Assembly (NCBI GenBank): GCA_025359215.1
Contig: JANYHE010000108.1
Location: forward strand, 1-62,636
DNA: 62,636 nucleotides
Reading direction: 5' to 3'
Origin: Hyphomicrobiales bacterium
GTDB lineage: Bacteria > Pseudomonadota > Alphaproteobacteria > Rhizobiales > Aestuariivirgaceae
Within the stretch, counting starts at the first letter, position 1. Each line of letters starts with the position of its first letter. The notes below the pieces were generated by a model. That model did not search any database. It saw only the letters and a list, made by a program, of their open reading frames with translations, and was not told the origin of the DNA. Shown one piece after another: positions 1 through 62,636 of the stretch. The translations under genes and the position numbers were made by a program.

Positions 1-40
1 GAATTGTATCCCGAAGCTTTACGAAAAATTCTTGTTAGTT

Positions 41-177
41 CCTTCTCCCCTTGAGGGAGAAGGTGGATCGCGCCACTTTCTTGCGCGAGACGGATGAGGG
101 GTTGGTGGGTGCGGGGCCAACTGCCACCAACCCCTCATCCGTCGCTTCGCGCCACCTTCTCCCTCAAGGGGAGAAGG
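41..177. repeat. Palindromic repeat element, copy 1
   Basis: A 137-bp imperfect palindrome. Its outer arms read ccttctccccttgagggaga at the left and the reverse complement at the right, with an inner pair around gatgaggggttgg / ccaacccctcatc. A near copy lies at 48478-48612. It ends 9 bases beyond the agmatinase stop, so it could fold in the 3' end of that operon's mRNA and act as a terminator or mRNA stabiliser. It resembles the short palindromic intergenic elements known in many Rhizobiales. Mobility is inferred from the second copy; no transposase is present. Confidence 0.85.
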
Positions 178-185
178 GGATAATA

Positions 186-1181
186 CTATTTCCCCATCAC
201 AGCGCCACGAGCGCCTTTTTGGTAGGCTCGCAGGCAGATATATTCCATGATCAATCCTGCTGCGGCACCGGATGTAATCTCTGCGTGATCATAGGGTGGC
301 GACACTTCAACCATATCCATGCCAACGAAATTGATATTCGTCAGCTTACGGATGATTGATGCGGCTTGATGATAAGTGAGGCCACCAGGAATTGGCGTGC
401 CAGTGCCGGGGGCGGCTGAAGGATCAAGGCAATCAATATCAAACGTGAGATAGGCTTTTTGCTTGCCTACTTTCTGTTCAATGATCTTCACCACATCAGC
501 GGTTGTGCTTTCATGCACTTCATCAGCGTAAATGATGCGGAAGCCCATTGTGGTCTCACCAGTGAAGGTGGTTCGAATGCCAATTTGCACCGATTTTTCT
601 GGGTCAATCAGACCTTCTTTCACAGCATAGCCAAACATGGTGCCGTGGTCGATGCGGCCGCCATTGTCGATTTCCACATCACGGTGGGCATCAAAATGCA
701 CCAGCGCCAAGGGACCATATTTTTTATAATGAGCTTTGAGAATGGGATAGGACACATAATGGTCACCACCCAAAGCAATCATTTCTGCGCCCGAGGAAAT
801 GATTTCTGTTGCGTGCTTTTCTAAAGTCTCGGGGAAGTTTTCTTTCTTGCCCCAGTCAAAAAAGCAATCCCCATAATCCGTCACAGCAAGCGTATCGAAG
901 GGATCGAAGTTCCATGGCCAGAAGGGACCCCAGGCATTTTCAGCCGAAGCCTTTCTAATGCCCTCTGGGCCCATGCGAGTGCCAGAACGGTGTGACACAG
1001 CTTGATCAAAAGGCACACCGGTGATGGCAATATCAACGCCTGTTAAATCGCGGGTGTATTTGCGGCGCATGAATGAAAGCGCGCCTGCATAAGTGGCTTC
1101 CCAGTTGGTGCCTTTCAAGCTTTCACGGCGAAAAGCTTCATCGCCGGGGGTTCGCCCAAGCTTGTCCATTTCGAGGGCCAT
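186..1181 (-). CDS. speB: Agmatinase / ureohydrolase-family protein
   Basis: 331-residue ureohydrolase, expected to hydrolyse agmatine (or a related guanidino compound) to putrescine and urea in the cytoplasm. The binuclear manganese site is visible: GGDH at 138-141, DAHRD at 164-168 and DIDCLDP at 248-254. The ATG start follows CGGAG at good spacing, and the stop of the upstream ATPase gene lies just before it, so it is the last gene of the polyamine operon. Sitting behind a putrescine-type transporter supports a polyamine-linked substrate, but guanidinobutyrase or another guanidine hydrolase cannot be excluded from sequence alone. Confidence 0.88.
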   Translation of the reverse strand: MALEMDKLGRTPGDEAFRRESLKGTNWEATYAGALSFMRRKYTRDLTGVDIAITGVPFDQAVSHRSGTRMGPEGIRKASAENAWGPFWPWNFDPFDTLAVTDYGDCFFDWGKKENFPETLEKHATEIISSGAEMIALGGDHYVSYPILKAHYKKYGPLALVHFDAHRDVEIDNGGRIDHGTMFGYAVKEGLIDPEKSVQIGIRTTFTGETTMGFRIIYADEVHESTTADVVKIIEQKVGKQKAYLTFDIDCLDPSAAPGTGTPIPGGLTYHQAASIIRKLTNINFVGMDMVEVSPPYDHAEITSGAAAGLIMEYICLRAYQKGARGAVMGK

Positions 1182-1186
1182 TTATA

Positions 1187-2275
1187 TTACTCCGTTAAAA
1201 GAAGGGCATCGGTTGGGTTAAAATGCACCCAGATTTTTTGCCCGCGGTCCACGCCTGCACCACCGGTGCGGGTGTTGTTTTGCACATTGATGTGAAGATT
1301 AAGGCCATCAGCCGCATCGGCAACAATGTGGCTGGTGTCACCATAATAAGCCACGTCTCGCACTGTGGCGCGGGATTTGATGAGGCCTGCGCCTTTAGGT
1401 TCAGTGGTGCTAATTTTTAGCTTCTCTGGGCGGATGGCAACGGTGGCTTTATCACCACAAGATTTATCGCTGGTCACATCAATGTTGCCAAGACCATGGG
1501 TGAGGCATGAGACTTTTTTGCCGGTTTGCTTCAGCACAGCTGCTTCAATTAAGTTCACCTTGCCGATAAAATCTGCCACGAACCTGTTGCGCGGTTGCTC
1601 ATAAAGTTCGGCTGGCGTTGCAATTTGTTCAACTGCACCCTTGTTCATCACAGCAATGCGGCTGGCCATGGACAAGGCTTCATCTTGATCGTGCGTTACG
1701 ATGATGAACGTGATGCCCACAGTTTCCTGCAAACGCGTGAGTTCAAGGCGCATGTCATCACGCAACTTCGCATCAAGTGCAGAAAGCGGCTCATCAAGCA
1801 ACAACACCTTCGGGCGTTTTACCAGAGCACGGGCCAGAGCCACGCGTTGGCGCTGACCACCAGACATTTGATCAGGCTTGCGGGCTGCCAGATGAGAGAG
1901 CTTCACCATTTCCAAAGCTTCCGCAGTGCGGCGCTTGGTTTCATCAGCGGCCACGCCCGTGACCCGAAGTCCGTAAGACACATTGTCTTGCACGGTCATG
2001 TGCGGGAAAACGGCATAGGACTGGAACACCATGTTGGTGGGGCGCAAGTTTGGTGGGGTGAGCGCCATGTCTTCGCCGCCAATGAAAATCTGCCCTTCGC
2101 TTGGTGTGTCGAGGCCGGAGATCATGCGCAGCAGCGTGGTCTTGCCGCAACCTGATGGGCCGAGCAATGCGAAGAATTCATTTTGAGCAATATCGATGGA
2201 CACGTTATCGACGGCAGTGACACCACCGGGGTAGCGTCTTGATACATTGCGGATGGAGACGATGGGTGCAGACAT
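1187..2275 (-). CDS. potA: Spermidine/putrescine ABC transporter ATP-binding protein
   Basis: 362-residue ATPase of a PotA/PotG-type importer. Walker A GPSGCGKTT is at 39-47, Q-loop Gln at 85, ABC signature MSGGQ at 137-141 and Walker B LLLDEP at 158-163. A C-terminal extension of about 120 residues fits the TOBE regulatory domain of this subfamily. It starts at an ATG preceded by AAGGA. It follows the potC-like permease gene by 9 bases and precedes agmatinase by 5, within one leftward operon. It should energise uptake of polyamines through the two permeases encoded upstream. Confidence 0.92.
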   Translation of the reverse strand: MSAPIVSIRNVSRRYPGGVTAVDNVSIDIAQNEFFALLGPSGCGKTTLLRMISGLDTPSEGQIFIGGEDMALTPPNLRPTNMVFQSYAVFPHMTVQDNVSYGLRVTGVAADETKRRTAEALEMVKLSHLAARKPDQMSGGQRQRVALARALVKRPKVLLLDEPLSALDAKLRDDMRLELTRLQETVGITFIIVTHDQDEALSMASRIAVMNKGAVEQIATPAELYEQPRNRFVADFIGKVNLIEAAVLKQTGKKVSCLTHGLGNIDVTSDKSCGDKATVAIRPEKLKISTTEPKGAGLIKSRATVRDVAYYGDTSHIVADAADGLNLHINVQNNTRTGGAGVDRGQKIWVHFNPTDALLLTE

Positions 2276-2284
2276 GGTTGATCC

Positions 2285-3127
2285 TTAATGGCCCGTCTTC
2301 GAAGGGGCTTGTAGTTTCATAGCAATGAGAGTGGCGGCCAAAGTGATGACGATGAGCACGGTTGAGGCGGCATTGATTTGCATATCGACACCGCGTTTCA
2401 CCATGCCATAAATTTTTACGGGGAAAGTGACTGAGCCGGGACCCGACGAAAACAGCGTGATCACGAAATCGTCCAGTGAAAGCGTGAAGGCCAGCAGCCC
2501 ACCTGCCACGAGGCTTGGCGCCATAAACGGCACCAACACATTGGTGAAAGTTTGGAGTTCGGTTGCGCCTAAATCTTTTGAGGCTTCTTCGAGTTGGCGG
2601 TTAAAACCTTGAAGCCTTGCCCGCACCACAACGGCCACAAACGGAAAACAAAAGGCAATGTGAGCGAAGACGATGTTGATAAGGTTAAAGGGCCAAATCC
2701 AATCACGCACCCCTGCCATCATGCCTGTGTAGTTAAAGAACATTGCCAATGAAATTCCCATGCAAATTTCAGGCACCACGATGGGCAAGGCCACAAAGCC
2801 TTCATAGATATTTTTAAATGGAAATTTGAATCGCCACAATGTGAGCGCCGTCATCGCACCGAAAATGGTGGAGAAGACTGTCGAGAGAATGGCAATGGTA
2901 ATTGAATTGGTGAGTGCTGCGAAGATGGCTTCATTGTGCCATGCTTTCACATAGTTCATGAATGTGAAGCCATGCCACACGCCACTTTTATCGACGTTAA
3001 ATGAAAACACGATGAGCGATGCAATTGGCGCATAAAGAAATATCAAAACCAAACCAAACAGAATGATAATCCACGGTCTGCGCGCATATTCCAATGGGCC
3101 TTGGCCGGGTTTTAAAGGCGTGCTCAT
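2285..3127 (-). CDS. potC: Polyamine ABC transporter permease (PotC/PotI type)
   Basis: 280-residue inner-membrane permease with about six hydrophobic segments. The coupling-helix (EAA loop) region around EEASKDLGATELQTF fits PotC/PotI proteins. Its ATG overlaps the stop of the preceding permease gene in an ATGA arrangement, which indicates translational coupling. It forms the second half of the heterodimeric channel of the polyamine importer. Whether putrescine or spermidine is preferred is not visible here. Confidence 0.9.
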   Translation of the reverse strand: MSTPLKPGQGPLEYARRPWIIILFGLVLIFLYAPIASLIVFSFNVDKSGVWHGFTFMNYVKAWHNEAIFAALTNSITIAILSTVFSTIFGAMTALTLWRFKFPFKNIYEGFVALPIVVPEICMGISLAMFFNYTGMMAGVRDWIWPFNLINIVFAHIAFCFPFVAVVVRARLQGFNRQLEEASKDLGATELQTFTNVLVPFMAPSLVAGGLLAFTLSLDDFVITLFSSGPGSVTFPVKIYGMVKRGVDMQINAASTVLIVITLAATLIAMKLQAPSKTGH

Positions 3128-3996
3128 GCGTCAACCCCTTTTGAACGGCCCGCAACCAGCGCACGGATGACCAAGGCGATGAAAGTGGCATAAAGGAGGA
3201 TGAATGAAAGAGCTGCGCCAAACGGCCAGTTGTTGGCTTCGAGAAATTGGTTTTGAATTGCGTTGCCAATAGTCCAATTGTTGGGGCCGCCCAAAATATC
3301 AGAGGTGAGGAATGTTCCGAGGCAAGGGATATAAACTAGAATAATTCCTGTGATTACACCAGGCAAGGTGAGTGGCCAAGTGACACTCCAAAAAGTTCGC
3401 GCTTGAGACGCGCCAAGATCAAGGCTGGCTTCGAGATAAGATCGATCAAGCTTTTCAATTGTCGAATACAGCGGCAACACCATGAAAGGTAGATAAACAT
3501 AAACAAGGCCCATGATTACGGCAGTTGTGTTGTTGAGCATCTCATAGGGGCCAAGACCAATGAGGCCCACAGTTTGATTGACAACACCTGTTGATCGAAA
3601 AATTGAATAAAGTGCATATGTGCGAATGAGCAAGTTAATCCAGAACGGCAGGATCAATAGCAGCAATAATATGGGACGCCATTTTGGTGCGGCAAAACAA
3701 ACGGCCATCGCCAAAGGATAAGCCAGTATCAGGCACACAAATGTGGCAATCGCACTGGTCCAAATGGCGCGCCATAACAACACCAGATAGCTAGTGCCGG
3801 CGGAGGCAATATAATTGCCGAACGTATTGAAATAGTCGTAGGCCGTAGTGGACGTCTCGCCATTGACAATGGCTTTGGATGAAAAACTCAACACAAAAAG
3901 AAAAGCCATGGGAATAATAAAAAACACCAAAAGCCAAAGGCTCCCCGGTGTTGCGAGCGTTAGAAATACACGCTTGAATTCTTTCCAATCATCCAA
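3124..3996 (-). CDS. potB: Polyamine ABC transporter permease (PotB/PotH type)
   Basis: 290-residue inner-membrane permease with about six membrane segments and the EAA-like loop (LEASLDLGASQARTF). The start is a TTG at 3996 preceded by AGGGGCG at suitable spacing. A nearby ATG four bases inside is out of frame, so the TTG is the only reasonable start. It overlaps the next permease by four bases. It is separated from the binding protein gene upstream by 108 bases holding a strong hairpin, which may lower its expression relative to the binding protein. Confidence 0.9.
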   Translation of the reverse strand: MDDWKEFKRVFLTLATPGSLWLLVFFIIPMAFLFVLSFSSKAIVNGETSTTAYDYFNTFGNYIASAGTSYLVLLWRAIWTSAIATFVCLILAYPLAMAVCFAAPKWRPILLLLLILPFWINLLIRTYALYSIFRSTGVVNQTVGLIGLGPYEMLNNTTAVIMGLVYVYLPFMVLPLYSTIEKLDRSYLEASLDLGASQARTFWSVTWPLTLPGVITGIILVYIPCLGTFLTSDILGGPNNWTIGNAIQNQFLEANNWPFGAALSFILLYATFIALVIRALVAGRSKGVDA

Positions 3997-4063
3997 AATT
4001 ATTCGCCCCTACCTTGCGATCTTCATGCCGCACGTGATGACTTTAACCGAAACCCATTATATG

Positions 4064-4090
4064 GCAAGGGCGGCCTTGGGCCGCCCTTGC
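4064..4090 (-). promoter_or_regulatory. Intercistronic hairpin between potF and potB
   Basis: A perfect 12-bp inverted repeat (gcaagggcggcc / ggccgcccttgc) with a 3-base loop, in the 108-base gap between the binding protein stop and the permease start. On the minus strand it has no T-run, so it is not a typical rho-independent terminator. Such stem-loops after binding-protein genes in ABC operons are known to protect the upstream mRNA and produce excess binding protein over membrane components. That role is inferred here. Confidence 0.75.
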
Positions 4091-4104
4091 ATGGTTGTTT
4101 TGCC

Positions 4105-5190
4105 TTAAGCGGCTTGAACCGCCGTCCAAATTTCTTCACGGGCAGCGGTTGCATCTTCACCCAGATATTTGCTGGGCTCGGCTTTTTTCAATTGCTCTGC
4201 TGATGGGAAAATGATCGGATTATTTTTGTAATCATCGCTCATCTTGGCTTTGGCCGCGGCATTGGGTGTTGGATAATGGATCGTATCTAACAGCTTTGCA
4301 TTCACATCGGCATCGCAAATGTAATTGATATAGGCGTGAGCGTTTTCAGGGTGTGGTGCACCCTTGGCAATGGCCATTGTGTCCTGCCAGCGGTTGCCGC
4401 CCTCTTTCGGCAACGTGTAATCTAAGTCTTTTGAAGGATCATTGTTGATTTGGCCGAGCACATCGCCAGAATAATCAGAGCACACATCCACGTCGCCAGA
4501 GGCCAACAAGCTGTCACCGTTATCTTTGGCAAACAGTTTGATATGCTTCTTTGCTGAAATCAGCAGGTCTTTGGCTTTGCCAAGTTCGGTGGCGTTTGTT
4601 GAATTCCAGCTATAGCCCAAATATTGAAGCGCGCTGCCCAATGCATATTCTTGGTCGGCTTGAATGGAGATGCGGCCATCATAATCGGAGGAATCTAGCA
4701 ATGCTTTCCATGAATCTGGCGCACCGTTTTTAGCCTTGGATTTGCGATAGCCAATGCCAAATGTGCCCCATACATAAGCCAAGGAATATTTGCGACCGGG
4801 ATCAAATTCTTCGTCCATGAAAGCTGGATCATAGTTTTTGATGTTTGGAATTTTACCATGATCAAGCGGCGTCAACATATCGGCTTTGACCATGCGTTCA
4901 ATCCAGTTGCCTGATGGGATGACCACATCATAGCCAGGGTTGCCGGCTTTCAACTTGGCGAACAATTCGTCATTGCTGCCATAGAGATCAAGCTTCACTT
5001 CCACGCCAGTAGCAGCGTTGAAATCGGCCAAGGTGTTTTCACCCAGATAAGAATCCCAGCTGTAAAGATTCATTTTCTTCTCTTCAGCAGCCATCGACTT
5101 ATAGGGCAATAATGTGATGCCAATGGCAACGCTGGTGCCTTTAAGAAGCTGGCGACGATTGGGGCGGAAGTTTGAATTTAGAATGCTCAT
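4105..5190 (-). CDS. potF: Periplasmic polyamine-binding protein (PotD/PotF family)
   Basis: 361-residue solute-binding protein of the spermidine/putrescine family, expected to deliver polyamines to the permeases encoded downstream. The N-terminus carries a twin-arginine-like signal (RRQLLKG near residues 12-18, then a hydrophobic stretch ending around SMAAE), suggesting Tat export. The mature start with LYSWDSYLGENTLADF is typical of PotD/PotF proteins. The ATG follows AGGGATTAAACA. It lies between the aminotransferase gene and a hairpin before the permeases. The putrescine assignment rests on the neighbouring aminotransferase and agmatinase. Confidence 0.9.
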   Translation of the reverse strand: MSILNSNFRPNRRQLLKGTSVAIGITLLPYKSMAAEEKKMNLYSWDSYLGENTLADFNAATGVEVKLDLYGSNDELFAKLKAGNPGYDVVIPSGNWIERMVKADMLTPLDHGKIPNIKNYDPAFMDEEFDPGRKYSLAYVWGTFGIGYRKSKAKNGAPDSWKALLDSSDYDGRISIQADQEYALGSALQYLGYSWNSTNATELGKAKDLLISAKKHIKLFAKDNGDSLLASGDVDVCSDYSGDVLGQINNDPSKDLDYTLPKEGGNRWQDTMAIAKGAPHPENAHAYINYICDADVNAKLLDTIHYPTPNAAAKAKMSDDYKNNPIIFPSAEQLKKAEPSKYLGEDATAAREEIWTAVQAA

Positions 5191-5232
5191 TGTTTAATCC
5201 CTAGTGATTAGTATGTTGATCCCACGTGGTGC

Positions 5233-5254
5233 GTGGCGGTTGTTTCCCCGCCAC
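5233..5254 (-). promoter_or_regulatory. Stem-loop between aminotransferase gene and potF
   Basis: A 7-bp inverted repeat (gtggcgg / ccgccac) with an 8-base loop, downstream of the aminotransferase stop and upstream of potF. No T-run follows on the minus strand. It could be a weak processing or attenuation site; the function is not demonstrable from sequence. Confidence 0.4.
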
Positions 5255-5278
5255 TTCACCCTAAACTATAGACCTAAA

Positions 5279-6664
5279 TTAGGCCATTTCGCCACTAACA
5301 TCTGCGTAAGTCTTATCAAGTGCGATGCGTGCCAATCGGAACAATTCATCGATTTCCTTTTTGGTGATGCAGAACGGTGGTGCCAGTACCATGGTGTCCC
5401 AACAGGCGCGCATGATCAGATTGGTTTGGAAGCAATGATCGCGGCAGATGGTGCCAACACGGCCTGAATCATGGAAACGGGCCCGCGTCTTTTTGTTTGA
5501 ACTGAGTTCAATAGCACCAATCAAACCCACCGAGCGCACTTCGCCCACAATCGGGTGGTCGGCTAAGCTTTGTAAGCCAGCCGCAAAATAGGGCGCTAGT
5601 TCACGCACCCTGCCAACCATATTTTCCGTTTCAATCAGTTCGATATTCTTCAGAGCAACTGCGGCAGCCACGGGGTGGCCGTCATAGGTCATGCCGTGGT
5701 TGAAATCGCCACCTTTTTCGAAAAACGGTTTGGTAAGTTTGTCGGAGAATGCCACAGCACCTATTGGCAAATAGCCTGAGGACAAGCCCTTGGCCATGTT
5801 GATGATATCAGGTTCAAAGCCGAAAGTTTCAAAGCCAAACCAATTGCCAGTGCGGCCAAAACCGCAGATGACTTCATCAGAAACAATCAAAATCTCATAT
5901 TTTTTGCATATGCGCTGCACTTCTGGCCAATAGGTGGAGGGTGGAATGAGCACGCCTGCGGCACCCTGAATGGGCTCGCCAATAAATGCGGCCACATTTT
6001 CTGGCCCCAATTCCAGAATTTTCTTCTCAAGGTCGGCAGCGGCATCCATGCCAAAATCTTCGGGTGATTTGTCTCCGCCAAAATCAAACCAATAAGGCTG
6101 TTGCACATGGTGGAAGCCGGGCAATGGTGTGCCGCCCTGCTCATGCATTCCAACCATGCCACCCAAATTTGATGCAACCATAGTGGAGCCATGATAACCG
6201 CGACGACGCCCAATAAAGTGCTGGCGATAAGGTTTGCCCATCACCTTCCAATAATGGCGAACAAAGCGCACAATCGTGTCATTGCCTTCAGAGCCAGAAT
6301 TGGTGAAAAACACATGTTGGAAACGCTCGGGCAACAGTGATGAAATTTTGGCCGCGAGCTCAGTTGCGGGCACCGTGGTGGTTTTGAAAAACGTGTTATA
6401 ATATGGCAAATCAAGCATTTGCTTATAAGCGGCTTCAGCCAATTCTTTGCGGCCATAGCCCACATTCACGCACCACAAGCCAGACATGCCGTCGAGGATT
6501 TTGTTGCCCTTGCCATCCCAAATCCACACGCCATCACCATGGGTGATCACCCGTGGGCCGCCTGCTGCGTGAAACGATTTGTGATCAGTAAAGGGATGAA
6601 AATGGTGAGCGATATCGGCTTTGACGATTTCTTCGAGATTTATGTTCTTAGGTTGTGCGTTCAT
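5279..6664 (-). CDS. spuC: Class III aminotransferase, putrescine/polyamine-pyruvate type
   Basis: 461-residue PLP-dependent aminotransferase of the omega-amino-acid:pyruvate / putrescine:pyruvate group. Visible features are the Ser-Gly-Ser-Glu cofactor phosphate motif near 123-126, SDEVICGFGRTG near 262-273 with Asp263 contacting the pyridine nitrogen, and the Schiff-base lysine K292 in AKGLSSG. The reading frame extends 45 codons upstream, but the ATG at 6664 is preceded by CCGGAG seven bases away and begins the conserved region. As first gene of the polyamine operon it probably converts putrescine to 4-aminobutanal. Other omega-amine substrates are possible. Confidence 0.82.
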   Translation of the reverse strand: MNAQPKNINLEEIVKADIAHHFHPFTDHKSFHAAGGPRVITHGDGVWIWDGKGNKILDGMSGLWCVNVGYGRKELAEAAYKQMLDLPYYNTFFKTTTVPATELAAKISSLLPERFQHVFFTNSGSEGNDTIVRFVRHYWKVMGKPYRQHFIGRRRGYHGSTMVASNLGGMVGMHEQGGTPLPGFHHVQQPYWFDFGGDKSPEDFGMDAAADLEKKILELGPENVAAFIGEPIQGAAGVLIPPSTYWPEVQRICKKYEILIVSDEVICGFGRTGNWFGFETFGFEPDIINMAKGLSSGYLPIGAVAFSDKLTKPFFEKGGDFNHGMTYDGHPVAAAVALKNIELIETENMVGRVRELAPYFAAGLQSLADHPIVGEVRSVGLIGAIELSSNKKTRARFHDSGRVGTICRDHCFQTNLIMRACWDTMVLAPPFCITKKEIDELFRLARIALDKTYADVSGEMA

Positions 6665-7256
6665 GGCGGTGCTCCGGATACGGTTAAGTGACCACGAACG
6701 TGTCGTGGGCCTTCTGGTCAGATCGGGTGCGAAAGTGCTAAGGCTTGAAACCAATGCGGGCGCAATTGACCATAACGTCATCACGCAAAGTACGGCCAAA
6801 AATGGTCGAATTATTCAGCATTGTTAAAGTATGGCACGGCGGTTGATGGAAAGCAAATGCGTTCCATTCAACTAAAATTTATTTTCATAAAATAGGAATA
6901 TAACGCTTGACACCGTGCGGTCACCCTGCTAGTTATTTCTATACTCCATAACTCTGCCTCAACAATAGCTGTGCAAGCTCACGACAGCGACGTGGAGGTT
7001 TTGCGTGTTATGTAAGGAGTGGGTCAGTTTGAATTTCCGCTTTTGGTCCCTAAGCGGACATTTATTCTACATAGCGGATCCAACGCTCATGACCCGAAGC
7101 GGACATGGACCCTGCAGTATAGCAGTCGAGTTTAAGGTTGGGGGGAAAACGCCATGGGCGTTTTTATTATGCGGGCGTTATGCTCTCCCCGTGAGAGCGA
7201 ACGGCCACCAGAAACGGCCCTATGCAAAGTCGTCTACCGTGCGTAAAATAGAGTCT
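6665..7256. other. Long noncoding gap with short repeats and hairpins
   Basis: 592 bases without a supported gene. It holds a TTGACA hexamer at 6907-6912 with no convincing -10 partner. Two exact copies of aagcggacat occur at 7052-7061 and 7097-7106. There is a stem ccgctt/aagcgg (7037-7057) and a compact hairpin aaaacgcc-atg-ggcgtttt followed by T (7146-7165) that resembles an intrinsic terminator on the plus strand. An open frame enters from 7005 but has no credible start before 7257. This may be the boundary of an acquired segment. Confidence 0.5.
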
Positions 7257-7928
7257 ATGAGAAAATTACCTATAAAAACCAGCGGCGAGATAGGCTCCAC
7301 TACGATTACTGCGACACCGGAAGGCCAGACTGCCGAGATCGTTCATACCGAGCTTCCCCTCACGAAAGAGGGGCTCGAACAGTTTTTTGGATCACGGTTC
7401 GTAACTACGTTTAATGAGACGCGGCCTCTCGGAGAGTTCGTTGATATCACAAACCTTGAGCAAAACGATACCAACGACCTAGACTTCAAGATCACCTGCA
7501 CTGCTGCGGACTATATGGAACTGGCTGAACTAAATCCTCGGTCAGAGACATTCGGACGATATGCACTTCGCGATGGTAAGCTAAACGTTTATGAATATGC
7601 GAAATGGATATTTAACCGGCTAATAAAGAAAAAAGCACTTTCGTATGGTCCCGCCGTCGCCAGCCGAACGATTTTGTTGGTTTACGTGACGTACTGGCAA
7701 TTCCGTCCCAGTGAGCGCGTGATTGAATGCATTCAGAGCCATATCCAGGTGCACGGCTGCACCTTTGCCGCAGTTTTTGTCTTAGTGACAAACGGCAATG
7801 ATCTTCGCGTCCTTGCGCTCGCCCATCCCGTCAACTTGTGGAAATTGGCCAAGCCTTCTGCCTATGCTGCATTCAAGTACTGGAATTTACCTCCTGGACA
7901 ATCCACATGGACCATTCCGACGTCCTGA
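7257..7928 (+). CDS. Hypothetical protein, isolated accessory gene
   Basis: I do not recognise a named family. The likely product is 223 residues from the ATG at 7257. It has no signal peptide or membrane segment. A block with NDTNDLDFKIT (70-80) then YMELAEL (86-92), followed by a hydrophobic strand TILLVYVTYW (138-147) and FAAVFVLV (170-177), gives an alternating strand/helix pattern. A distant nuclease-like fold with D76 and E88 as acidic residues is possible but speculative; the lysine expected in a PD-(D/E)xK core is not in the usual place after E88. The gene stands alone between two operons facing away or toward it, which suggests horizontal acquisition. Confidence 0.6.
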   Translation: MRKLPIKTSGEIGSTTITATPEGQTAEIVHTELPLTKEGLEQFFGSRFVTTFNETRPLGEFVDITNLEQNDTNDLDFKITCTAADYMELAELNPRSETFGRYALRDGKLNVYEYAKWIFNRLIKKKALSYGPAVASRTILLVYVTYWQFRPSERVIECIQSHIQVHGCTFAAVFVLVTNGNDLRVLALAHPVNLWKLAKPSAYAAFKYWNLPPGQSTWTIPTS

Positions 7929-8117
7929 ACGGAGTAACCAGTCGCCGGATATGTTCGCATTGGATTCAATTTTCTGAGCCGCGTTGGTCACTTCCGTTCT
8001 TGGCCCAAAGCAGCCAATTTGGATACTGGAATCCTGCTTCTGCAATTGGGAACGATGCGGACACACCAGAGCAGTGACGAAGTTCACTCTTTCGAAATTC
8101 AGACTGACCCCGTGCAG

Positions 8118-9710
8118 CTATGACGCAAACGCTGCCGCCATCAGCCTTCTGGTATAATCCTGTTTGGGTTTAAGCATCACTTCATCTGGCGTGCCCTGCT
8201 CTACCAGTTTGCCATCCTTCATAACCATAATATGATCGGCCATGGCGCGGACCACGGCGAGATCGTGGCTGATGAATAAGTAGGAAAGGTTGTAAGCTTT
8301 TTGTAAATCACGCAGCAGGTCTACGATTTGTTTTTGCACTTGCCGGTCTAGCGCCGATGTGGGTTCATCCAACACCACCACTTTTGGTTTGAGGATAATT
8401 GCTCGCGCAATGGCAAGGCGCTGGCGCTGGCCGCCAGAAAATTCATGTGGGTATCGATTGCGGAGTGCAGGGTCGATTTGCACCTCTTCAAGCGCCTGCA
8501 CCGCTCTTGCATCGCGGGCTGCGGCAGACATGGCGGGCTCGTGAACGATCAACCCCTCAGTGATAATTTGACCTGCCGTCATGCGCGGAGAGAGCGAGCC
8601 AAACGGATCTTGAAACACCACTTGCAACTGCTTGCGCAAGGGCCGCATGGTTTGTTTGTCAAAGCCTGTAATGGCTTGGCCATTAAAATTGAGCGCGCCT
8701 CGGCTGGGAAGTAGCCGCAACAACGCGCGCGCCAGTGTGGATTTTCCAGAGCCCGATTCACCAACAATGCCAATTGTTTGACCCTGTTTTAATGAGACTG
8801 AAACATGATCAACCGCTTTCAATTCAATCGGCGGACTGCCCAGAAAGCCACCACCGATTTTGAACGTGACCTGAATATCTTCCCCAGACAATATAACAGG
8901 TGCACCAGCAACAGGTGGCGCTTTGCGACCTGTGGGTTCAGCTTCCAACAAAGCTTTGGTATATTCATGTTTAGGGTTTGCGAAGATGGCTTTGGTATCG
9001 CCCTCCTCCACCACTTCGCCTTTGCGCATGACATAGACCCGTTTGGCGATGCGCTTTACGATGCCTAAATCATGGGTGATGAAAATCATGGCCATGCCGA
9101 GGCGATGTTGCAAATCAGCCATCAATTCTAAAATTTCGGCTTGGATGGTCACGTCTAAGGCGGTGGTGGGTTCATCAGCGATCAGGAGTTCGGGATTATT
9201 GGCGAGTGCCATGGCGATCATCACGCGCTGGCGCTGGCCACCCGACATTTCATGAGGGTAAGAGCGCATACGCCGTTCTGGTTCTTTAATTTTCACCAGT
9301 TCCAGCATTTCAATGGCGCGTTTGCGGGCGGCGGCGGCGTCAAATTTCAAATGATGTTTGATGGGCTCCATAAGCTGATTGCCAATGGTATAAAGCGGAT
9401 CAAGCGATGTCATCGGCTCTTGGAAGATCATACTGATCTTGCGGCCGCGAATGGTGTTCAGCTCGGCTTTCCCCATAGCCAAAAGATTGCGACCTTCAAA
9501 TTCACATTCGCCTGTTGCTTTGCCATTGGCAGCCAGCAGGCCCATGGCGGCCATCATCATTTGGCTTTTGCCAGAGCCGGATTCACCGACGATAGCAATT
9601 GTTTCGCCGGCATTGACTTGAATGTTAGCGCCTTTCACGGCTTCAACTTTGCCATCCATGGTGTCGAAATTGACTTTTATGTTTTTCAAAGAAAGGACTG
9701 GTTTTTTCAT
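8118..9710 (-). CDS. Dipeptide/oligopeptide ABC transporter, fused ATP-binding protein
   Basis: 530-residue tandem ATPase with two complete nucleotide-binding domains (DppD-like then DppF-like, as in YejF/GsiA). Each half carries a Walker A (GESGSGKS), a signature (SGGQRQR) and a Walker B (ADEPTTALD in the first, [10 protein letters not shown] in the second). The chosen ATG at 9710 lies one base after the permease stop and is preceded by AAAGGA. An in-frame extension of 14 codons upstream would overlap the permease and is unlikely. It powers the peptide importer encoded by the three genes upstream. Confidence 0.92.
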
Positions 9711-9711
9711 G

Positions 9712-10812
9712 TCAGCGGTCCTTTGGGTCAAGCGCATCACGCAGGCCATCACCGATAAAATTCAAGGCGAAAAGCGTGGACGTGAGAAAGAAGGATGGGA
9801 TGATGAGCAGCCATGCGGCCCCTTCCATGTTGCGCGAACCCTGGCTGATTTGCACACCCCAGCTGGAACTGGGTTCCTGCACACCCAAACCAAGATAAGA
9901 CAAGAAGCTTTCCAAAATAATCACCTGCGGCACTAGCAAGGTGACATAGATGATGATTGGTCCAAGCATGTTTGGAATAATGTGGCGGAATAATATGCCC
10001 ATGTTACTCACGCCCAATGCTTCTGCGGCTTGAACAAATTCTTGCCGCTTTAACGACAGCGTTTGCCCACGCACAATGCGCGACATATCGAGCCAGAGCA
10101 CTGCACCAATGGCAATAAACATCAGCATAAAATTACGACCGAAGAAAACCACCAACATGATCACAAAAAATGTGAAGGGCAGCGCATAAAGAATATCAAC
10201 AATGCGCATCATAATCTCATCAGTTTTACCACCGATGAAGCCCGATGTTGCACCGTAAATAACACCTATGAAAACGGCGACAAAGCCAGCGAGCAAGCCC
10301 ACCATGAGCGATACACGCCCTGCCATCAATGTGCGGGTGAGAAGGTCGCGTCCGCTGGTGTCTGTGCCAAAATAGAAATACAGTTTCTGTACGGCGGCAC
10401 TCATGGTCATTTCCATGCCATCGGCAGATTTTGTTTCCACTTTGCCGTCTTTGAAAGAATCTGAACGATCAAGATAGCGCGTCACACGATCATCAATGGG
10501 TTTTGGTGCCGTGACAGTGACAAAGAAGCGACCATCTTTTTCCTTCCACTCCTTCAGTGTGAGATGTGCGCGGGCGACAATTTCCTTGATTTCTTGGTCA
10601 AGCTTATCGGCTTTTGGATAGGCATCGAATGACGGCGGCACGCGCACATAACTTGAGTATTGTGTGGTAAATTCATGGTTGGTGAAGCTGGGGCCTATTA
10701 AGCAGATCAGGCCGATAAAAGCCAGCCACACAGCACTGACGATTGCGGCGCGATTGGCTTTCAAACGAATCCAAGCATCAAGCCAGAGAGAGCGTCCAGC
10801 ATTCTCAATCAT
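9712..10812 (-). CDS. Peptide ABC transporter permease (DppC/OppC type)
   Basis: About 366 residues. An N-terminal membrane segment is followed by an extended soluble loop of roughly 120 residues, then five more membrane segments with the coupling loop EFVQAAEALGVSNMGILFRH. The large periplasmic insertion matches the YejE/OppC subset. The ATG at 10812 overlaps the upstream permease's end by 8 bases; an alternative TTG six codons upstream exists. It pairs with the DppB-like protein encoded just upstream. Confidence 0.9.
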   Translation of the reverse strand: MIENAGRSLWLDAWIRLKANRAAIVSAVWLAFIGLICLIGPSFTNHEFTTQYSSYVRVPPSFDAYPKADKLDQEIKEIVARAHLTLKEWKEKDGRFFVTVTAPKPIDDRVTRYLDRSDSFKDGKVETKSADGMEMTMSAAVQKLYFYFGTDTSGRDLLTRTLMAGRVSLMVGLLAGFVAVFIGVIYGATSGFIGGKTDEIMMRIVDILYALPFTFFVIMLVVFFGRNFMLMFIAIGAVLWLDMSRIVRGQTLSLKRQEFVQAAEALGVSNMGILFRHIIPNMLGPIIIYVTLLVPQVIILESFLSYLGLGVQEPSSSWGVQISQGSRNMEGAAWLLIIPSFFLTSTLFALNFIGDGLRDALDPKDR

Positions 10813-11728
10813 AGCGCACCCGTGGATCAATCACAGCGTAGAGTATGTCAGATACAAGATTGAACACGATGGTAAATACGGCGATGATTATCACCGTGCC
10901 CATTACCATTGTATAATCGCGGTTCAATGCGCCATCGATAAAAGAGCGGCCAATGCCTGGAATTTGGAAAATGCTTTCGACGATGATTGACCCTGTTAGC
11001 AAGCCCGCCGCTGCTGGCCCGGCATAAGAGGCAATGGGAAGCAATGCGCCGCGCATGGCATGGCGAATGACAATGGAATAATCTGAAAGGCCCATGGCTT
11101 TGGCGGTGCGAATGTGATTGGTGTGCAGCGCCTCAATCATGGCGCCGCGCATAAGGCGAGCGACGGTTGCTAATTGCGGCAGGGCCAAAGTGATGACAGG
11201 GCCAATCAACGCCGCGAGTGCCCCTTCATGCCAGCCGCCAATCCAAATCCAATGAAATGTGAGGCCAAACACCAACTGGATCAAAGGAGCAGTTACGAAT
11301 GTGGGAATGGTTGAGCCCGCTGTGGCCAAAGTGACGACGATATAATCAATCAAACCATTATGACGTAAAGCCGCCACCACGCCCATAGCGCAACCAGCGA
11401 CTAGTGAAAACAACATGGCAAGACTGCCGATCCACAGCGACACGGGCAGGCTTTTGGCGAAAAGTTCAGCCACACTGAAGTTGAGGATCACATAACTGGG
11501 GCCTAAATCACCGTGAATCAAATTATTGAGGTAGCGCAGATATTGCGACAACACAGGTTCGTCCAAATGAAATACGCGCTCAATGTTGGCTTTGATTTCA
11601 GGGGGAATGCCTTTTTCCATATTGAATGGACCGCCCGGCGCAATGTGCATCAGGAAGAATGAAATTGTGATGATGACAAACAAAGTGGGAATAGCGACGA
11701 GCAATCGCTTCAAGACATAGCGCAGCAT
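10805..11728 (-). CDS. Peptide ABC transporter permease (DppB/OppB type)
   Basis: 307-residue inner-membrane permease. It starts with the typical MLRYVLKRLLVAIPTLF segment and has six membrane helices and the coupling region HIRTAKAMGLSDYSIVIRHA. It overlaps the downstream permease gene by 8 bases. It is separated from the binding protein gene by 147 bases holding a palindromic repeat. It is part of the oligopeptide importer. Confidence 0.92.
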   Translation of the reverse strand: MLRYVLKRLLVAIPTLFVIITISFFLMHIAPGGPFNMEKGIPPEIKANIERVFHLDEPVLSQYLRYLNNLIHGDLGPSYVILNFSVAELFAKSLPVSLWIGSLAMLFSLVAGCAMGVVAALRHNGLIDYIVVTLATAGSTIPTFVTAPLIQLVFGLTFHWIWIGGWHEGALAALIGPVITLALPQLATVARLMRGAMIEALHTNHIRTAKAMGLSDYSIVIRHAMRGALLPIASYAGPAAAGLLTGSIIVESIFQIPGIGRSFIDGALNRDYTMVMGTVIIIAVFTIVFNLVSDILYAVIDPRVRYD

Positions 11729-11762
11729 GGGTTACGTTGCCCCCAACTCGTTGTAAAAATAA

Positions 11763-11840
11763 GTCATCCCGACCGAGGTCGGGACCCTTAAAACCAGCGT
11801 GGAAAAACAGTTACTGGGTCCCGGCTTTCGCCGGGATGAC
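11763..11840. repeat. Palindromic intergenic repeat (gtcatcccg/cgggatgac type)
   Basis: A 78-bp element bounded by gtcatcccg and its complement cgggatgac, with two inner hairpins (cccgacc-gag-gtcggga and cccggc-tttc-gccggga). This type is common between genes of Rhizobiales and other alphaproteobacteria. It lies between the peptide-binding protein gene and the permeases, where it may stabilise the upstream mRNA. It is unrelated in sequence to the element at 41-177. Confidence 0.75.
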
Positions 11841-11875
11841 ATTGAAGTGTGAAATTGCAGCAATTTTTTGCTGCC

Positions 11876-13444
11876 TCAATCCTTGCTTACAAAGCGGGAG
11901 GGATGCTTATCCATCACGTTATCCACAAAGCCGTGCAGCTTCGGCGACACCACGTTGTGGTTGCCGTAATAGAGCAATGGCAGAATGCCAATGTCTTTCA
12001 TGTAAATGGCTTCTGCGTCAGAAAGTTCTTTCATGCGCACAGCAGAATCTGGTTCAACGGCAGCCTTGTCTAAAAGCGCATCAAAATCTTTGTTGGAATA
12101 ATCAGCATAGTTATTACCGTCGCCTGTGTGGCCCAGGTTCAGGAATGTTACAGGGTCTTTAAAGTCTGCAATCCAGCCAGCGCGAGCCAGATCGAAATCA
12201 CCTTTTTGTTCCAGATAGCTATAATGTGTTTTGCCGTCTGTATTGATCAGTGAAACATCAAAGCCAAAAGGTTTCAACATCTCTTGAATAGCCACGGCTG
12301 TGTTCTTGTGGTTTTCAGACGTGTTGTAACGGATTTCCAATTTTTGTGGATGCGCTGGTGAAATGTTCAACTCGTCGAAAACTTTCTTTGCGGCGTCTTC
12401 GCGGTCTAGCTGAGGCATGTCTGCATAGCTCATCATGCTTGGTGTGTAGCCTTTGGAGCCCGGAGGCACAATCGAATAGGCCGGTAACATTGAGCCCTGC
12501 CACACTTTGGTGGCCAGCTGATCACGATCAATCACCATCGAAATCGCGTTGCGCAATTTGGGGTTATCCCACGGGGCCTTCTTGGTTTTAAACACATAAT
12601 AATAGGTGCCAAGTTCTGGTGTGACGTGAATTTGGTCGCCAAATTTGGCTTTTAGATCAGCCAATTGCTCGGTCGGAAAATCATTCATGGAATCGACTTC
12701 GCCGGCCTGATAGCGCTTAATGCCGGCGGCACGATCTTCTGTTGGAATGTAATTCACAACATCAAGCTTCACATTTGCTGCGTCTATAAATTTGGGGTTC
12801 TTCACAAGTTTGATGTGATCATTAGGCACATTTTCTGCCAGCACAAACGCACCGTTGGAAACCATGTTGCCGGCCTTAATAAAATCATCCCCGAATTTTT
12901 TAAGATTGGCTTCGCTCACGGGATACATGGCTTGGTGGGTGAGCATTTCGAGGAAATAGGGTGTTGGTCCCTTGAGAGTGACTTCCAATGTATAATCATC
13001 AATGGCTTTCACACCTAAATCTTCAGGCTTGGCTTTGCCACCATTGATGGCTTCGGCATTCAGCACGGGGAAAGCCATTGAAGCATATTCCGAAGCTGTT
13101 TTTGGATCGAGAACACGACGCCAAGCAAAGACGAAATCCTTAGCGGTGACGGGCGAACCATCAGACCAAACATCTTTCTGGTTGAGTTTAAAAGTATAGA
13201 CTTTGCCATCGGGGGAGACAGTCCAACTTTCTGCTGCACCTGGTTGCGCATTGCCTTCTGTGTCTTCGGTGATCAAACCCATAAATAGATCGCGAAGGAT
13301 ATTGGCTTCTTCAACTGTTGAAGTTTTGTGCGGATCCAGCGATTGCACATCGCCATTGGCACCACGATTCCAAACGGAGTCTGCAAAAGCTGTCGACGAC
13401 ATAAGTGCAAATAGTGCAGCACTGGTTAAAAGTGATTTGAACAT
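11876..13444 (-). CDS. oppA: Periplasmic oligopeptide-binding protein (OppA family)
   Basis: 522-residue family 5 solute-binding protein. A Sec signal peptide covers residues 1-21 (hydrophobic core, cleavage after AFA). The mature chain begins with the typical family pattern NGDVQSLDPHKTSTVEEANI and contains the SWTVSPDGKVYTFKL segment. It most resembles OppA/MppA-like peptide receptors. Start ATG at 13444 follows GAGGGAG. It heads the leftward operon binding protein - permease - permease - fused ATPase. Whether peptides are cell-wall derived or nutritional is not visible. Confidence 0.9.
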   Translation of the reverse strand: MFKSLLTSAALFALMSSTAFADSVWNRGANGDVQSLDPHKTSTVEEANILRDLFMGLITEDTEGNAQPGAAESWTVSPDGKVYTFKLNQKDVWSDGSPVTAKDFVFAWRRVLDPKTASEYASMAFPVLNAEAINGGKAKPEDLGVKAIDDYTLEVTLKGPTPYFLEMLTHQAMYPVSEANLKKFGDDFIKAGNMVSNGAFVLAENVPNDHIKLVKNPKFIDAANVKLDVVNYIPTEDRAAGIKRYQAGEVDSMNDFPTEQLADLKAKFGDQIHVTPELGTYYYVFKTKKAPWDNPKLRNAISMVIDRDQLATKVWQGSMLPAYSIVPPGSKGYTPSMMSYADMPQLDREDAAKKVFDELNISPAHPQKLEIRYNTSENHKNTAVAIQEMLKPFGFDVSLINTDGKTHYSYLEQKGDFDLARAGWIADFKDPVTFLNLGHTGDGNNYADYSNKDFDALLDKAAVEPDSAVRMKELSDAEAIYMKDIGILPLLYYGNHNVVSPKLHGFVDNVMDKHPSRFVSKD

Positions 13445-13550
13445 TAAGTTTTCTCCCTCAAAAAATGTCTCGCTTGTTCGGCAACCTAAATATACCTCGC
13501 GAGTAATAGAGATAGGCTAGCACCAAGATGCGTAGAACTTCAACTGAGAT

Positions 13551-16103
13551 TCACTCGCCGTGCAATATCTGCAAAATTGGCCGCAATAATGAAGAAATTA
13601 ACAGAAGCGCCAAAACGCAAGCGGCACTCAACACTCCCAACCGAACGGCGACTTCAGGCAAATTCAACATCATAAATGGGATGGCAATGACCACGAGCAA
13701 CCCCACGGGAAGCCATGCTTCAACTGCGTAATATGCATTCGAGGTGATAGGGCTTGGAATTTGCTTTTTCTGAAATGCAATCACTAACGACGAGGCCATG
13801 AAAGCTGTGGCGGATAGACAATATAGGATGGTTTCAAGATTGAGTGCTAACTGGAATTTCAATGCGCCAGCCATGATGGCACCAGCAAAAATGGCAAATG
13901 TGAATATGCACGCCAAGACGGCGGAGAGTGAAAGTGTTGCCAGAAGTATCGCCAAGAAACTAGAAACGGCAATTAGAACGCCTATTGTATAAGTTGATTG
14001 AGTTTGTAGCGCGTCCTGTTCTGCTGCGACCAGAGAGGGGTGGGCCACGTGAAAACCTTGTGCGGCTAAAACCGCTGCCAATCCCTCATTCGAAAGGCCA
14101 GAACTGGGGGTAACTTCCAAGCGAAATACGCCTTGATCGGAGAGAAATAGACTTTTGAGCTGTGGGTCCAAAGTCTGTAAACTTGGTCGATCAAGTTTTG
14201 CCAAAGCCTCAGCTCTATCGGGCAAAACATTGAAAGAGCCAAAAATTCGGTTTTCGAGTGCCATGACTTCTGTGTTGCTGCTTGTGGCGGAAAGCACCTC
14301 CAAGCTGCGCCTGAATTCATCAGCACTTGCCCGGAGTTCTTTTCTTGTTGCCGTTGAATCAGCGATCGCCTGCAAGCTATCTTGCAAAGTCGATACATGC
14401 TCACGCAATATATCTGGCGATTGGGGGATGAGCGGCGTTATCCGCGGGAATTGATCTTTCAATTCCTGCAAAGCCACAAGTTTTTCTTCCACTTGCTGTG
14501 GTAAGAAGGCTCCCAACCAGCGCACACTTTGCGCCTCATGAATTGTCTTTAATTTTTTAACGATCGATTCTGCTTCGCCTGGCGATTCTGCTAAAATGTT
14601 TACAGCGGCATCACCCTGCGCAACCGGCAGTTCATAAGTGATGAGTTTTGGCGCATACCAAAAACCTGCGATAGCAATTAGGATAGTGGCGAGAGCCAAA
14701 ACATTTCGCGTGACGCGCCACATTTGATTATTGAAAAGGGCTTCATGAAGCGGAGCAAGCCATTCGCTCGCATTCCAGTTCGCAGCGTTTTCCCGCGCAT
14801 TCACCAACGCTGGAATGAGTGTCAGTGTGGCCAATAGGCCTATTGCCAATGCGGCGATCATTGCGAAGGCACAGACATTGGTGGCATAACTGTTAAAGCC
14901 AAACAAACTGCCCCATATCATCATGGCAGCGACAGTTAGTAGCATAAGGCCCCTGCCCTGTTTTTGGCTGGCTAACATCACGGCGCTTTCCCTGCTTCTC
15001 GCCACATTGAGTGCTTCAACTGCAATAAAGCTAAAACGCGCAGCCGATTGCACTATAAGCAAAAAGAGGGTTGCAAGCATGGGCCACGATGCCAAAAGTG
15101 TGTTGGGTGAGAAAAATCGGAACGGTCCTGCAATCACTGCAAAGGTGATTAAAACGGGCGTCATGATCAGCAGCGTCAAATTGAACTGTCCAAGTGCTGC
15201 AGTTAATGCGAAGCCTACAAAAATGATTGCCATAGCCACCGCTGGCCAAAGGTTCTTTTGTGATGATGGGGTTTCGACAAGTTTCGCTGTTTGTGTGGAT
15301 TGGTCAACGAGAGTTGCTGTGCCATCGTTAGGAGGAATTTGAGCAATCGCGCTATTCACAGCAGCCAGCGCTTGCGCATTGTTTCCCGATTTTGGTAGCG
15401 CAAAAACAAGCACTGAATTTGGCAGGGTTTCGACGTTCAATCCTGCAATTGTCGTCCAATCCACCAGCCTTTCCGTTCCCGTCATCAGAGCCTGAATAGA
15501 CTTTGCTGATTCTGAAAAAAGTGCGTCCAGGCCTTGTGGATCACGGCCCAATTCGATTGAGGCAGACACTTCATTCACCAGTGTAGCCAAGCTGGCGGTG
15601 GTGGGTGCAGCAGCGACGGCGGTGAACAAAGGCAGTAAAGACTTTGCATAGGCAACGCGCGCTTTCACATCTTCCAAAGAATGATAAAGAATGCCGTGGC
15701 TTTCATAATAATCACCGGTGCCTGGTGCAAAGACGACATCAAAACTCTCCTTTTGAGATCCCAGCGTGCTGACAAGTTGGATCTTGTCTGCGTTTAAAAT
15801 TTCTTGTTTGTCGTTGCTTAGATTAATAGCAATGAGCGCATTCAAATTTGGAAAATTGCGGTTCAAGTCTTCGAGATATTTTTGCGACTTCGATGTTGAT
15901 TTAAATTCGAATGCAGTTTGAGTTTCGAGACCTCCCTGCACAAGCGTCCACGCTACAGATAGTGCAGCCAAACCAAACCAAAAAAACAACATCAAGGTTG
16001 ATTGAAGATAAGAGAACCTTGCCAACCGCGCAAATAGATTGGGCTTCAACCGTGGCGGTGCCGCTGGCTGTGGAGCATAGTTGTCAAAAAGCGATCTGCG
16101 CAT
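13551..16103 (-). CDS. RND/MMPL-family membrane protein, HpnN-like putative lipid transporter
   Basis: 850 residues. An N-terminal membrane helix (about 38-58) is followed by a large periplasmic domain (about 60-280), a cluster of membrane helices to about 480, a second periplasmic domain and a second helix cluster at 715-845. This is the two-fold RND layout of MMPL/HpnN proteins, and the length agrees with HpnN (hopanoid transporter). It is the third gene of an operon after psd and pssA, 12 bases behind pssA, so its cargo may be a phospholipid rather than a hopanoid. No hopanoid genes are in the window. Periplasmic partners are not evident. Confidence 0.75.
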   Translation of the reverse strand: MRRSLFDNYAPQPAAPPRLKPNLFARLARFSYLQSTLMLFFWFGLAALSVAWTLVQGGLETQTAFEFKSTSKSQKYLEDLNRNFPNLNALIAINLSNDKQEILNADKIQLVSTLGSQKESFDVVFAPGTGDYYESHGILYHSLEDVKARVAYAKSLLPLFTAVAAAPTTASLATLVNEVSASIELGRDPQGLDALFSESAKSIQALMTGTERLVDWTTIAGLNVETLPNSVLVFALPKSGNNAQALAAVNSAIAQIPPNDGTATLVDQSTQTAKLVETPSSQKNLWPAVAMAIIFVGFALTAALGQFNLTLLIMTPVLITFAVIAGPFRFFSPNTLLASWPMLATLFLLIVQSAARFSFIAVEALNVARSRESAVMLASQKQGRGLMLLTVAAMMIWGSLFGFNSYATNVCAFAMIAALAIGLLATLTLIPALVNARENAANWNASEWLAPLHEALFNNQMWRVTRNVLALATILIAIAGFWYAPKLITYELPVAQGDAAVNILAESPGEAESIVKKLKTIHEAQSVRWLGAFLPQQVEEKLVALQELKDQFPRITPLIPQSPDILREHVSTLQDSLQAIADSTATRKELRASADEFRRSLEVLSATSSNTEVMALENRIFGSFNVLPDRAEALAKLDRPSLQTLDPQLKSLFLSDQGVFRLEVTPSSGLSNEGLAAVLAAQGFHVAHPSLVAAEQDALQTQSTYTIGVLIAVSSFLAILLATLSLSAVLACIFTFAIFAGAIMAGALKFQLALNLETILYCLSATAFMASSLVIAFQKKQIPSPITSNAYYAVEAWLPVGLLVVIAIPFMMLNLPEVAVRLGVLSAACVLALLLISSLLRPILQILHGE

Positions 16104-16114
16104 GGCCTTATGCG

Positions 16115-16885
16115 TTAGACTTGTTGTGTCTGAAGATTTTTACGCCGATAAGTCAACACACTGAAGGGAATGAGGCACAAATAGATTGCCGAAATGATCG
16201 CAAGTGATTCCCAAGGGAACGATATGAGATAGACGACTGCGAGTGCCAAACCCGCCAAAAGTGGCAAAAACAAATTGCGTGGCACACGTGTTATATTTTT
16301 GCCTGAAAATGTGGGAACGCGGCTAACCATTAAAATCGCAATGAGAACGACAAAGGCAGCAATTGTTTTCACATGGCTGTGGCCCTCATCTATGAAGCCC
16401 AGAAAACCCAAATAGAAAGGTAACATGGCCAGCATTGCGCCAGCAGGTGCAGGCATTCCAGTGAAGAAAGCAGCGGCCCAGGCAGGTTTATTAGGATCAT
16501 CCAAAGCCACATTAAACCGCGCTAATCGCAAGGCGCAGGCAATGGCCAGCATGAGACAAACAACCCAGCCCAGAGTTTTCATCGTGTTGAGCGACCAAAA
16601 ATAGAGCATCAGAGCGGGAGCCACTCCAAAATTCACAAAATCTGCTAATGAATCAAGCTCGGCACCAAAACGCGATGTGCCTTGCAGATAGCGGGCCAAG
16701 CGACCATCCATGGCATCAAGCACGAGCGCAAAAATCACGCCGCCCACCGCAAATTCGTATCGGCCTTCAACTGCAAATCTAATTGCTGTGACGCCGCTGC
16801 AAAGCCCAAGCAAAGTAATCAGATTGGGCAGAAGATACCGGATGGGTATGGGTTGAAAGCGCTTGTTATTGGGGGATGGTTCCAC
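16115..16885 (-). CDS. pssA: CDP-diacylglycerol-serine O-phosphatidyltransferase
   Basis: 256-residue inner-membrane phosphatidylserine synthase of the CDP-alcohol phosphatidyltransferase family. The diagnostic motif is complete: D57, D60-G-x-x-A-R65, G74, D78 and D82. Several hydrophobic helices follow. The start is a GTG at 16885 preceded by AAAGG, five bases after the psd stop. It makes phosphatidylserine from CDP-diacylglycerol and serine, the substrate of the decarboxylase encoded directly upstream. Length matches the type II synthases of Rhizobiales. Confidence 0.93.
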   Translation of the reverse strand: MEPSPNNKRFQPIPIRYLLPNLITLLGLCSGVTAIRFAVEGRYEFAVGGVIFALVLDAMDGRLARYLQGTSRFGAELDSLADFVNFGVAPALMLYFWSLNTMKTLGWVVCLMLAIACALRLARFNVALDDPNKPAWAAAFFTGMPAPAGAMLAMLPFYLGFLGFIDEGHSHVKTIAAFVVLIAILMVSRVPTFSGKNITRVPRNLFLPLLAGLALAVVYLISFPWESLAIISAIYLCLIPFSVLTYRRKNLQTQQV

Positions 16886-16890
16886 GGGGA

Positions 16891-17595
16891 TTAGCCTTTG
16901 CGCCCGGTGCGGCCTGCACCTGTGGCATTCAAATCTGCCAGCACAGTTTCCCCCGCTATCGCGCGCTGACCCAAGATTGCCAAGGGGGCAACACCGTTTG
17001 GCAAATAAACATCAACACGGCTGCCAAAGCGAATGAGGCCAAAACGTTGGCCCACATCCAGCCTATCGCCATCACTTACAAATTTCACGATGCGCCTTGC
17101 AATCAGCCCCGCTATTTGCACCACACCCAATTTGGTGCCGTTGGCTGTTTCCAATGTGAGTGCTTGACGCTCATTGTCTTCGCTGGCTTTGTCAAGCTCG
17201 GCATTGACGAAGAGGCCGGGGATATAAGTAATTTTTGTGATGCGCGCGGGCACTGGGCTACGATTCACGTGCACATCGAAAACATTCATGAAAACCGAAA
17301 TGCGGGTCATCATCTCGCGCGGCAAATCGAGCTCTGGGGGCGGAATGACACTTTCAATGGCGCTGACACGACCATCAGCAGGTGAAATCACCAAACCCTC
17401 TTGTAATGGTGTCACCCGTTCCGGATCGCGGAAGAAATAAGCGCACCAAGCGGTGAGCACAACGCCCACCCACCCCACAGGCTGAAAACCCAACCAGAAG
17501 AACAACAAGGTGACGGCTGCAAATATTGCGATGAAGCGCCACCCTTCTTTGTGGATGGGCGCGAAAGATGATGTGATGCTTTGAACGATGGACAT
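16891..17595 (-). CDS. psd: Phosphatidylserine decarboxylase proenzyme
   Basis: 234 residues, the short alphaproteobacterial form. Two hydrophobic helices at about 18-52 anchor it in the inner membrane. SPADG (71-75) and FDVHVNRSP (106-114) are conserved. G191-S192 in the RFGSR motif is the autocleavage site that creates the pyruvoyl group from the serine. It converts phosphatidylserine to phosphatidylethanolamine. As the first gene of psd-pssA-RND it shows tight coupling of the two last steps of PE synthesis. Confidence 0.94.
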
Positions 17596-17659
17596 GGGAG
17601 TTCTCTAGCTGGTTTCGTTGTCGAATGGAATCGATTTACTGCTAGAGCTATAATAACGC

Positions 17660-17693
17660 AAAAGACCCACTGTGTTCCCCAACACAGCGGGTC
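17660..17693 (-). terminator. Rho-independent terminator after the first UPF0145 gene
   Basis: A 13-bp stem with one mismatch (gaccc...gtgtt / aacac...gggtc) and loop cccc, followed on the minus strand by TTTT. It lies 26 bases beyond the stop of the 141-residue UPF0145 gene and before psd, so it should insulate the psd operon. Confidence 0.85.
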
Positions 17694-17718
17694 ATTTTTA
17701 ATTTTTTTAGAAGCAGGC

Positions 17719-18144
17719 TTAGTGCATCATGTTTGAAACAGAGCGCAAAGCTGGCTTCACCATGTAAGGCATCACACCAAACTCATCGTCATTGGCTGCA
17801 GCGCTGAACGCTGGCATTGCCGCTGGCAATTGGGCGGTGCGCACGGCTGTGCCGGTTGCAACTGCAGTGAACAAGCCTTCTGACATTTCAAACACTTCTA
17901 AGCGCAGGCCAATAATGGCATCAGCACCCAATTCGCGGGCTTGTTCCATGGCCTTCTTTTCAGCTTTTTCTTTGGCGGCGTTCAAGCCATCAGCCATGTC
18001 ATCCATGCTGCTATATTGCAAGCCACGCAGGCCGCCATGGTTATACTTGGTGATACGACGCGACCATAAGGATGATCCGCGCACCACTCCGAGTGTTTCT
18101 TCATTAACGCGACCGGCAACGGTCTCCATTGTTGTCAACTTCAT
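17719..18144 (-). CDS. UPF0145 / YbjQ-family protein, copy A
   Basis: 141 residues. It has the YbjQ-like fold signature: TVAGRVNEETLGVVRG near the N-terminus, a helix with alternating Ala and Lys (ADGLNAAKEKAEKKAMEQA), then GADAIIGLRLEVFEMSEGLFTAVATGTAV. The family forms ring-like oligomers and has been annotated as heavy-metal-binding, but its role is unsettled. A C-terminal tail with FGVMPYMVKP is shared with the next gene (LKPFMFNQP). It starts at ATG after GGGGACTAA. It is a paralogue of the gene at 18442-18801, with homologous upstream sequence. Confidence 0.8.
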   Translation of the reverse strand: MKLTTMETVAGRVNEETLGVVRGSSLWSRRITKYNHGGLRGLQYSSMDDMADGLNAAKEKAEKKAMEQARELGADAIIGLRLEVFEMSEGLFTAVATGTAVRTAQLPAAMPAFSAAANDDEFGVMPYMVKPALRSVSNMMH

Positions 18145-18390
18145 TTGATTAGTCCCCTAAATTGTTATGGCGCTGTTTCCTTTTCGCAGGCACTTGGCAC
18201 CGTCCACACCGTGTCCGCATTTGCTGCGGTACAACTTCACTATGCCCCTGAAGACGTAAACAAAGATGAATCAAGGTAGCATTTGCATCAAATTTGAAAC
18301 GTATTTTCAGCTCATTTGAACAGCAGCGTTAACGCGAGATTGGATTGTTTGCTTACTGAAAGGTTGATTACGCGTGCGGCTCTTTAAAAC
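18145..18390 (-). promoter_or_regulatory. Upstream region of UPF0145 copy A, containing a GCGTTAACGC palindrome
   Basis: This noncoding stretch contains the perfect 10-bp palindrome gcgttaacgc at 18326-18335. The surrounding 50 bases (from catttgaac to ttactgaa-ggttga) match the region upstream of the second UPF0145 gene closely. Conservation between the two copies marks a probable promoter or operator; I cannot place the -35/-10 confidently. Confidence 0.5.
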
Positions 18391-18422
18391 AAAAAAACCC
18401 GCACTGAATTTCTCAGTGCGGG
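18391..18422 (-). terminator. Rho-independent terminator after the second UPF0145 gene
   Basis: A perfect 10-bp stem (cccgcactga / tcagtgcggg) with a 5-base loop, followed on the minus strand by seven T. It lies 20 bases after the stop of the 119-residue UPF0145 gene. It separates the two paralogues into independent transcription units. Confidence 0.92.
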
Positions 18423-18441
18423 CTTTTTGAATTGAACTCTT

Positions 18442-18801
18442 TTAATGGGCGAAACTGGACATCCCATATCGCGGTTGATTGAACATGAAGGGTTTCAAAT
18501 CAACATCATCTAAATCAACATCGCTAAAGTATGACGACATTGTTGAGCGACGCGCAACAGTGGTAACGGCCTCGCCCGTTGCGATTGCTGAAAAAAGGCC
18601 ATTGCTCATCTCAGCAATTTCAAGTGTGAGATTGATAATCGTGTCCGCACCCATGGCAGCTGCCTTGGCGAAAGCCTTTGCTTTTGCCGCTGCAATGCCA
18701 GCAGCCATGTTAGCAGTTGTGGCAAATTCCATTGCCTTCACTGGCCCTAGAATTTTACGAGTAACTCTACCCGCCACCTTCTCCGAATTGCTTGTACGCA
18801 T
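18442..18801 (-). CDS. UPF0145 / YbjQ-family protein, copy B
   Basis: 119 residues. Same order of motifs as copy A: KVAGRVTRKILGPVKA, an Ala-rich helix, then GADTIINLTLEIAEMSNGLFSAIATGEAV, and a C-terminus with LKPFMFNQP. It lacks the roughly 20-residue insertion (SSLWSRRITKYNHGG region) present after the first motif in copy A. It starts at ATG after GGGGTAGAG. Its own terminator and promoter region suggest a tandem duplication of a whole transcription unit. The biochemical role is unknown. Confidence 0.78.
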   Translation of the reverse strand: MRTSNSEKVAGRVTRKILGPVKAMEFATTANMAAGIAAAKAKAFAKAAAMGADTIINLTLEIAEMSNGLFSAIATGEAVTTVARRSTMSSYFSDVDLDDVDLKPFMFNQPRYGMSSFAH

Positions 18802-19005
18802 TTTGACTCTACCCCAAATTGCTGTGGTGCTGTTTTCTAAGACAAAAACTTACACCGAATTTTGTTGCCCACATGTGCTGTGGTGCAAGTTCAATATGCG
18901 CCAATGAAAGTAAACAATGATGAATTTGAATCGATTTTTCGATTCATTTGAACGACAGCGTTAACGCGGGATTCCAATGTTTGATTACTGAAGGGTTGAG
19001 AGAAC
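18802..19005 (-). promoter_or_regulatory. Upstream region of UPF0145 copy B, containing the same GCGTTAACGC palindrome
   Basis: The palindrome gcgttaacgc is at 18958-18967, in the same context as upstream of copy A (catttgaac, then ttactgaagggttga). Next to it an inverted repeat aagggtt-gagag-aaccctt (18991-19009) overlaps the stop of the Atm1-type exporter gene. That could be a weak terminator, although no T-run follows. Confidence 0.5.
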
Positions 19006-19007
19006 CC

Positions 19008-20828
19008 TTAAATATCAACCTCTGCCAGCTTCCGCCTCGCCTCTTCAGCTTGTTGTTGGCGGTTCCACATATCAGCGTAGAGGCCCTTCCTTTTGAGGAG
19101 AAGTTTATGGGTTCCGCGTTCGGCAATCTCGCCTTTTTCAAGCACAATAATTTCATCGGCTTCAATCACCGTTGAAAGGCGGTGCGCGATGACGATTGTG
19201 GTGCGGTTTTTCGAAACCGTACGCAACGCACCCTGAATGTCTTGCTCGGTTAAACTATCCAGCGCCGATGTTGCTTCATCCAACACCAGAATAGGTGGAC
19301 CCTTTAAAATCGTTCTGGCGATTGAGACCCGTTGTTTTTCACCACCGGATAATTTTAACCCGCGTTCACCCACAAGTGCATCATACCCCAAAGGCAGGCT
19401 CATCACGAAATTGTGGATTTGTGCCATCTTGGCGGCGGCTTCCACTTCAGCGTCAGTGGCATCTGGCCTGCCATAGCGGATGTTATAGCGAATGGTATCA
19501 TTGAACAACACCGTATCCTGTGGAACCATACCGATGGCGCTGCGCAGGCTGGCTTGGGTGACGTCTGAAATATTTTGCCCATCAATCAAAATGCGCCCAG
19601 CCGTCACGTCGTAGAACCTAAATAGCAAGCGCGAGATGGTGGATTTTCCGGCACCTGAGGGACCGACAATAGCAACGGTTTTTCCTGCGGGAACATGCAG
19701 CGATATATTTTTGAGAATGGGGCGTGCGGCATCATAGGCGAAGCTGACATTCTCGAATTTTATGTCGCCTTTGCCTGCATGAAAGACGGGAGCACCGGGC
19801 TTATCGGCAATCTCGGCATTCTGGCGCAAGATACCGAACATGCCCTCAACATCAATCAGGCCTTGTTTAATTTCGCGGTAAGATGAGCCAATGAAATTCA
19901 GCGGCATGTAAAGTTGGATCATGAGCGCATTGATCATCACAAAATCACCGATGGTAGAGGTGCCTTTCAAAATCGACCACCCCGCCATGGCCATGACAAT
20001 CGTAAGGCCTACAGAATAGATTGCCGCTTGCCCCGCGTTGAGAACAGCAAGAGAAACCCATGTGTTGACGGCGGCTTTTTCATAGATCGCCATGGCGCCG
20101 TCATATCGTTTGGCTTCATGATTTTCGTTGCCGAAATATTTTACAGTTTCGAAATTGAGCAAGCTGTCGATGGCTTTTGTGCCGGCATCATTATCAGCAT
20201 CGTTCATGGTGCGGCGGATGCCAATGCGGCGCTCAGTGGCCCAGTAGGTGAACCAGAGATAGGCAACGACTGTGGCGGCGATGACAGCCACATAAAGCCA
20301 ACCAAATGAATAAGCCAGAACTCCGCACACCATCAAAATTTCGAGGGCTGTTGGAGCAGTGTTGAAGAGCGAAAATCGCAGCACCGAATCCACGCCATTA
20401 ATGCCGCGAGAAATAATGCGACTGAGGCCACCGGTGCGGCGTTCCAAATGAAACTTGAGCGACAGTGCGTGGAGATGGCGGAATGTGGTGAAAGATAACT
20501 CACGCACAGCGCGCTGACCCACTTTGGCGAAAATCGCATCACGCATTTGCGCGAAGGCCACCATCAAAATGCGGCCCATGCCATAAGCCAACACCATGAA
20601 GAACGGAACACTCAGCAGTGCGAGTTCAACGCCGCCCTTAGCTGTTAATGCATCGGTTGCGGCTTTGAAAGCATAAGGAGTTAAAACCGTGATGACTTTC
20701 GATGCCACCAGTAGAGTGAGCGCCAAGACCACACGGATTTTCAAATCTGTGCGACCTTGCGGCCAAAGGAGCGGAAGCAAACCTTTCAAGGTTTCCCATT
20801 GACTGGTTTCTGAATTACCGACCTGCAT
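19008..20828 (-). CDS. atm1: Atm1-type ABC exporter (fused permease and ATPase)
   Basis: 606 residues. An N-terminal six-helix transmembrane domain (about 30-330) is followed by a nucleotide-binding domain with Walker A GPSGAGKST, signature LSGGEKQR and Walker B ILVLDEATSALD. Segments such as SRIISRGINGVDSVLRFSLF and FVMINALMIQLYMPLNFIG are hallmarks of the Atm1/HMT1 group, which exports glutathione conjugates, metal-glutathione complexes or Fe-S precursors. The ATG at 20828 is 11 bases past the stop of the LysM gene; a TTG five codons upstream is an alternative. The two genes are probably co-transcribed. Confidence 0.88.
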   Translation of the reverse strand: MQVGNSETSQWETLKGLLPLLWPQGRTDLKIRVVLALTLLVASKVITVLTPYAFKAATDALTAKGGVELALLSVPFFMVLAYGMGRILMVAFAQMRDAIFAKVGQRAVRELSFTTFRHLHALSLKFHLERRTGGLSRIISRGINGVDSVLRFSLFNTAPTALEILMVCGVLAYSFGWLYVAVIAATVVAYLWFTYWATERRIGIRRTMNDADNDAGTKAIDSLLNFETVKYFGNENHEAKRYDGAMAIYEKAAVNTWVSLAVLNAGQAAIYSVGLTIVMAMAGWSILKGTSTIGDFVMINALMIQLYMPLNFIGSSYREIKQGLIDVEGMFGILRQNAEIADKPGAPVFHAGKGDIKFENVSFAYDAARPILKNISLHVPAGKTVAIVGPSGAGKSTISRLLFRFYDVTAGRILIDGQNISDVTQASLRSAIGMVPQDTVLFNDTIRYNIRYGRPDATDAEVEAAAKMAQIHNFVMSLPLGYDALVGERGLKLSGGEKQRVSIARTILKGPPILVLDEATSALDSLTEQDIQGALRTVSKNRTTIVIAHRLSTVIEADEIIVLEKGEIAERGTHKLLLKRKGLYADMWNRQQQAEEARRKLAEVDI

Positions 20829-20839
20829 TTTCGTTTGTC

Positions 20840-21928
20840 TCAAGGTGTTTTTACCGGAGCCGTGATCACTTGGCCGGGATAGATCAAACGCGGATTGCGG
20901 ATTTGATCTTTATTGGCTTCATAAATAACTGTGTATTGACGGCCTTGGCCATAAAGTTCGCGGGACAATTTCCAAAGGTTATTGCCAGGTTGGATTACAA
21001 TGCGAGTTGGCTGAGGTGCTGCCGCAACAACAGGTTCTGCTGTGGGCGTGGCGGCTACAGGAACTGCGGCTGCCACTTTGGCTGGCTCTTCGCGCAAGAA
21101 TGGTAACTCAACGCGGCTGGCCACGCTGCCATCGACAGCCAGTTGATCAGCGCGCAAAGTGTGAGTGCCGGCGGCCACTGTGGCCTTACCTACATAGTTC
21201 CACTTGCCGTCAGCATCGGATTTCATCTCGCCAGCGAGCGTATTATCAACATAAAGCCTGACGGTTGAGTTCGCTTCGGCGCGACCCGAAAAAACGATGT
21301 TTCCTGCAGCATCATAATCAACAGCATCAAGCACCACGGCGCTTGTGGGTGCGGCTGGCGCTTGGATGATTTTTGTAGGTTGGTCAGGTGCGAGCACGGC
21401 AACAGTTGGTTCAGTTTTTTCTTGCGGTTTAACGGCCACTGCCACTGTGTTGGACGAAACTTGAACTGATCCCGCTCCGTTGCTTTCCAACGACAATGTG
21501 CCTGCACCAACGGGCAATGGCTTTTCTGGCACCATCACAAATGCACCATCAGTGCCAGCCTTTGCCGAGGCAATAACTTCGCCATTGAGCTTTGCAACCA
21601 CATCAGCATTAGGTGCGGCGCGACCGGCAATCACGGCAGCGCCATCCTTCTCAACGCGTACAGTATCAAAACTTGGGGCAATAACGAGTGCAGGTGCAGG
21701 CGCTGGCGCTGGTGCAGCAACGATCGGTGCGGCCACAGCGGGGGGTGCTACAACAGCCACTTTTTCCTCGGGTTTAATTTCAGCGGGTTTGGCTTCTCCA
21801 ACTTTTGCTTGCGCACTGAGTGCCATGGCCGGCGCTGGCACTTGTGCAGGGCGGGTTGCCACATAACCAAAGGTTCCCGCAGCTGCCACTGCCAGTGTGG
21901 TAAAAACCGCTATCGGATTAATCTTCAT
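20840..21928 (-). CDS. LysM-domain protein with Ig-like repeats
   Basis: About 362 residues. A hydrophobic N-terminal segment (signal or anchor) is followed by a Pro/Ala-rich linker (about 40-90). Two or three Ig-like modules follow (VRVEKDGAAVIAGRAAPNADV; YDAAGNIVFSGRAEANSTVRLYVD). A C-terminal LysM domain (IQPGNNLWKLSRELYGQGRQ to LIYPGQVI) probably binds peptidoglycan. The ATG at 21928 follows CAGG; a TTG seven codons upstream is weaker. This layout is known in Rhizobiales envelope proteins of uncertain role. It lies upstream of, and probably with, the Atm1-type exporter. Confidence 0.82.
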   Translation of the reverse strand: MKINPIAVFTTLAVAAAGTFGYVATRPAQVPAPAMALSAQAKVGEAKPAEIKPEEKVAVVAPPAVAAPIVAAPAPAPAPALVIAPSFDTVRVEKDGAAVIAGRAAPNADVVAKLNGEVIASAKAGTDGAFVMVPEKPLPVGAGTLSLESNGAGSVQVSSNTVAVAVKPQEKTEPTVAVLAPDQPTKIIQAPAAPTSAVVLDAVDYDAAGNIVFSGRAEANSTVRLYVDNTLAGEMKSDADGKWNYVGKATVAAGTHTLRADQLAVDGSVASRVELPFLREEPAKVAAAVPVAATPTAEPVVAAAPQPTRIVIQPGNNLWKLSRELYGQGRQYTVIYEANKDQIRNPRLIYPGQVITAPVKTP

Positions 21929-22056
21929 CAAAACCTGTTCCGTCTTCAAAAGCTAAAAAATTGCGTCATATATTGCTATGTAAGCATGAGTCGGGGAATT
22001 CATAAGACCCTGCTCAGCAAAAGTATTGTGGAAAATTTACTCAAGCAGGAGATTAT

Positions 22057-22659
22057 ATGCGCATACCCGAACATCGCCTCTGCGTCTATTGCGGCTCTGG
22101 TCCCGGTCGCAACCCCGCCTATATGGCGGCAGCAAACGCCCTTGGCCAGGCCATGGCTGCGGCTGGAATTGGCTTGGTTTATGGCGGTGGCGGTGCAGGT
22201 TTGATGGGTGAAGTGGCGCGCGGCACTTTGGCTGGCGGCGGCCATGTGACAGGTATTATTCCGGAGTTTCTTGTCAACCGCGAAAAGATGCTGGAGGGCG
22301 TGAACGAGCTGATTGTGACCACCACCATGCATGAGCGCAAGATTGCAATGTTTGAGCGGGCCACCGGTTTTGTGGCCCTGCCCGGCGGTTTAGGAACGCT
22401 GGAAGAGCTGGCTGAAATTTCCACATGGTCGCAGCTAGGGCAACATTCCAAGCCCATGATTGTATGCAATATCGAGGGTTATTGGGATCCGCTTCTAACA
22501 TTGCTGGACCATATGCGCAGCGAAGCCTTTATCCGTGAAGGCATGGAAGTGCTGGTGGATGTGGCCAAAACGGCGGCGGATGTTGTGCCGATGTATGAAT
22601 ATCGGCGCAGCCAAGTTGCAAGCAAAACCCCAATTCTGGTCATTCGCGATAAAGTCTAG
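22057..22659 (+). CDS. LOG-family protein (TIGR00730), cytokinin riboside 5'-phosphate phosphoribohydrolase-like
   Basis: 200-residue Rossmann-fold protein. The catalytic motif PGGLGTLEE is at about 109-117, and an upstream GGGGAGLMGEVA stretch binds phosphate. Members hydrolyse N6-modified adenosine monophosphates or AMP to the free base and ribose 5-phosphate. ATG at 22057 with AGGAG upstream. It is transcribed divergently from the LysM gene and converges with aspA, the stops overlapping by four bases. True cytokinin production is not implied; many bacterial members act in nucleotide salvage. Confidence 0.88.
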   Translation: MRIPEHRLCVYCGSGPGRNPAYMAAANALGQAMAAAGIGLVYGGGGAGLMGEVARGTLAGGGHVTGIIPEFLVNREKMLEGVNELIVTTTMHERKIAMFERATGFVALPGGLGTLEELAEISTWSQLGQHSKPMIVCNIEGYWDPLLTLLDHMRSEAFIREGMEVLVDVAKTAADVVPMYEYRRSQVASKTPILVIRDKV

Positions 22660-24068
22660 TGTTTAGGCTTGGATTTATGGGCGCCTAGCAAATTCTCAGG
22701 CTCAAAGGCTTCGGCCAGTTGTTCTTCTGTCATGAGGCCCTCGGCCAAGGCAACCTCGCGGATGGTCTTTCGCGTTTTAAGTGCTATTTTTGCCACGCGG
22801 GCGGCTTCATTATAGCCGATATAAGGGTTTAATGCTGTCACCAGCACCAGCGAGCCATCAAGCAATTCACGGCAACGCTCTTCATCGGCTTCAATGCCGT
22901 CGATGCAGCGCTCACGCAAAACCACCATGCCGCGCATGAGCATGCGCATGGATTGCATGATGTTAAACACAATGACGGGCTCCATCGCGTTGAGCTGCAA
23001 TTGTCCGGCTTCGGCTGCTAACGTAACGGTGAGATCATTGCCGATCACTTGATAGGCGATTTGGTTGACCACTTCTGGCACCACCGGATTAACTTTGCCC
23101 GGCATAATCGAAGAGCCTGCCTGCACGGAAGGCAGGCGAATTTCACCAAGGCCAGCGCGAGGACCACTGTTTAGCAATCTTAAATCATTGCAGATCTTCG
23201 AGAGTTTCACAGCAATGCGTTTAAGAACCCCCGAGAAAGTGACGAAAGCACCCATATCAGAGGTGGCTTCAATCAAATCCCCTGCTGTCACCAAATTCAC
23301 ACCTGACACTTCCGACAAGTGGCGAATGACGGTGGCTGGATAATTTTCAGGGGTGTTTATGCTGGTGCCAATGGCTGTGCCACCCAGATTTACTTCGCGC
23401 AAAAGATTGGCAAATTCGCGCAAGCGGTCAATATCCTCGCCCACGGTTACAGCGAAGGCGCGAAACTCAGAACCCAGTCGCATGGGCACTGCATCCATCA
23501 ATTGGGTGCGGCCCACTTTTATAATGTGATCAAACTCCGTTGCCTTTTTAAGAAGCGAAGCTTTGAGCGAAATTTGACTTTCGAGCAGTTCAGGGCAATT
23601 TCGCAGAATGGTAAGGCGAACAGCCGTTGGATAAACATCATTGGTGGATTGTGACAGGTTCACATGATCGTTAGGGTTTATGAATTGGTATTCACCGGGC
23701 TTTTTGCCAATGTGCCGCAAAGCCATGTTGGCGATGACCTCATTGGCATTCATGTTGGTGGAAGTGCCAGCACCGCCTTGCAGCATATCCACCACAAAAA
23801 ACTTATGGCCAGCGCCTGCTATAATCTGATCACAGGCGGCGATGATCGCGCTGGCGATAGCCGCATCCAATGTGCCCAATTCAAGATTGGCCAATGCAGC
23901 TGCTTTTTTGGTCATGGCGAAAGATTGAACCAATTCCGGATAATGGCGCAGCAAAACGCCCGTAATGGGGAAATTTTCAACTGCTCTCGCGGTGTGAATT
24001 CCATAATCCGCAGATTCTGGAATTTTCATTTCTCCAATTGAATCCTTTTCAATCCGGTAGGCTGTCAT
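22656..24068 (-). CDS. aspA: Aspartate ammonia-lyase
   Basis: 470 residues from the ATG at 24068, which is preceded by AAGGA. It has the fumarase/aspartase signature GSSIMPGKVNP at 318-328, GGAGTSTNMNANEV (98-111) and SQSTNDVYPTA (139-149). These favour aspartase (deamination of L-aspartate to fumarate) over class II fumarase. The open frame extends 48 codons further upstream but that part has no family similarity. It converges with the LOG-family gene and is divergent from the Kef antiporter. Confidence 0.9.
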   Translation of the reverse strand: MTAYRIEKDSIGEMKIPESADYGIHTARAVENFPITGVLLRHYPELVQSFAMTKKAAALANLELGTLDAAIASAIIAACDQIIAGAGHKFFVVDMLQGGAGTSTNMNANEVIANMALRHIGKKPGEYQFINPNDHVNLSQSTNDVYPTAVRLTILRNCPELLESQISLKASLLKKATEFDHIIKVGRTQLMDAVPMRLGSEFRAFAVTVGEDIDRLREFANLLREVNLGGTAIGTSINTPENYPATVIRHLSEVSGVNLVTAGDLIEATSDMGAFVTFSGVLKRIAVKLSKICNDLRLLNSGPRAGLGEIRLPSVQAGSSIMPGKVNPVVPEVVNQIAYQVIGNDLTVTLAAEAGQLQLNAMEPVIVFNIMQSMRMLMRGMVVLRERCIDGIEADEERCRELLDGSLVLVTALNPYIGYNEAARVAKIALKTRKTIREVALAEGLMTEEQLAEAFEPENLLGAHKSKPKH

Positions 24069-24201
24069 TTTGCGAGAATCCTTTTGGCTTATCGATGAGC
24101 ATACACGCGCTGCATTAAAGTGCCCGCATAAATTTCTCAAAATTGCACTTTCTATCTGGCCAAGTGCCCTCCATATAGACACAACATTTGGAAGGGTATT
24201 T

Positions 24202-26013
24202 ATGAATCTCAATCAATTCCTGCTCAGCGGTTTGGTTTATCTGCTGGCAACGGTCATTTCTGCACCCATTGCGAAGAAGTTGGGGCTGGGATCTGTGCTT
24301 GGGTTTCTGCTGGCGGGGGCTTTGATTGGGCCATCGGCACTGGGTTTAATTGGTGGCGAAGGTGAATCCGTCAAGCATTTTGCAGAGTTTGGCGTCATCA
24401 TGATGCTGTTTTTGGTGGGTTTGGAATTGGAGCCCTCAAAGCTGTGGGCTTTGCGCAAACATATATTTGGCTTGGGATTATTACAGGTGGTGGGCACAGC
24501 CACGGTGATTGGCATTGCGTCACTCCTCGTCGCCAGAGAATGGCGCGAGGCTTTCGTTATGGGATTGATCCTTGCAATGTCGTCTACTGCGATCGTTCTT
24601 CAAAGTTTGGAAGAGCGCGGAATATTAAAAAGCCCTGTGGCCCAATCAATATTTTCAGTTTTACTGTTTCAGGATATTTCTGTGATCCCGATGCTGGCGC
24701 TCTTGCCTCTTCTGGCATCAGCTCTGCCTGTTGCCGATGTGCATAACAGCTCTTTAATTTCCAACTTGCCTGCTTGGTTGCAGGCACTATCCATTCTTGC
24801 AGTTGTCGCGGGCATTGTTGTGAGCGGGCGTTACCTATTGCGGCCGCTTTTTCGCTTTGTGGCGGAGACGGGTGCGCGCGAAATTTTCGTGGCCTTTGCT
24901 TTGTTGCTTGTGGTGGGCATTACTTTGTTGATGGGGCTGATTGGGCTTTCTGCTGCACTTGGCACATTTTTAGCTGGTGTGGTTTTGGCTGACAGCGAAT
25001 ACCGGCACGAGCTGGAACTGGATTTGCAGCCATTTAAGGGTCTGTTGCTGGCCATTTTCTTCATTGCCGTTGGTGCTGGAATTGATTTCAAACTTATTTT
25101 GGCAGCGCCTGCACTTTTGATTGCTGGACTGGCGGCCTATCTTATTCTGAAATTCGCCACCCAATTGGGGCTGGCGCGGTTTTTTAAAATGTCATGGGCT
25201 GATGCTTCGCGGTTTTCGTTTTCACTCACACAAGGCAGTGAGTTTGGATTTGTGTTGGTTGGCATTGCACTGGGGCTTGGCCTCTTGTCTTCCACTATGG
25301 CGGGTTCAATCACAGCGGTGATCGTTCTTTCCATGGCGGCGGCACCCCTGCTGATGATGCTCGATGATAAAATTATTCAGCCCCGTTTGGGCGCCGCTGA
25401 AACGTCGCGTGAAGCCGATGTGATTGAAACAAGCGGTGTTGATGTGATCATCGCTGGTCATGGTCGATTTGGCATGACGATTGGTCGCGTGTTGACAGCG
25501 CAAGGAATTCGCACAGCGCATCTTGATCACGATCCCAGCCAGGTTGATGTGTTGCGCAAATTTGGCATGAAGGTTTTTTATGGTGATGCCCTGCGATTGG
25601 ATTTGCTCGAAGCCGCAGGCGCCAAAAACGCAAAACTCATTATTGTAGCAATTGATGATCGTGAAAAAATTACGGAGCTGGTGACGATTGTGCAGCAACA
25701 CTATCCCAACTTAAAAATCCTTTCACGCGTGTATGATCGTTCCCATGCCCATGACTTGTTGAAGCTTGGAATTGATCAAGTTTATCGCGAAGTTTTTGGT
25801 TCTTCTATGGATTTGGCAACCGGCGCGTTGACAGCGCTGGGCAGAAGCGAAGCGGAATCATTGCGCATTGTTGATATTTTTCGCAAGCACGATGAGAAGT
25901 TTCTGCGGGCTGCCCAAGCGCATCAGGGCAACGATAAAGCTTTGGTTGATTTGGCGAGAAAGTCTCGTGCTGATATTGCAAATGTGTTTGCAGCTGACCG
26001 AGACAAACAATGA
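24202..26013 (+). CDS. Kef-type monovalent cation/proton antiporter
   Basis: 603 residues. A CPA2 membrane domain with about 12 helices (to about 380) includes the glutamine- and aspartate-containing segments expected for the ion path. A cytoplasmic RCK/TrkA-N domain (about 410-530) contains the nucleotide-binding GHGRFGMTIGR motif. The product most resembles KefB/KefC, which exchange K+ for H+. No KefF/KefG-type ancillary gene is adjacent. The ATG at 24202 follows GGAAGGG; a TTG 44 codons upstream is rejected. It overlaps the next gene by four bases (ATGA). Confidence 0.87.
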   Translation: MNLNQFLLSGLVYLLATVISAPIAKKLGLGSVLGFLLAGALIGPSALGLIGGEGESVKHFAEFGVIMMLFLVGLELEPSKLWALRKHIFGLGLLQVVGTATVIGIASLLVAREWREAFVMGLILAMSSTAIVLQSLEERGILKSPVAQSIFSVLLFQDISVIPMLALLPLLASALPVADVHNSSLISNLPAWLQALSILAVVAGIVVSGRYLLRPLFRFVAETGAREIFVAFALLLVVGITLLMGLIGLSAALGTFLAGVVLADSEYRHELELDLQPFKGLLLAIFFIAVGAGIDFKLILAAPALLIAGLAAYLILKFATQLGLARFFKMSWADASRFSFSLTQGSEFGFVLVGIALGLGLLSSTMAGSITAVIVLSMAAAPLLMMLDDKIIQPRLGAAETSREADVIETSGVDVIIAGHGRFGMTIGRVLTAQGIRTAHLDHDPSQVDVLRKFGMKVFYGDALRLDLLEAAGAKNAKLIIVAIDDREKITELVTIVQQHYPNLKILSRVYDRSHAHDLLKLGIDQVYREVFGSSMDLATGALTALGRSEAESLRIVDIFRKHDEKFLRAAQAHQGNDKALVDLARKSRADIANVFAADRDKQ

Positions 26014-26996
26014 CCGCCAACTTGAGTTCATTACCCGTTCTTGCCAAAGCAGCATTATCCCATTTTGAAATCTCACCACTTTCCACCGTCGAACTGATTA
26101 GTTTATCAGAGAATGCTATTTTCAAAATTGTCACGCCGGAACAGTTTTGGTTTGCTATGCGTATTCACCGAGAAGACTACCACAGTCGCAAGGCGATTGA
26201 GTCAGAGCTAGCTTGGATTGTAGCTTTGCGCGACGCTGGTGTTGTGACCCCGCCCAATCCGCTGCGAGGGCGTGACGGTGAATTCATTCAAGAGATTTAC
26301 ATACCAAGTTTGAATTTGCGGCGTCATGTTGTGTTGTTTGGGTGGGAAGCTGGAATTCAACCGCTGATGAGCGATGCGCTTGAAAAGCCATTCGAGACTT
26401 TGGGAGAAGCCGCTGCACGCATGCATATTCATGCGCGTGAATGGCATAGACCTGAATGGTTTGAGCGATTCACTTGGAATTTCGAAACCTGCTTGGGCGA
26501 GGAGCGGCCCCATTGGGGCCGATGGCGCGAGGGACTGGGTGTGGACGCAACACGACAGACACTCTTTGGCCGTGCCGCAACTGTGATAAAGCAAAGGTTG
26601 GCCAATTATGGCACAGGCCCTGATCGATTTGGGCTGGTGCATGGCGACATGCGGTTGGCCAATTTGTTGATTGACGCCGAGAATGTGAAAGTCATCGACT
26701 TTGACGACTGTGGCTTTAGTTGGTTCATGTATGACGCTGCAACAACAGTGTCGTTCTATGAAGATGATGCAAAAGTGCCAGACTTGATTGAATCGTGGCT
26801 AGTCGGATATCGCCGTGTCGCCCAACTTTCCATTGATGATGAAAATGAAATTCCAACTTTCATTATGCTGCGGCGCCTATTGCTGGTTGCGTGGATTGGC
26901 TCACACCGTGAAACTGAGCTGGCACAAGATATGGGATATAAATTTACAGAAGTGACCGATAACTTGTGCGAAAACTATCTGATCAATTTCTCATAA
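26010..26996 (+). CDS. Aminoglycoside phosphotransferase-fold kinase (SrkA/homoserine-kinase-II-like)
   Basis: 328-residue APH-fold protein. The Brenner motif FGLVHGDMRLANLL (about 210-223) holds the catalytic Asp and Asn, and VIDFDDCGFSWFMYD (about 230-244) provides the metal-binding DFD. It resembles SrkA/YihE stress-response kinases and other phosphotransferases with unspecified small-molecule or protein targets. Its ATG overlaps the Kef stop, so the two are translationally coupled; a regulatory link with the antiporter is possible but unproven. Confidence 0.78.
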   Translation: MTANLSSLPVLAKAALSHFEISPLSTVELISLSENAIFKIVTPEQFWFAMRIHREDYHSRKAIESELAWIVALRDAGVVTPPNPLRGRDGEFIQEIYIPSLNLRRHVVLFGWEAGIQPLMSDALEKPFETLGEAAARMHIHAREWHRPEWFERFTWNFETCLGEERPHWGRWREGLGVDATRQTLFGRAATVIKQRLANYGTGPDRFGLVHGDMRLANLLIDAENVKVIDFDDCGFSWFMYDAATTVSFYEDDAKVPDLIESWLVGYRRVAQLSIDDENEIPTFIMLRRLLLVAWIGSHRETELAQDMGYKFTEVTDNLCENYLINFS

Positions 26997-27022
26997 AAAA
27001 AGGGCACCCTTTTGAGGTGCCC
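26995..27022 (-). terminator. Rho-independent terminator after the 99-residue gene
   Basis: A 7-bp stem gggcacc/ggtgccc with a 7-base loop, followed on the minus strand by seven T. It overlaps the stop codon of the kinase gene on the other strand, a tight convergent arrangement. Confidence 0.85.
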
Positions 27023-27044
27023 CCGTAAAACAAAAAACTGCCTA

Positions 27045-27344
27045 TTAGGCTGTTTTGTTCATCATGTTCTTGATCACGCCGACAATGATCATCAGTACTG
27101 CGCCGCCAATGCCGCCGCCTGCAATGTTTGAAACCAAGTTGCCGGAAGCTGCAGCACCAGCAACAGCGTCAGCCGCTGGGTGGTTCATCAATTGACCAAG
27201 AATTTGGCCGCCGAGACCGCCGCCAACAACGCCAGCAATGGTGTTGCCAATTGTGCCCAAGCTTTGATTTTTCAAAACTGCACCTGCGCCGTTACCACCA
27301 ATAGCACCGATAACCAGCTGCGTAATGATTGAAGTCATATCCAT
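27045..27344 (-). CDS. Small glycine/alanine-rich hydrophobic protein
   Basis: 99 residues from the ATG at 27344, preceded by GGGAG. It is rich in Gly, Ala, Ile and Val. Two glycine-zipper-like stretches (NTIAGVVGGGLGGQILGQL and NIAGGGIGGAVLMIIVGVI) flank a short polar region, and the second is probably a membrane helix. Similar unnamed proteins occur in Rhizobiales. No function can be assigned. It is a single-gene unit with its own terminator. Confidence 0.7.
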   Translation of the reverse strand: MDMTSIITQLVIGAIGGNGAGAVLKNQSLGTIGNTIAGVVGGGLGGQILGQLMNHPAADAVAGAAASGNLVSNIAGGGIGGAVLMIIVGVIKNMMNKTA

Positions 27345-27461
27345 AGTGTTGTCTCCCAAATGATTCGTCGCCCCACGGTCGACGTGCCACAGAGTTAACA
27401 CCATTCCTGCAATTCACAAATGGGTGATTACAACTTGAAAGCGAATGTGGAAAACCGGGCT

Positions 27462-28874
27462 TTAGTAGGCATTTTCACTTTTCAAAAGGGCCAGCGGTGT
27501 TTTGGCAAGGATATAGAGGTCCAAGCCCAGTGACCAACGATCAATATAATCGAGATCATGTTTCACGCGTTGCTCCAACTTTTCGTGAGTATCGGTCTCA
27601 CCGCGCCAACCGTTAATCTGCGCCCAACCTGTAATACCTGGCTTCACTTTGTGGCGCGCGAAATAACCATCGATCACTTCATCATATAGCTCACCGGCGG
27701 CTTTTGCTTGCGTGGCGTGAGGCCGTGGACCAACAAGAGAGAGCTGCCCAGTCAACACATTGAAGAGTTGTGGAAGTTCATCCAAAGACGTTTTACGAAT
27801 GATGCGTCCCACTTTGGTGACACGCGGATCATTCTTTGTCACAAGCTTTGCCGCAGAAACATCGGCCATATCGGAATACATGGAGCGGAACTTAAACACT
27901 TGGATGAGTTCATTGTTAAAACCAAAGCGCTTCTGCTTGAAAATAATTGGCCCCCTGCTTTCAATGCGCACGGCCAGAGCCACAGCGAGCATGACTGGCG
28001 ACAGCATGATGATGGCGACCAGTGCAATGGCGCGGTCCATAGTATCTTTTAAGAATTGGCTCCAGCCATTCAATGGGCGATCAAACACTGCGAGCAGTGG
28101 CAGCTCACCCAAATAAGTATAGGCGCGAGGCGAAAGTTTAAGCACCGCCGCTTGCCCACTCACGCGAATATCAATCGGCAATTCCCATAGGCGTTTAAGA
28201 ATTTGCAAGAGGCGTTGTTCGGCCGACATCGGGATAGCTACGATAATAAGATCGACGGCTTGGCCGCGGGCATAGTCGGCGAGATCAGCAATCTTGCCAA
28301 GCTTTTTATGTTTGCGCACTGAGTCTGGGCTGCGATTATCATAGCGATCATCAAAAAGACCAACAATTTCGATGTTGAGGTGGGGCGATTTTTCAAGTGT
28401 GATAATAGCATCTTCAGCCGCTTTGCCGCCGCCCACAATGGCAATGCGTTGGCGGAACCGGCCTTTATCAGCTAGCGGCTTTGCCCAAGACCGAACCATC
28501 ATTCTGGTGAGCGTGAAATGGACCATGCACAGTGGCAACCACACTTGCGGCCAAACTTTGGTAAGGCCAAAACCCAGCGCCTGTGATGAAAGATAAAATG
28601 CAGCGCCGCAGGTTCCTGAAACGGCGAGAGCAGCAAGTATGGATTTGACGCCATGGGAAAGATGCTGCGCTTCATATTGACCAAGGCCACGCATCACATA
28701 GACCACCAGAAAAGAAAGGGTCATGGAGCTGAAGGCCAAAAGGCCAGGAACACTGGCGTCAAACTGTTTCACATGCAAAAGTGAAACGATGAAGGTGGTT
28801 ATGATCAGCACACAAACATCCGCGCTTTTTAACAAGCGTTGCGCCACTTCGGCATTTGCAAAAGGTCTATCCAT
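27462..28874 (-). CDS. Undecaprenyl-phosphate glucose phosphotransferase (WcaJ/polyprenyl glycosylphosphotransferase)
   Basis: About 470 residues. Four N-terminal membrane helices are followed by a CoA-binding-like Rossmann segment (IAIVGGGKAAEDAI) and the conserved C-terminal transferase domain (FKFRSMYSD, TSLDELPQLFNVLTGQLSLVGPRP, KPGITGWAQINGWRG). It transfers a hexose-1-phosphate to undecaprenyl phosphate, the first step of exopolysaccharide assembly. No other exopolysaccharide genes are adjacent. The start is uncertain: ATG at 28874 is preferred, with another in-frame ATG at 28913. Confidence 0.88.
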   Translation of the reverse strand: MDRPFANAEVAQRLLKSADVCVLIITTFIVSLLHVKQFDASVPGLLAFSSMTLSFLVVYVMRGLGQYEAQHLSHGVKSILAALAVSGTCGAAFYLSSQALGFGLTKVWPQVWLPLCMVHFTLTRMMVRSWAKPLADKGRFRQRIAIVGGGKAAEDAIITLEKSPHLNIEIVGLFDDRYDNRSPDSVRKHKKLGKIADLADYARGQAVDLIIVAIPMSAEQRLLQILKRLWELPIDIRVSGQAAVLKLSPRAYTYLGELPLLAVFDRPLNGWSQFLKDTMDRAIALVAIIMLSPVMLAVALAVRIESRGPIIFKQKRFGFNNELIQVFKFRSMYSDMADVSAAKLVTKNDPRVTKVGRIIRKTSLDELPQLFNVLTGQLSLVGPRPHATQAKAAGELYDEVIDGYFARHKVKPGITGWAQINGWRGETDTHEKLEQRVKHDLDYIDRWSLGLDLYILAKTPLALLKSENAY

Positions 28875-29021
28875 CGTAGGTCCCACCCAATTAACACAAG
28901 CTGGGTGTGACATCCGGATGTTAATCTTTGCGTAAACGGAGGATGTTCGCGCCTTCGTTTCGGATGGCAAGGTAAACGCGGTGTTTCGAACCACCGCATT
29001 TAAACCAGGCGTTAAGGCTGT

Positions 29022-30026
29022 TTAGAGTGGATCAGCGGTAAATGTATCGCAATCATTCAGACTTTTGGCAGTGAGGCCTTGCTTAAACCATTTCATGCGC
29101 TGCTCAGATGTGCCGTGGGTGAAAGTGTCTGGAACGGCATAGCCTTGGCTACGCTTTTGCAAACGGTCATCACCAATTTGGCTGGCCGCATTCAGCGCTT
29201 CTTCAATATCACCCGATTGGAGAATATGTTTGGTGGCATCCGCTGCCGTTGCCCAAATGCCTGCAAAACAATCCGCCTGCAATTCTGTGCGCACCGAAAG
29301 CGCATTGCTATCAGCTTCTGAGGCGCTAGACCGCGCCGATTGCACTTGATCAGTGATACCAAGCAGAGTCTGCACGTGATGCCCAACTTCATGGGCCACA
29401 ACATAGGCCTGAGCAAAATCACCGGGAGCGCCCAATTTGTTTTTCATGTCTTGATAGAAGGCCAGATCAATATAAACCTTGTGATCATTGGGGCAATAAA
29501 ATGGACCCATGGCCGATTGTGCCGTGCCACAGCCTGATTGTGTGTAGCCCGTGAACAATACCAGTTTTGGCTGCTCATATTGCTTGCCCATGGACTTAAA
29601 CACGCTGCCCCACACATCTTCAGTGGAACCCAGAACACGCGCCACAAAATCTTTACCAGCATCTGTAGTTGTCACATCGTTGCCTGCTACACCGCCGCCA
29701 TTCACGCTGGGGCTGCCACCTTGCGTCATTTGCGTGTTTTTTGTGGTATCTGGCATTTGTATTTGAGTGTTGCCACCGGGCAAAGACATGCCACCGCCAT
29801 TGACCAGATTGATCAAATCTATGCCAACAAAAAATTTCAGTGCAAAATAGACAACGGCAAGAATGGCAATGCCGCGAAATCCCAGTGTGCTGAAGAGCAG
29901 AGATATAAGGCCACCACCCAATCCACCGCCGCCGCCTAAACCAGAAAGGCCACCGCCAAAACTGCCGCCGCCGCCGCTGCGTTGATCCTCAACATTGTCG
30001 CTGGGCCGCTGTTCATCTAAACGCAT
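29022..30026 (-). CDS. ypfJ: Neutral zinc metallopeptidase (YpfJ family)
   Basis: 334 residues from the ATG at 30026, preceded by GAGGAG. A Gly-rich N-terminus (18-40) precedes one membrane helix (about 48-68) and a long polar linker. The peptidase domain holds the zinc motif HEVGH at 212-216, conserved C166 and C178, and a downstream ELQADCFAG providing the third ligand. It belongs to the putative zinc-binding family of E. coli YpfJ, which is membrane-anchored with an outward catalytic domain. The substrate is unknown. Confidence 0.85.
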   Translation of the reverse strand: MRLDEQRPSDNVEDQRSGGGGSFGGGLSGLGGGGGLGGGLISLLFSTLGFRGIAILAVVYFALKFFVGIDLINLVNGGGMSLPGGNTQIQMPDTTKNTQMTQGGSPSVNGGGVAGNDVTTTDAGKDFVARVLGSTEDVWGSVFKSMGKQYEQPKLVLFTGYTQSGCGTAQSAMGPFYCPNDHKVYIDLAFYQDMKNKLGAPGDFAQAYVVAHEVGHHVQTLLGITDQVQSARSSASEADSNALSVRTELQADCFAGIWATAADATKHILQSGDIEEALNAASQIGDDRLQKRSQGYAVPDTFTHGTSEQRMKWFKQGLTAKSLNDCDTFTADPL

Positions 30027-30127
30027 GGGTGACTCCTCAAAAATTATAAGCCCGAATTTGGCGGTTTGAGCGCGGAATTGCAAGGCGGTTTTGCAAAACT
30101 TTGCCAATGCGCTAAGAGGCCAGCATT

Positions 30128-31750
30128 ATGACAGACAGACTCATCATTGCTTTAGCTCAACTCAACCCCACTGTTGGAGGTGTGGCAGCCAACTTGGCGA
30201 AAGCCAAAGCAGAAATCGCGAAATTAAGCAGTGTAGATTTGGTGTTGTTTCCAGAACTGTTTCTAGCGGGATACCCTCCTGAGGATTTAGTGCTACGTCC
30301 TTCATTTGTGAAAGCTTGCAAAGCCGCGGCCGAAGAACTTGCAATAGAGTTTAAATCTGGTCCCGCTATTCTCATCGGCCTGCCTTGGCGAGAGGGCGAC
30401 AAGTTGCATAATTCGGTGGCCCTTTTGAATGATGGCAAAATCGAAACCGTGCGCCATAAATATGATCTACCAAACTATGGCGTGTTCGATGAGAAGCGCG
30501 TGTTTCAACCGGGGCCGCAGCCGGGGCCAATTTCATTCAAAGGAGTTCGCATTGGTGTTCCCATTTGCGAAGATATTTGGACGGAAGAAACTTGCGAGAC
30601 GCTGGCAGAAACCGGTGCAGAGATTTTGCTCTCGCCCAATGGTTCGCCTTTTGAACGCAACAAAGATGATGTGCGTTTGAATCTCGTTGTGGCGCGCGTT
30701 ACTGAAACTGGTTTGCCCCTGGCCTATCTTAATCAGGTGGGCGGGCAAGACGAGCTGGTGTTTGATGGTGCTTCATTTGTGCTGAATGCAGATCGTTCAC
30801 TTGCATTGCAAATGCCGATGTTTGAAGAGGCTGTTGCCATCACCGAATGGGTGCGTGGATCAAACGGCTGGAGCATGAGCGCAGGCGAAGTGGTCAAGCT
30901 ACCAGAGAATGAAGAAGAGACGTGGAAAGCTTGCGTGTTGGGCCTTCGTGATTACGTGGATAAAAATAAATTTCCGGGCGTGGTACTGGGCATGTCAGGT
31001 GGCATTGATTCCGCAGTCGTCGCGGCCATGGCGGTTGATGCACTTGGAGAAGCCCGTGTTCATTGCGTGATGCTGCCTTATGAATATACCAGCGAAGATA
31101 GTCTGGCAGATGCAAAGGAATGCTCTGCACTGCTCGGCGTTCGCTATGATGTGGTGCCCATCAAGGAACCAGTGGAAGGATTTTTGTCTACGCTTGGCCC
31201 GATGTTCCAAGGCACCAATTCTGGCGTGACTGAAGAAAATTTGCAGTCGCGTTCGCGCGGTGTCATTCTTATGGCGATCTCCAATAAATTTGGATCGATG
31301 GTTTTGACCACGGGCAATAAATCAGAAATGAGTGTGGGCTATGCCACGCTCTATGGCGATATGAACGGTGGCTTCAATCCAATTAAAGATGTCTACAAAA
31401 TGGAAGTGTATCGCTTGGCCGCGTGGCGCAACACACAAAGCCATGTGATCCCTGAACGCATCATCACCAAAGCCCCAACTGCTGAACTTCGCCCCAATCA
31501 AACAGATCAAGACTCCTTGCCGCCTTATGCAGCACTTGATGATATTCTTGAAGGCTTGGTGGAACGTGAGCAGACGCTGGCTGAAATTGCCACGCGCGGG
31601 CATGATCCAGTTTTGATAAAGCGCATTCAACATATGCTTTACGTGGCCGAATATAAGCGCCGCCAAGCTGCACCCGGTGTGAAGATCACCCGCCGTAATT
31701 TTGGGCGTGATCGGCGTTATCCGATTACCAATGGGTTTAGGGATCGCTAA
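30128..31750 (+). CDS. nadE: Glutamine-dependent NAD+ synthetase
   Basis: 540 residues. The N-terminal nitrilase-type glutaminase has its triad E43, K111 and C147 (in VPICEDIW). The C-terminal ATP-pyrophosphatase domain has SGGIDS at 290-295 and the TTGNKSEMSVGYATLYGD segment. It amidates deamido-NAD with glutamine as nitrogen source, completing NAD synthesis. ATG at 30128 after AGAGG. The stop overlaps the stop of the convergent aldo/keto reductase gene. Confidence 0.95.
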   Translation: MTDRLIIALAQLNPTVGGVAANLAKAKAEIAKLSSVDLVLFPELFLAGYPPEDLVLRPSFVKACKAAAEELAIEFKSGPAILIGLPWREGDKLHNSVALLNDGKIETVRHKYDLPNYGVFDEKRVFQPGPQPGPISFKGVRIGVPICEDIWTEETCETLAETGAEILLSPNGSPFERNKDDVRLNLVVARVTETGLPLAYLNQVGGQDELVFDGASFVLNADRSLALQMPMFEEAVAITEWVRGSNGWSMSAGEVVKLPENEEETWKACVLGLRDYVDKNKFPGVVLGMSGGIDSAVVAAMAVDALGEARVHCVMLPYEYTSEDSLADAKECSALLGVRYDVVPIKEPVEGFLSTLGPMFQGTNSGVTEENLQSRSRGVILMAISNKFGSMVLTTGNKSEMSVGYATLYGDMNGGFNPIKDVYKMEVYRLAAWRNTQSHVIPERIITKAPTAELRPNQTDQDSLPPYAALDDILEGLVEREQTLAEIATRGHDPVLIKRIQHMLYVAEYKRRQAAPGVKITRRNFGRDRRYPITNGFRDR

Positions 31751-32736
31751 GAATAAATCTCCACACTCGCTTGCGCCGCTTCGGAATAACGATTGCCGTG
31801 GGCGAAACCGACGGGGAGGATTTCCTCGATGTCTTTCAAGTGCTGCGCAGTTAGCTTTATTTCCGCGCCTGCTGCATTGATTGCCAAATGCTCCGGCGAC
31901 CTTGTTCCTGGAATTGGGATGAGATGTTCCCCTTGGTGCAGCACCCACGCCAAGGCAAGGCCTGCAGGTTTCCAACCATGGTTCACCGCATAAGCTTTAA
32001 ACTTCGCCGTTTCAGCCATATTGAAACTGTAATTGGGTTCTTGAAACCTTGGCAGAGTGCGGCGGAAATCAGCAGACTGAAGTTTTTCGACATCAATCAC
32101 CACATCACTCAATGTGCCGCGTGCTAAGGGTGAAAATGGCACGAAGGCCGTGCCCAGTTTTTTACACGTTTGTATCATGCCTAATTCTGGCAGGCGGCAC
32201 CACAATGAATATTCATTTTGTATGGCAGCCACATGGCCAACTTTGCTGGCACGCATTAATGATGCCGGCGAAATTTCAGAAAACCCGATGGCTTTGATCT
32301 TCCCCTGCTTCTTGAACTCTAGCAAAGTTTGCATCACATCTTCGATGGGTAAATCAAACTGACGGCGATGAATGTAATAAAGGTCAATACAATCAATGCC
32401 GAGGCGTTGGAGTGAACCATCGACACATTCGGTCAGATATTTGGCGGTATTGTCAACACCTCTTGGCACAGGAACAATTCCGCCTTTGGTGGCCAATGTG
32501 AATTTCTGGCGGGCAGATTTGTTGGTGCGGAAGTAGTTCCCGATCACAGTTTCTGAAGTGAAAGGGCCGTAAATCAAAGCTGTATCAATGAAATTTACGC
32601 CGTTATCTAAAGCAGCATCCAATGTGCGGTGGCTGGTGGCCTCATCGGTTTCACCGGAAGTTCCAGCAAAACTCATGGCACCCAAGCCAATTTCGCCCAC
32701 CATCGGGCCACCGGCCCCGAGTTGCCTTTGTTTCAT
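31747..32736 (-). CDS. Aldo/keto reductase
   Basis: 329-residue NADPH-dependent oxidoreductase with a TIM-barrel fold. The catalytic tetrad is recognisable: D in NFIDTALIYG, Y in the same element, K in LATKGG and H in YYIHRRQ. The C-terminal cofactor-binding stretch PIPGTRSPEHLAIN is present. It resembles the YajO/IolS/auxin-induced subgroup; the physiological carbonyl substrate is not determinable. ATG at 32736 follows GGAG. Divergent from gltX, with about 50 bases between starts. Confidence 0.9.
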   Translation of the reverse strand: MKQRQLGAGGPMVGEIGLGAMSFAGTSGETDEATSHRTLDAALDNGVNFIDTALIYGPFTSETVIGNYFRTNKSARQKFTLATKGGIVPVPRGVDNTAKYLTECVDGSLQRLGIDCIDLYYIHRRQFDLPIEDVMQTLLEFKKQGKIKAIGFSEISPASLMRASKVGHVAAIQNEYSLWCRLPELGMIQTCKKLGTAFVPFSPLARGTLSDVVIDVEKLQSADFRRTLPRFQEPNYSFNMAETAKFKAYAVNHGWKPAGLALAWVLHQGEHLIPIPGTRSPEHLAINAAGAEIKLTAQHLKDIEEILPVGFAHGNRYSEAAQASVEIYS

Positions 32737-32789
32737 TATTTTATCTCCATTCTTGACTGAGAACATAGAGAAGGCTAGCGCTTTCCGCC

Positions 32790-34106
32790 ATGAATATTGT
32801 TCGCTTTGCACCCTCCCCCACCGGCCGCATTCACATTGGCAATGCCCGCGCCGCCCTGCTCAACTGGTTGTTCGCGCTGAAAACTGGTGGCCAATTTATC
32901 TTGCGATATGATGATACGGACACGGCAAGGTCTACCCAAGAATTTGCTGATGGCATTGCAACTGATGTCGCTTGGCTTGGCATAAAGCCGCACCGCATTG
33001 AGTGGCAGTCCAAACGTTTTGATCGATATGACACAGTGGCTGATGATTTGCGGGCGCGCGGATTTTTATACCCTTGCTATGAAACCGCTGATGAATTGGA
33101 CCGCCGCCGCAAGCGCCAACAGGCCCGTGGCTTGCCGCCCGTTTATGATCGTGCCGCGCTCAAACTCACCAAGGAAGAAACTGAAGCGTTTTTGGCCGAG
33201 GGGCGCAAACCGCATTGGCGTTTTAAGTTGAAACATGAAGATGTGACTTGGGATGATATGATCCGGGGACCAGTGCATATTAATTCTTCCACGCTTTCAG
33301 ATCCTGTTTTGATCCGCGAGGACGGCACTTATCTCTACACACTGCCATCAGTGATCGACGATATTGATTTCAACATCACCCATGTGATCCGTGGTGAAGA
33401 CCATGTGGTGAACACGGCCGTGCAGATTGAAATCAGCGAAGCCATTTCTGGCGCATCACCGATTTATGCCCATTATAGTTTGCTGACGGGCGCTGATGGT
33501 AAAGGTTTGTCGAAGCGTCTTGGTTCGCTCTCCATCCAGCAATTCCGCGACAGTGGCTTGGAAGCCATGGCCGTGGTGAGCCACGCTTCATTGCTTGGCA
33601 CGTCGGACAACATTCATCCGTGTACTGATATTCAAGAACTGGTGGATGGCTTTGATCTGGGCAAACTTTCGCGCACGCCAGCGCGGTTTGATGAGGCGGA
33701 ACTTGCAGCGCTGAATGCCAAGTTGCTGCATATGACGCCGTGGGATGCTGTAAAAGACCGCGTTGCTGGCGGCTCTGAAGCGTTTTGGTTGGCGGTGCGC
33801 GGAAATATTGAAAAGCTAAGCGAAACAAAGGCTTGGGCAGATATCGTAACAAATAGAATCAAGGGTGTGGTGGCCGACGAAGATAAGTCTTTCATCAACA
33901 CCGCCCGCGAAGTTTTGCCGCCGGAGCCTTGGGATGGCAACACATGGAAAGCTTGGACTGATGCTGTGAAAGCTGCAACGGATCGCAAAGGCAAAACACT
34001 GTTCATGCCCTTGCGGCTGGCACTGACGGGCTTAGACCACGGACCAGAATTGGCAGTGCTGCTGCCACTGACTGGACGTGAAAGAGTGCTTGAACGTTTG
34101 GCCTAA
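32790..34106 (+). CDS. gltX: Glutamate-tRNA ligase
   Basis: 438 residues, class I synthetase. The HIGH box appears as HIGN at 15-18 and the KMSKS loop as KGLSKR at 238-243. A C-terminal anticodon-binding region runs to about 435, so this is a full synthetase rather than a GluQ-type tRNA modifier. Many alphaproteobacteria carry two gltX genes and a nondiscriminating enzyme; this copy fits the shorter of the two. It is followed by a GST-family gene on the same strand. Confidence 0.92.
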   Translation: MNIVRFAPSPTGRIHIGNARAALLNWLFALKTGGQFILRYDDTDTARSTQEFADGIATDVAWLGIKPHRIEWQSKRFDRYDTVADDLRARGFLYPCYETADELDRRRKRQQARGLPPVYDRAALKLTKEETEAFLAEGRKPHWRFKLKHEDVTWDDMIRGPVHINSSTLSDPVLIREDGTYLYTLPSVIDDIDFNITHVIRGEDHVVNTAVQIEISEAISGASPIYAHYSLLTGADGKGLSKRLGSLSIQQFRDSGLEAMAVVSHASLLGTSDNIHPCTDIQELVDGFDLGKLSRTPARFDEAELAALNAKLLHMTPWDAVKDRVAGGSEAFWLAVRGNIEKLSETKAWADIVTNRIKGVVADEDKSFINTAREVLPPEPWDGNTWKAWTDAVKAATDRKGKTLFMPLRLALTGLDHGPELAVLLPLTGRERVLERLA

Positions 34107-34124
34107 CGGCGTAATGATGGGAAC

Positions 34125-34757
34125 ATGATCCTTGTAGGCCAATATGACTCGCCTTTTGTGCGCCGCGTTGCTGTCACGCTGCATCACTATCACATGCCGT
34201 TCACGCGGCAGCCACTTTCAGTGTTTGGTGATTTCAAAGAGATGGGCAAGTTAAATCCGCTCGTGCGTGTGCCTGCGCTCATTTTGGAAACGGGCGAAAC
34301 TTTGATTGACTCAAATGTCATCATTGATCACCTCGACCAAGCTGTGGGTCCTAGAGCCTTAACGCCTGCGCATGGGCCAGAGCGGCGGCAGGTTTTGCGG
34401 ATTTGCGCGGTTTCGACTGGCTGTTCTGACAAAACCGTTTCCCTTTATTTTGAACGGCATTTTCACGACCAGAAAGCAGTGAGTGCGGCTTTGGATAAGC
34501 GGCTAGCAATGCAATTGAAAGCTGGCATTGAGTGGTTGGAGCATGAGTGCGGCACGCCGTGGTTTATCGACAATAAGATGACCCAAGCCGATGTTACAAT
34601 TGGCTGCATGTTGAGCCATGTGAAATTGCGATTGCCCGAATTTTTCCCTTCAGATAAATATCCTAAGCTTCATGTCATCGCACGCCATTGCGAAATGATG
34701 CCTGAATTTGATGCGGCCCGCATCGGTGCGAATGAGACAGTCCCTAAAAAGTTATAG
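34125..34757 (+). CDS. Glutathione S-transferase family protein
   Basis: 210 residues. The thioredoxin-fold N-terminal domain (ILVGQYDSPFVRRVAVTLHHYHMPF) has the SPFVRR motif usual in beta/theta-like bacterial GSTs, with the ESxxI equivalent as LIDSNVIIDHLD. A helical C-terminal domain follows. The catalytic residue is probably S8 in the DSPF motif. Substrates unknown. It follows gltX by 18 bases; the 3' end overlaps the convergent PhnD-like gene. Confidence 0.85.
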   Translation: MILVGQYDSPFVRRVAVTLHHYHMPFTRQPLSVFGDFKEMGKLNPLVRVPALILETGETLIDSNVIIDHLDQAVGPRALTPAHGPERRQVLRICAVSTGCSDKTVSLYFERHFHDQKAVSAALDKRLAMQLKAGIEWLEHECGTPWFIDNKMTQADVTIGCMLSHVKLRLPEFFPSDKYPKLHVIARHCEMMPEFDAARIGANETVPKKL

Positions 34758-35507
34758 GGCAAATGCGGGCAGCGCGTTTTCTAATTCTAATATTCTATCA
34801 TAAGCGCCCGTTGGCAACACCGACATACCTTTGAGCAAAAGTGCTTCGCGTGCGGTGCTTAATTCTGGATCATCTAAAGTTTTTTTCAACACTCTTGCCA
34901 GTCCTGCCGCATCGCCAGACCGGGTTACAAAAGGCAGAGCAGGAACAGGAGGAGAGCGTGCGATCTCTACAAGGCCTTCCAATTCCTGTGGGCAATATTT
35001 TTTGGCGAGTGCAACGCAAACAGAATCAATTGCGCAGACATCGGCGTATTTTGTGCGGACGGCTTTGAGTGAATTGCGATGGCCACCTGTTATTTTGACA
35101 CGACGAAAGAATTCACCACCCCGCACGAAAGGCGCAAAAACCAATTTTAGCGCCAGCATTCCAGACATTGAATCTTCGGTGTTGATGGCGGCGTTGCAGC
35201 CATAAAAATCGGGTAAGGATTTCTGATCCCGCGCAAATATTATGCTGCAATAATCTGCGCCTGCACAGCCATCAGCGGCATAATGTGGAGTCGCAATATA
35301 ATTCAGTAACCCTCTGAAATCATGTGTGAATGGATAACCGCAGGTTTGACTGAACATAAGGTTTGGGTTGCGCCATAATTCAACATAGTTCGTCTTGCGA
35401 TCGAGTTCACACTGAACCTCAGCGTGCTTGGCGAAGCCTTGCCAAAATGCATCTGTTGCATCTCGAAATTCAGGCCAATCATACATGGGCAGTGATGCGA
35501 CAACCAT
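34752..35507 (-). CDS. PhnD-like phosphate/phosphonate-binding-domain protein without export signal
   Basis: 251 residues matching the periplasmic phosphonate-binding (PhnD) superfamily: SLPMYDWPEFRDATDAFWQGF at the start and EDSMSGMLALKLVFAPF and TGGHRNSLKAVRTKYADVCAIDSV in the core. There is no signal peptide, and no ABC permease or ATPase gene is nearby. ATG at 35507 after GGAAG. Free-standing members occur in alphaproteobacteria, and a cytoplasmic ligand-binding or sensor role is possible. Function not assigned. Confidence 0.75.
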   Translation of the reverse strand: MVVASLPMYDWPEFRDATDAFWQGFAKHAEVQCELDRKTNYVELWRNPNLMFSQTCGYPFTHDFRGLLNYIATPHYAADGCAGADYCSIIFARDQKSLPDFYGCNAAINTEDSMSGMLALKLVFAPFVRGGEFFRRVKITGGHRNSLKAVRTKYADVCAIDSVCVALAKKYCPQELEGLVEIARSPPVPALPFVTRSGDAAGLARVLKKTLDDPELSTAREALLLKGMSVLPTGAYDRILELENALPAFAL

Positions 35508-35583
35508 AATTCTTCCACTACTTGCGAAGCAATCACGCCAGCATATACACTAGGGCCTTAACGGCAATTTGAAATAATTCACC

Positions 35584-36504
35584 ATGGCATCACTGCGCGC
35601 GCCCAAAATTGAATGGCTTACGATTGCAATAATCGGAATGGCTTATTTTATTTTGGGGGCCCTCGTATGGTACCACGCAACTATTCCATGGTGGATAATT
35701 ATGCCGATCGGTGCTTATGCGGCTTGCCTGCATTCTTCGTTGCAACATGAAGTTTTGCATGGGCATCCAACGCGCAATCGTCGGGTTAATGAAGCGCTGG
35801 TTTTTATTGTACCTCATATGTGGCTGCCCTATGGGCGCTATCGTGACACCCATATTGCCCATCACAATGATGCCAATCTTACCTGCCCGGTTCATGATCC
35901 AGAATCTTTTTACTTGCTGCCGGAAAGCTGGGAACAAATGCCGGGCATAAAGCGCGTTTTGTATCAGTTCAATAACACCCTGTTTGGCCGCATGCTAATT
36001 GGGCCTGCCGTGGGCATTATTCGATTTTGGTCTGGCGAGTTTTTAGAAATGTTGCATGGTCGTCGTGATATTGTGAAGTGTTGGGGTTTGTTTGCCGTAT
36101 CTATTTCAGCAGTCTGCACTTTTGTAATTTGGTGCGGGATGCCGATTTGGCAATATGTTTTACTAATTGCTTATCCAGCTATTTCGTTGGCTTTGATCCG
36201 TTCTTTTTGTGAACATCAGGCGGCGGAAGATATCGGGCCACGCACCATTGTGGTTGAGGCTTCGCCGTTTTGGTCATTGTTGTTTCTCAACAATAATTTG
36301 CATATTGCACATCATGATAGACCATCCATGCCGTGGTATCAGTTACCCGCATTTTACCGCGAAGAGCGCACTCGGTTTTTGAAAAAGAACAAAGATTATG
36401 TGATGCACGGTTACCGCGAAATTTTCAGACGTTATTTTTTCAAAAGCAAAGAGCCGGTGGTTTATCCCAATTTGCAATGGCTAAGTCCTCGCGATGGCCA
36501 TTAG
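35584..36504 (+). CDS. Fatty acid desaturase-family membrane protein
   Basis: 306 residues with paired membrane helices and three histidine boxes: HEVLHGH (55-61), HIAHH (90-94) and a third HIAHHD near 240. These bind the di-iron centre of acyl-lipid or beta-carotene-type desaturases and hydroxylases. The chain-position specificity cannot be told. The 3' end overlaps the following glycosyltransferase start by 11 bases, so the two genes are likely co-translated and may act on the same glycolipid. Confidence 0.85.
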   Translation: MASLRAPKIEWLTIAIIGMAYFILGALVWYHATIPWWIIMPIGAYAACLHSSLQHEVLHGHPTRNRRVNEALVFIVPHMWLPYGRYRDTHIAHHNDANLTCPVHDPESFYLLPESWEQMPGIKRVLYQFNNTLFGRMLIGPAVGIIRFWSGEFLEMLHGRRDIVKCWGLFAVSISAVCTFVIWCGMPIWQYVLLIAYPAISLALIRSFCEHQAAEDIGPRTIVVEASPFWSLLFLNNNLHIAHHDRPSMPWYQLPAFYREERTRFLKKNKDYVMHGYREIFRRYFFKSKEPVVYPNLQWLSPRDGH

Positions 36505-37201
36505 TATGGCGCCAACTTTCTCTGTTATCATTCCAACGCGTGATCGCCTCGAATACCTTGGCGAAGCCATTGCCAGCGTGTTGGCGCAAGATTTAGAAGC
36601 ACTTGAAGTTTTGGTTGTGAATGACGGATCGTTTCCCATTCCTGTTCACACTGATGCTCGCGTTCGGATATTTGACAATCAATCACATGGCCTTAATCCA
36701 GCTCGAAATTTGGCTATCCAAAATTCTGGCGGGCGGTTCATAGCTTTTTTAGATGATGATGATGTGTGGACGGATGCAAATTTCCTATCACGCGCAGCGG
36801 CAGGGCTTGAAGCCAAGGGTGGATTTTACTTTGCTGATGGCATGATGCGGTTTGCCGATGGCAGGGCCAAACACTTTTCGCGCGATGCCACCGCAGCAAG
36901 CTTGGCGCATGACAACACGATTTTGATTTCGGCTCTTTGCTACGAAAAAAAGCTCCACGACTCACTCGGATTGTTTGATGAATCGATCCCCTATTATGCC
37001 GATTGGGATTGGTATTTGCGGGTGGCGCGCGCTGGCTTTCATTTCCGACACGATGAGAGCGTTGTGGTTGATATTCGCGTCCATGCGCAAAATATGTCTG
37101 GCGGAGACAATATTATGAAGCGGCAGAATGATCTCAATCAGATGTGTAAAAAGCACAATTTGGGGAATATTCCGCTTAAAAATCACATTGATTTCGTTTG
37201 A
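36494..37201 (+). CDS. Glycosyltransferase family 2
   Basis: 235 residues with a GT-A fold. It opens with FSVIIPTRDRLEYLGEAIASVLAQ, has VVNDGS and the metal-binding DDDD motif (IAFLDDDDVW near 78-87), and YYADWDWYLRVARAGF in the acceptor region. Soluble and cytoplasmic. The ATG at 36494 lies inside the end of the desaturase gene; an ATG at 36506 is also in frame. The sugar donor is unknown. Confidence 0.85.
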   Translation: MAISMAPTFSVIIPTRDRLEYLGEAIASVLAQDLEALEVLVVNDGSFPIPVHTDARVRIFDNQSHGLNPARNLAIQNSGGRFIAFLDDDDVWTDANFLSRAAAGLEAKGGFYFADGMMRFADGRAKHFSRDATAASLAHDNTILISALCYEKKLHDSLGLFDESIPYYADWDWYLRVARAGFHFRHDESVVVDIRVHAQNMSGGDNIMKRQNDLNQMCKKHNLGNIPLKNHIDFV

Positions 37202-37391
37202 TCCCCATTTAAAGCATTGACTTCATTGGTTTATTTCCTGCGCTTATGCGTTAACACAAAATTAACCACGTATTCTCAGGGGTTTATTGATTCCTGATTG
37301 AAAACAGCCCTTAAAAATAAGGGTTTTAATGATGCACTGCCTCATGTAGTTTTTGCCCATTATGATTCGACACGCCAAAGAGGAGATGACC

Positions 37392-37685
37392 ATGGCTGAT
37401 GAAAAAGTACTGACAGTTGCGTTGACCAAAATGTCTGCGGAAATCGCTGAGACACACGAAATGTCAAAGAAGGCTGCTGCAGCTTTGTTGGCTGACTTTG
37501 TTGAGATCATTGTAAAGAACCTCAAGAAGGGTCACAAAGTGCGCGTTACTGGCCTTGGCATTTTCCAAGTGAAGAAGCGCCCTGCCCGCCTTGGTCGCAA
37601 CCCGCTGACTGGCGAACAAATTAAGATTAAAGCTTCGAAGAAGCTGGCGTTCCGCGCCGCCAAAGAAGTTAAAGAATCAATCTAA
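37392..37685 (+). CDS. HU/IHF-family nucleoid protein
   Basis: 97 residues, the usual HU/IHF size. The C-terminal beta-arm region has GIFQVKKRPARLGRNPLTGEQ, in which the GRNP motif intercalates DNA, and SKKLAFRAAKEVKESI closes the helix. The N-terminal MADEKVLTVALTKMSAEIAETHE departs somewhat from canonical HupB. The ATG at 37392 is preceded by AGGAG at proper spacing. It is a single-gene unit ending at a strong terminator. Probably binds and bends DNA non-specifically. Confidence 0.9.
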   Translation: MADEKVLTVALTKMSAEIAETHEMSKKAAAALLADFVEIIVKNLKKGHKVRVTGLGIFQVKKRPARLGRNPLTGEQIKIKASKKLAFRAAKEVKESI

Positions 37686-37702
37686 GCATTTAGATTTTTC
37701 GG

Positions 37703-37735
37703 AAAAAGGCCTCGCACGTGTGCGGGGCCTTTTTT
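37703..37735. terminator. Bidirectional rho-independent terminator between HU gene and GtrA gene
   Basis: A GC-rich stem (aaggcctcgcac / gtgcggggcctt with a G-T pair) flanked by A5 on the left and T6 on the right. It serves the HU gene on the plus strand and, reading the other way, ends the GtrA operon, whose stop codon overlaps the T-tract. Confidence 0.92.
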
Positions 37736-38117
37736 ATGCTGGAACGAAAACCCGACTTTTGCTGAGCCAAAAACTGAAGGCCGGGATTATGGCAATCACA
37801 GGCACCATGGCCACAGCCAACGGCTGTTTGAGGATGACGACCACTCCATAAACAAGGGCTTGATTTACGGCAAAACAGGCCAGGTTCAAAAATGCAAAGC
37901 GCGGCAATGATTGCTTGAGCGTTCCCATTTTTTCAAAAGTCCAAAGCCAATTACCAAAATAGGAAAATGTTGAGGCGATTAGATAAGCCAGAAAATTCGC
38001 GCTGAGAGCCGCAAAGCCAAACGTCGAATTTAGCAGCAGGGCCATAACAACGTGGATGCCAGTTGCTATCACTCCAACCGAAGCAAATTTAGTCAGCTGC
38101 TTTAGCAACCCATTCAT
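37734..38117 (-). CDS. GtrA-family membrane protein
   Basis: 127 residues with four membrane helices, characteristic of GtrA/DPMS_2-like proteins that help translocate or present undecaprenyl-phosphate-linked sugars. Its ATG overlaps the methyltransferase stop (ATGA). It is the last gene of an operon with a GtrB-type glycosyltransferase and a methyltransferase. It ends within a terminator. Expected to act with the GtrB-like enzyme in periplasmic glycan modification. Confidence 0.85.
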   Translation of the reverse strand: MNGLLKQLTKFASVGVIATGIHVVMALLLNSTFGFAALSANFLAYLIASTFSYFGNWLWTFEKMGTLKQSLPRFAFLNLACFAVNQALVYGVVVILKQPLAVAMVPVIAIIPAFSFWLSKSRVFVPA

Positions 38118-38848
38118 GAACTGCGTTGAGCAACCGCTAGCAGCGAAACACCAATGGGCATTGGAATGCGACCGACAAAATTGCTTTCAAACCCAAAGAT
38201 CGATTTCAAAATGCCATTTGTCATTGATGACGGCATGGCGTCATCAGCTTGTTCTTTCAAGCCAAAGGCTTTGCGGGTGAGGCGCAAGCCCGCTATCAAA
38301 GGGAACAGCAGAGTATTGAAATAGCTGATGCGCACCGGTTTCAGACCCGCTTTAATCAACGTGTCATTGAGCACCTTACGCGTGTAGCGACGATAGTGAT
38401 GATGAGTTTCGTCGTGTTTGCTCCACAGCCATGGCAGGGCTGGAACTGTCATTACCAAACGACCACCGGGAGCCAATTGTTTGGCAAGGCTGGCCAGGCT
38501 CTCGACATCCTTTTCGACATGCTCAATCACGTCAAAAGCAACCACTACGTCAAATTTGCCTGGAGCATAAGGGATGTGGTCGGGAAGCATTCCGCTTTTT
38601 ATATCCATAGGTAATTTGGATTTTGCAATGTCGCGGGCTTCATCATCAAGCTCGAATGCATCAAGGGTTCCAAACTTTGCAAGCATGTGCAAATTGCCAC
38701 CCGTGCCGCAACCGGCTTCCATCACGCGCAAGTTGGAGTGTTTAGGGGCGAAGCGTTCGATAACGGAATTTAAGATCTTGCGGCGCGCGCAGAACCACCA
38801 ATGATTGCCTTCGAGTTGGTCGAGGCGTTGGTAGACGTTTCGTTCCAT
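38114..38848 (-). CDS. Class I SAM-dependent methyltransferase
   Basis: 244 residues. Motif I is VMEAGCGTGGN near 42-52, and motifs VVVAFDVIEHVEKD and PGGRLVMTVPALPWLWSKHD follow, typical of UbiE/sugar methyltransferase-like enzymes. The N-terminal HWWFCARRKIL pattern is conserved in this subfamily. The start lies 79 bases inside the preceding glycosyltransferase gene, and GGAAAAAG precedes its ATG. Probably methylates a sugar or a lipid-linked glycan made by the same operon. Confidence 0.85.
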   Translation of the reverse strand: MERNVYQRLDQLEGNHWWFCARRKILNSVIERFAPKHSNLRVMEAGCGTGGNLHMLAKFGTLDAFELDDEARDIAKSKLPMDIKSGMLPDHIPYAPGKFDVVVAFDVIEHVEKDVESLASLAKQLAPGGRLVMTVPALPWLWSKHDETHHHYRRYTRKVLNDTLIKAGLKPVRISYFNTLLFPLIAGLRLTRKAFGLKEQADDAMPSSMTNGILKSIFGFESNFVGRIPMPIGVSLLAVAQRSS

Positions 38849-39834
38849 GATCTAGCTTTTTCCTTTTGCGTCTCGAGACCCTTGGTCTCGCGGACGAGAT
38901 AAAGGGGACGATTGCGAACTTCGTTATAAATGCGGCCCACATATTCACCCAGAATTCCTGTGGCGATAATGTTCATTGAACCTAGCATTAAAACTGTAAC
39001 CATTAAGGAAGAGTAGCCGGGCATGTTGGTGCCATAAAGCATGGTGTGAATGGCAATCCACACCGCGTAGACGCTCGAAAAAATAGCAAGCGCAACACCA
39101 AAGTATGTCCAAATGCGCAATGGCACAGTGGATGATCCAGTAATGCCGTCAATGGCGAAATTCCATAATTTCCAATAGCGCCACTTGGTCACGCCTGCTG
39201 CGCGCTCTTCGCGGCGACAATCCAAGCCGATTTGCTTAAAGCCCACCCACGCGAAAAGACCTTTCATGAAGCGGGTTTTTTCCGGCAAGTTTTTTACGGC
39301 ATCAACAACGCGCCTGTCCATCAATCTGAAATCGCCCGTGTTGTCTGGAATGCGCACATCGGCAATCCAATTGTAAACACGGTAGAACAGACCCGCTGTG
39401 ATGCGCTTTGAGGTGTCATCACTGCCACGATCGGCACGGCGGGCAAAAACCACTTCATAGCCTTCACGCCATTTCTGCACCATCTCGATAATGAGTTCAG
39501 GTGGATCTTGCAAATCGGCATCAATGGGGATGACAGCTTGCCCGCGGGCATAATCCAACCCCGCAGAAAGGGCCGTGTCTTTGCCAAAATTGCGCGAAAG
39601 GCTGAGCACTTTAATGCGTTGATCTCGCATGTTGTGCTGCATCAACTTCAGCATGGTGCGGTCAGAACTGCCATCATCAACACAAACTATTTCGAAATCT
39701 TCAGTGACTGCTTTTAGCACAGGAATTATGCGGTTGAAGAACAGTTCGGTGCCTTCTTCCTCATTGTACATCGGTACGACAACGGAAAGCAGTGGAATAG
39801 GCTGATCCCCAGCGCGTCTTTTAAGCGTTGTCAT
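38770..39834 (-). CDS. Glycosyltransferase family 2 (GtrB/dolichol-phosphate mannosyltransferase type)
   Basis: 354 residues. The catalytic domain starts with PLLSVVVPMYNEEEGTELFF, has CVDDGSSD and PIDADLQDPPELI (metal-binding DxD equivalent), and ends in two membrane helices (about 230-300). It fits GtrB/ArnC-like enzymes that load a sugar on undecaprenyl phosphate. A tail of about 35 residues beyond VRNRPLYLV overlaps the methyltransferase and has no family similarity. The ATG at 39834 follows GGAAAAG; a GTG five codons upstream is possible. Confidence 0.87.
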   Translation of the reverse strand: MTTLKRRAGDQPIPLLSVVVPMYNEEEGTELFFNRIIPVLKAVTEDFEIVCVDDGSSDRTMLKLMQHNMRDQRIKVLSLSRNFGKDTALSAGLDYARGQAVIPIDADLQDPPELIIEMVQKWREGYEVVFARRADRGSDDTSKRITAGLFYRVYNWIADVRIPDNTGDFRLMDRRVVDAVKNLPEKTRFMKGLFAWVGFKQIGLDCRREERAAGVTKWRYWKLWNFAIDGITGSSTVPLRIWTYFGVALAIFSSVYAVWIAIHTMLYGTNMPGYSSLMVTVLMLGSMNIIATGILGEYVGRIYNEVRNRPLYLVRETKGLETQKEKARSWNETSTNASTNSKAIIGGSARAARS

Positions 39835-40126
39835 TTTGCTTTTCCACACAAACCCAAATTACCACTGCAACGCTAATTTGATGGTGTTAAGAATCCGTGG
39901 AAGAACCGAATTAAACTTTAAATGAATAGTTAACCTTTGGTTAAAAACGGAAATGAGGGCTAGCGAGCGGACCCGAAAGGTTTGCAAGAGGCGATTGGAA
40001 CATATAAGATTGTCTTTTTAGTCATTGAAAGCCACGAAGCATGAAGGCAATTTCAAACCGGAGTTTTCAGCATTGGGTAAGGCCTGCGGGGGTTAGCATA
40101 CTAAATTCCGATCGGCTGAATAACGC

Positions 40127-41038
40127 GTGATTATTTTTTCCAAAAGAAATTTTGTGGTTGTGGCAATTCTGGCCACCTTCGGAATGGGTGGAGCTTGGAT
40201 TGCTTCGGTACCCCATCCCCTTTTGGATAGGGATATTCCTGCTCACGTTGCAAATATCGAAAACGGAAAATTGCTTTATAACATAGGGGGCTGCATCTCA
40301 TGTCATTCTGCGGGCCCAAAGGTGAAAGACGCCGCGGCCGATTCACCAGTTGGCGGCAAGCCATTGGTCACGCCGATTGGGATACTCTATCCGCCGAATA
40401 TTACGCCAGATGCCGAAACCGGCCTTGGAAAATGGTCAAATGCTGATTTTGTGAATGCGATGCAGAAAGGCCTGAGCCCTGGGGGCGATCATCTTATTCC
40501 AGCTTTGCCATACACATCATATGCCCACATGAGCGTTGGCGACATTTTGGATATCAAAGCTTATCTAGCCACATTGCCGCCCGTGAAAAATCCCGAAACG
40601 CCCTACGATGTGAAGTTCCTGCCGCTGATCCGACGCGGCCTTGGCCTGTGGAAGTGGGTGGGGCTTGATGAGACCAAATGGCAGCCTACAACAACGCAAA
40701 GTGTGAGCTGGAATCGCGGCGCATATCTTGTGGCAGGGCCCGGGCATTGTGCCGAATGCCACACACCGCGCACTGCGTTTTTGAGCAGCGATACTTCCCG
40801 AATGTATGCGGGTGGGCCGCATCCAGAAGGCAAGGGTATGGTGCCGTCACTCCGAAATCTCATCGGTCGAGAGCGCTATAAGGATGTGGCCGACTTGGTT
40901 TTGGCTTTTCAAAATGGCGAGGAATTGGGCTATGATAGAATGGCATCAGGCGGAATGGGGCAAGTCCGCTTGCACATTGCCTCATTGCCGGAGGCCGATA
41001 TTAAAGCTATCGCTGAATACATCACGTCTTTGAAATAA
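40127..41038 (+). CDS. Membrane-anchored dihaem c-type cytochrome
   Basis: 303 residues. A signal-anchor helix (about 8-26) precedes two cytochrome c domains with haem motifs C56-I-S-C59-H60 and C208-A-E-C211-H212. Methionine-containing segments follow each. The arrangement resembles the cytochrome subunit of membrane dehydrogenases (gluconate, alcohol, aldehyde) and related electron-transfer proteins, which usually have three haems; here only two are seen. The dehydrogenase partner is not adjacent. The start is a GTG at 40127 with no clear Shine-Dalgarno. Confidence 0.85.
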   Translation: MIIFSKRNFVVVAILATFGMGGAWIASVPHPLLDRDIPAHVANIENGKLLYNIGGCISCHSAGPKVKDAAADSPVGGKPLVTPIGILYPPNITPDAETGLGKWSNADFVNAMQKGLSPGGDHLIPALPYTSYAHMSVGDILDIKAYLATLPPVKNPETPYDVKFLPLIRRGLGLWKWVGLDETKWQPTTTQSVSWNRGAYLVAGPGHCAECHTPRTAFLSSDTSRMYAGGPHPEGKGMVPSLRNLIGRERYKDVADLVLAFQNGEELGYDRMASGGMGQVRLHIASLPEADIKAIAEYITSLK

Positions 41039-41056
41039 ACCGGACTTCACACACTC

Positions 41057-41752
41057 ATGAGCAGGCTTCATTTAGAAAATCATAGCGCCCACCGTGTGGG
41101 TTGGTTGCGGGCGGCGGTGCTGGGCGCGAATGATGGTTTGATTTCCACTGCGAGTTTGATTTTGGGTGTGGCAAGTGCGCATGCTTCGGCCAGTAACATT
41201 CTGATTGCTGGCACAGCGGGGCTTGCAGCAGGGGCCATGGCCATGGCCGCCGGTGAATATGTTTCTGTGAGTTCTCAAGCCGACACTGAAGCCGCTGATT
41301 TGGCCCGCGAACGCAAGGAGCTTGCCGAACAGCCTGAATTCGAACTGAAAGAGCTTACCCAGTCTTTCGTTGCGCGCGGTGTTACACCAGCGACAGCGTT
41401 ACAGGTTGCCAAAGAGTTGACGGCCTCTGATGCTCTCGGCGCCCATGCGCGTGAGGAATTGGGCATTACCGACATGACAACTGCGCGGCCTTTACAAGCT
41501 GCTGTGACTTCGGCCCTCACATTTTCAGTGGGGGCGGCCCTGCCTTTGGCTGTAGTGCTATTGTCTCCGGAAAAAGTTCTCACCCCCGCTATGCTGGTTT
41601 CCACAGTGATTTTTCTGGCCATATTGGGTGCGTTGGGCGCTTATGTGGGTGGGGCCAGCATGTTACGCGCCACGGCTCGCGTTGCATTCTGGGGAGTTAT
41701 TGCCATGGCTATTACGGCTGGTGTCGGTGCGCTGTTTGGCACCGTGGTTTAG
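41057..41752 (+). CDS. VIT1/CCC1-family iron/manganese transporter
   Basis: 231 residues with five predicted helices. The first-helix signature RVGWLRAAVLGANDGLISTASLILGV is diagnostic of the VIT family, as is AGAMAMAAGEYVSVSSQADTE. A cytoplasmic metal-binding loop (about 70-150) separates helices 2 and 3. Members move Fe2+ or Mn2+ out of the cytoplasm. It lies 18 bases after the cytochrome gene; no functional tie is evident. Confidence 0.88.
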   Translation: MSRLHLENHSAHRVGWLRAAVLGANDGLISTASLILGVASAHASASNILIAGTAGLAAGAMAMAAGEYVSVSSQADTEAADLARERKELAEQPEFELKELTQSFVARGVTPATALQVAKELTASDALGAHAREELGITDMTTARPLQAAVTSALTFSVGAALPLAVVLLSPEKVLTPAMLVSTVIFLAILGALGAYVGGASMLRATARVAFWGVIAMAITAGVGALFGTVV

Positions 41753-41840
41753 CGACGGGTGAATTCATTTCAACTCCACGGTTGATTGCGGTGCGGCACC
41801 CACATCGCTATTGTGCTGCAAACAATTATCAGGATCTCTC

Positions 41841-44267
41841 ATGAAGACTTCGGCGCGCGTGGTGGTTATTGGTGGTGGTGTGGTGGGCTGTTCGGTGCTT
41901 TATCACCTCACCAAAGCTGGCTGGACTGATGTGGTTTTGGTTGAGCGTGACATTCTCACTTCCGGTTCCACTTGGCATGCCGCGGGCGGCTTTCACACGC
42001 TGAATGGCGATCCAAACGTAGCCAAATTGCAAGGCTATACGATTGGGCTTTATGATGAGCTGGAAAAGATTTCTGGCCAATCTTGTGGCTTGCATCGCTC
42101 TGGCGGATTGATCTTGGCGGAAACACCTGAGCGTTTGGAATGGCTGAAAATGGCCCATGCGCGGGCCCGCTATCTGGGCCTTGAAACTGAAATGCTTTCC
42201 ATGGCTGAAGCCAAGAAGCTGAACCCCTTATTGGAAGAAAAATATTTTATCGGCGCAATGCTGGATGCTGCTGACGGCAACCTTGATCCTGAAGGCACCA
42301 CCCATGCTTATGCAAAATCGGCCCGCATTGCAGGCGCTGAAATCTATCAGGGCACGCGGGTTACAGAATTGCAGCACCGCAAAGACGGCTCGTGGGATGT
42401 GATCACTGAAAAGGGCAACATTCATGCCGAGCATGTGGTGAATGCCGGTGGCCTTTGGGCGCGTGAAGTGGGCCGCATGGTGGGGCTGGAACTTCCAGTG
42501 CTGGCCATGGCGCACCAATATCTGGTGACCGACGACATGCCCGAAGTGATTGAGTTTAACAAATCACACGGCCATGAACTGCCGCACATTATCGATTTTA
42601 AATCTGAAATTTATATGCGGCAAGAGCGCTCTGGCTTGGTGCTGGGCACTTATGAAAAGGAATGCGTTCCATGGTCGCCTAAAACCACGCCTTGGGAATT
42701 TGGCCGCGAATTGTTTCAGCCAGATCTTGACCGGATCGCGCATAACCTTGAACTGGGTTACAAGCATTTCCCGGCTCTTGCCAAAGTTGGCATCAAGAAA
42801 GTTATCAACGGGCCGTTTACATTTACGCCTGACGGCAACCCTCTTATGGGCCCAGTGCAAGGGGTGCAGAATTTCTGGCTGGCTTGTGGTGTTCTGGCTG
42901 GCTTTAGCCAAGGTGGTGGTGTTGGTTTAGCATTGTCGCAATGGATGGTGAATGGCGACCCGGGCTTTGATGTGTGGGCCATGGACAATGCGCGGTATGG
43001 CGAATGGGCCACACGCAGCTATACCAATGAAAAAGTGCGAGAGACTTATGGCCGCCGTTTCTCGATTCAATTCCCGAATGAAGAATTGCCCGCGGCGCGG
43101 CCCCAACAAACAACGGCCCTTTATGACAAGATGATCGCGCAAGGTGCGGTTATGGGCAATAGCTGGGGCTTGGAAGTGCCGCTTTGGTTTGCGCCAAAAG
43201 GTGTTGAGCCGAAGGACATCGTGTCATTCCACCGCAGCAATGACTTTGCGCACATCAAGGCCGAAGTGATGGGCACCCGCAACGGCGTGGGCGTGACTGA
43301 GATTGCCAACTTCGCGAAGTATCGCTTCACGGGTTCGGGCGCTGAGGCTTTCTTGTCGCGCATGATGACAAACAAAATGCCGAAAGTTGGCCGCATTGTT
43401 TTAACACCGATGCTGAATGAAAATGGCAAATTGATCGGCGATTTTACAATTGCCAAAGCTGCTGCCGAAACATTCTATATGTGGGGTTCCAGCCAAGCGC
43501 AGATTTATCACATGCGCTGGTTTGAACAGCATCAGCCCAAAGATGGCTCGGTGATAATCGAGCGGCTTGATATGGGACTTGTGGGCCTCTCTATCGCCGG
43601 GCCGAAATCTCGCGCCGTGCTGCAAGCGCTGACTGATGAAGATGTTTCAAACGCTGCGTTCAAATTCATGGATCATCGTGCCTTTGAAATCGGACATTGC
43701 CCTGCCCTCATTAACCGCGTCACATATACAGGCGATCTTGGTTATGAAATTTGGGTGAAGCCTGATTATCAGCGCCGCCTTTACGAGCAGATTATCAAGG
43801 CCGGTGCGACACATGGCATTGTGAATTTCGGAATGCGCGCACTTTTGTGCATGCGTTTGGAGAAAAACTTCCCCACATGGTTCCGCGAGCTGCGCCCCAT
43901 CTATGGTGCGTTCGAAGCGGGCATGGACCGCTTTGTTGATCTCACCAAAAATGATTTCATCGGCTTAGAAGCCGCCCGCGCGGAGAAAGCATCCGGTGGA
44001 AAATTACGCCGCGTTTCATTGGTGGTTGAAGCTGGTGATTGCGATGTGATTGGCGATGAACCCATATGGCACAAAGGCAAGGTGGTGGGTTGGGCCACTT
44101 CCGGCGGCTTCGCACATTATCTAAACAAGTCCATGGCGCAAGGCTATGTGCCCAAGGAACTGGAGAACGAAGCCGAATTTGAAATCGAGATCATTGGCGA
44201 AATGCGCAAAGCAACCATTGTGCATGAGCCATTATTTGACCCGAAAGGCGAGAAGATGCGGAGCTAG
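41841..44267 (+). CDS. FAD-dependent N-demethylase (dimethylglycine/sarcosine dehydrogenase family)
   Basis: 808 residues. The N-terminal DAO-type flavoprotein domain has VVVIGGGVVGCSVLYHL, then SGSTWHAAGG, whose His matches the covalent FAD site of dimethylglycine dehydrogenases. A C-terminal GcvT-like tetrahydrofolate-binding domain (about 430-800, with LGYEIWVKPDYQRRLYEQI) captures the formaldehyde as methylene-THF. The ATG at 41841 follows AGGA. Expected reaction: oxidative demethylation of dimethylglycine or a related N-methyl amine. It is convergent with the sarcosine oxidase operon, whose last gene overlaps its stop by four bases. Confidence 0.88.
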   Translation: MKTSARVVVIGGGVVGCSVLYHLTKAGWTDVVLVERDILTSGSTWHAAGGFHTLNGDPNVAKLQGYTIGLYDELEKISGQSCGLHRSGGLILAETPERLEWLKMAHARARYLGLETEMLSMAEAKKLNPLLEEKYFIGAMLDAADGNLDPEGTTHAYAKSARIAGAEIYQGTRVTELQHRKDGSWDVITEKGNIHAEHVVNAGGLWAREVGRMVGLELPVLAMAHQYLVTDDMPEVIEFNKSHGHELPHIIDFKSEIYMRQERSGLVLGTYEKECVPWSPKTTPWEFGRELFQPDLDRIAHNLELGYKHFPALAKVGIKKVINGPFTFTPDGNPLMGPVQGVQNFWLACGVLAGFSQGGGVGLALSQWMVNGDPGFDVWAMDNARYGEWATRSYTNEKVRETYGRRFSIQFPNEELPAARPQQTTALYDKMIAQGAVMGNSWGLEVPLWFAPKGVEPKDIVSFHRSNDFAHIKAEVMGTRNGVGVTEIANFAKYRFTGSGAEAFLSRMMTNKMPKVGRIVLTPMLNENGKLIGDFTIAKAAAETFYMWGSSQAQIYHMRWFEQHQPKDGSVIIERLDMGLVGLSIAGPKSRAVLQALTDEDVSNAAFKFMDHRAFEIGHCPALINRVTYTGDLGYEIWVKPDYQRRLYEQIIKAGATHGIVNFGMRALLCMRLEKNFPTWFRELRPIYGAFEAGMDRFVDLTKNDFIGLEAARAEKASGGKLRRVSLVVEAGDCDVIGDEPIWHKGKVVGWATSGGFAHYLNKSMAQGYVPKELENEAEFEIEIIGEMRKATIVHEPLFDPKGEKMRS

Positions 44268-45055
44268 GCGCTCCGCCCATAGAAGCCCATTTGGTCTTCC
44301 TTGGTGAAGACCACACCGGGCCTGTCGAAATAACTAAAAACGGCAATCAAGCGCTCTTTACTGCCGCCCACAGTGGACACCTTGTGGGCGGTGTTTTTGC
44401 CACGGAACACATTCAATGTTCCGGCGCTCACTTCTAGGGTTTGCACATCAGGATCTTGGCCGCGCAGCAGTTTCGCTACGCCATCATAATTCGGATTATC
44501 TTCAGTGCGCAGATCAGTGCGATAGACGAAATCACCGCCCTGCTCTGGCGCTTGTAGCAGCAATGTGGTGGTGAATTCGCTCCGGTCGAAATGCCAGTTC
44601 AGAGTTTCGCCATCGCGGTAGGCCATCACATTCACACGGGCCAACGCATCGCGCATTGGGAAGAGTGCGTCTTTGTCCATGGTGGCGGCGAGGAACATGA
44701 TGAAGGGAGACCACTCATAAATCCACATAATGGTGCTTTGCGAAATTTGGTCGGCGCACACCGTGTGGTTGATTGTGTCCACCTTCACCAAGGCAGGATG
44801 ATCGGCCGCCAATTCAGGAATTTCTTTGCTAAAATAAATGTTGTGGCTGCGCTTATGAACAAATGAAAGCGTGTCCATCACTGGTTGAATTTCAGCCACG
44901 GCCTTAGCCAATGCCGCAGGTTTCACCAATCCTTCCAAATTGAACATGCCATCATTAACGAGATCAGCTTTGCAGCGCGCGACGAGTGTATTCCATTCTG
45001 GGCTGCCGGGCTTGTCCAGCGGGTAACGTTCAAGGTCCAGAATGTCTTGCATCAT
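44264..45055 (-). CDS. BesD/HalD-like Fe(II)/2-oxoglutarate oxygenase (ArpA family)
   Basis: 263-residue cupin-fold oxygenase. The metal triad is H155-x-D157 (in NWHFDRSEF) and H224 (in NTAHKVS), with R235 likely binding 2-oxoglutarate. Further conserved blocks are LLLQAPEQGGDFVYR and a C-terminal GFYGR. In the BesD/HalD group the halogenases replace the Asp with Gly; the intact Asp here predicts a hydroxylase (or oxidative demethylase) acting on a free amino acid or amine. Its ATG overlaps the soxG stop (ATGA), so it is translationally tied to sarcosine oxidase. The substrate is unknown. Confidence 0.78.
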   Translation of the reverse strand: MMQDILDLERYPLDKPGSPEWNTLVARCKADLVNDGMFNLEGLVKPAALAKAVAEIQPVMDTLSFVHKRSHNIYFSKEIPELAADHPALVKVDTINHTVCADQISQSTIMWIYEWSPFIMFLAATMDKDALFPMRDALARVNVMAYRDGETLNWHFDRSEFTTTLLLQAPEQGGDFVYRTDLRTEDNPNYDGVAKLLRGQDPDVQTLEVSAGTLNVFRGKNTAHKVSTVGGSKERLIAVFSYFDRPGVVFTKEDQMGFYGRSA

Positions 45056-45540
45056 TTAAACTCCAAAGCGGCATCCGTAATGTAATCCCAAATTGATAGA
45101 GCAAATGTGCGCAACACATAGAGATGAAAGATTTCACCAGCCACACAATGTATGAGCACCGGCACATGGTGAATGCCAGTCATGGCGAAAGTGCCGGGCT
45201 TAAATTCGTTCTTGTGAAAATCGATGGCGGCGCATTTGGCCAAAACATCCCGTGCAGGACGGCCGGAGATTTCAATGCGGGTGCGGCTGGAGGAGAGCGG
45301 TGTGACAAAACAATTTGGTGCTTCCACGCTTTCATTCAGCGACCAAATTTGTGTCGAACTCACACGCATGAAATTATCTTGCACAATACCAACGCGGGCT
45401 GGCAATTTGCCCAACGCCTTCATCAAATCTTTGTCGCTGCCAGTATATTGCGTGAGCACGAAATCGGGCGCTTCAACAACCGTAAGCAGATTGCTGGCAT
45501 AAGGCTTGGCGCTGAGCAATGCTGATGAGGCTTTAAGCAT
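45052..45540 (-). CDS. soxG: Sarcosine oxidase gamma subunit
   Basis: 162 residues, the usual size. The gamma family pattern is visible in the central WSLNESVEAPNCFVTPLSSSRTRIEISGRPARDVLAKCAAIDFH and the C-terminal YVLRTFALSIWDYITDAALEF. It forms part of the heterotetrameric enzyme that oxidises sarcosine to glycine with H2O2 and methylene-THF formation. It overlaps soxA by eight bases and the following oxygenase by four. Confidence 0.9.
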   Translation of the reverse strand: MLKASSALLSAKPYASNLLTVVEAPDFVLTQYTGSDKDLMKALGKLPARVGIVQDNFMRVSSTQIWSLNESVEAPNCFVTPLSSSRTRIEISGRPARDVLAKCAAIDFHKNEFKPGTFAMTGIHHVPVLIHCVAGEIFHLYVLRTFALSIWDYITDAALEFK

Positions 45541-48463
45541 GGAGACGTTCTCCCTGCTTATCGATGAAGTGCGGCGAGACGATGCGGGCTTTCACATTCT
45601 CATTCTTCAGTGGAAAAGCGCAAATGATGTCTTCGCCTTCATGTTTCAGGCCACCATTATAAAGTGCGAGTGCAATAAATTTGTTCAGTTCCGTGGACCA
45701 TGTAACGCTGGTGATATAGCCACGGCCATGGCCTTTTATTTCGTCCGTGGCCGCAAATAAAATTGCACCGCCGCGCAGTTTCTTGCCGTCTTCCATGCAC
45801 TCAATGCCAACGAGGCTCCAGCGTTCTGGCGCTTGGCAATCTTCGCGGAAGCGCAGCGCTTTGCCGATATAATCTTTTTCTTTGCCCGCCATTTTGCCAA
45901 GGCCCAAATCATCCAGTGTATTGCGATGATCAAGATCAGCACCGGCCACATGGCCTTTTTCAATGCGCAGCGAGGCCAGTGCTTCAAGGCCATAAGGCTT
46001 GATGCCCAGTGAATCTGCGCTCTGTAAAATATGGTCCCACAGGGCCGTGATATAATTCGCAGGGCAATGCACTTCGTAAGCAAGCTCACCAGAGAAAGAG
46101 AGCCGCAGGATGCGCACGGGCACGCCCTCAAATTCAATATCCATCACACCCATATAAGGCAGGGCCTCGGTGCTCACGTCCGCATCGGGGAAAGCCAGTT
46201 GCAAAGCGCGGCGAGAATTTGGTCCGCTCACGGCCATGCCGCCCCATTCGTCAGTGAGTGATGTCACATGCACATTCAAATCAGTCCAGTGCATTTGCAA
46301 AAGGTATTCAAGCCAGCTCATCACTTCGCCCGCTTGGGCTGTGGTGGTGGTCATGTAAAATTGCGTGTCGGAAATGCGGCTGGTGGTGCCGTCGTCCAGC
46401 ACAATGCCATCATCATTCAGCATCACGCCATAGCGAGCGCGGCCCACTGGCAGTTTTGCAAAACCATTCACATATACGCGGTTGAGAAACTCGGCAGCGT
46501 CTGGCCCCTGCACATCAATTTTGCCCAAGCTGGACACATCGGAAATGCCGACATTCCCACGCACCAATTCCATTTCTTTTATGTAAGCGGTTTCAGGCGA
46601 ATTACCTGCCCACTCATAGAACCATGCGCGCATCCACAGGCCCGCTTCGATGAACGTTGCACCATGGGCCACATGCCAATCATGCAAGGGAGAAAGACGC
46701 TTTGGTTTGAAATGCGCACCCACACTGCGGCCCGCAATGGCGCCAATGGTGAGCGATGCATACGGCGGACGGAAGGTGGTGGTGCCCGCCTCACTCATCG
46801 GCAGCCCGCGCAAATCAGCCATCATAGCAAGCGCATTAATGTTTGAAGTCTTGCCTTGGTCAGTGCCCATGCCCAGCGTGGTGTAGCGCTTCAAATGCTC
46901 CACACTGAGATAGCCTTCTTGGTGGGCCTGTTTAATATCTTTGGTGGTCACATCATTTTGGAAATCAACGAAGGCGTGTTTAGTGTCTGGCACTGCCCAC
47001 TGCGGCTCTATGCTATAGGCGCGGTCTTCACGCATGGCTGGCGGTTCGATTGCATCTAGTTTTTTGTTGAAGCCCAAAATCTCAAGCGCAGCACGCGCTG
47101 CAGTTTCGCCTTCGCGGATGGCCGCCATAACACCGAAAGTTCCGTTCACACCACCTGCGCCATAATGTGTGGCTGCAAAACCACCGGGGATAAACGCCGC
47201 AATTTTCTCATCATATTTCGGTTTAATGCCGCCATGCGAAGTGAGATGCACCACCGGGCTCCAGCCGCCGCTCATGGCCAGCACATCGCATTCGATGGTG
47301 GCCGCATGACGGCCCGCAAGCCGCACGGCACGGATTTGTTTTTCGCCAATCACATCTGCGATGCCAGAGCTTGGGAAAATGGCAATGCCAAGTTGGGCGG
47401 CTTTGGCGAGAAGATCACCAGATAATGTGGCACGTTGTTCAGCAACGGTGACGGCCACATCGGCCTCTGCAAGTTCGAATGCGGTTTGATAAGCGCTATC
47501 ATTATTGGTGACGATAACAGTGCGTTTTTTAGGAGCCACGCCGTAACGATTGAGATAAGTGCGAACGGCGGAAGCCAGCATCACACCGGGACGATCATTG
47601 TTTTCAAACACCAGCGGGCGTTCGATGGCACCCGTTGCGATGATAATGGTTTTGGCGCGGCATTGTTCGAGGATCATCTTGGCCGGATGATTTTGTGGGC
47701 TGCAGTTCAGCACCACCAAGTTGCCGTCATAAATGCCTTGCGCTGTGGTGCGTTTTAACACCCGGGCTTCTGGATAGGATTCAAGTTCAGCAATTTGTAA
47801 TTTGCGCCACTGCTCCAACACTTCGGTGCTGGTGGACAGGAGACTGCCACCCAGTTCAAAATCCTGTTCGGCGAGCACGACACGCAAACCACCGCGGGCT
47901 GCAGTAACAGCAGCAGCAAGGCCAGCGGGGCCAGAGCCGATCACCAACACATCACAGAATGTATAACGCTGTTCATAGCGTGCCGTGTCCACATCAGGCA
48001 CCGCAGAGCCAAGACCAGCGGCTTTGCGGATCACGGGTTCATACATCATCCATGATTTTTTCAGCGGGCCCATAAAGGTTTTATAATAAAAGCCTGCGGA
48101 GAATATCGGCGAAAGTAACTGGTTCACCGCCATCACATCGAAATTGAGCGACGGCCAGGCATTTTGACTTTTGGCGGTGATGCCGCTTACCAGTTCAGTG
48201 GTCGAACCAATGGTGTTTGGCTCTGTGCTGCCACCCGCACCTGTGGTGAACAGCGCATTCGGTTCCTCAAGACCAGCCGCAATCAGCCCCCGCGGGCGGT
48301 GATATTTAAAGCTACGACCCAAAAGGGTTTTGCCATTGGCAAGCAAGGCCGAGGCCAATGTGTCGCCAGCAAAACCGGAAAGCTGTTTGCCATCGAACGT
48401 GAAATTGATCGGCTTGGTGCGGTCGATGTGGGCGGGCTTGGTGGTGCGGCGGAATGCGGTCAT
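45533..48463 (-). CDS. soxA: Sarcosine oxidase alpha subunit
   Basis: 976 residues. N-terminal 2Fe-2S-like fold (INFTFDGKQLSGFAGDTLASALLANG), then an NAD/FAD-binding domain with GSGPAGLAAAVTAARGG (about 170-190). A central region is followed by a C-terminal GcvT-type domain for THF binding (YGVMLNDDGIVLDDGTTSRI and MHWTDLNVHVTSLTDEWGGMAVSGPNSR). It binds NAD+ and, with the other subunits, oxidises sarcosine and transfers the methylene to tetrahydrofolate. Its ATG overlaps the soxD stop by four bases; the repeat at 48478-48612 lies just upstream. Confidence 0.95.
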   Translation of the reverse strand: MTAFRRTTKPAHIDRTKPINFTFDGKQLSGFAGDTLASALLANGKTLLGRSFKYHRPRGLIAAGLEEPNALFTTGAGGSTEPNTIGSTTELVSGITAKSQNAWPSLNFDVMAVNQLLSPIFSAGFYYKTFMGPLKKSWMMYEPVIRKAAGLGSAVPDVDTARYEQRYTFCDVLVIGSGPAGLAAAVTAARGGLRVVLAEQDFELGGSLLSTSTEVLEQWRKLQIAELESYPEARVLKRTTAQGIYDGNLVVLNCSPQNHPAKMILEQCRAKTIIIATGAIERPLVFENNDRPGVMLASAVRTYLNRYGVAPKKRTVIVTNNDSAYQTAFELAEADVAVTVAEQRATLSGDLLAKAAQLGIAIFPSSGIADVIGEKQIRAVRLAGRHAATIECDVLAMSGGWSPVVHLTSHGGIKPKYDEKIAAFIPGGFAATHYGAGGVNGTFGVMAAIREGETAARAALEILGFNKKLDAIEPPAMREDRAYSIEPQWAVPDTKHAFVDFQNDVTTKDIKQAHQEGYLSVEHLKRYTTLGMGTDQGKTSNINALAMMADLRGLPMSEAGTTTFRPPYASLTIGAIAGRSVGAHFKPKRLSPLHDWHVAHGATFIEAGLWMRAWFYEWAGNSPETAYIKEMELVRGNVGISDVSSLGKIDVQGPDAAEFLNRVYVNGFAKLPVGRARYGVMLNDDGIVLDDGTTSRISDTQFYMTTTTAQAGEVMSWLEYLLQMHWTDLNVHVTSLTDEWGGMAVSGPNSRRALQLAFPDADVSTEALPYMGVMDIEFEGVPVRILRLSFSGELAYEVHCPANYITALWDHILQSADSLGIKPYGLEALASLRIEKGHVAGADLDHRNTLDDLGLGKMAGKEKDYIGKALRFREDCQAPERWSLVGIECMEDGKKLRGGAILFAATDEIKGHGRGYITSVTWSTELNKFIALALYNGGLKHEGEDIICAFPLKNENVKARIVSPHFIDKQGERLHA

Positions 48464-48843
48464 AATTTCTTTTCTCCCCTTCTCCCCTTGAGGGAGAAGG
48501 TGGATTGCGCTTTTTTGCGCAAGACGGATGAGGGGTTGGCGGATGCGAGTCCAATTGCCACCACCCCCTCATCCGGCGCATTCGCGCCACCTTCTCCCTC
48601 AAGGGGAGAAGGAACTATCACATTCGTTGCTGTGTTTCTGTTCAGCTTAAACCACTGCCTGCAGCCTAGCGTGTGTTGCCAATACTCCGTGTGCGGGCCT
48701 TTGGGATTGTCGAACACAAAATGATAATCATGCCACGCTTGCAAATCACCCGTGCCATGGGCGGGACGGGCTTTAGTGGCGTCTCCACCATATCTAAATT
48801 CGGCAACGTCGCGTTCACCGCAGTGAGGGCATGGGATTCTCAT
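48460..48843 (-). CDS. soxD: Sarcosine oxidase delta subunit with repeat-derived C-terminus
   Basis: 127 residues, longer than the roughly 90-100 normally seen. Zinc ligands C5, C8, H57 and C61 fit the known structure of the delta subunit, with CPHCGERD at the start and GCRQWF at 60-65. Residues 78-122 are encoded by the palindromic element at 48478-48612: the 135-bp insertion is exactly 45 codons, so the frame is kept and the last five residues (GEKKL) lie beyond it. The stop overlaps the soxA start as ATGA, and the ATG overlaps the soxB stop. The core subunit is probably functional with an artefactual tail. Confidence 0.9.
   Translation of the reverse strand: MRIPCPHCGERDVAEFRYGGDATKARPAHGTGDLQAWHDYHFVFDNPKGPHTEYWQHTLGCRQWFKLNRNTATNVIVPSPLEGEGGANAPDEGVVAIGLASANPSSVLRKKAQSTFSLKGRRGEKKL
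48478..48612. repeat. Palindromic repeat element, copy 2, inside soxD
   Basis: A 135-bp copy of the element at 41-177, with the same outer arms (ccttctccccttgagggaga and complement), the inner gatgaggggttgg segment and small differences in the loop. It sits wholly within the coding frame of soxD, immediately upstream of the soxA start. It could form a large hairpin in the soxB-D-A-G mRNA between the delta and alpha genes and influence translation coupling. Confidence 0.88.
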
Positions 48844-50099
48844 TGCTTATAGGTCCAATTGCCGATGCCAAATTCATCAAGCTCTTTGCCTTTTTCAAAT
48901 CGATCTAAACTGAAGCATTTGTTGAGTTCGTGTTCTTGATCGTTCGCAATGGTGTGTGCATAAGTGAAGCCAGAAGCAGGTGTTGCTTTGAAGCCCTGAT
49001 AACACCAGCCGCCATTGAGATAGAGGCCTTGGGTCGGCGTTTTACAAATGAAGGGCGAACCATCGGGTGTCATGTCTTGAATGCCGCCCCAATGGCGCAA
49101 CAGCCGCATGCGCGACATGAAAGGCAAAAGTGTTGTGGCGCATTCCATCACGTTTTGAATGCGAGGGAAATTTCCGCGCTGAGTGTATGTGTTGAAGCCA
49201 TCGATGTGGCCGCCAAACACCATGCCGCCTTTATCTGACTGCGAAAGATAAAACAGTTCCGCCCCCCAGCTCACCACATGATGCACAAGTGGTTTCACAG
49301 GTTCAGTGACGAAGGCTTGCAGGATGTGACTTTCAATGGGCAGCTTCATGCCAGCCATGGCGGCCAAATGTGAAGTGTGACCAGCCACAGCAATAGCCAC
49401 TTTGTTTGAGAGAATTTTTCCGCGAGACGTTTCAACACCCACAACTTTATCACCATCGCGGATAATATTAGTCACTTCGCAATTCTCGATGATGTCCACG
49501 CCCAGCTGCGAGGCGGCGCGGGCATAACCCCAAGCCACGGCATCATGGCGCACTGTGCCAGCGCGCGGTTGGTGGATTGCACCATAAATAGGAAAGCGCG
49601 CTTCTTTCGAGTAATCGAGATAAGGCAGTTCTTTCATCACCTCATTGCGGTCAAGCAATTCAGCGTCAATGCCATTCAGCCGCATGGTGTTGCCACGCCG
49701 CGCGAAAGCATCCACCTGGCCGGGGCTGACAGCTAAAACCATTTGCCCACGATGCGAGACCATAGCGTTGAAATTCAACTCGTGGCTCAAGCCCTCCCAC
49801 AGTTTCATCGAAAATTCGAAGAAGGCTGTGTTGCCGCCGATCATATAATTAGAACGGATCAATGTGGTGTTGCGGCCCACATTGCCAGAGCCAATGTAAG
49901 ATTTTTCCAGCACGGCGATATTTTTCATGCCGTGGTTCTTGGCGAGATAATAAGCCGTGGCCAGCCCATGCCCGCCACCGCCGATGATAATGGCGTCGTA
50001 AGAAGATTTCGGCTCAGGCTTGGCCCAAGCTTCAGGCCATGGTTCATTGGGGCGGAACGCGTGCCGCACCAGATTGAAAATGTTGTAACCTTTAGCCAT
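48840..50099 (-). CDS. soxB: Sarcosine oxidase beta subunit
   Basis: 419-residue DAO-family flavoprotein. FAD-binding GGGGHGLATAYYLAKNHG is near 39-56. The RHDAVAWG motif (184-191) contains the His expected to carry covalently bound FMN. NGGWCYQGFKATPASG near the C-terminus closes the active site. First of the four sox genes; the gap to the upstream MFS gene is only 30 bases. It carries out the amine oxidation step. Confidence 0.94.
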   Translation of the reverse strand: MAKGYNIFNLVRHAFRPNEPWPEAWAKPEPKSSYDAIIIGGGGHGLATAYYLAKNHGMKNIAVLEKSYIGSGNVGRNTTLIRSNYMIGGNTAFFEFSMKLWEGLSHELNFNAMVSHRGQMVLAVSPGQVDAFARRGNTMRLNGIDAELLDRNEVMKELPYLDYSKEARFPIYGAIHQPRAGTVRHDAVAWGYARAASQLGVDIIENCEVTNIIRDGDKVVGVETSRGKILSNKVAIAVAGHTSHLAAMAGMKLPIESHILQAFVTEPVKPLVHHVVSWGAELFYLSQSDKGGMVFGGHIDGFNTYTQRGNFPRIQNVMECATTLLPFMSRMRLLRHWGGIQDMTPDGSPFICKTPTQGLYLNGGWCYQGFKATPASGFTYAHTIANDQEHELNKCFSLDRFEKGKELDEFGIGNWTYKQ

Positions 50100-50129
50100 T
50101 CAATCTCAATATCTCAGATTGCCGCCAAA

Positions 50130-51344
50130 TCAAGCATGAGATTTTTGAGACAGTCGCGCTCGGCCGCGTTCGGCATATTCTGCAAAAACCAATGCACCAA
50201 TGCCGAATAAAACGAACGCTATTGTAAGAGGGAACATGGTTCCATCATAATAGAGGCCCGCAATGCCGCCGAGGATGACCGAGATTAATGATGAAAGTGC
50301 ACCCGACACGGCGGCAGCCATGCCCGCAATGTGGCCCATCGGCTCCATAGCCATGGCATTGTAATTTCCAAAAATCATACCGCTGGTGAAAAATGAAACG
50401 AACAAAACTATGCCTAACAATGGCAAAGGCGGGTGGCCATTGAATATGAGGCACAACAAAAGCATGACAGCCCAGTCAATTATAAAACCCCACAAGGCCC
50501 ATTTGGAAAGTTTGCGCATACCAACGCGCACCACATATTTTCCGTTCAAGATCATGGAAATGGCAATGCCAATGGCCAGCCCGCCAAACCACAGCGCAAA
50601 GTAATCGCCTTGATTATATTGGTCCGCAAAAATCTGTTGGCAGGTTCCAAGATAAGCAACAAATGCTGAGAAGATAAAGCCCACCGCAATGGTGTAGCCA
50701 AAAGAAATTGGATTACGGATCACCTCAGCTGCACTCGATGCCAACTTTCTCGCCGAGAAAGGCAGGCGATTTTCGGCATCCAAAGTTTCCGCTTGGCGCA
50801 TGGCCAACCACACGCAGCCAATGATGGCCGCCACAATGAAGCCTGTGAAAATGTAACGCCAGCTGGCCACATAAAGCACCAATTGCCCAATGCTCGGCGC
50901 AAATATCGGCACCAGCATGAAGATCGACATCACGAAGGACATGATGCGCGCCATCTCCGCACCCTTGGCACCGTCACGCACCATCGCCATCGACACAATG
51001 CGGGGAGAAGCCGCGCCGAAGCCTTGCAGCAAGCGACCAGCAATCAAAATCGGAAACGATGTTGAGAACATGCACACCAATGCGCCAGCAATATAAAATA
51101 CAAGGCCCGCATAAATCGCGGGCTTGCGACCAACTGAGTCAGAAACAGGCCCGAAAATCAGCGTGCCAATCATCATGCCACCAAAGAAGGCCAGCACGAC
51201 AAGCTGACGATCATTGGCATGTGCCGCATGAAGATCCGCTGCCATAATGCCCACGGCTGGCAACATAGTATCAATTGACATGGCTACTAAAGCGGTGAGA
51301 GTCGCTACTAAAGCAATAAATTCATTGGGGCGGGTGTTTTGCAT
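50130..51344 (-). CDS. Bcr/CflA-type MFS transporter
   Basis: 404 residues from the ATG at 51344 (AGGA upstream). Twelve membrane helices, with GPVSDSVGRKPAIYAGL between helices 2 and 3 and the early DTMLPA motif that mark drug/H+ antiporters of the Bcr/CflA subfamily. It is on the same strand as the sox genes and 30 bases ahead of soxB, so may be in one operon. Members usually export small molecules; a role in export or import of an N-methylated compound is only suggested by location. Confidence 0.85.
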   Translation of the reverse strand: MQNTRPNEFIALVATLTALVAMSIDTMLPAVGIMAADLHAAHANDRQLVVLAFFGGMMIGTLIFGPVSDSVGRKPAIYAGLVFYIAGALVCMFSTSFPILIAGRLLQGFGAASPRIVSMAMVRDGAKGAEMARIMSFVMSIFMLVPIFAPSIGQLVLYVASWRYIFTGFIVAAIIGCVWLAMRQAETLDAENRLPFSARKLASSAAEVIRNPISFGYTIAVGFIFSAFVAYLGTCQQIFADQYNQGDYFALWFGGLAIGIAISMILNGKYVVRVGMRKLSKWALWGFIIDWAVMLLLCLIFNGHPPLPLLGIVLFVSFFTSGMIFGNYNAMAMEPMGHIAGMAAAVSGALSSLISVILGGIAGLYYDGTMFPLTIAFVLFGIGALVFAEYAERGRARLSQKSHA

Positions 51345-51389
51345 TTGGTCCTGAATGTGAGAGAAAGTGTTACTAACAAGGTAGCAGTT

Positions 51390-52595
51390 ATGAAAATTGA
51401 TTCCAACACCCGCTCCGTGCAACTCGACCCGCGTGAGGCGCAGTTCTACGCCAACCCCTACCCTTATTACGACAGCATCCGCGCCAGTGTTCCGGTGTTC
51501 AAATGGGAACAATATGGGCATTGGTGTTTTGCACGCCATGATGATGTGAATGCGCTTTTGCGCGACCGCCGCTTTGGCCGCCAGATTTTGCACGTGGCTG
51601 GCCGTGAGGAGTTGGGTTTGGCGGAACCTGCAGCACATCTCAAAGCGTTCACCGATCATGAGCAGCATTCACTTTTAGAGCTGGAGCCACCCGTGCACAC
51701 ACGGCTGCGCGGGCTGATCAACCGGGCCTTCCTGGCCCGCCACATTGAACGGTTGCGCCCTATTATTACGAGTCTTTCCAATCGCTTGATTGATGGGTTT
51801 GAAGCATCAGGTGAAGTGGATTTGTTGACGGCCTACGCCACCCCCATTCCCGTCATCGTCATTTGCGAATTGCTGGGTGCACCACCCGAAATGGCCGATC
51901 AATTTCTAAAATGGTCACATGACCATGTGAGCATGTATATGGCAAAACGGGACCGCGCCATTGAAGATCAAGCAGTGAAATCGGTTCTCGAGTTCAGTGC
52001 CTATATGCGCGGGCTGATTGCTGAAAAACGTTTGCACCCGCAGGATGATTTGCTCTCGCAATTGGCCGTGGCCAATGCTGAAGGCCAGAAGCTTTCAGAA
52101 GACGAATTGGTCACCACGGCAATTTTAATTTTGAATGCGGGCCATGAAGCCACTGTGCATTCCATTGGCAATGGTGTGAAGGCGATTTTGGAGCGCGGCC
52201 TCAGCGGCCCCATCACCCCTACCCTGATCGAAGAAGTGCTGCGCTTTGATGCGCCTCTGCACATGTTCACGCGCTATGCATTAGAAGATTTAGAATTTTC
52301 CGGCGTAAAATTGAAAAAGGGCGAAACCGTTGGCTTGATGTTGGGGGCCGCCAATCATGATCCAGCACGGTTCGAAAATCCGTCACATTTCAACCCCATC
52401 CGCGAACCAAACCCGCATGTGAGCTTTGGTGCCGGCATTCACTTCTGTGTTGGCGCACCCTTGGCGCGGCTGGAAATGCTCATCGCTTTTGAAACACTAT
52501 TTGCGCGGTTGCCCAAATTAAAGTTGGCGGGAATTCCGCAGTATAAAGATGTTTATCATTTTCATGGGTTGGAAGAATTGCTGGTGCAGTTTTAA
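51390..52595 (+). CDS. Cytochrome P450
   Basis: 401-residue soluble bacterial P450 (CYP). I-helix oxygen-binding segment A250-G251-H252-E253-A254-T255, ExxR at E282/R285 and haem-binding FGAGIHFCVG with C353 as thiolate ligand. The His in AGHEAT replaces the common Asp/Glu-Thr pattern context but E253 and T255 fit. ATG at 51390 is 45 bases from the divergent MFS start, so a shared promoter is likely. No ferredoxin or reductase gene is next to it. The substrate is unknown; N- or O-demethylation would suit the neighbourhood. Confidence 0.9.
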   Translation: MKIDSNTRSVQLDPREAQFYANPYPYYDSIRASVPVFKWEQYGHWCFARHDDVNALLRDRRFGRQILHVAGREELGLAEPAAHLKAFTDHEQHSLLELEPPVHTRLRGLINRAFLARHIERLRPIITSLSNRLIDGFEASGEVDLLTAYATPIPVIVICELLGAPPEMADQFLKWSHDHVSMYMAKRDRAIEDQAVKSVLEFSAYMRGLIAEKRLHPQDDLLSQLAVANAEGQKLSEDELVTTAILILNAGHEATVHSIGNGVKAILERGLSGPITPTLIEEVLRFDAPLHMFTRYALEDLEFSGVKLKKGETVGLMLGAANHDPARFENPSHFNPIREPNPHVSFGAGIHFCVGAPLARLEMLIAFETLFARLPKLKLAGIPQYKDVYHFHGLEELLVQF

Positions 52596-52672
52596 GTTCG
52601 TCATTGAGCCGTCATCAAGTGTTTTTAGCCTTTGATAATTATAATGACGTTCAAACTCACCGGAGGTTCATG

Positions 52673-54442
52673 ATGAACAGTTTCAAGACATTACTTCTCA
52701 CTGCAACAGTGATGACAGCACTTTCCGCCACAGCCTATGCTGAATCGATTCAGTTTGGCTCAGTGGCCGCACCCGTTGATGATGCCGCAAAGCGCCAAGT
52801 TATCGCCACTAACACTGTGACGATTGATGGTGTTGAACAGGCCGTTAAATTTAATCTCATGGCCCGCTCTGGTCAAAAAGTTGGTGACACTCAATTTGGC
52901 GCTTTGGTTGCGGCAAACGGTTCGCCTATTTTCGATAAAGAGGGCAAACCCACGATTTCTGATGCTGCCGATTTCACCTCTATTTTGCCAATCGGCAAAA
53001 AGATTTATTCAATCACCCATTTCGAAGCCCGCCCGGCTGCCATGTATATCAGCGAGATGAGCCAAGCCAGCGATGGCGCATTGACACCCATTTCTACACG
53101 TTCCATTGATTTCTCAAGCATTGGTGGTTTGTGGAATCCATGCGCAGGCTCGGTTACCCCATGGAACACGCATTTGGGTTCAGAAGAATATCCACCGGAT
53201 GCCAAGAGCATCGAAACGGCAACAACCTATAGCGATCTCGACGAAGAAATGTTGTCAATGGTCAAATACTTTGGTGTTGATACGGATGTTGCACCGCTTG
53301 CCGCTTTCAAGGCAGCCTTCCAGCCTTATAAATATGGTTTTCCAACTGAAGTCTCTGTCAACGAAGCAGGCGAAACCAAAGTTGCCAAGCATTATGGCAT
53401 GGGCCGCGTGGCCGTTGAATTGGCTTTGGTGATGCCTGACAACAAAACCGCTTACATTTCAGACGATGGCACCAACACAGGCTTGTTCCGCTTTGTGGCG
53501 GATAAAGAGGGTGATCTTTCATCGGGTCAATTGTTTGCTGCCAAGTGGACGCAGACATCTGCTGAAGGTGCAGGTGCTGCCGATATTTCATGGGTGGACC
53601 TTGGCCATGGGTCTGATGCGGAAGTTTCCGCTGCCCTCAAATTTGGCGTTAAATTCTCTGATATTTTTGAGACTGCAAAATTCAAGGATGATGGTTCCTG
53701 CCCTGAAGGCTTCAAAGCTTCCAATGCTGAAGGCCGCGCCGAATGTTTGAAAGTTAAATCCGGTATGGAAGTTTTTGCATCGCGTTTGGAAACCCGTCGT
53801 TATGCTTCAATGATGGGCGCCACCACTGAATTCCGCAAAATGGAAGGCCAAACTTTTGATAAAGTCGGCAAGCGCATATTTGTTGCCATGTCGGAAGTTT
53901 CGAACGGCATGGAAGACGCTGCCAAAGACAATAAATATGACAAGGGCGGCCGCAACGATGTGAAGTTGAAGAAAAATCCTTGCGGAGCCGTCTATGAATT
54001 GGCTTTAGATGCAAACTATGTGGTGACGGGTGCCAAAAGCTTTCTTGAAGGCAAACCCATTGAATACAAGGATGGCCCTTATGCTGGCCAAACCTGCGAT
54101 ATTGATGGCATTGCCAACCCCGACAACCTCACCTTCATTCCTGGCTACAACACGTTGTTGATTGGTGAAGATACAGGCACCGGCCATCAGAACGATGCAG
54201 CCTGGGCCGTGAATGGTGAAACGAAAGCCATGACGCGCTTTATGACTTCCCCTTACGGTTCTGAAATCACAGGCCTTGATTGGTATTCTGATATCAATGG
54301 TTTTGCCTATCTCACAACAGTGATCCAACATCCCTATGGTGAATCAGATCAGGACAAACTGAAGAACCCCGAAGATGCCCGCGCCTATGTAGGCTACATC
54401 GGACCGTTTCCAGCCTTCAAGAAATCTGCTTCAACGCAGTAA
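52673..54442 (+). CDS. PhoX-family (DUF839) secreted phosphatase-like protein
   Basis: 589 residues. Signal peptide at 1-23 (SFKTLLLTATVMTALSATAYA, cleaved before ESIQF). PhoX blocks are WNPCAGSVTPWNTHLGSEEY, YGMGRVAVELALVMPD and FIPGYNTLLIGEDTGTGHQN. PhoX enzymes are Ca/Fe-dependent alkaline phosphatases, mostly Tat-exported; this one has a Sec-type signal, so a divergent activity is possible. ATG at 52673 sits six bases after GGAGG; another ATG three bases upstream is too near. It is followed by a terminator. Confidence 0.82.
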   Translation: MNSFKTLLLTATVMTALSATAYAESIQFGSVAAPVDDAAKRQVIATNTVTIDGVEQAVKFNLMARSGQKVGDTQFGALVAANGSPIFDKEGKPTISDAADFTSILPIGKKIYSITHFEARPAAMYISEMSQASDGALTPISTRSIDFSSIGGLWNPCAGSVTPWNTHLGSEEYPPDAKSIETATTYSDLDEEMLSMVKYFGVDTDVAPLAAFKAAFQPYKYGFPTEVSVNEAGETKVAKHYGMGRVAVELALVMPDNKTAYISDDGTNTGLFRFVADKEGDLSSGQLFAAKWTQTSAEGAGAADISWVDLGHGSDAEVSAALKFGVKFSDIFETAKFKDDGSCPEGFKASNAEGRAECLKVKSGMEVFASRLETRRYASMMGATTEFRKMEGQTFDKVGKRIFVAMSEVSNGMEDAAKDNKYDKGGRNDVKLKKNPCGAVYELALDANYVVTGAKSFLEGKPIEYKDGPYAGQTCDIDGIANPDNLTFIPGYNTLLIGEDTGTGHQNDAAWAVNGETKAMTRFMTSPYGSEITGLDWYSDINGFAYLTTVIQHPYGESDQDKLKNPEDARAYVGYIGPFPAFKKSASTQ

Positions 54443-54462
54443 CTCTAGAGCACATTATCAGA

Positions 54463-54492
54463 GCCACCCTGCCAAAGGCGGGGTGGCTTTTC
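54463..54492 (+). terminator. Rho-independent terminator after the PhoX-like gene
   Basis: Stem gccaccctgcc / ggcggggtggc with loop aaa, followed by TTTTCT. It lies about 20 bases past the stop. Confidence 0.9.
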
Positions 54493-54590
54493 TGTTGACC
54501 TGAGCCGCGTTGCCGCACGTGGGGCTTAATTGTCTTGCTCAAATTGAATGACAGCATTCTCGCGCCATATAGGGGTAAGGAAAGGACGCT

Positions 54591-55219
54591 ATCACGCAAA
54601 CTCACCCCGAGCTTCAGGTCACCCATTATAAACCCATTGGATTAGGCGATAGCATTGCTTATGGTGCTGTGAAATTCATGCGCCTTTTTGCTGATGTGTT
54701 TTTTCGCCACCGCTATGGCCACCGCGCTGTTATTCTTGAAACTGTGGCCGCCGTGCCCGGCATGGTGGGCGGGATGCTCAACCATTTAAAGTCTCTGCGG
54801 CGGATGCAAGATGATCGCGGCTGGATCAAAGTTCTGCTCGATGAAGCCGAGAATGAACGCGCCCATTTGATGACCTTTATCAACGTGGCCAAACCAAACC
54901 GTATGGAACGCATTCTCATCCTGATCGCCCAAGGCATTTTCTTCAACGGATTTTTCTATTTTATCTGGTGTGGCCGCGTGTGGCGCACCGCTTTGTGGGC
55001 TATCTCGAGGAAGAGGCGGTTTATAGTTACACCGAATATCTGGCCGATATTGATGCTGGCCGTGCGGAGAACATCCCTGCTCCAGAATTTGCCATCAAAT
55101 ATTGGAACTTGCCCGCTGAAGCTCGTTTGCGGGATGTGGTCTTGGTGGTGCGACAAGACGAGGCCGGTCACCGCGATGTGAACCATGAATTGTCGGATGA
55201 GATTGCTGGGCGGAAGTAG
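54591..55219 (+). pseudogene. aox: Alternative oxidase, disrupted by a frameshift and lacking a standard start
   Basis: Two frames together encode an alternative ubiquinol oxidase: [13 protein letters not shown] and NERAHLMTF in the first, [23 protein letters not shown] and [10 protein letters not shown] in the second, so all di-iron ligand motifs are present. The frames join at a T-run at 54959-54962; adding one T restores an [13 protein letters not shown] reading. At the 5' end the natural N-terminus ([19 protein letters not shown]) is preceded by ATC, not ATG, after AAAGGA, and an in-frame TAA lies 12 bases earlier. Either a decaying gene, a sequencing slip plus AUC start, or programmed slippage. 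Confidence 0.85.
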
Positions 55220-55269
55220 AGCAATGCCTAGAAAAAGTCTTTTCTGATCATTCGGATGAGTTCCTATAG

Positions 55270-57063
55270 TCAGTCCGGCTCAGTTTCTTTTTTTAACCTT
55301 CTGAGCACCTTGATAAATTTCACTATCGGATCATAGATTTCCGGAAGGTATTTTCTTAGCTTGTCCGCAACAGCACCAATCACTGCAGCTGCGGCAAGCC
55401 CGCCTGCGCCAATCGCAATGTTGTCTAATACAACGCCGCCGCCCTGAATCGCCAACCCGCCATAATGCTGGAATCCCCACTGCAAGTAACTAAGCACTAT
55501 ATTTGAAGCGCTAACTCCAAGGTCGATTTGCATCGCCTCCAATGTCTGCGTCAAAACGGGAATACTGCTTTCTTCTTTTGCTAATCTGCGCACTGCTTGC
55601 CGGAAGCTTGCGATAAACCTTTGGAATGTTGGCAAGACATTTTCTGCAAAGACAGATTTTTCCTCAGCAAGAGCCGTATGAATGTTTTCAAGCTCATCTG
55701 CCAATTCAAGTGGTTCAATCGGCTCTGCCGCCATGACGGCCGCCGCGACGAATTCTCGCCATGCTTCAAAGTGATTCAAAACTTGGGCAAATTGCATCAC
55801 TAGCCCAAGATACTGCGCGGCCAGCAATGGGTTCCATTCGTTGGTCACAGTATCAGAATAATTGCTCAAAGCCTTTTGGTTGCGCCCACTTTCAAACAGC
55901 TTTGCTTGGTCATGAGCTGCTTTTTCAATAGCATCAGCGGCGGTGCGTAAGAACGCAATTATTCGGGGGTCAGCTTGTGCAGCTTCTGCTTGCGAAGCCA
56001 AATCCCGCAATCCCTTGGCAAGATCAGCAGCTGCGGCTTCTGCGGTGTTTTTGTTGAGATCGGTAAGCGGATCAAGATGAGCAAGAACCACCTTCCCATC
56101 ATGCACTTTGGTTTCAATGCTGGCGGGACGAGATTGGAAATCATCGTCGGATAGCGTGTCATCAATCTCCGGCTCCTGCGCCTCCCCCACCCACTTCGCA
56201 ATTTCGCGGTTTATTTCGCCTGCCTCGCGATTCCAAAAGTCTTTGCGGCTATCGCCAAGTGCGATTCGACGCTCGATGTTTGGAAGTTTACTCGCCAAAT
56301 GTTCAAAAGCAGGCAGGCCATTGGCAACATTCCAATACCAAGCCGCCCAAATGTCCCATCGGTCTTTGACGTTTTCAGTGGAGAGAAGGTTGTTCTGCAT
56401 TTCACTCCAAGCGTCACTCCACCATTCTGGTGGTTCGGGCCAAAGTGGTTTTCGCAAAAGTTCTTCGTTACTTATGCCATCCTCTATCAACTGAATATCG
56501 TGCCGTAGATTTAACCAACTATCAGTGTCGGCGGCAGCGGCATATTCTGCAGCAGCACTAACCGTGGAGGAGACGTTAATATTCGTTGCCTTGAGATTTG
56601 GACTTGTGAAGCTGGCAGCTGAGGCAGAGGCAGAGGCAGCGGACCGCGCAGCACTTGCGTTGGTGATCGCAATGCGGCCAGCTGCGTCAGCATTGGCCCA
56701 TACTATTTGGGCTTCGGCGTTGGCGGCGTCGGAAGCTGCTCGGAGATTATAGGTTAACGCCATGCTTTCTCCCTGGGTGAGGCGTGGCATAGACGAACGA
56801 TCGTTTGCAGGCACAACAGACATGGCTTTTGGCCAAGCGCTGGGAATCCGCGAATAGGTGCACGAACGAAATGCAGGTTTTAGCAACTGCGCAAAGCGTC
56901 CATTCTTGTGGTCTGCAGGCGATACTACCAGTGGCAAAACCCTCATCGCCAATCGATGGGCTAAAATCACACCGACAAGCTTTTGCTGAGCATCAGGGAG
57001 CGCTTCTAACCAGCCCTGTAAAGCTTTGGAATCAACAATTTTGTCAATGTCAGTCTTTGCCAT
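55270..57063 (-). CDS. Large hypothetical protein with Ala/Ser-rich region
   Basis: 597 residues; I do not recognise a named domain. Residues 105-175 are a low-complexity Ala/Ser segment rich in AANAEA, AARSAASASAS repeats, likely helical or coiled-coil. Tryptophan-rich helices follow (EPPEWWSDAWSEM, DRWDIWAAWYWN at about 200-245), then long predicted helices. A hydrophobic stretch near 555-575 may be membrane-associated. ATG at 57063 is preceded by GGGG at proper spacing. Distantly similar unnamed proteins exist in alphaproteobacteria. Isolated gene on the minus strand, facing the plus-strand neighbours. Confidence 0.65.
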   Translation of the reverse strand: MAKTDIDKIVDSKALQGWLEALPDAQQKLVGVILAHRLAMRVLPLVVSPADHKNGRFAQLLKPAFRSCTYSRIPSAWPKAMSVVPANDRSSMPRLTQGESMALTYNLRAASDAANAEAQIVWANADAAGRIAITNASAARSAASASASAASFTSPNLKATNINVSSTVSAAAEYAAAADTDSWLNLRHDIQLIEDGISNEELLRKPLWPEPPEWWSDAWSEMQNNLLSTENVKDRWDIWAAWYWNVANGLPAFEHLASKLPNIERRIALGDSRKDFWNREAGEINREIAKWVGEAQEPEIDDTLSDDDFQSRPASIETKVHDGKVVLAHLDPLTDLNKNTAEAAAADLAKGLRDLASQAEAAQADPRIIAFLRTAADAIEKAAHDQAKLFESGRNQKALSNYSDTVTNEWNPLLAAQYLGLVMQFAQVLNHFEAWREFVAAAVMAAEPIEPLELADELENIHTALAEEKSVFAENVLPTFQRFIASFRQAVRRLAKEESSIPVLTQTLEAMQIDLGVSASNIVLSYLQWGFQHYGGLAIQGGGVVLDNIAIGAGGLAAAAVIGAVADKLRKYLPEIYDPIVKFIKVLRRLKKETEPD

Positions 57064-57373
57064 TGTCCCACCCCTAATTGTTTGAATATGGCCGTTGAAT
57101 GTACCTACAGCAAGGGTGCCAAACCGCTAAATAAACTTGTGCAAACGCGTTGAAGACAATTATTCACAATGTCAAACAGCGGGGTTTCCGTTTGGACGGG
57201 AAACTAATTGCCTGGTTGGAACAGGCAGAAACTGCATATAGTCCTATTTAGGATTTTATGTCAACAGCTATTTTGTCGTTTCTGAATCTTTCTGGGGCGC
57301 TTGGTGCCGCCCTCTCGCATTAGGTGAGGCTAAACCAGCCATAGGTGATAATTTCTCAACCGAGGCAATGCGA
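57064..57373. other. Intergenic gap upstream of the methyltransferase gene
   Basis: 310 bases. It contains a stem gtttccgt / ac-g-ggaaac near 57184-57204 and a small one tccta/tagga at 57242-57253 followed by TTTT. These could be a leader hairpin or weak terminator. I looked for a cobalamin riboswitch and found no B12 box. It probably holds the divergent promoters for the two flanking genes. Confidence 0.35.
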
Positions 57374-58951
57374 ATGACTGACGAACAGCCAACCCCCGCT
57401 CCAACAGGCCGCCGCGCGCGCGGTGGTGCCGATGCGAGGCGTGCTATGCGCGGATCGAACGAGATCAAGCAAGCCGGCTATATTCGCCGCAACATCAAGC
57501 TTTATGAGCCCTTTTCGGATGATCAGCTTGAGTTGATTGAGCACAATGCTGAAACTGTTTTGCAAGAAACCGGGATTGATTTCTACGAAGACGAAGAAGC
57601 CGTTGAAATGTGGCGTGCTGTTGGCGCTGATGTGAAAGCATCAGAGGCAGAAGAGCGAAGGTTTCGCGTTCGCTTTCCGCGCGGATTAGTCCGTTCACTG
57701 ATTAAAACGGCCCCGCGCGAATATGTGCAACACGCGCGCAACCCCGCCAATTCCGTGGTGATCGGCGGCAACAACACTGTGTTTGCTCCGGTTTATGGCC
57801 CTCCATTCATTCGCAATCTTGATGAAGGCCGCCGTTACGCAACCATTGAAGACTTCCGCAACTTTGCCAAGCTGGTTTATATGCTGCCATCGCTACACCA
57901 TGCGGGTGGAACTTTGTGTGAGCCTGTCGATATTCCCGTGGCCAAGCGCCATTTGGACATGATTTACACGCACATTAAATATTCTGATAAGCCTTTCATG
58001 TCGTCGGTGACGTCGGGTGATCGCTCGGCGGATTCTGTCGCCATGTGTGAAATGCTATTCGGCAAAGAATTCGTTGACCAGAATTGCGTGATGACATCGC
58101 TGATCAACGCCAACTCGCCGATGGTCTGGGATGGCGTGATGTTGGGGGCGCTGAAAGTTTTGGCGCGCGCCAATCAGGCCTGTGTCATTTCACCGTTCAT
58201 TGTGGCGGGTGCCATGTCACCCACCACAACGGTTGGAACGCTGACGCAGATTTTAGCTGAAGCCTCGGTTGGAATTGCCTTCACGCAGCTGTGCCGCCCC
58301 GGTGCGCCGGTGGTGTTTGGAACCTTTGCGGCTTCCATGTCGATGCAATCAGGTGCTCCCACTTTTGGAACGCCAGAACCAGCGCATGTGACTTTTGGTG
58401 CCGCACAGCTTGCACGCCGCATGGGTGTTCCGTTCCGTTCGGGTGGCGGGCTTTGTGGTTCGAAAGTTCCAGACGCGCAAGCCGCTTATGAAAGTGCCAA
58501 CACATTGTGGTCAACCATTTTATCAGGCGTGAACTTCTGCCTGCATTCTGCAGGTTGGTTGGAAGGTGGGCTTTCATCGGGCTATGAAAAGCTGATTATG
58601 GATGCTGATCAGCTGACAATGTTCCAGAAATTTGCCGAAGGTGTGGATTTCTCCGAAAATGGCCAAGCCATGGATGCTATCCGTGAAGTGGGCCCCGGGG
58701 CCCATTATCTCGGTTGTGAACATACGCAGAAGAATTTCGAAACTGCATTCTGGCGGTCTGGTCTTGCGGACAATAACAGCTTCGAGCAATGGCAAGATGA
58801 AGGTTCGAAAGACATTGTGGTTCGCGCCAATGCAAAATGGAAACACATGCTCAATGAGTATGTGGCCCCTGCCCTCGATGAAGGTATTGACGAAGGCCTG
58901 AGAGACTTCATGGCCAAACGCAAGGAAGTTCTTCCGGATAACGTGAGTTAG
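57374..58951 (+). CDS. mttB: MttB-family methylamine/betaine methyltransferase, non-pyrrolysine type
   Basis: 525 residues, the length of MttB (trimethylamine:corrinoid methyltransferase) homologues. It has no in-frame amber codon, so it lacks pyrrolysine and should act like the glycine-betaine-type members (MtgB) on a quaternary amine such as glycine betaine or proline betaine. A basic, Arg/Gly-rich leader precedes the conserved NIKLYEPFSDDQLELIEHNAET and the domain ending LDEGIDEGLRDFMAKR. ATG at 57374 after GAGG. No corrinoid protein or reductive activase gene is nearby. Stops 5 bases before a palindromic element. Confidence 0.85.
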   Translation: MTDEQPTPAPTGRRARGGADARRAMRGSNEIKQAGYIRRNIKLYEPFSDDQLELIEHNAETVLQETGIDFYEDEEAVEMWRAVGADVKASEAEERRFRVRFPRGLVRSLIKTAPREYVQHARNPANSVVIGGNNTVFAPVYGPPFIRNLDEGRRYATIEDFRNFAKLVYMLPSLHHAGGTLCEPVDIPVAKRHLDMIYTHIKYSDKPFMSSVTSGDRSADSVAMCEMLFGKEFVDQNCVMTSLINANSPMVWDGVMLGALKVLARANQACVISPFIVAGAMSPTTTVGTLTQILAEASVGIAFTQLCRPGAPVVFGTFAASMSMQSGAPTFGTPEPAHVTFGAAQLARRMGVPFRSGGGLCGSKVPDAQAAYESANTLWSTILSGVNFCLHSAGWLEGGLSSGYEKLIMDADQLTMFQKFAEGVDFSENGQAMDAIREVGPGAHYLGCEHTQKNFETAFWRSGLADNNSFEQWQDEGSKDIVVRANAKWKHMLNEYVAPALDEGIDEGLRDFMAKRKEVLPDNVS

Positions 58952-58955
58952 GCGA

Positions 58956-59077
58956 AGGGACCTCATCAGTCACTTCGTGACAGCTTCTCCAGTGGAGAAG
59001 CGTGAAGTCCACCATCGTCCTAAATAATTACGCCCTTCTCCTTTGGAGAAGGTGCCCCAAGGGCGGATGAGGTCCCT
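58956..59077. repeat. Palindromic element related to the cttctcc-type repeats
   Basis: A 122-bp inverted repeat whose ends read agggacctcat and atgaggtccct, with inner cttctcca-gtggagaag and cccttctcctttggagaagg hairpins. It is not a copy of the 41-177 element but shares the core architecture. It separates the mttB stop from the transporter stop, and encodes the last residues of the transporter on the minus strand. Confidence 0.8.
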
Positions 59078-59985
59078 TGACTGCGCCTCGAATCCGCCCA
59101 CGCGTAAAGGCTCACACCAGCGATCACCATGGCTGAGCCCATGGCATCGGCAAGTGTAAATGGCTCACCCAAAATCCACACGGCCAGCGCAATGGTGATT
59201 AGCGGCGAGATGGTAGCGATCATGCTGGTGGTTTGCGGGGTTGTTCGTGACAGCCCGGCATTCACTAGAAATGAAGGAATGACAGTTGCGAAAATTGCAG
59301 TGCCTGCTGAGAGCCAAAAAAATCGGGGGGAAGACGAAAAGTCAAAGCTGCGGCTCACTACAATATAATGCGCCATGCAGGCAACCCCGGAAGCCGACAG
59401 CGCAATTGATGTGAATAACATGCTGCCCATGTTTGAAATAAGTTTTTTAGCAAACAACTGATAAGCCGCAAAGGTGATTGCGCAACCCAATACCAAAACC
59501 GTTCCAATTATTGTGTTGCGGCCCCCGGTGGGCAACGCACTTAGGAAAACTACAACGAGGCCAGCATAGGTTATTGCCGCCGCCAAAACACTTAACCAAG
59601 TGATGCGCGCTTTGAAAAACAGCCAGCCGAGAAACATCACGAAAATCGGGTAAGTGAACAATACCAGTCGCTCAAGCTGCGCTGAAATAAATATCAATCC
59701 CGCGAAATCAAGTTGCGAAGAGATGTAATAACCCACAAAACCCACAAGGATGGCGCGGATGAACATATCCAAACTGGGCAGCGACCTTTCTTCACGGCGC
59801 AATTTAATGACCGCATAAACGCCTACTCCAACGAAAAAGGGCAGCGAAATAGCCATGCGCAATGCCAACATGAGAGCGGCGTTGGTTTGTTCCATATAAG
59901 CAAGTTTGATGAAAATGGCTTTGGTTGAAAATAAAGCCGCCCCTGAGGCGGCATAAATGTAACCCATAACGCGGTGTTGGTTCAT
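59020..59985 (-). CDS. EamA/DMT-family transporter
   Basis: 321 residues with ten membrane helices in two EamA repeats (first starting GYIYAASGAALFSTKAIFIKLAY, second near 150). Metabolite exporter of the drug/metabolite superfamily. The ATG at 59985 is preferred to a TTG three codons upstream. The last 16-18 residues (GTSSALGAPSPKEKGVII) are encoded by the palindromic element at 58956-59077 and are unlikely to belong to the original family sequence. It converges with mttB. Substrate unknown. Confidence 0.85.
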   Translation of the reverse strand: MNQHRVMGYIYAASGAALFSTKAIFIKLAYMEQTNAALMLALRMAISLPFFVGVGVYAVIKLRREERSLPSLDMFIRAILVGFVGYYISSQLDFAGLIFISAQLERLVLFTYPIFVMFLGWLFFKARITWLSVLAAAITYAGLVVVFLSALPTGGRNTIIGTVLVLGCAITFAAYQLFAKKLISNMGSMLFTSIALSASGVACMAHYIVVSRSFDFSSSPRFFWLSAGTAIFATVIPSFLVNAGLSRTTPQTTSMIATISPLITIALAVWILGEPFTLADAMGSAMVIAGVSLYAWADSRRSQGTSSALGAPSPKEKGVII

Positions 59986-60053
59986 GGTGCTCAACTAGAC
60001 ACTTACAATTGATTTGTCGCCTGCTACCGACGCATAGGGCCTGCGCTCATTTC

Positions 60054-61403
60054 TCAATGCGCTGTGAAATCCACTCCCCAATCTGACTTAATTTGTTGGG
60101 TTCGAACAACACGTTTTGGGGTTAGGCTTTGGCCTTCCACAATGGGTTCAATTGTTATTTTTGCGCCCTTGGGAAATTCACACCCATATTCACCGTCGTC
60201 GCCCCAAGTCGAACAAGCCACGCTCGCCAAAGCTGGCTCAAAACGGGTAACTTTTATGCCTTTGCCGGATTTATCGCGAATATGGCCGCCAATCGAAATC
60301 CGCTCGTTCAATCCCTTGAGCGCTATTGAGGCTTCTGGTGAGTCAACCGCCATGCTATCATCAGCCTTCGCTTCTCTAATCGCGTTGTCGATTGTGGGAA
60401 TGGGCTCAGCCTCCCACCATTTAGGAATTTCAGTGTAAACCCAAACGAGGGATTGGCTTGATTGCAGTGCGTTTTTTATATTGGACTTGAGCAGGTTCAA
60501 TTTGGCTTGTTCTGACTTCAGATAGTATCCAATGAAGCGCGGTGATTTTGCTGAACCCATGACGCCATCGATATACACTGCCTGGGCAGTTTGAATAACC
60601 TGTTCATATTTTGCATGCGATTCAACAGGCAATAACGCTTTTAAGTCTTGCGCAATATGATGGGGTGCGGCGAAGAATTCGTCTCGTTTAGTGTAGCTAT
60701 AAGAAGGCTCATTACCATCGATAATTTTCAATGTGGGTGCGGCAGCATCAATCCAACCATTGAAGAATGATGGCCAAAGGCCGTAGCCATCTGCATCTAA
60801 ATTTGCGAGATCGCTGTAGACATTTGCAGTGAGGCCATAAAGTGTCCATACCTCTAACGACGGCGCTTCCGATTGCAAGATTTGCAGCATGTCCGCCCCT
60901 CGCTTTCGCACAAGGGCTTTAAAATCTGCAAAGCTCAGTTTTTTGGAATTGGGCTGGGAGTTGAAACTCCATGGGTTTTTTCCGTAGGGTTCCATATCAA
61001 AAACAAGACCCTTGAAGCCTCCAGCTTTGATCAACTGCCCATAAAGTTTGAGATTTTGACGAACGGCATTCCAATGCTCATCATTCGCCCAGTCAAAATC
61101 ATTATCGGCGGCCGATAGGATGACGAGATAACTTTGGGAAAGCTGCCCCGTTGGCAATTGCTGCAAAATTTTCAAATCGTCGGCAAAATCGGCAGATTGA
61201 ATTGGTTTTGTTTTGAACAGGTCGGTATGCAACGTGGTGATCACTGCTATGCCATCAAAGGGGCTTTTGGCCAGCTTGGGCAACACAGACTGCAGTGTAG
61301 CAATTTTTGGATTGTCCCAACCATAATAAATCAGAGGTTTTTGGGCTGCTTGAGCAAAAGTCGTAAAGCCAAATAGCGCTAAAATTAAACACAACCTTGT
61401 CAT
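60054..61403 (-). CDS. Secreted TIM-barrel-like protein, possible glycoside hydrolase
   Basis: 449 residues. Signal peptide 1-19 (RLCLILALFGFTTFAQA). A first strand YYGWDNPKIATL, then KGLVFDMEPYG (131-141) with a DxE motif (D136, E138) as in GH18-like and related TIM-barrel enzymes. YGLWPSFFNGWIDAA and WVYTEIPKWW are further conserved-looking blocks. A C-terminal beta-rich domain (about 355-449) follows. I do not know a named family. ATG at 61403; the TTG at 61427 would give a leader that disrupts the signal. Confidence 0.7.
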   Translation of the reverse strand: MTRLCLILALFGFTTFAQAAQKPLIYYGWDNPKIATLQSVLPKLAKSPFDGIAVITTLHTDLFKTKPIQSADFADDLKILQQLPTGQLSQSYLVILSAADNDFDWANDEHWNAVRQNLKLYGQLIKAGGFKGLVFDMEPYGKNPWSFNSQPNSKKLSFADFKALVRKRGADMLQILQSEAPSLEVWTLYGLTANVYSDLANLDADGYGLWPSFFNGWIDAAAPTLKIIDGNEPSYSYTKRDEFFAAPHHIAQDLKALLPVESHAKYEQVIQTAQAVYIDGVMGSAKSPRFIGYYLKSEQAKLNLLKSNIKNALQSSQSLVWVYTEIPKWWEAEPIPTIDNAIREAKADDSMAVDSPEASIALKGLNERISIGGHIRDKSGKGIKVTRFEPALASVACSTWGDDGEYGCEFPKGAKITIEPIVEGQSLTPKRVVRTQQIKSDWGVDFTAH

Positions 61404-61469
61404 CGTAATTGATGCCCCCTTGGTCAAATGCTTCTTGACCTATTCGTTATATCCGACCAAATATATCCC

Positions 61470-62477
61470 ATGACCAACAGTTTTGCACTCATTGATCCCT
61501 TTGGCCGACATGTTAATTATTTACGTGTGTCCGTGACGGATAGATGTGATTTTCGCTGCGTTTATTGCATGGCCGAAGACATGACATTTTTGCCGCGGGC
61601 TGATTTGTTGAGTTTGGAAGAATTAGACCGCGTCTGCTCGACATTTATCCATCAAGGTGTCAAAAAACTGAGATTGACAGGTGGAGAGCCTTTGGTGCGC
61701 AAAGGCATTATGACACTTGTTGAAAGCCTGTCTCGCCATTTGAAATCTGGCGCACTTGAGGAATTGACACTCACTACAAACGGAAGCCAATTGGCTAAAC
61801 ATGCGGCAGATCTTGTGAAACATGGCGTGAAGCGGATTAATGTTTCAGTGGACACGTTAGATCCGGTAAAATTCAAACAGATCACGCGCTGGGGCGATCT
61901 TGCTAAAGTTCTGGCTGGCATTGAAGTGGCGCAAGCCGCTGGTCTTCATATCAAGATTAATGCTGTGGCGCTGAAAGGTGTGAACGAGCATGAAATTCCA
62001 TCGATGATCCGCTGGTGCCATGGACGTAACATGGACCTCACTCTGATTGAGACGATGCCGCTGGGTGACATTGATGGCGATCGCACAGATCAATATTTGC
62101 CCCTATCTGTGGTGCGGGCGCAATTAATGGATCAATTTACATTGATTGATAACCCTTACAAAACTGGCGGACCGGCACGCTATGTAACTATCAAAGAAAC
62201 GGGTGGCCGTTTAGGGTTTATTACGCCCCTGACACATAATTTCTGCGAAAGCTGCAATCGCGTGCGACTAACCTGCACAGGCACATTGTTTATGTGTTTG
62301 GGGCAGGAAGATGCCGCAGATTTGCGCGCGCCTCTTCGCGCTTCGGAGAGCGATGATCTGCTTCACAGAACCATTGACGAAGCGATTTCACGCAAACCAA
62401 AAGGCCATGATTTTATAATTGATCGTGCCCACAACAAACCCGCCGTGACACGACATATGAGCGTTACAGGCGGGTGA
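61470..62477 (+). CDS. moaA: GTP 3',8-cyclase (molybdenum cofactor biosynthesis)
   Basis: 335-residue radical SAM enzyme. The N-terminal cluster motif is C26-x3-C30-x2-C33, and a second 4Fe-4S site is visible as [15 protein letters not shown]. It ends in Gly-Gly, as required for MoaA activity. It turns GTP into 3',8-cyclo-7,8-dihydro-GTP, the first molybdopterin step. The ATG at 61470 is preferred over an upstream TTG 14 codons earlier. Divergent from the secreted protein. Confidence 0.95.
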
Positions 62478-62509
62478 TCACCTTTAAGTTATGTGCAAAG
62501 CCGGAACTT

Positions 62510-62528
62510 AACTGCTTTCGTAGCAGTT
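62510..62528. other. Short stem-loop between moaA and the next gene
   Basis: aactgct / agcagtt, 7 bp with a 5-base loop, 33 bases past the moaA stop. It has no T-run, so it is at best a weak terminator or mRNA stabiliser. Confidence 0.35.
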
Positions 62529-62567
62529 GCACGTAGCATTTACTAAACACGGGAGCACTCCACAATC

Positions 62568-62636
62568 ATGACGACTTCACTTCGCGCTCAACTTTTGAGC
62601 GTCGCTACGGCTGTGCCTCCGCATATTCTCGACACC
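62568..62636 (+). CDS. N-terminus of a probable type III polyketide (chalcone/stilbene) synthase
   Basis: Only 23 residues fall in the window: MTTSLRAQLLSVATAVPPHI, then LDT. The LLSVATAVPPH pattern is typical of the first strand of bacterial type III polyketide synthases and KAS III-like thiolases. ATG at 62568 has GGGAG upstream. The gene runs off the right edge. It may produce alkylresorcinols or similar lipids; the identity needs the downstream sequence. Confidence 0.6.
   Translation, partial: MTTSLRAQLLSVATAVPPHILDT

Follow-up and report, generated by a model that had tools for sequence, protein, structure and literature searches.

A BesD/HalD-family 2-oxoglutarate oxygenase at the end of a sarcosine oxidase operon and its possible role in the breakdown of N-methylated compounds

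Organization of the sox operon and its neighbors

The window, which is the whole stretch of DNA analyzed here, comprised 62,636 nucleotides from a Hyphomicrobiales bacterium of the family Aestuariivirgaceae (contig JANYHE010000108.1). It contained a complete predicted gene set for a heterotetrameric sarcosine oxidase in the order B-D-A-G, and the operon ended in a gene for a putative Fe(II)/2-oxoglutarate (2OG) oxygenase of 263 amino acids without internal stops (Table 1). SoxA and SoxB exceeded their NCBIfam cut-offs. SoxD and SoxG fell below theirs, yet they exceeded the Pfam cut-offs. Other copies in the same genome also fell short (SoxG, 105.8 and 107.6; SoxD on contig C100, 98.9), which indicated divergence from the models rather than loss.

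Table 1. Features of the oxygenase locus in the window.
Feature	Position	Strand	Basis
DMGDH-like flavoenzyme (DAO, FAO_M and GCV_T domains), convergent to the oxygenase	41811..44267	+	domain search
Fe(II)/2OG oxygenase, BesD/HalD family, HxD type; final gene of the soxBDAG operon	44264..45055	-	ORF, PF23169, PDB profile matches
H224, distal iron ligand	44384..44386	-	103/103 clade and 11/11 outgroup rows
R158, at the position of BesD Asp143	44582..44584	-	clade column count
H155-F156-D157, iron ligands (HxD)	44585..44593	-	WH[FYWL]D conserved among homologues
ATGA, soxG stop/oxygenase start overlap (4 bp)	45052..45055	-	read from the sequence
soxG (divergent)	45052..45540	-	PF04268 24.4 bits (cut-off 21); TIGR01375 55.8 (cut-off 144)
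GGAG, Shine-Dalgarno-like, within the soxG 3' end	45061..45064	-	read directly from the sequence
soxA	45533..48463	-	TIGR01372 1209 (cut-off 1164)
soxD	48460..48843	-	PF04267 99.4 (cut-off 27); TIGR01374 96.9 (cut-off 116.5)
soxB	48840..50099	-	TIGR01373 629.5 (cut-off 529)
Bcr/CflA-type MFS transporter, upstream of soxB	50130..51668	-	TIGR00710 198.9 (cut-off 200.9; just below)
Cytochrome P450	51339..52595	+	PF00067
MttB-superfamily methyltransferase	57368..58951	+	PF06253 745.7 bits

The overlap of the oxygenase start with soxG had been reported in the original prediction, which gave no strand, and the same 4-bp overlap was found in three relatives (L072, L078, and L079). Judged from this overlap, the two genes may be translationally coupled. 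At its other end, the stop of the oxygenase gene shared 4 bp with that of the convergent DMGDH-like gene. For the latter, translation more likely begins at the ATG at 41841, because orthologues align from about residue 11; full-length copies in the genus were 82–91% identical, and the one in the distant locus L063 was 78% identical. The true start of the MFS transporter is probably further in, and its homologues were located upstream of soxB elsewhere in the genus, where homologues of the P450 also adjoined the sox cluster. MttB-like genes occurred near the oxygenase in other lineages as well.

Family, iron site, and substrate-contact residues

The oxygenase scored 38.7 bits against the Pfam HalD model (PF23169; cut-off 26). 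A profile from 55 relatives matched halogenase B, halogenase D, BesD, and a lysine hydroxylase (7jsd) in the PDB with E-values of 1e-14 to 2e-7, and among the halogenases (BesD, HalB, and HalD; PDB 6nie, 7u6i, and 7u6h) the longest match, to HalB, spanned residues ~30–249. Both results agreed with the BesD-like Fe(II)/2OG oxygenase proposed originally, and H155, D157, and H224 were all exactly where that prediction had placed them.

The two iron histidines and the 2OG arginine (H155, H224, and R235) are common to these halogenases and were present in 103/103 clade members; R235 was also kept in 11/11 outgroup rows. In the halogenases, the iron carboxylate gives way to a glycine that makes room for chloride (HxG), whereas the oxygenase has D157. 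Because WH[FYWL]D was found in 116/116 full-length homologues, including distant ones, the site belonged to the hydroxylase type (HxD), and halogenation was rejected as the likely activity. The hydroxylation anticipated for this protein is consistent with D157: the enzyme would turn over 2OG, and its activity would be an oxidation.

According to the available text of one study, BesD contacts lysine through Glu123, His137, Asp143, Arg77, Asp239, and Trp241, and Asp143 binds the lysine ammonium (PMC13244439). The lysine hydroxylase of the family, "Hydrox" (PDB 7jsd; PMC13244439), is likewise an HxD enzyme, but the clade of the window oxygenase has Arg, Leu, and Ala at the positions of the lysine-binding Asp, His, and Glu. 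Arg158, which corresponds to Asp143 in the numbering of that text, occurred in 103/103 clade members and in 0/11 outgroup rows; Leu152 replaced His137 in 103/103, and Ala139 replaced Glu123 in 101/103, in a column with a one-residue gap ambiguity. The stretches around Arg77, Asp239, and Trp241 were poorly aligned or outside the profile match. L111, which itself reads Leu152 and Arg158, is not among the 103 rows, and the column counts and the tree exclude five copies that are incomplete or interrupted (L065, L069, L093, L095, and L146).

Since Asp143, His137, and Glu123 are replaced in the sequence alignment, lysine appears unlikely as the substrate. The profile places the oxygenase in the same family as 7JSD; against this pocket, however, a lysine (or ornithine) hydroxylase resembling that enzyme is extremely improbable. 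The original prediction stated that the halogenase/hydroxylase family acts on free amino acids; the family tie held, but the three replaced lysine contacts qualify a BesD-like action on such substrates. Trimethyllysine or methyllysine, suggested by the family and by an LAO-type binding protein, was rejected as well, for the acidic lysine contacts are gone and nothing pertinent was found in the open-licence PMC literature.

Conservation in the genus and neighborhoods in other lineages

The arrangement soxBDAG-oxygenase with the DMGDH-like flavoenzyme beyond it recurred across the genus, so that the conservation next to sox genes on which the original prediction had been made to depend was found in relatives. 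The oxygenase was present in 26 of 32 genus genomes with a soxA orthologue vs. one of five without (p = 0.014, uncorrected for kinship). No oxygenase match was found in the six remaining members with a soxA orthologue, and therefore a Sox-like enzyme can do without the oxygenase.

A LysR gene was present in all six tested genomes in which LysR lies between soxG and the oxygenase gene, and the same LysR was absent genome-wide (E ≤ 1e-40) from 9/9 other genus genomes tested. Eight of these nine showed soxG-oxygenase adjacency, and the ninth was interrupted by a contig end. A minimum of four state changes was needed on the tree, some of whose forks are weak. Ancestrally, the oxygenase gene was probably under LysR control and paired with an importer of its own; in the window lineage, LysR would have been lost and the oxygenase brought under sox expression, a direction that we infer.

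Of 84 oxygenase loci found beyond the genus, 17 had Sox, DMGDH, MttB, or Rieske genes within ~10 kb, vs. 0/40 control regions (p = 7e-4). The 84 loci include one duplicate genome (L124 = L051) and sets of close relatives; with both removed by collapsing at 80% identity, and with the query source loci uncounted, 15 of 61 loci were near demethylase genes (p = 2e-4). Paired by genome, the counts were 10/39 for loci and 0/39 for controls (p = 5e-4). Demethylase neighbors were counted by tblastn, independently of gene calls, and gene orders were taken from a codon-model caller. Each control genome contributed a single region, and the named Pseudomonas or Burkholderia genomes contributed none; the thresholds were our own choice, and the survey omits 11 distant rows under 43% identity. 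At most seven loci had two or more kinds of demethylase gene.

The gene orders linking oxygenase and demethylase genes varied (L063, L153, L142, and L123). Locus L153 brought together genes for a DMGDH-like enzyme, MttB, Ldh2, M24, LysR, the oxygenase, a Rieske protein, and an Opp importer, and beyond that cluster lay part of soxB (63%), truncated where the fetched stretch ended. The distant L063 (53% identity) had the oxygenase, DMGDH-like, and soxBDAG genes in a different order, and a Rieske gene 6 kb off. Importer genes beside the oxygenase encoded an SBP3-type binding protein in 14/84 loci and an Opp-type system in 7/84, and in Pseudomonas and Burkholderia LysR and a binding protein were constant partners. 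The closest entry to the Ldh2 gene of L035 was delta1-piperideine-2-carboxylate reductase, and this gene was seen in few lineages.

The oxygenase might instead act on an unrelated amino acid and merely share the sox expression unit. Within the fetched stretches, some of them short, 67/84 loci had no recognized demethylase gene; the oxygenase elsewhere has its own LysR and importer, and other-branch copies lay off the sox contig in five genus members (L085, L087, L088, L089, and L091). However, the excess over both control sets, the differing gene orders, and the coincidence of LysR loss with soxG adjacency all argued against a linkage of convenience, which we regard as improbable. The tie of the oxygenase to N-demethylation exceeds chance.

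Possible role in the breakdown of N-methylated compounds

The available text on the Pseudomonas glycine betaine route describes stepwise N-demethylation by GbcAB, DgcAB, and SoxBDAG, with SoxBDAG last (PMC8079746). Its Rieske, DMGDH-like, and Sox component types recur around the oxygenase; however, that text names no 2OG oxygenase, and the sox operon in the window ends in one. The original statement that no function of such an enzyme in a sox operon had been described was uncontradicted in the open-licence PMC literature.

The Rieske genes resembled group V, which includes carnitine monooxygenase CntA and stachydrine demethylase Stc2 (PMC10952381, available text), in that CntA was the nearest solved relative of the Rieske neighbor in L035. 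The bridging glutamate was kept in all nine Rieske genes lying near the oxygenase (L035, L054, L063, L087, L090, L109, L122, L123, and L153), but the Cys206/Cys209 pair of CntA was missing from all of them, a difference from group V that counts against the role proposed below. The pair was present in a more distant Rieske gene in L075 (27%).

An M24 gene neighbored the oxygenase in 24/84 loci and matched the NCBIfam model of the M24-type DMSP lyase DddP at 387 bits (cut-off 600). Its PDB matches, 4b28 and 4rzy, are titled there only as M24 peptidases, and we take both to be DddP. The window genome contained no match to the M24/DddP-like gene at E ≤ 1e-60. As the neighbor scored below the DddP cut-off, DMSP was rejected as the substrate.

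Because related loci add Rieske, MttB, DMGDH-like, and Sox genes, an N-methylated compound is favored as the substrate. The original prediction offered an N-methylated amino acid or a hydroxylated intermediate, and the oxygenase may act on the pathway substrate itself or on an intermediate. Our proposal, with a probability of about 0.5, is that the oxygenase hydroxylates or oxidatively demethylates a betaine-like, N-methylated amino acid taken up by the cell and works alongside flavin demethylases. It would insert oxygen into this small molecule within a degradation pathway, either at a carbon of a ring or chain or at an N-methyl group, which would leave as formaldehyde. The Sox and DMGDH-like flavoenzymes, with MttB or Rieske enzymes in relatives, would strip other methyl groups from the same or a derived molecule. 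These enzymes may belong to one pathway with a betaine-like substrate.

A different division of labor was also considered, in which the oxygenase attacks a larger compound, by cleavage or hydroxylation, so that glycine betaine, dimethylglycine, or sarcosine is set free, while the DMGDH-like and Sox proteins are ordinary enzymes of the glycine betaine route. The family cut-offs passed by SoxA and SoxB agree with this, MttB-like, DMGDH-like, and Sox proteins would make a plausible betaine-to-glycine set, and two genus members (G002 and G024) had the sox and DMGDH-like block and no oxygenase match. However, the window genome has two further sox loci (contigs C94 and C100), and its SoxG in the window scored lowest of the three, which hinted at a different substrate. 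We consider this feeder role unlikely.

A part for the oxygenase in converting hercynine, ergothioneine, or N-methylhistidine to histidine or urocanate was suggested by hut genes, which lay near it in one related group (L050, L051, L056, L058, and L068) and also, differently arranged, in L055 and L064. Two genes further along in L054 was a gene for a MIO lyase closest, among solved structures, to ergothionase; L139 and L148 carried homologues of it, and Pseudomonas had an LAO/His-type binding protein below its family cut-off. However, the histidase in L051 was an ordinary one, and hut adjacency amounted to three independent cases among 61 loci, with a p of 0.003 that depends on our estimate of hut density. 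No urocanase match was found in the window genome, which is 99.2% complete, and this weakened a histidine-derived substrate further; participation in this branch seems quite improbable.

The partnership of the oxygenase with N-demethylation genes, in several arrangements, points to an undescribed breakdown route for N-methylated natural compounds. More tentatively, and with less confidence than the proposal for the window enzyme, the whole HxD clade of the BesD family could have left amino-acid tailoring for a 2OG-dependent entry step in the breakdown of betaines and N-methyl amino acids, possibly as oxidative N-demethylases on free metabolites alongside the known demethylases of the Rieske, corrinoid, and flavin types. 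Betaines and N-methylated osmolytes matter as carbon and nitrogen compounds both in soils and in the sea, and the routes by which they are broken down are still being resolved. If the proposal is true, proteins filed with halogenases by family models (PF23169) would belong to a route of N-methyl breakdown, and a family used for engineering C-H functionalization would gain a natural clade with what appears to be a re-built substrate pocket.

Gene Neighborhood of the Oxygenase in the Window

The original prediction placed H155, D157, and H224 in the oxygenase and an overlap between its start and soxG. All three residues were confirmed in the translation, and the first of the two ATG codons at the start of the ORF overlapped the soxG stop by 4 bases. 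The Pfam model HalD (halogenase D) scored above its cut-off, accompanied by a weaker general 2OG-Fe(II) signal; the NCBIfam search of the oxygenase returned no match. A PDB search with the single sequence barely reached halogenase B; with a profile of 55 relatives, E values of 1e-14 to 3e-6 were obtained for HalB, HalD, BesD, a lysine hydroxylase, and lysine halogenases.

The minus-strand order was Bcr/CflA-type MFS gene, soxB, soxD, soxA, soxG, and oxygenase. SoxA and SoxB passed the NCBIfam cut-offs, which SoxD and SoxG missed; this SoxG had the lowest score among the three SoxG copies of the genome. Homologs of the P450 and the MFS gene adjoined the sox-oxygenase cluster across much of the genus, and a DppA-like amidase was also found at this cluster in loci L071, L072, L077, and L093; all three are possibly further parts of the same pathway. 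MttB-like genes occurred near the oxygenase in other lineages, and a homolog of the phosphonate-type binding protein lay close to the oxygenase-M24 pair in loci L052 and L054.

Features of the window around the oxygenase gene
Feature	Position	Strand	Remarks
Phosphonate-type binding protein	34752-35507	minus	251 aa
Oxygenase ORF	44264-45055	minus	263 codons, open throughout, begins ATG ATG
DMGDH-like gene		plus	tail to tail with the oxygenase, running into it
Bcr/CflA-type MFS gene	50130-51668	minus	ahead of soxB
P450	51339-52595	plus	begins near the MFS gene
PhoX-type alkaline phosphatase	52604-54442	plus	between P450 and MttB gene
MttB-superfamily methyltransferase	57368-58951	plus	full length, 745.7 bits; 12 kb from the oxygenase

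Among the matches listed from open-licence PMC full text (for the BesD family, the best 15 of 3,468), none described the oxygenase clade or reported a sox operon with a 2OG oxygenase; the earlier statement that no function is described for such an enzyme in a sox operon was not contradicted there.

Association with sox Genes within the Genus

In the genus set (the window genome and 36 others), 27 of 37 genomes had an oxygenase match, fragments included, and 32 had a soxA orthologue (at least 57% identity, some in pieces). The oxygenase was present in 26 of the 32 soxA-bearing genomes vs. one of the five others (p = 0.014, not corrected for kinship). That single genome, G006, had soxG adjoining the oxygenase, where the contig ended. 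The commonest order in the fetched loci was soxB-D-A-G, oxygenase, and a convergent DMGDH-like gene, with one or two small genes interposed in some loci. Five members carried an oxygenase of another branch on contigs distinct from the sox contig (G011, L087; G020, L088; G028, L089; G033, L091; G035, L085).

The oxygenase directly followed soxG in eight genus loci: four junctions had a 4-bp overlap, two had gaps of 1 and 12 bp, and two overlapped more through a longer start. In seven others (L070, L073, L074, L076, L080, L084, and L095), a LysR gene stood on the sox side, divergent from the oxygenase. A genome-wide LysR search of 15 genus genomes (E ≤ 1e-40; the genome of L095 was outside this set) recovered the gene in 6/6 genomes with a LysR-flanked oxygenase and in 0/9 of the others, eight of which had the directly adjacent soxG-oxygenase pair; the ninth, G016, was broken at a contig end. 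The LysR state required at least four changes on the oxygenase tree (14 rows). Outside the genus, 37 of the 79 loci with gene calls had LysR divergent and directly upstream of the oxygenase, and none had it on the same strand; from this we infer that the more likely direction was LysR loss, with the sox operon capturing the oxygenase.

Relatives outside the Genus

Close oxygenase relatives (E ≤ 1e-60) were sparse, occurring in 9/385 class-sample and 8/398 phylum-sample genomes, and in 35/295 and 10/297 genomes from the families of G732 and G502, respectively; these counts take in the own or center genome and already known matches. A scan of named genomes gave 28 loci, including Pseudomonas, Burkholderia, Paraburkholderia, Silicimonas, Boseongicola, and Lentibacter.

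Among 84 outside loci (oxygenase identity at least 43%), 17 had a gene of Sox, DMGDH-like, MttB, or Rieske type within the fetched stretch vs. 0 of 40 controls (p = 7e-4). Of these controls, 39 came from outside-genus genomes and one from a genus genome; the named Pseudomonas and Burkholderia genomes supplied no controls. Paired within those 39 outside-genus genomes, the counts were 10/39 vs. 0/39 (p = 5e-4), and after collapse at 80% identity, leaving aside source loci of the query genes, such neighbors remained in 15 of 61 loci. The commonest neighbors of the 84 were LysR (46), a DddP-like M24 gene (24), and an SBP3-type binding protein (14).

The strongest cases were L153, L123, L142, and L063. 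L153 carried DMGDH-like, MttB, Ldh2, M24, LysR, oxygenase, Rieske, and Opp importer genes, with a piece of soxB at the fetched edge. In L063, the oxygenase (53% identical) accompanied a DMGDH-like gene (78%) and differently ordered soxB, soxD, soxA, and soxG, with a Rieske gene 6 kb off. The oxygenase tree united 17 sox-associated rows, a nine-row group containing the Rieske and Opp cases (including L087, L153, L035, L122, and L123), and L119 with L121 in a 28-row group (SH-aLRT 97), within which it gave no firm order for these three. The sox linkage is a real gene partnership, conserved in relatives. Membership in a pathway with demethylation genes is well supported as an association from gene context, and unproved as a function.

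A distant HxD subfamily (31-35% identity) was represented by L037 and Enterobacterales plasmids; Pantoea made up 70 of the 92 plasmid records with a match, and DUF2817 was annotated beside it in several rows among the 20 matches listed, of which L037 and L041 were inspected.

Ligand Pocket and Substrate Hints

According to a JACS 2026 paper on BesD (PMC13244439), Asp239, Asp143, and Glu123 contact the protonated amino group of lysine, and Arg77, His137, and Trp241 its carboxylate. Aligned from the iron histidine, Asp143 corresponded to R158 and His137 to L152; Glu123 fell on A139 with a one-residue gap. Arg158 and Leu152 were invariant in 103/103 clade members; the 11 outgroup rows had Arg in none and Leu in three. 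Therefore, the ligand of the clade is probably something other than lysine. Loss of the ammonium contacts would fit a quaternary or methylated amine, which is not proof. Judged by sequence, the oxygenase is a member of a known chemistry family with its lysine contacts replaced.

Substrate hints from three branches were mutually discordant: histidine compounds (hut genes and MIO lyase), cyclic imino acids (enolases and Ldh2), and onium zwitterions (DddP-like M24 and CntA-like Rieske). Neither urocanase nor an M24 match (E ≤ 1e-60) was found in the window genome, and thus both seem dispensable there. In three loci, the MIO-type lyase (L054:12178-13677, also in L139 and L148) lay near both the oxygenase and the M24 gene; its nearest PDB entry was ergothionase, a weak match (149 bits). 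After the oxygenase in L112-L114 came a pair of enolase-superfamily genes of the MR/MLE type and an Opp importer, together with a GntR regulator that was called in L112 and L114. The Rieske neighbors kept the bridging glutamate and are not textbook group V members, because the cysteine pair of that group (PMC10952381) was missing. In G042, a genome with no oxygenase match, DMGDH-like (57%) and DddP-like M24 (52%) genes lay 1.6 kb apart (C45:20731-26001), which suggests that these two belong together. The common ground of the branches is small-zwitterion uptake, with N-demethylation in part of them.
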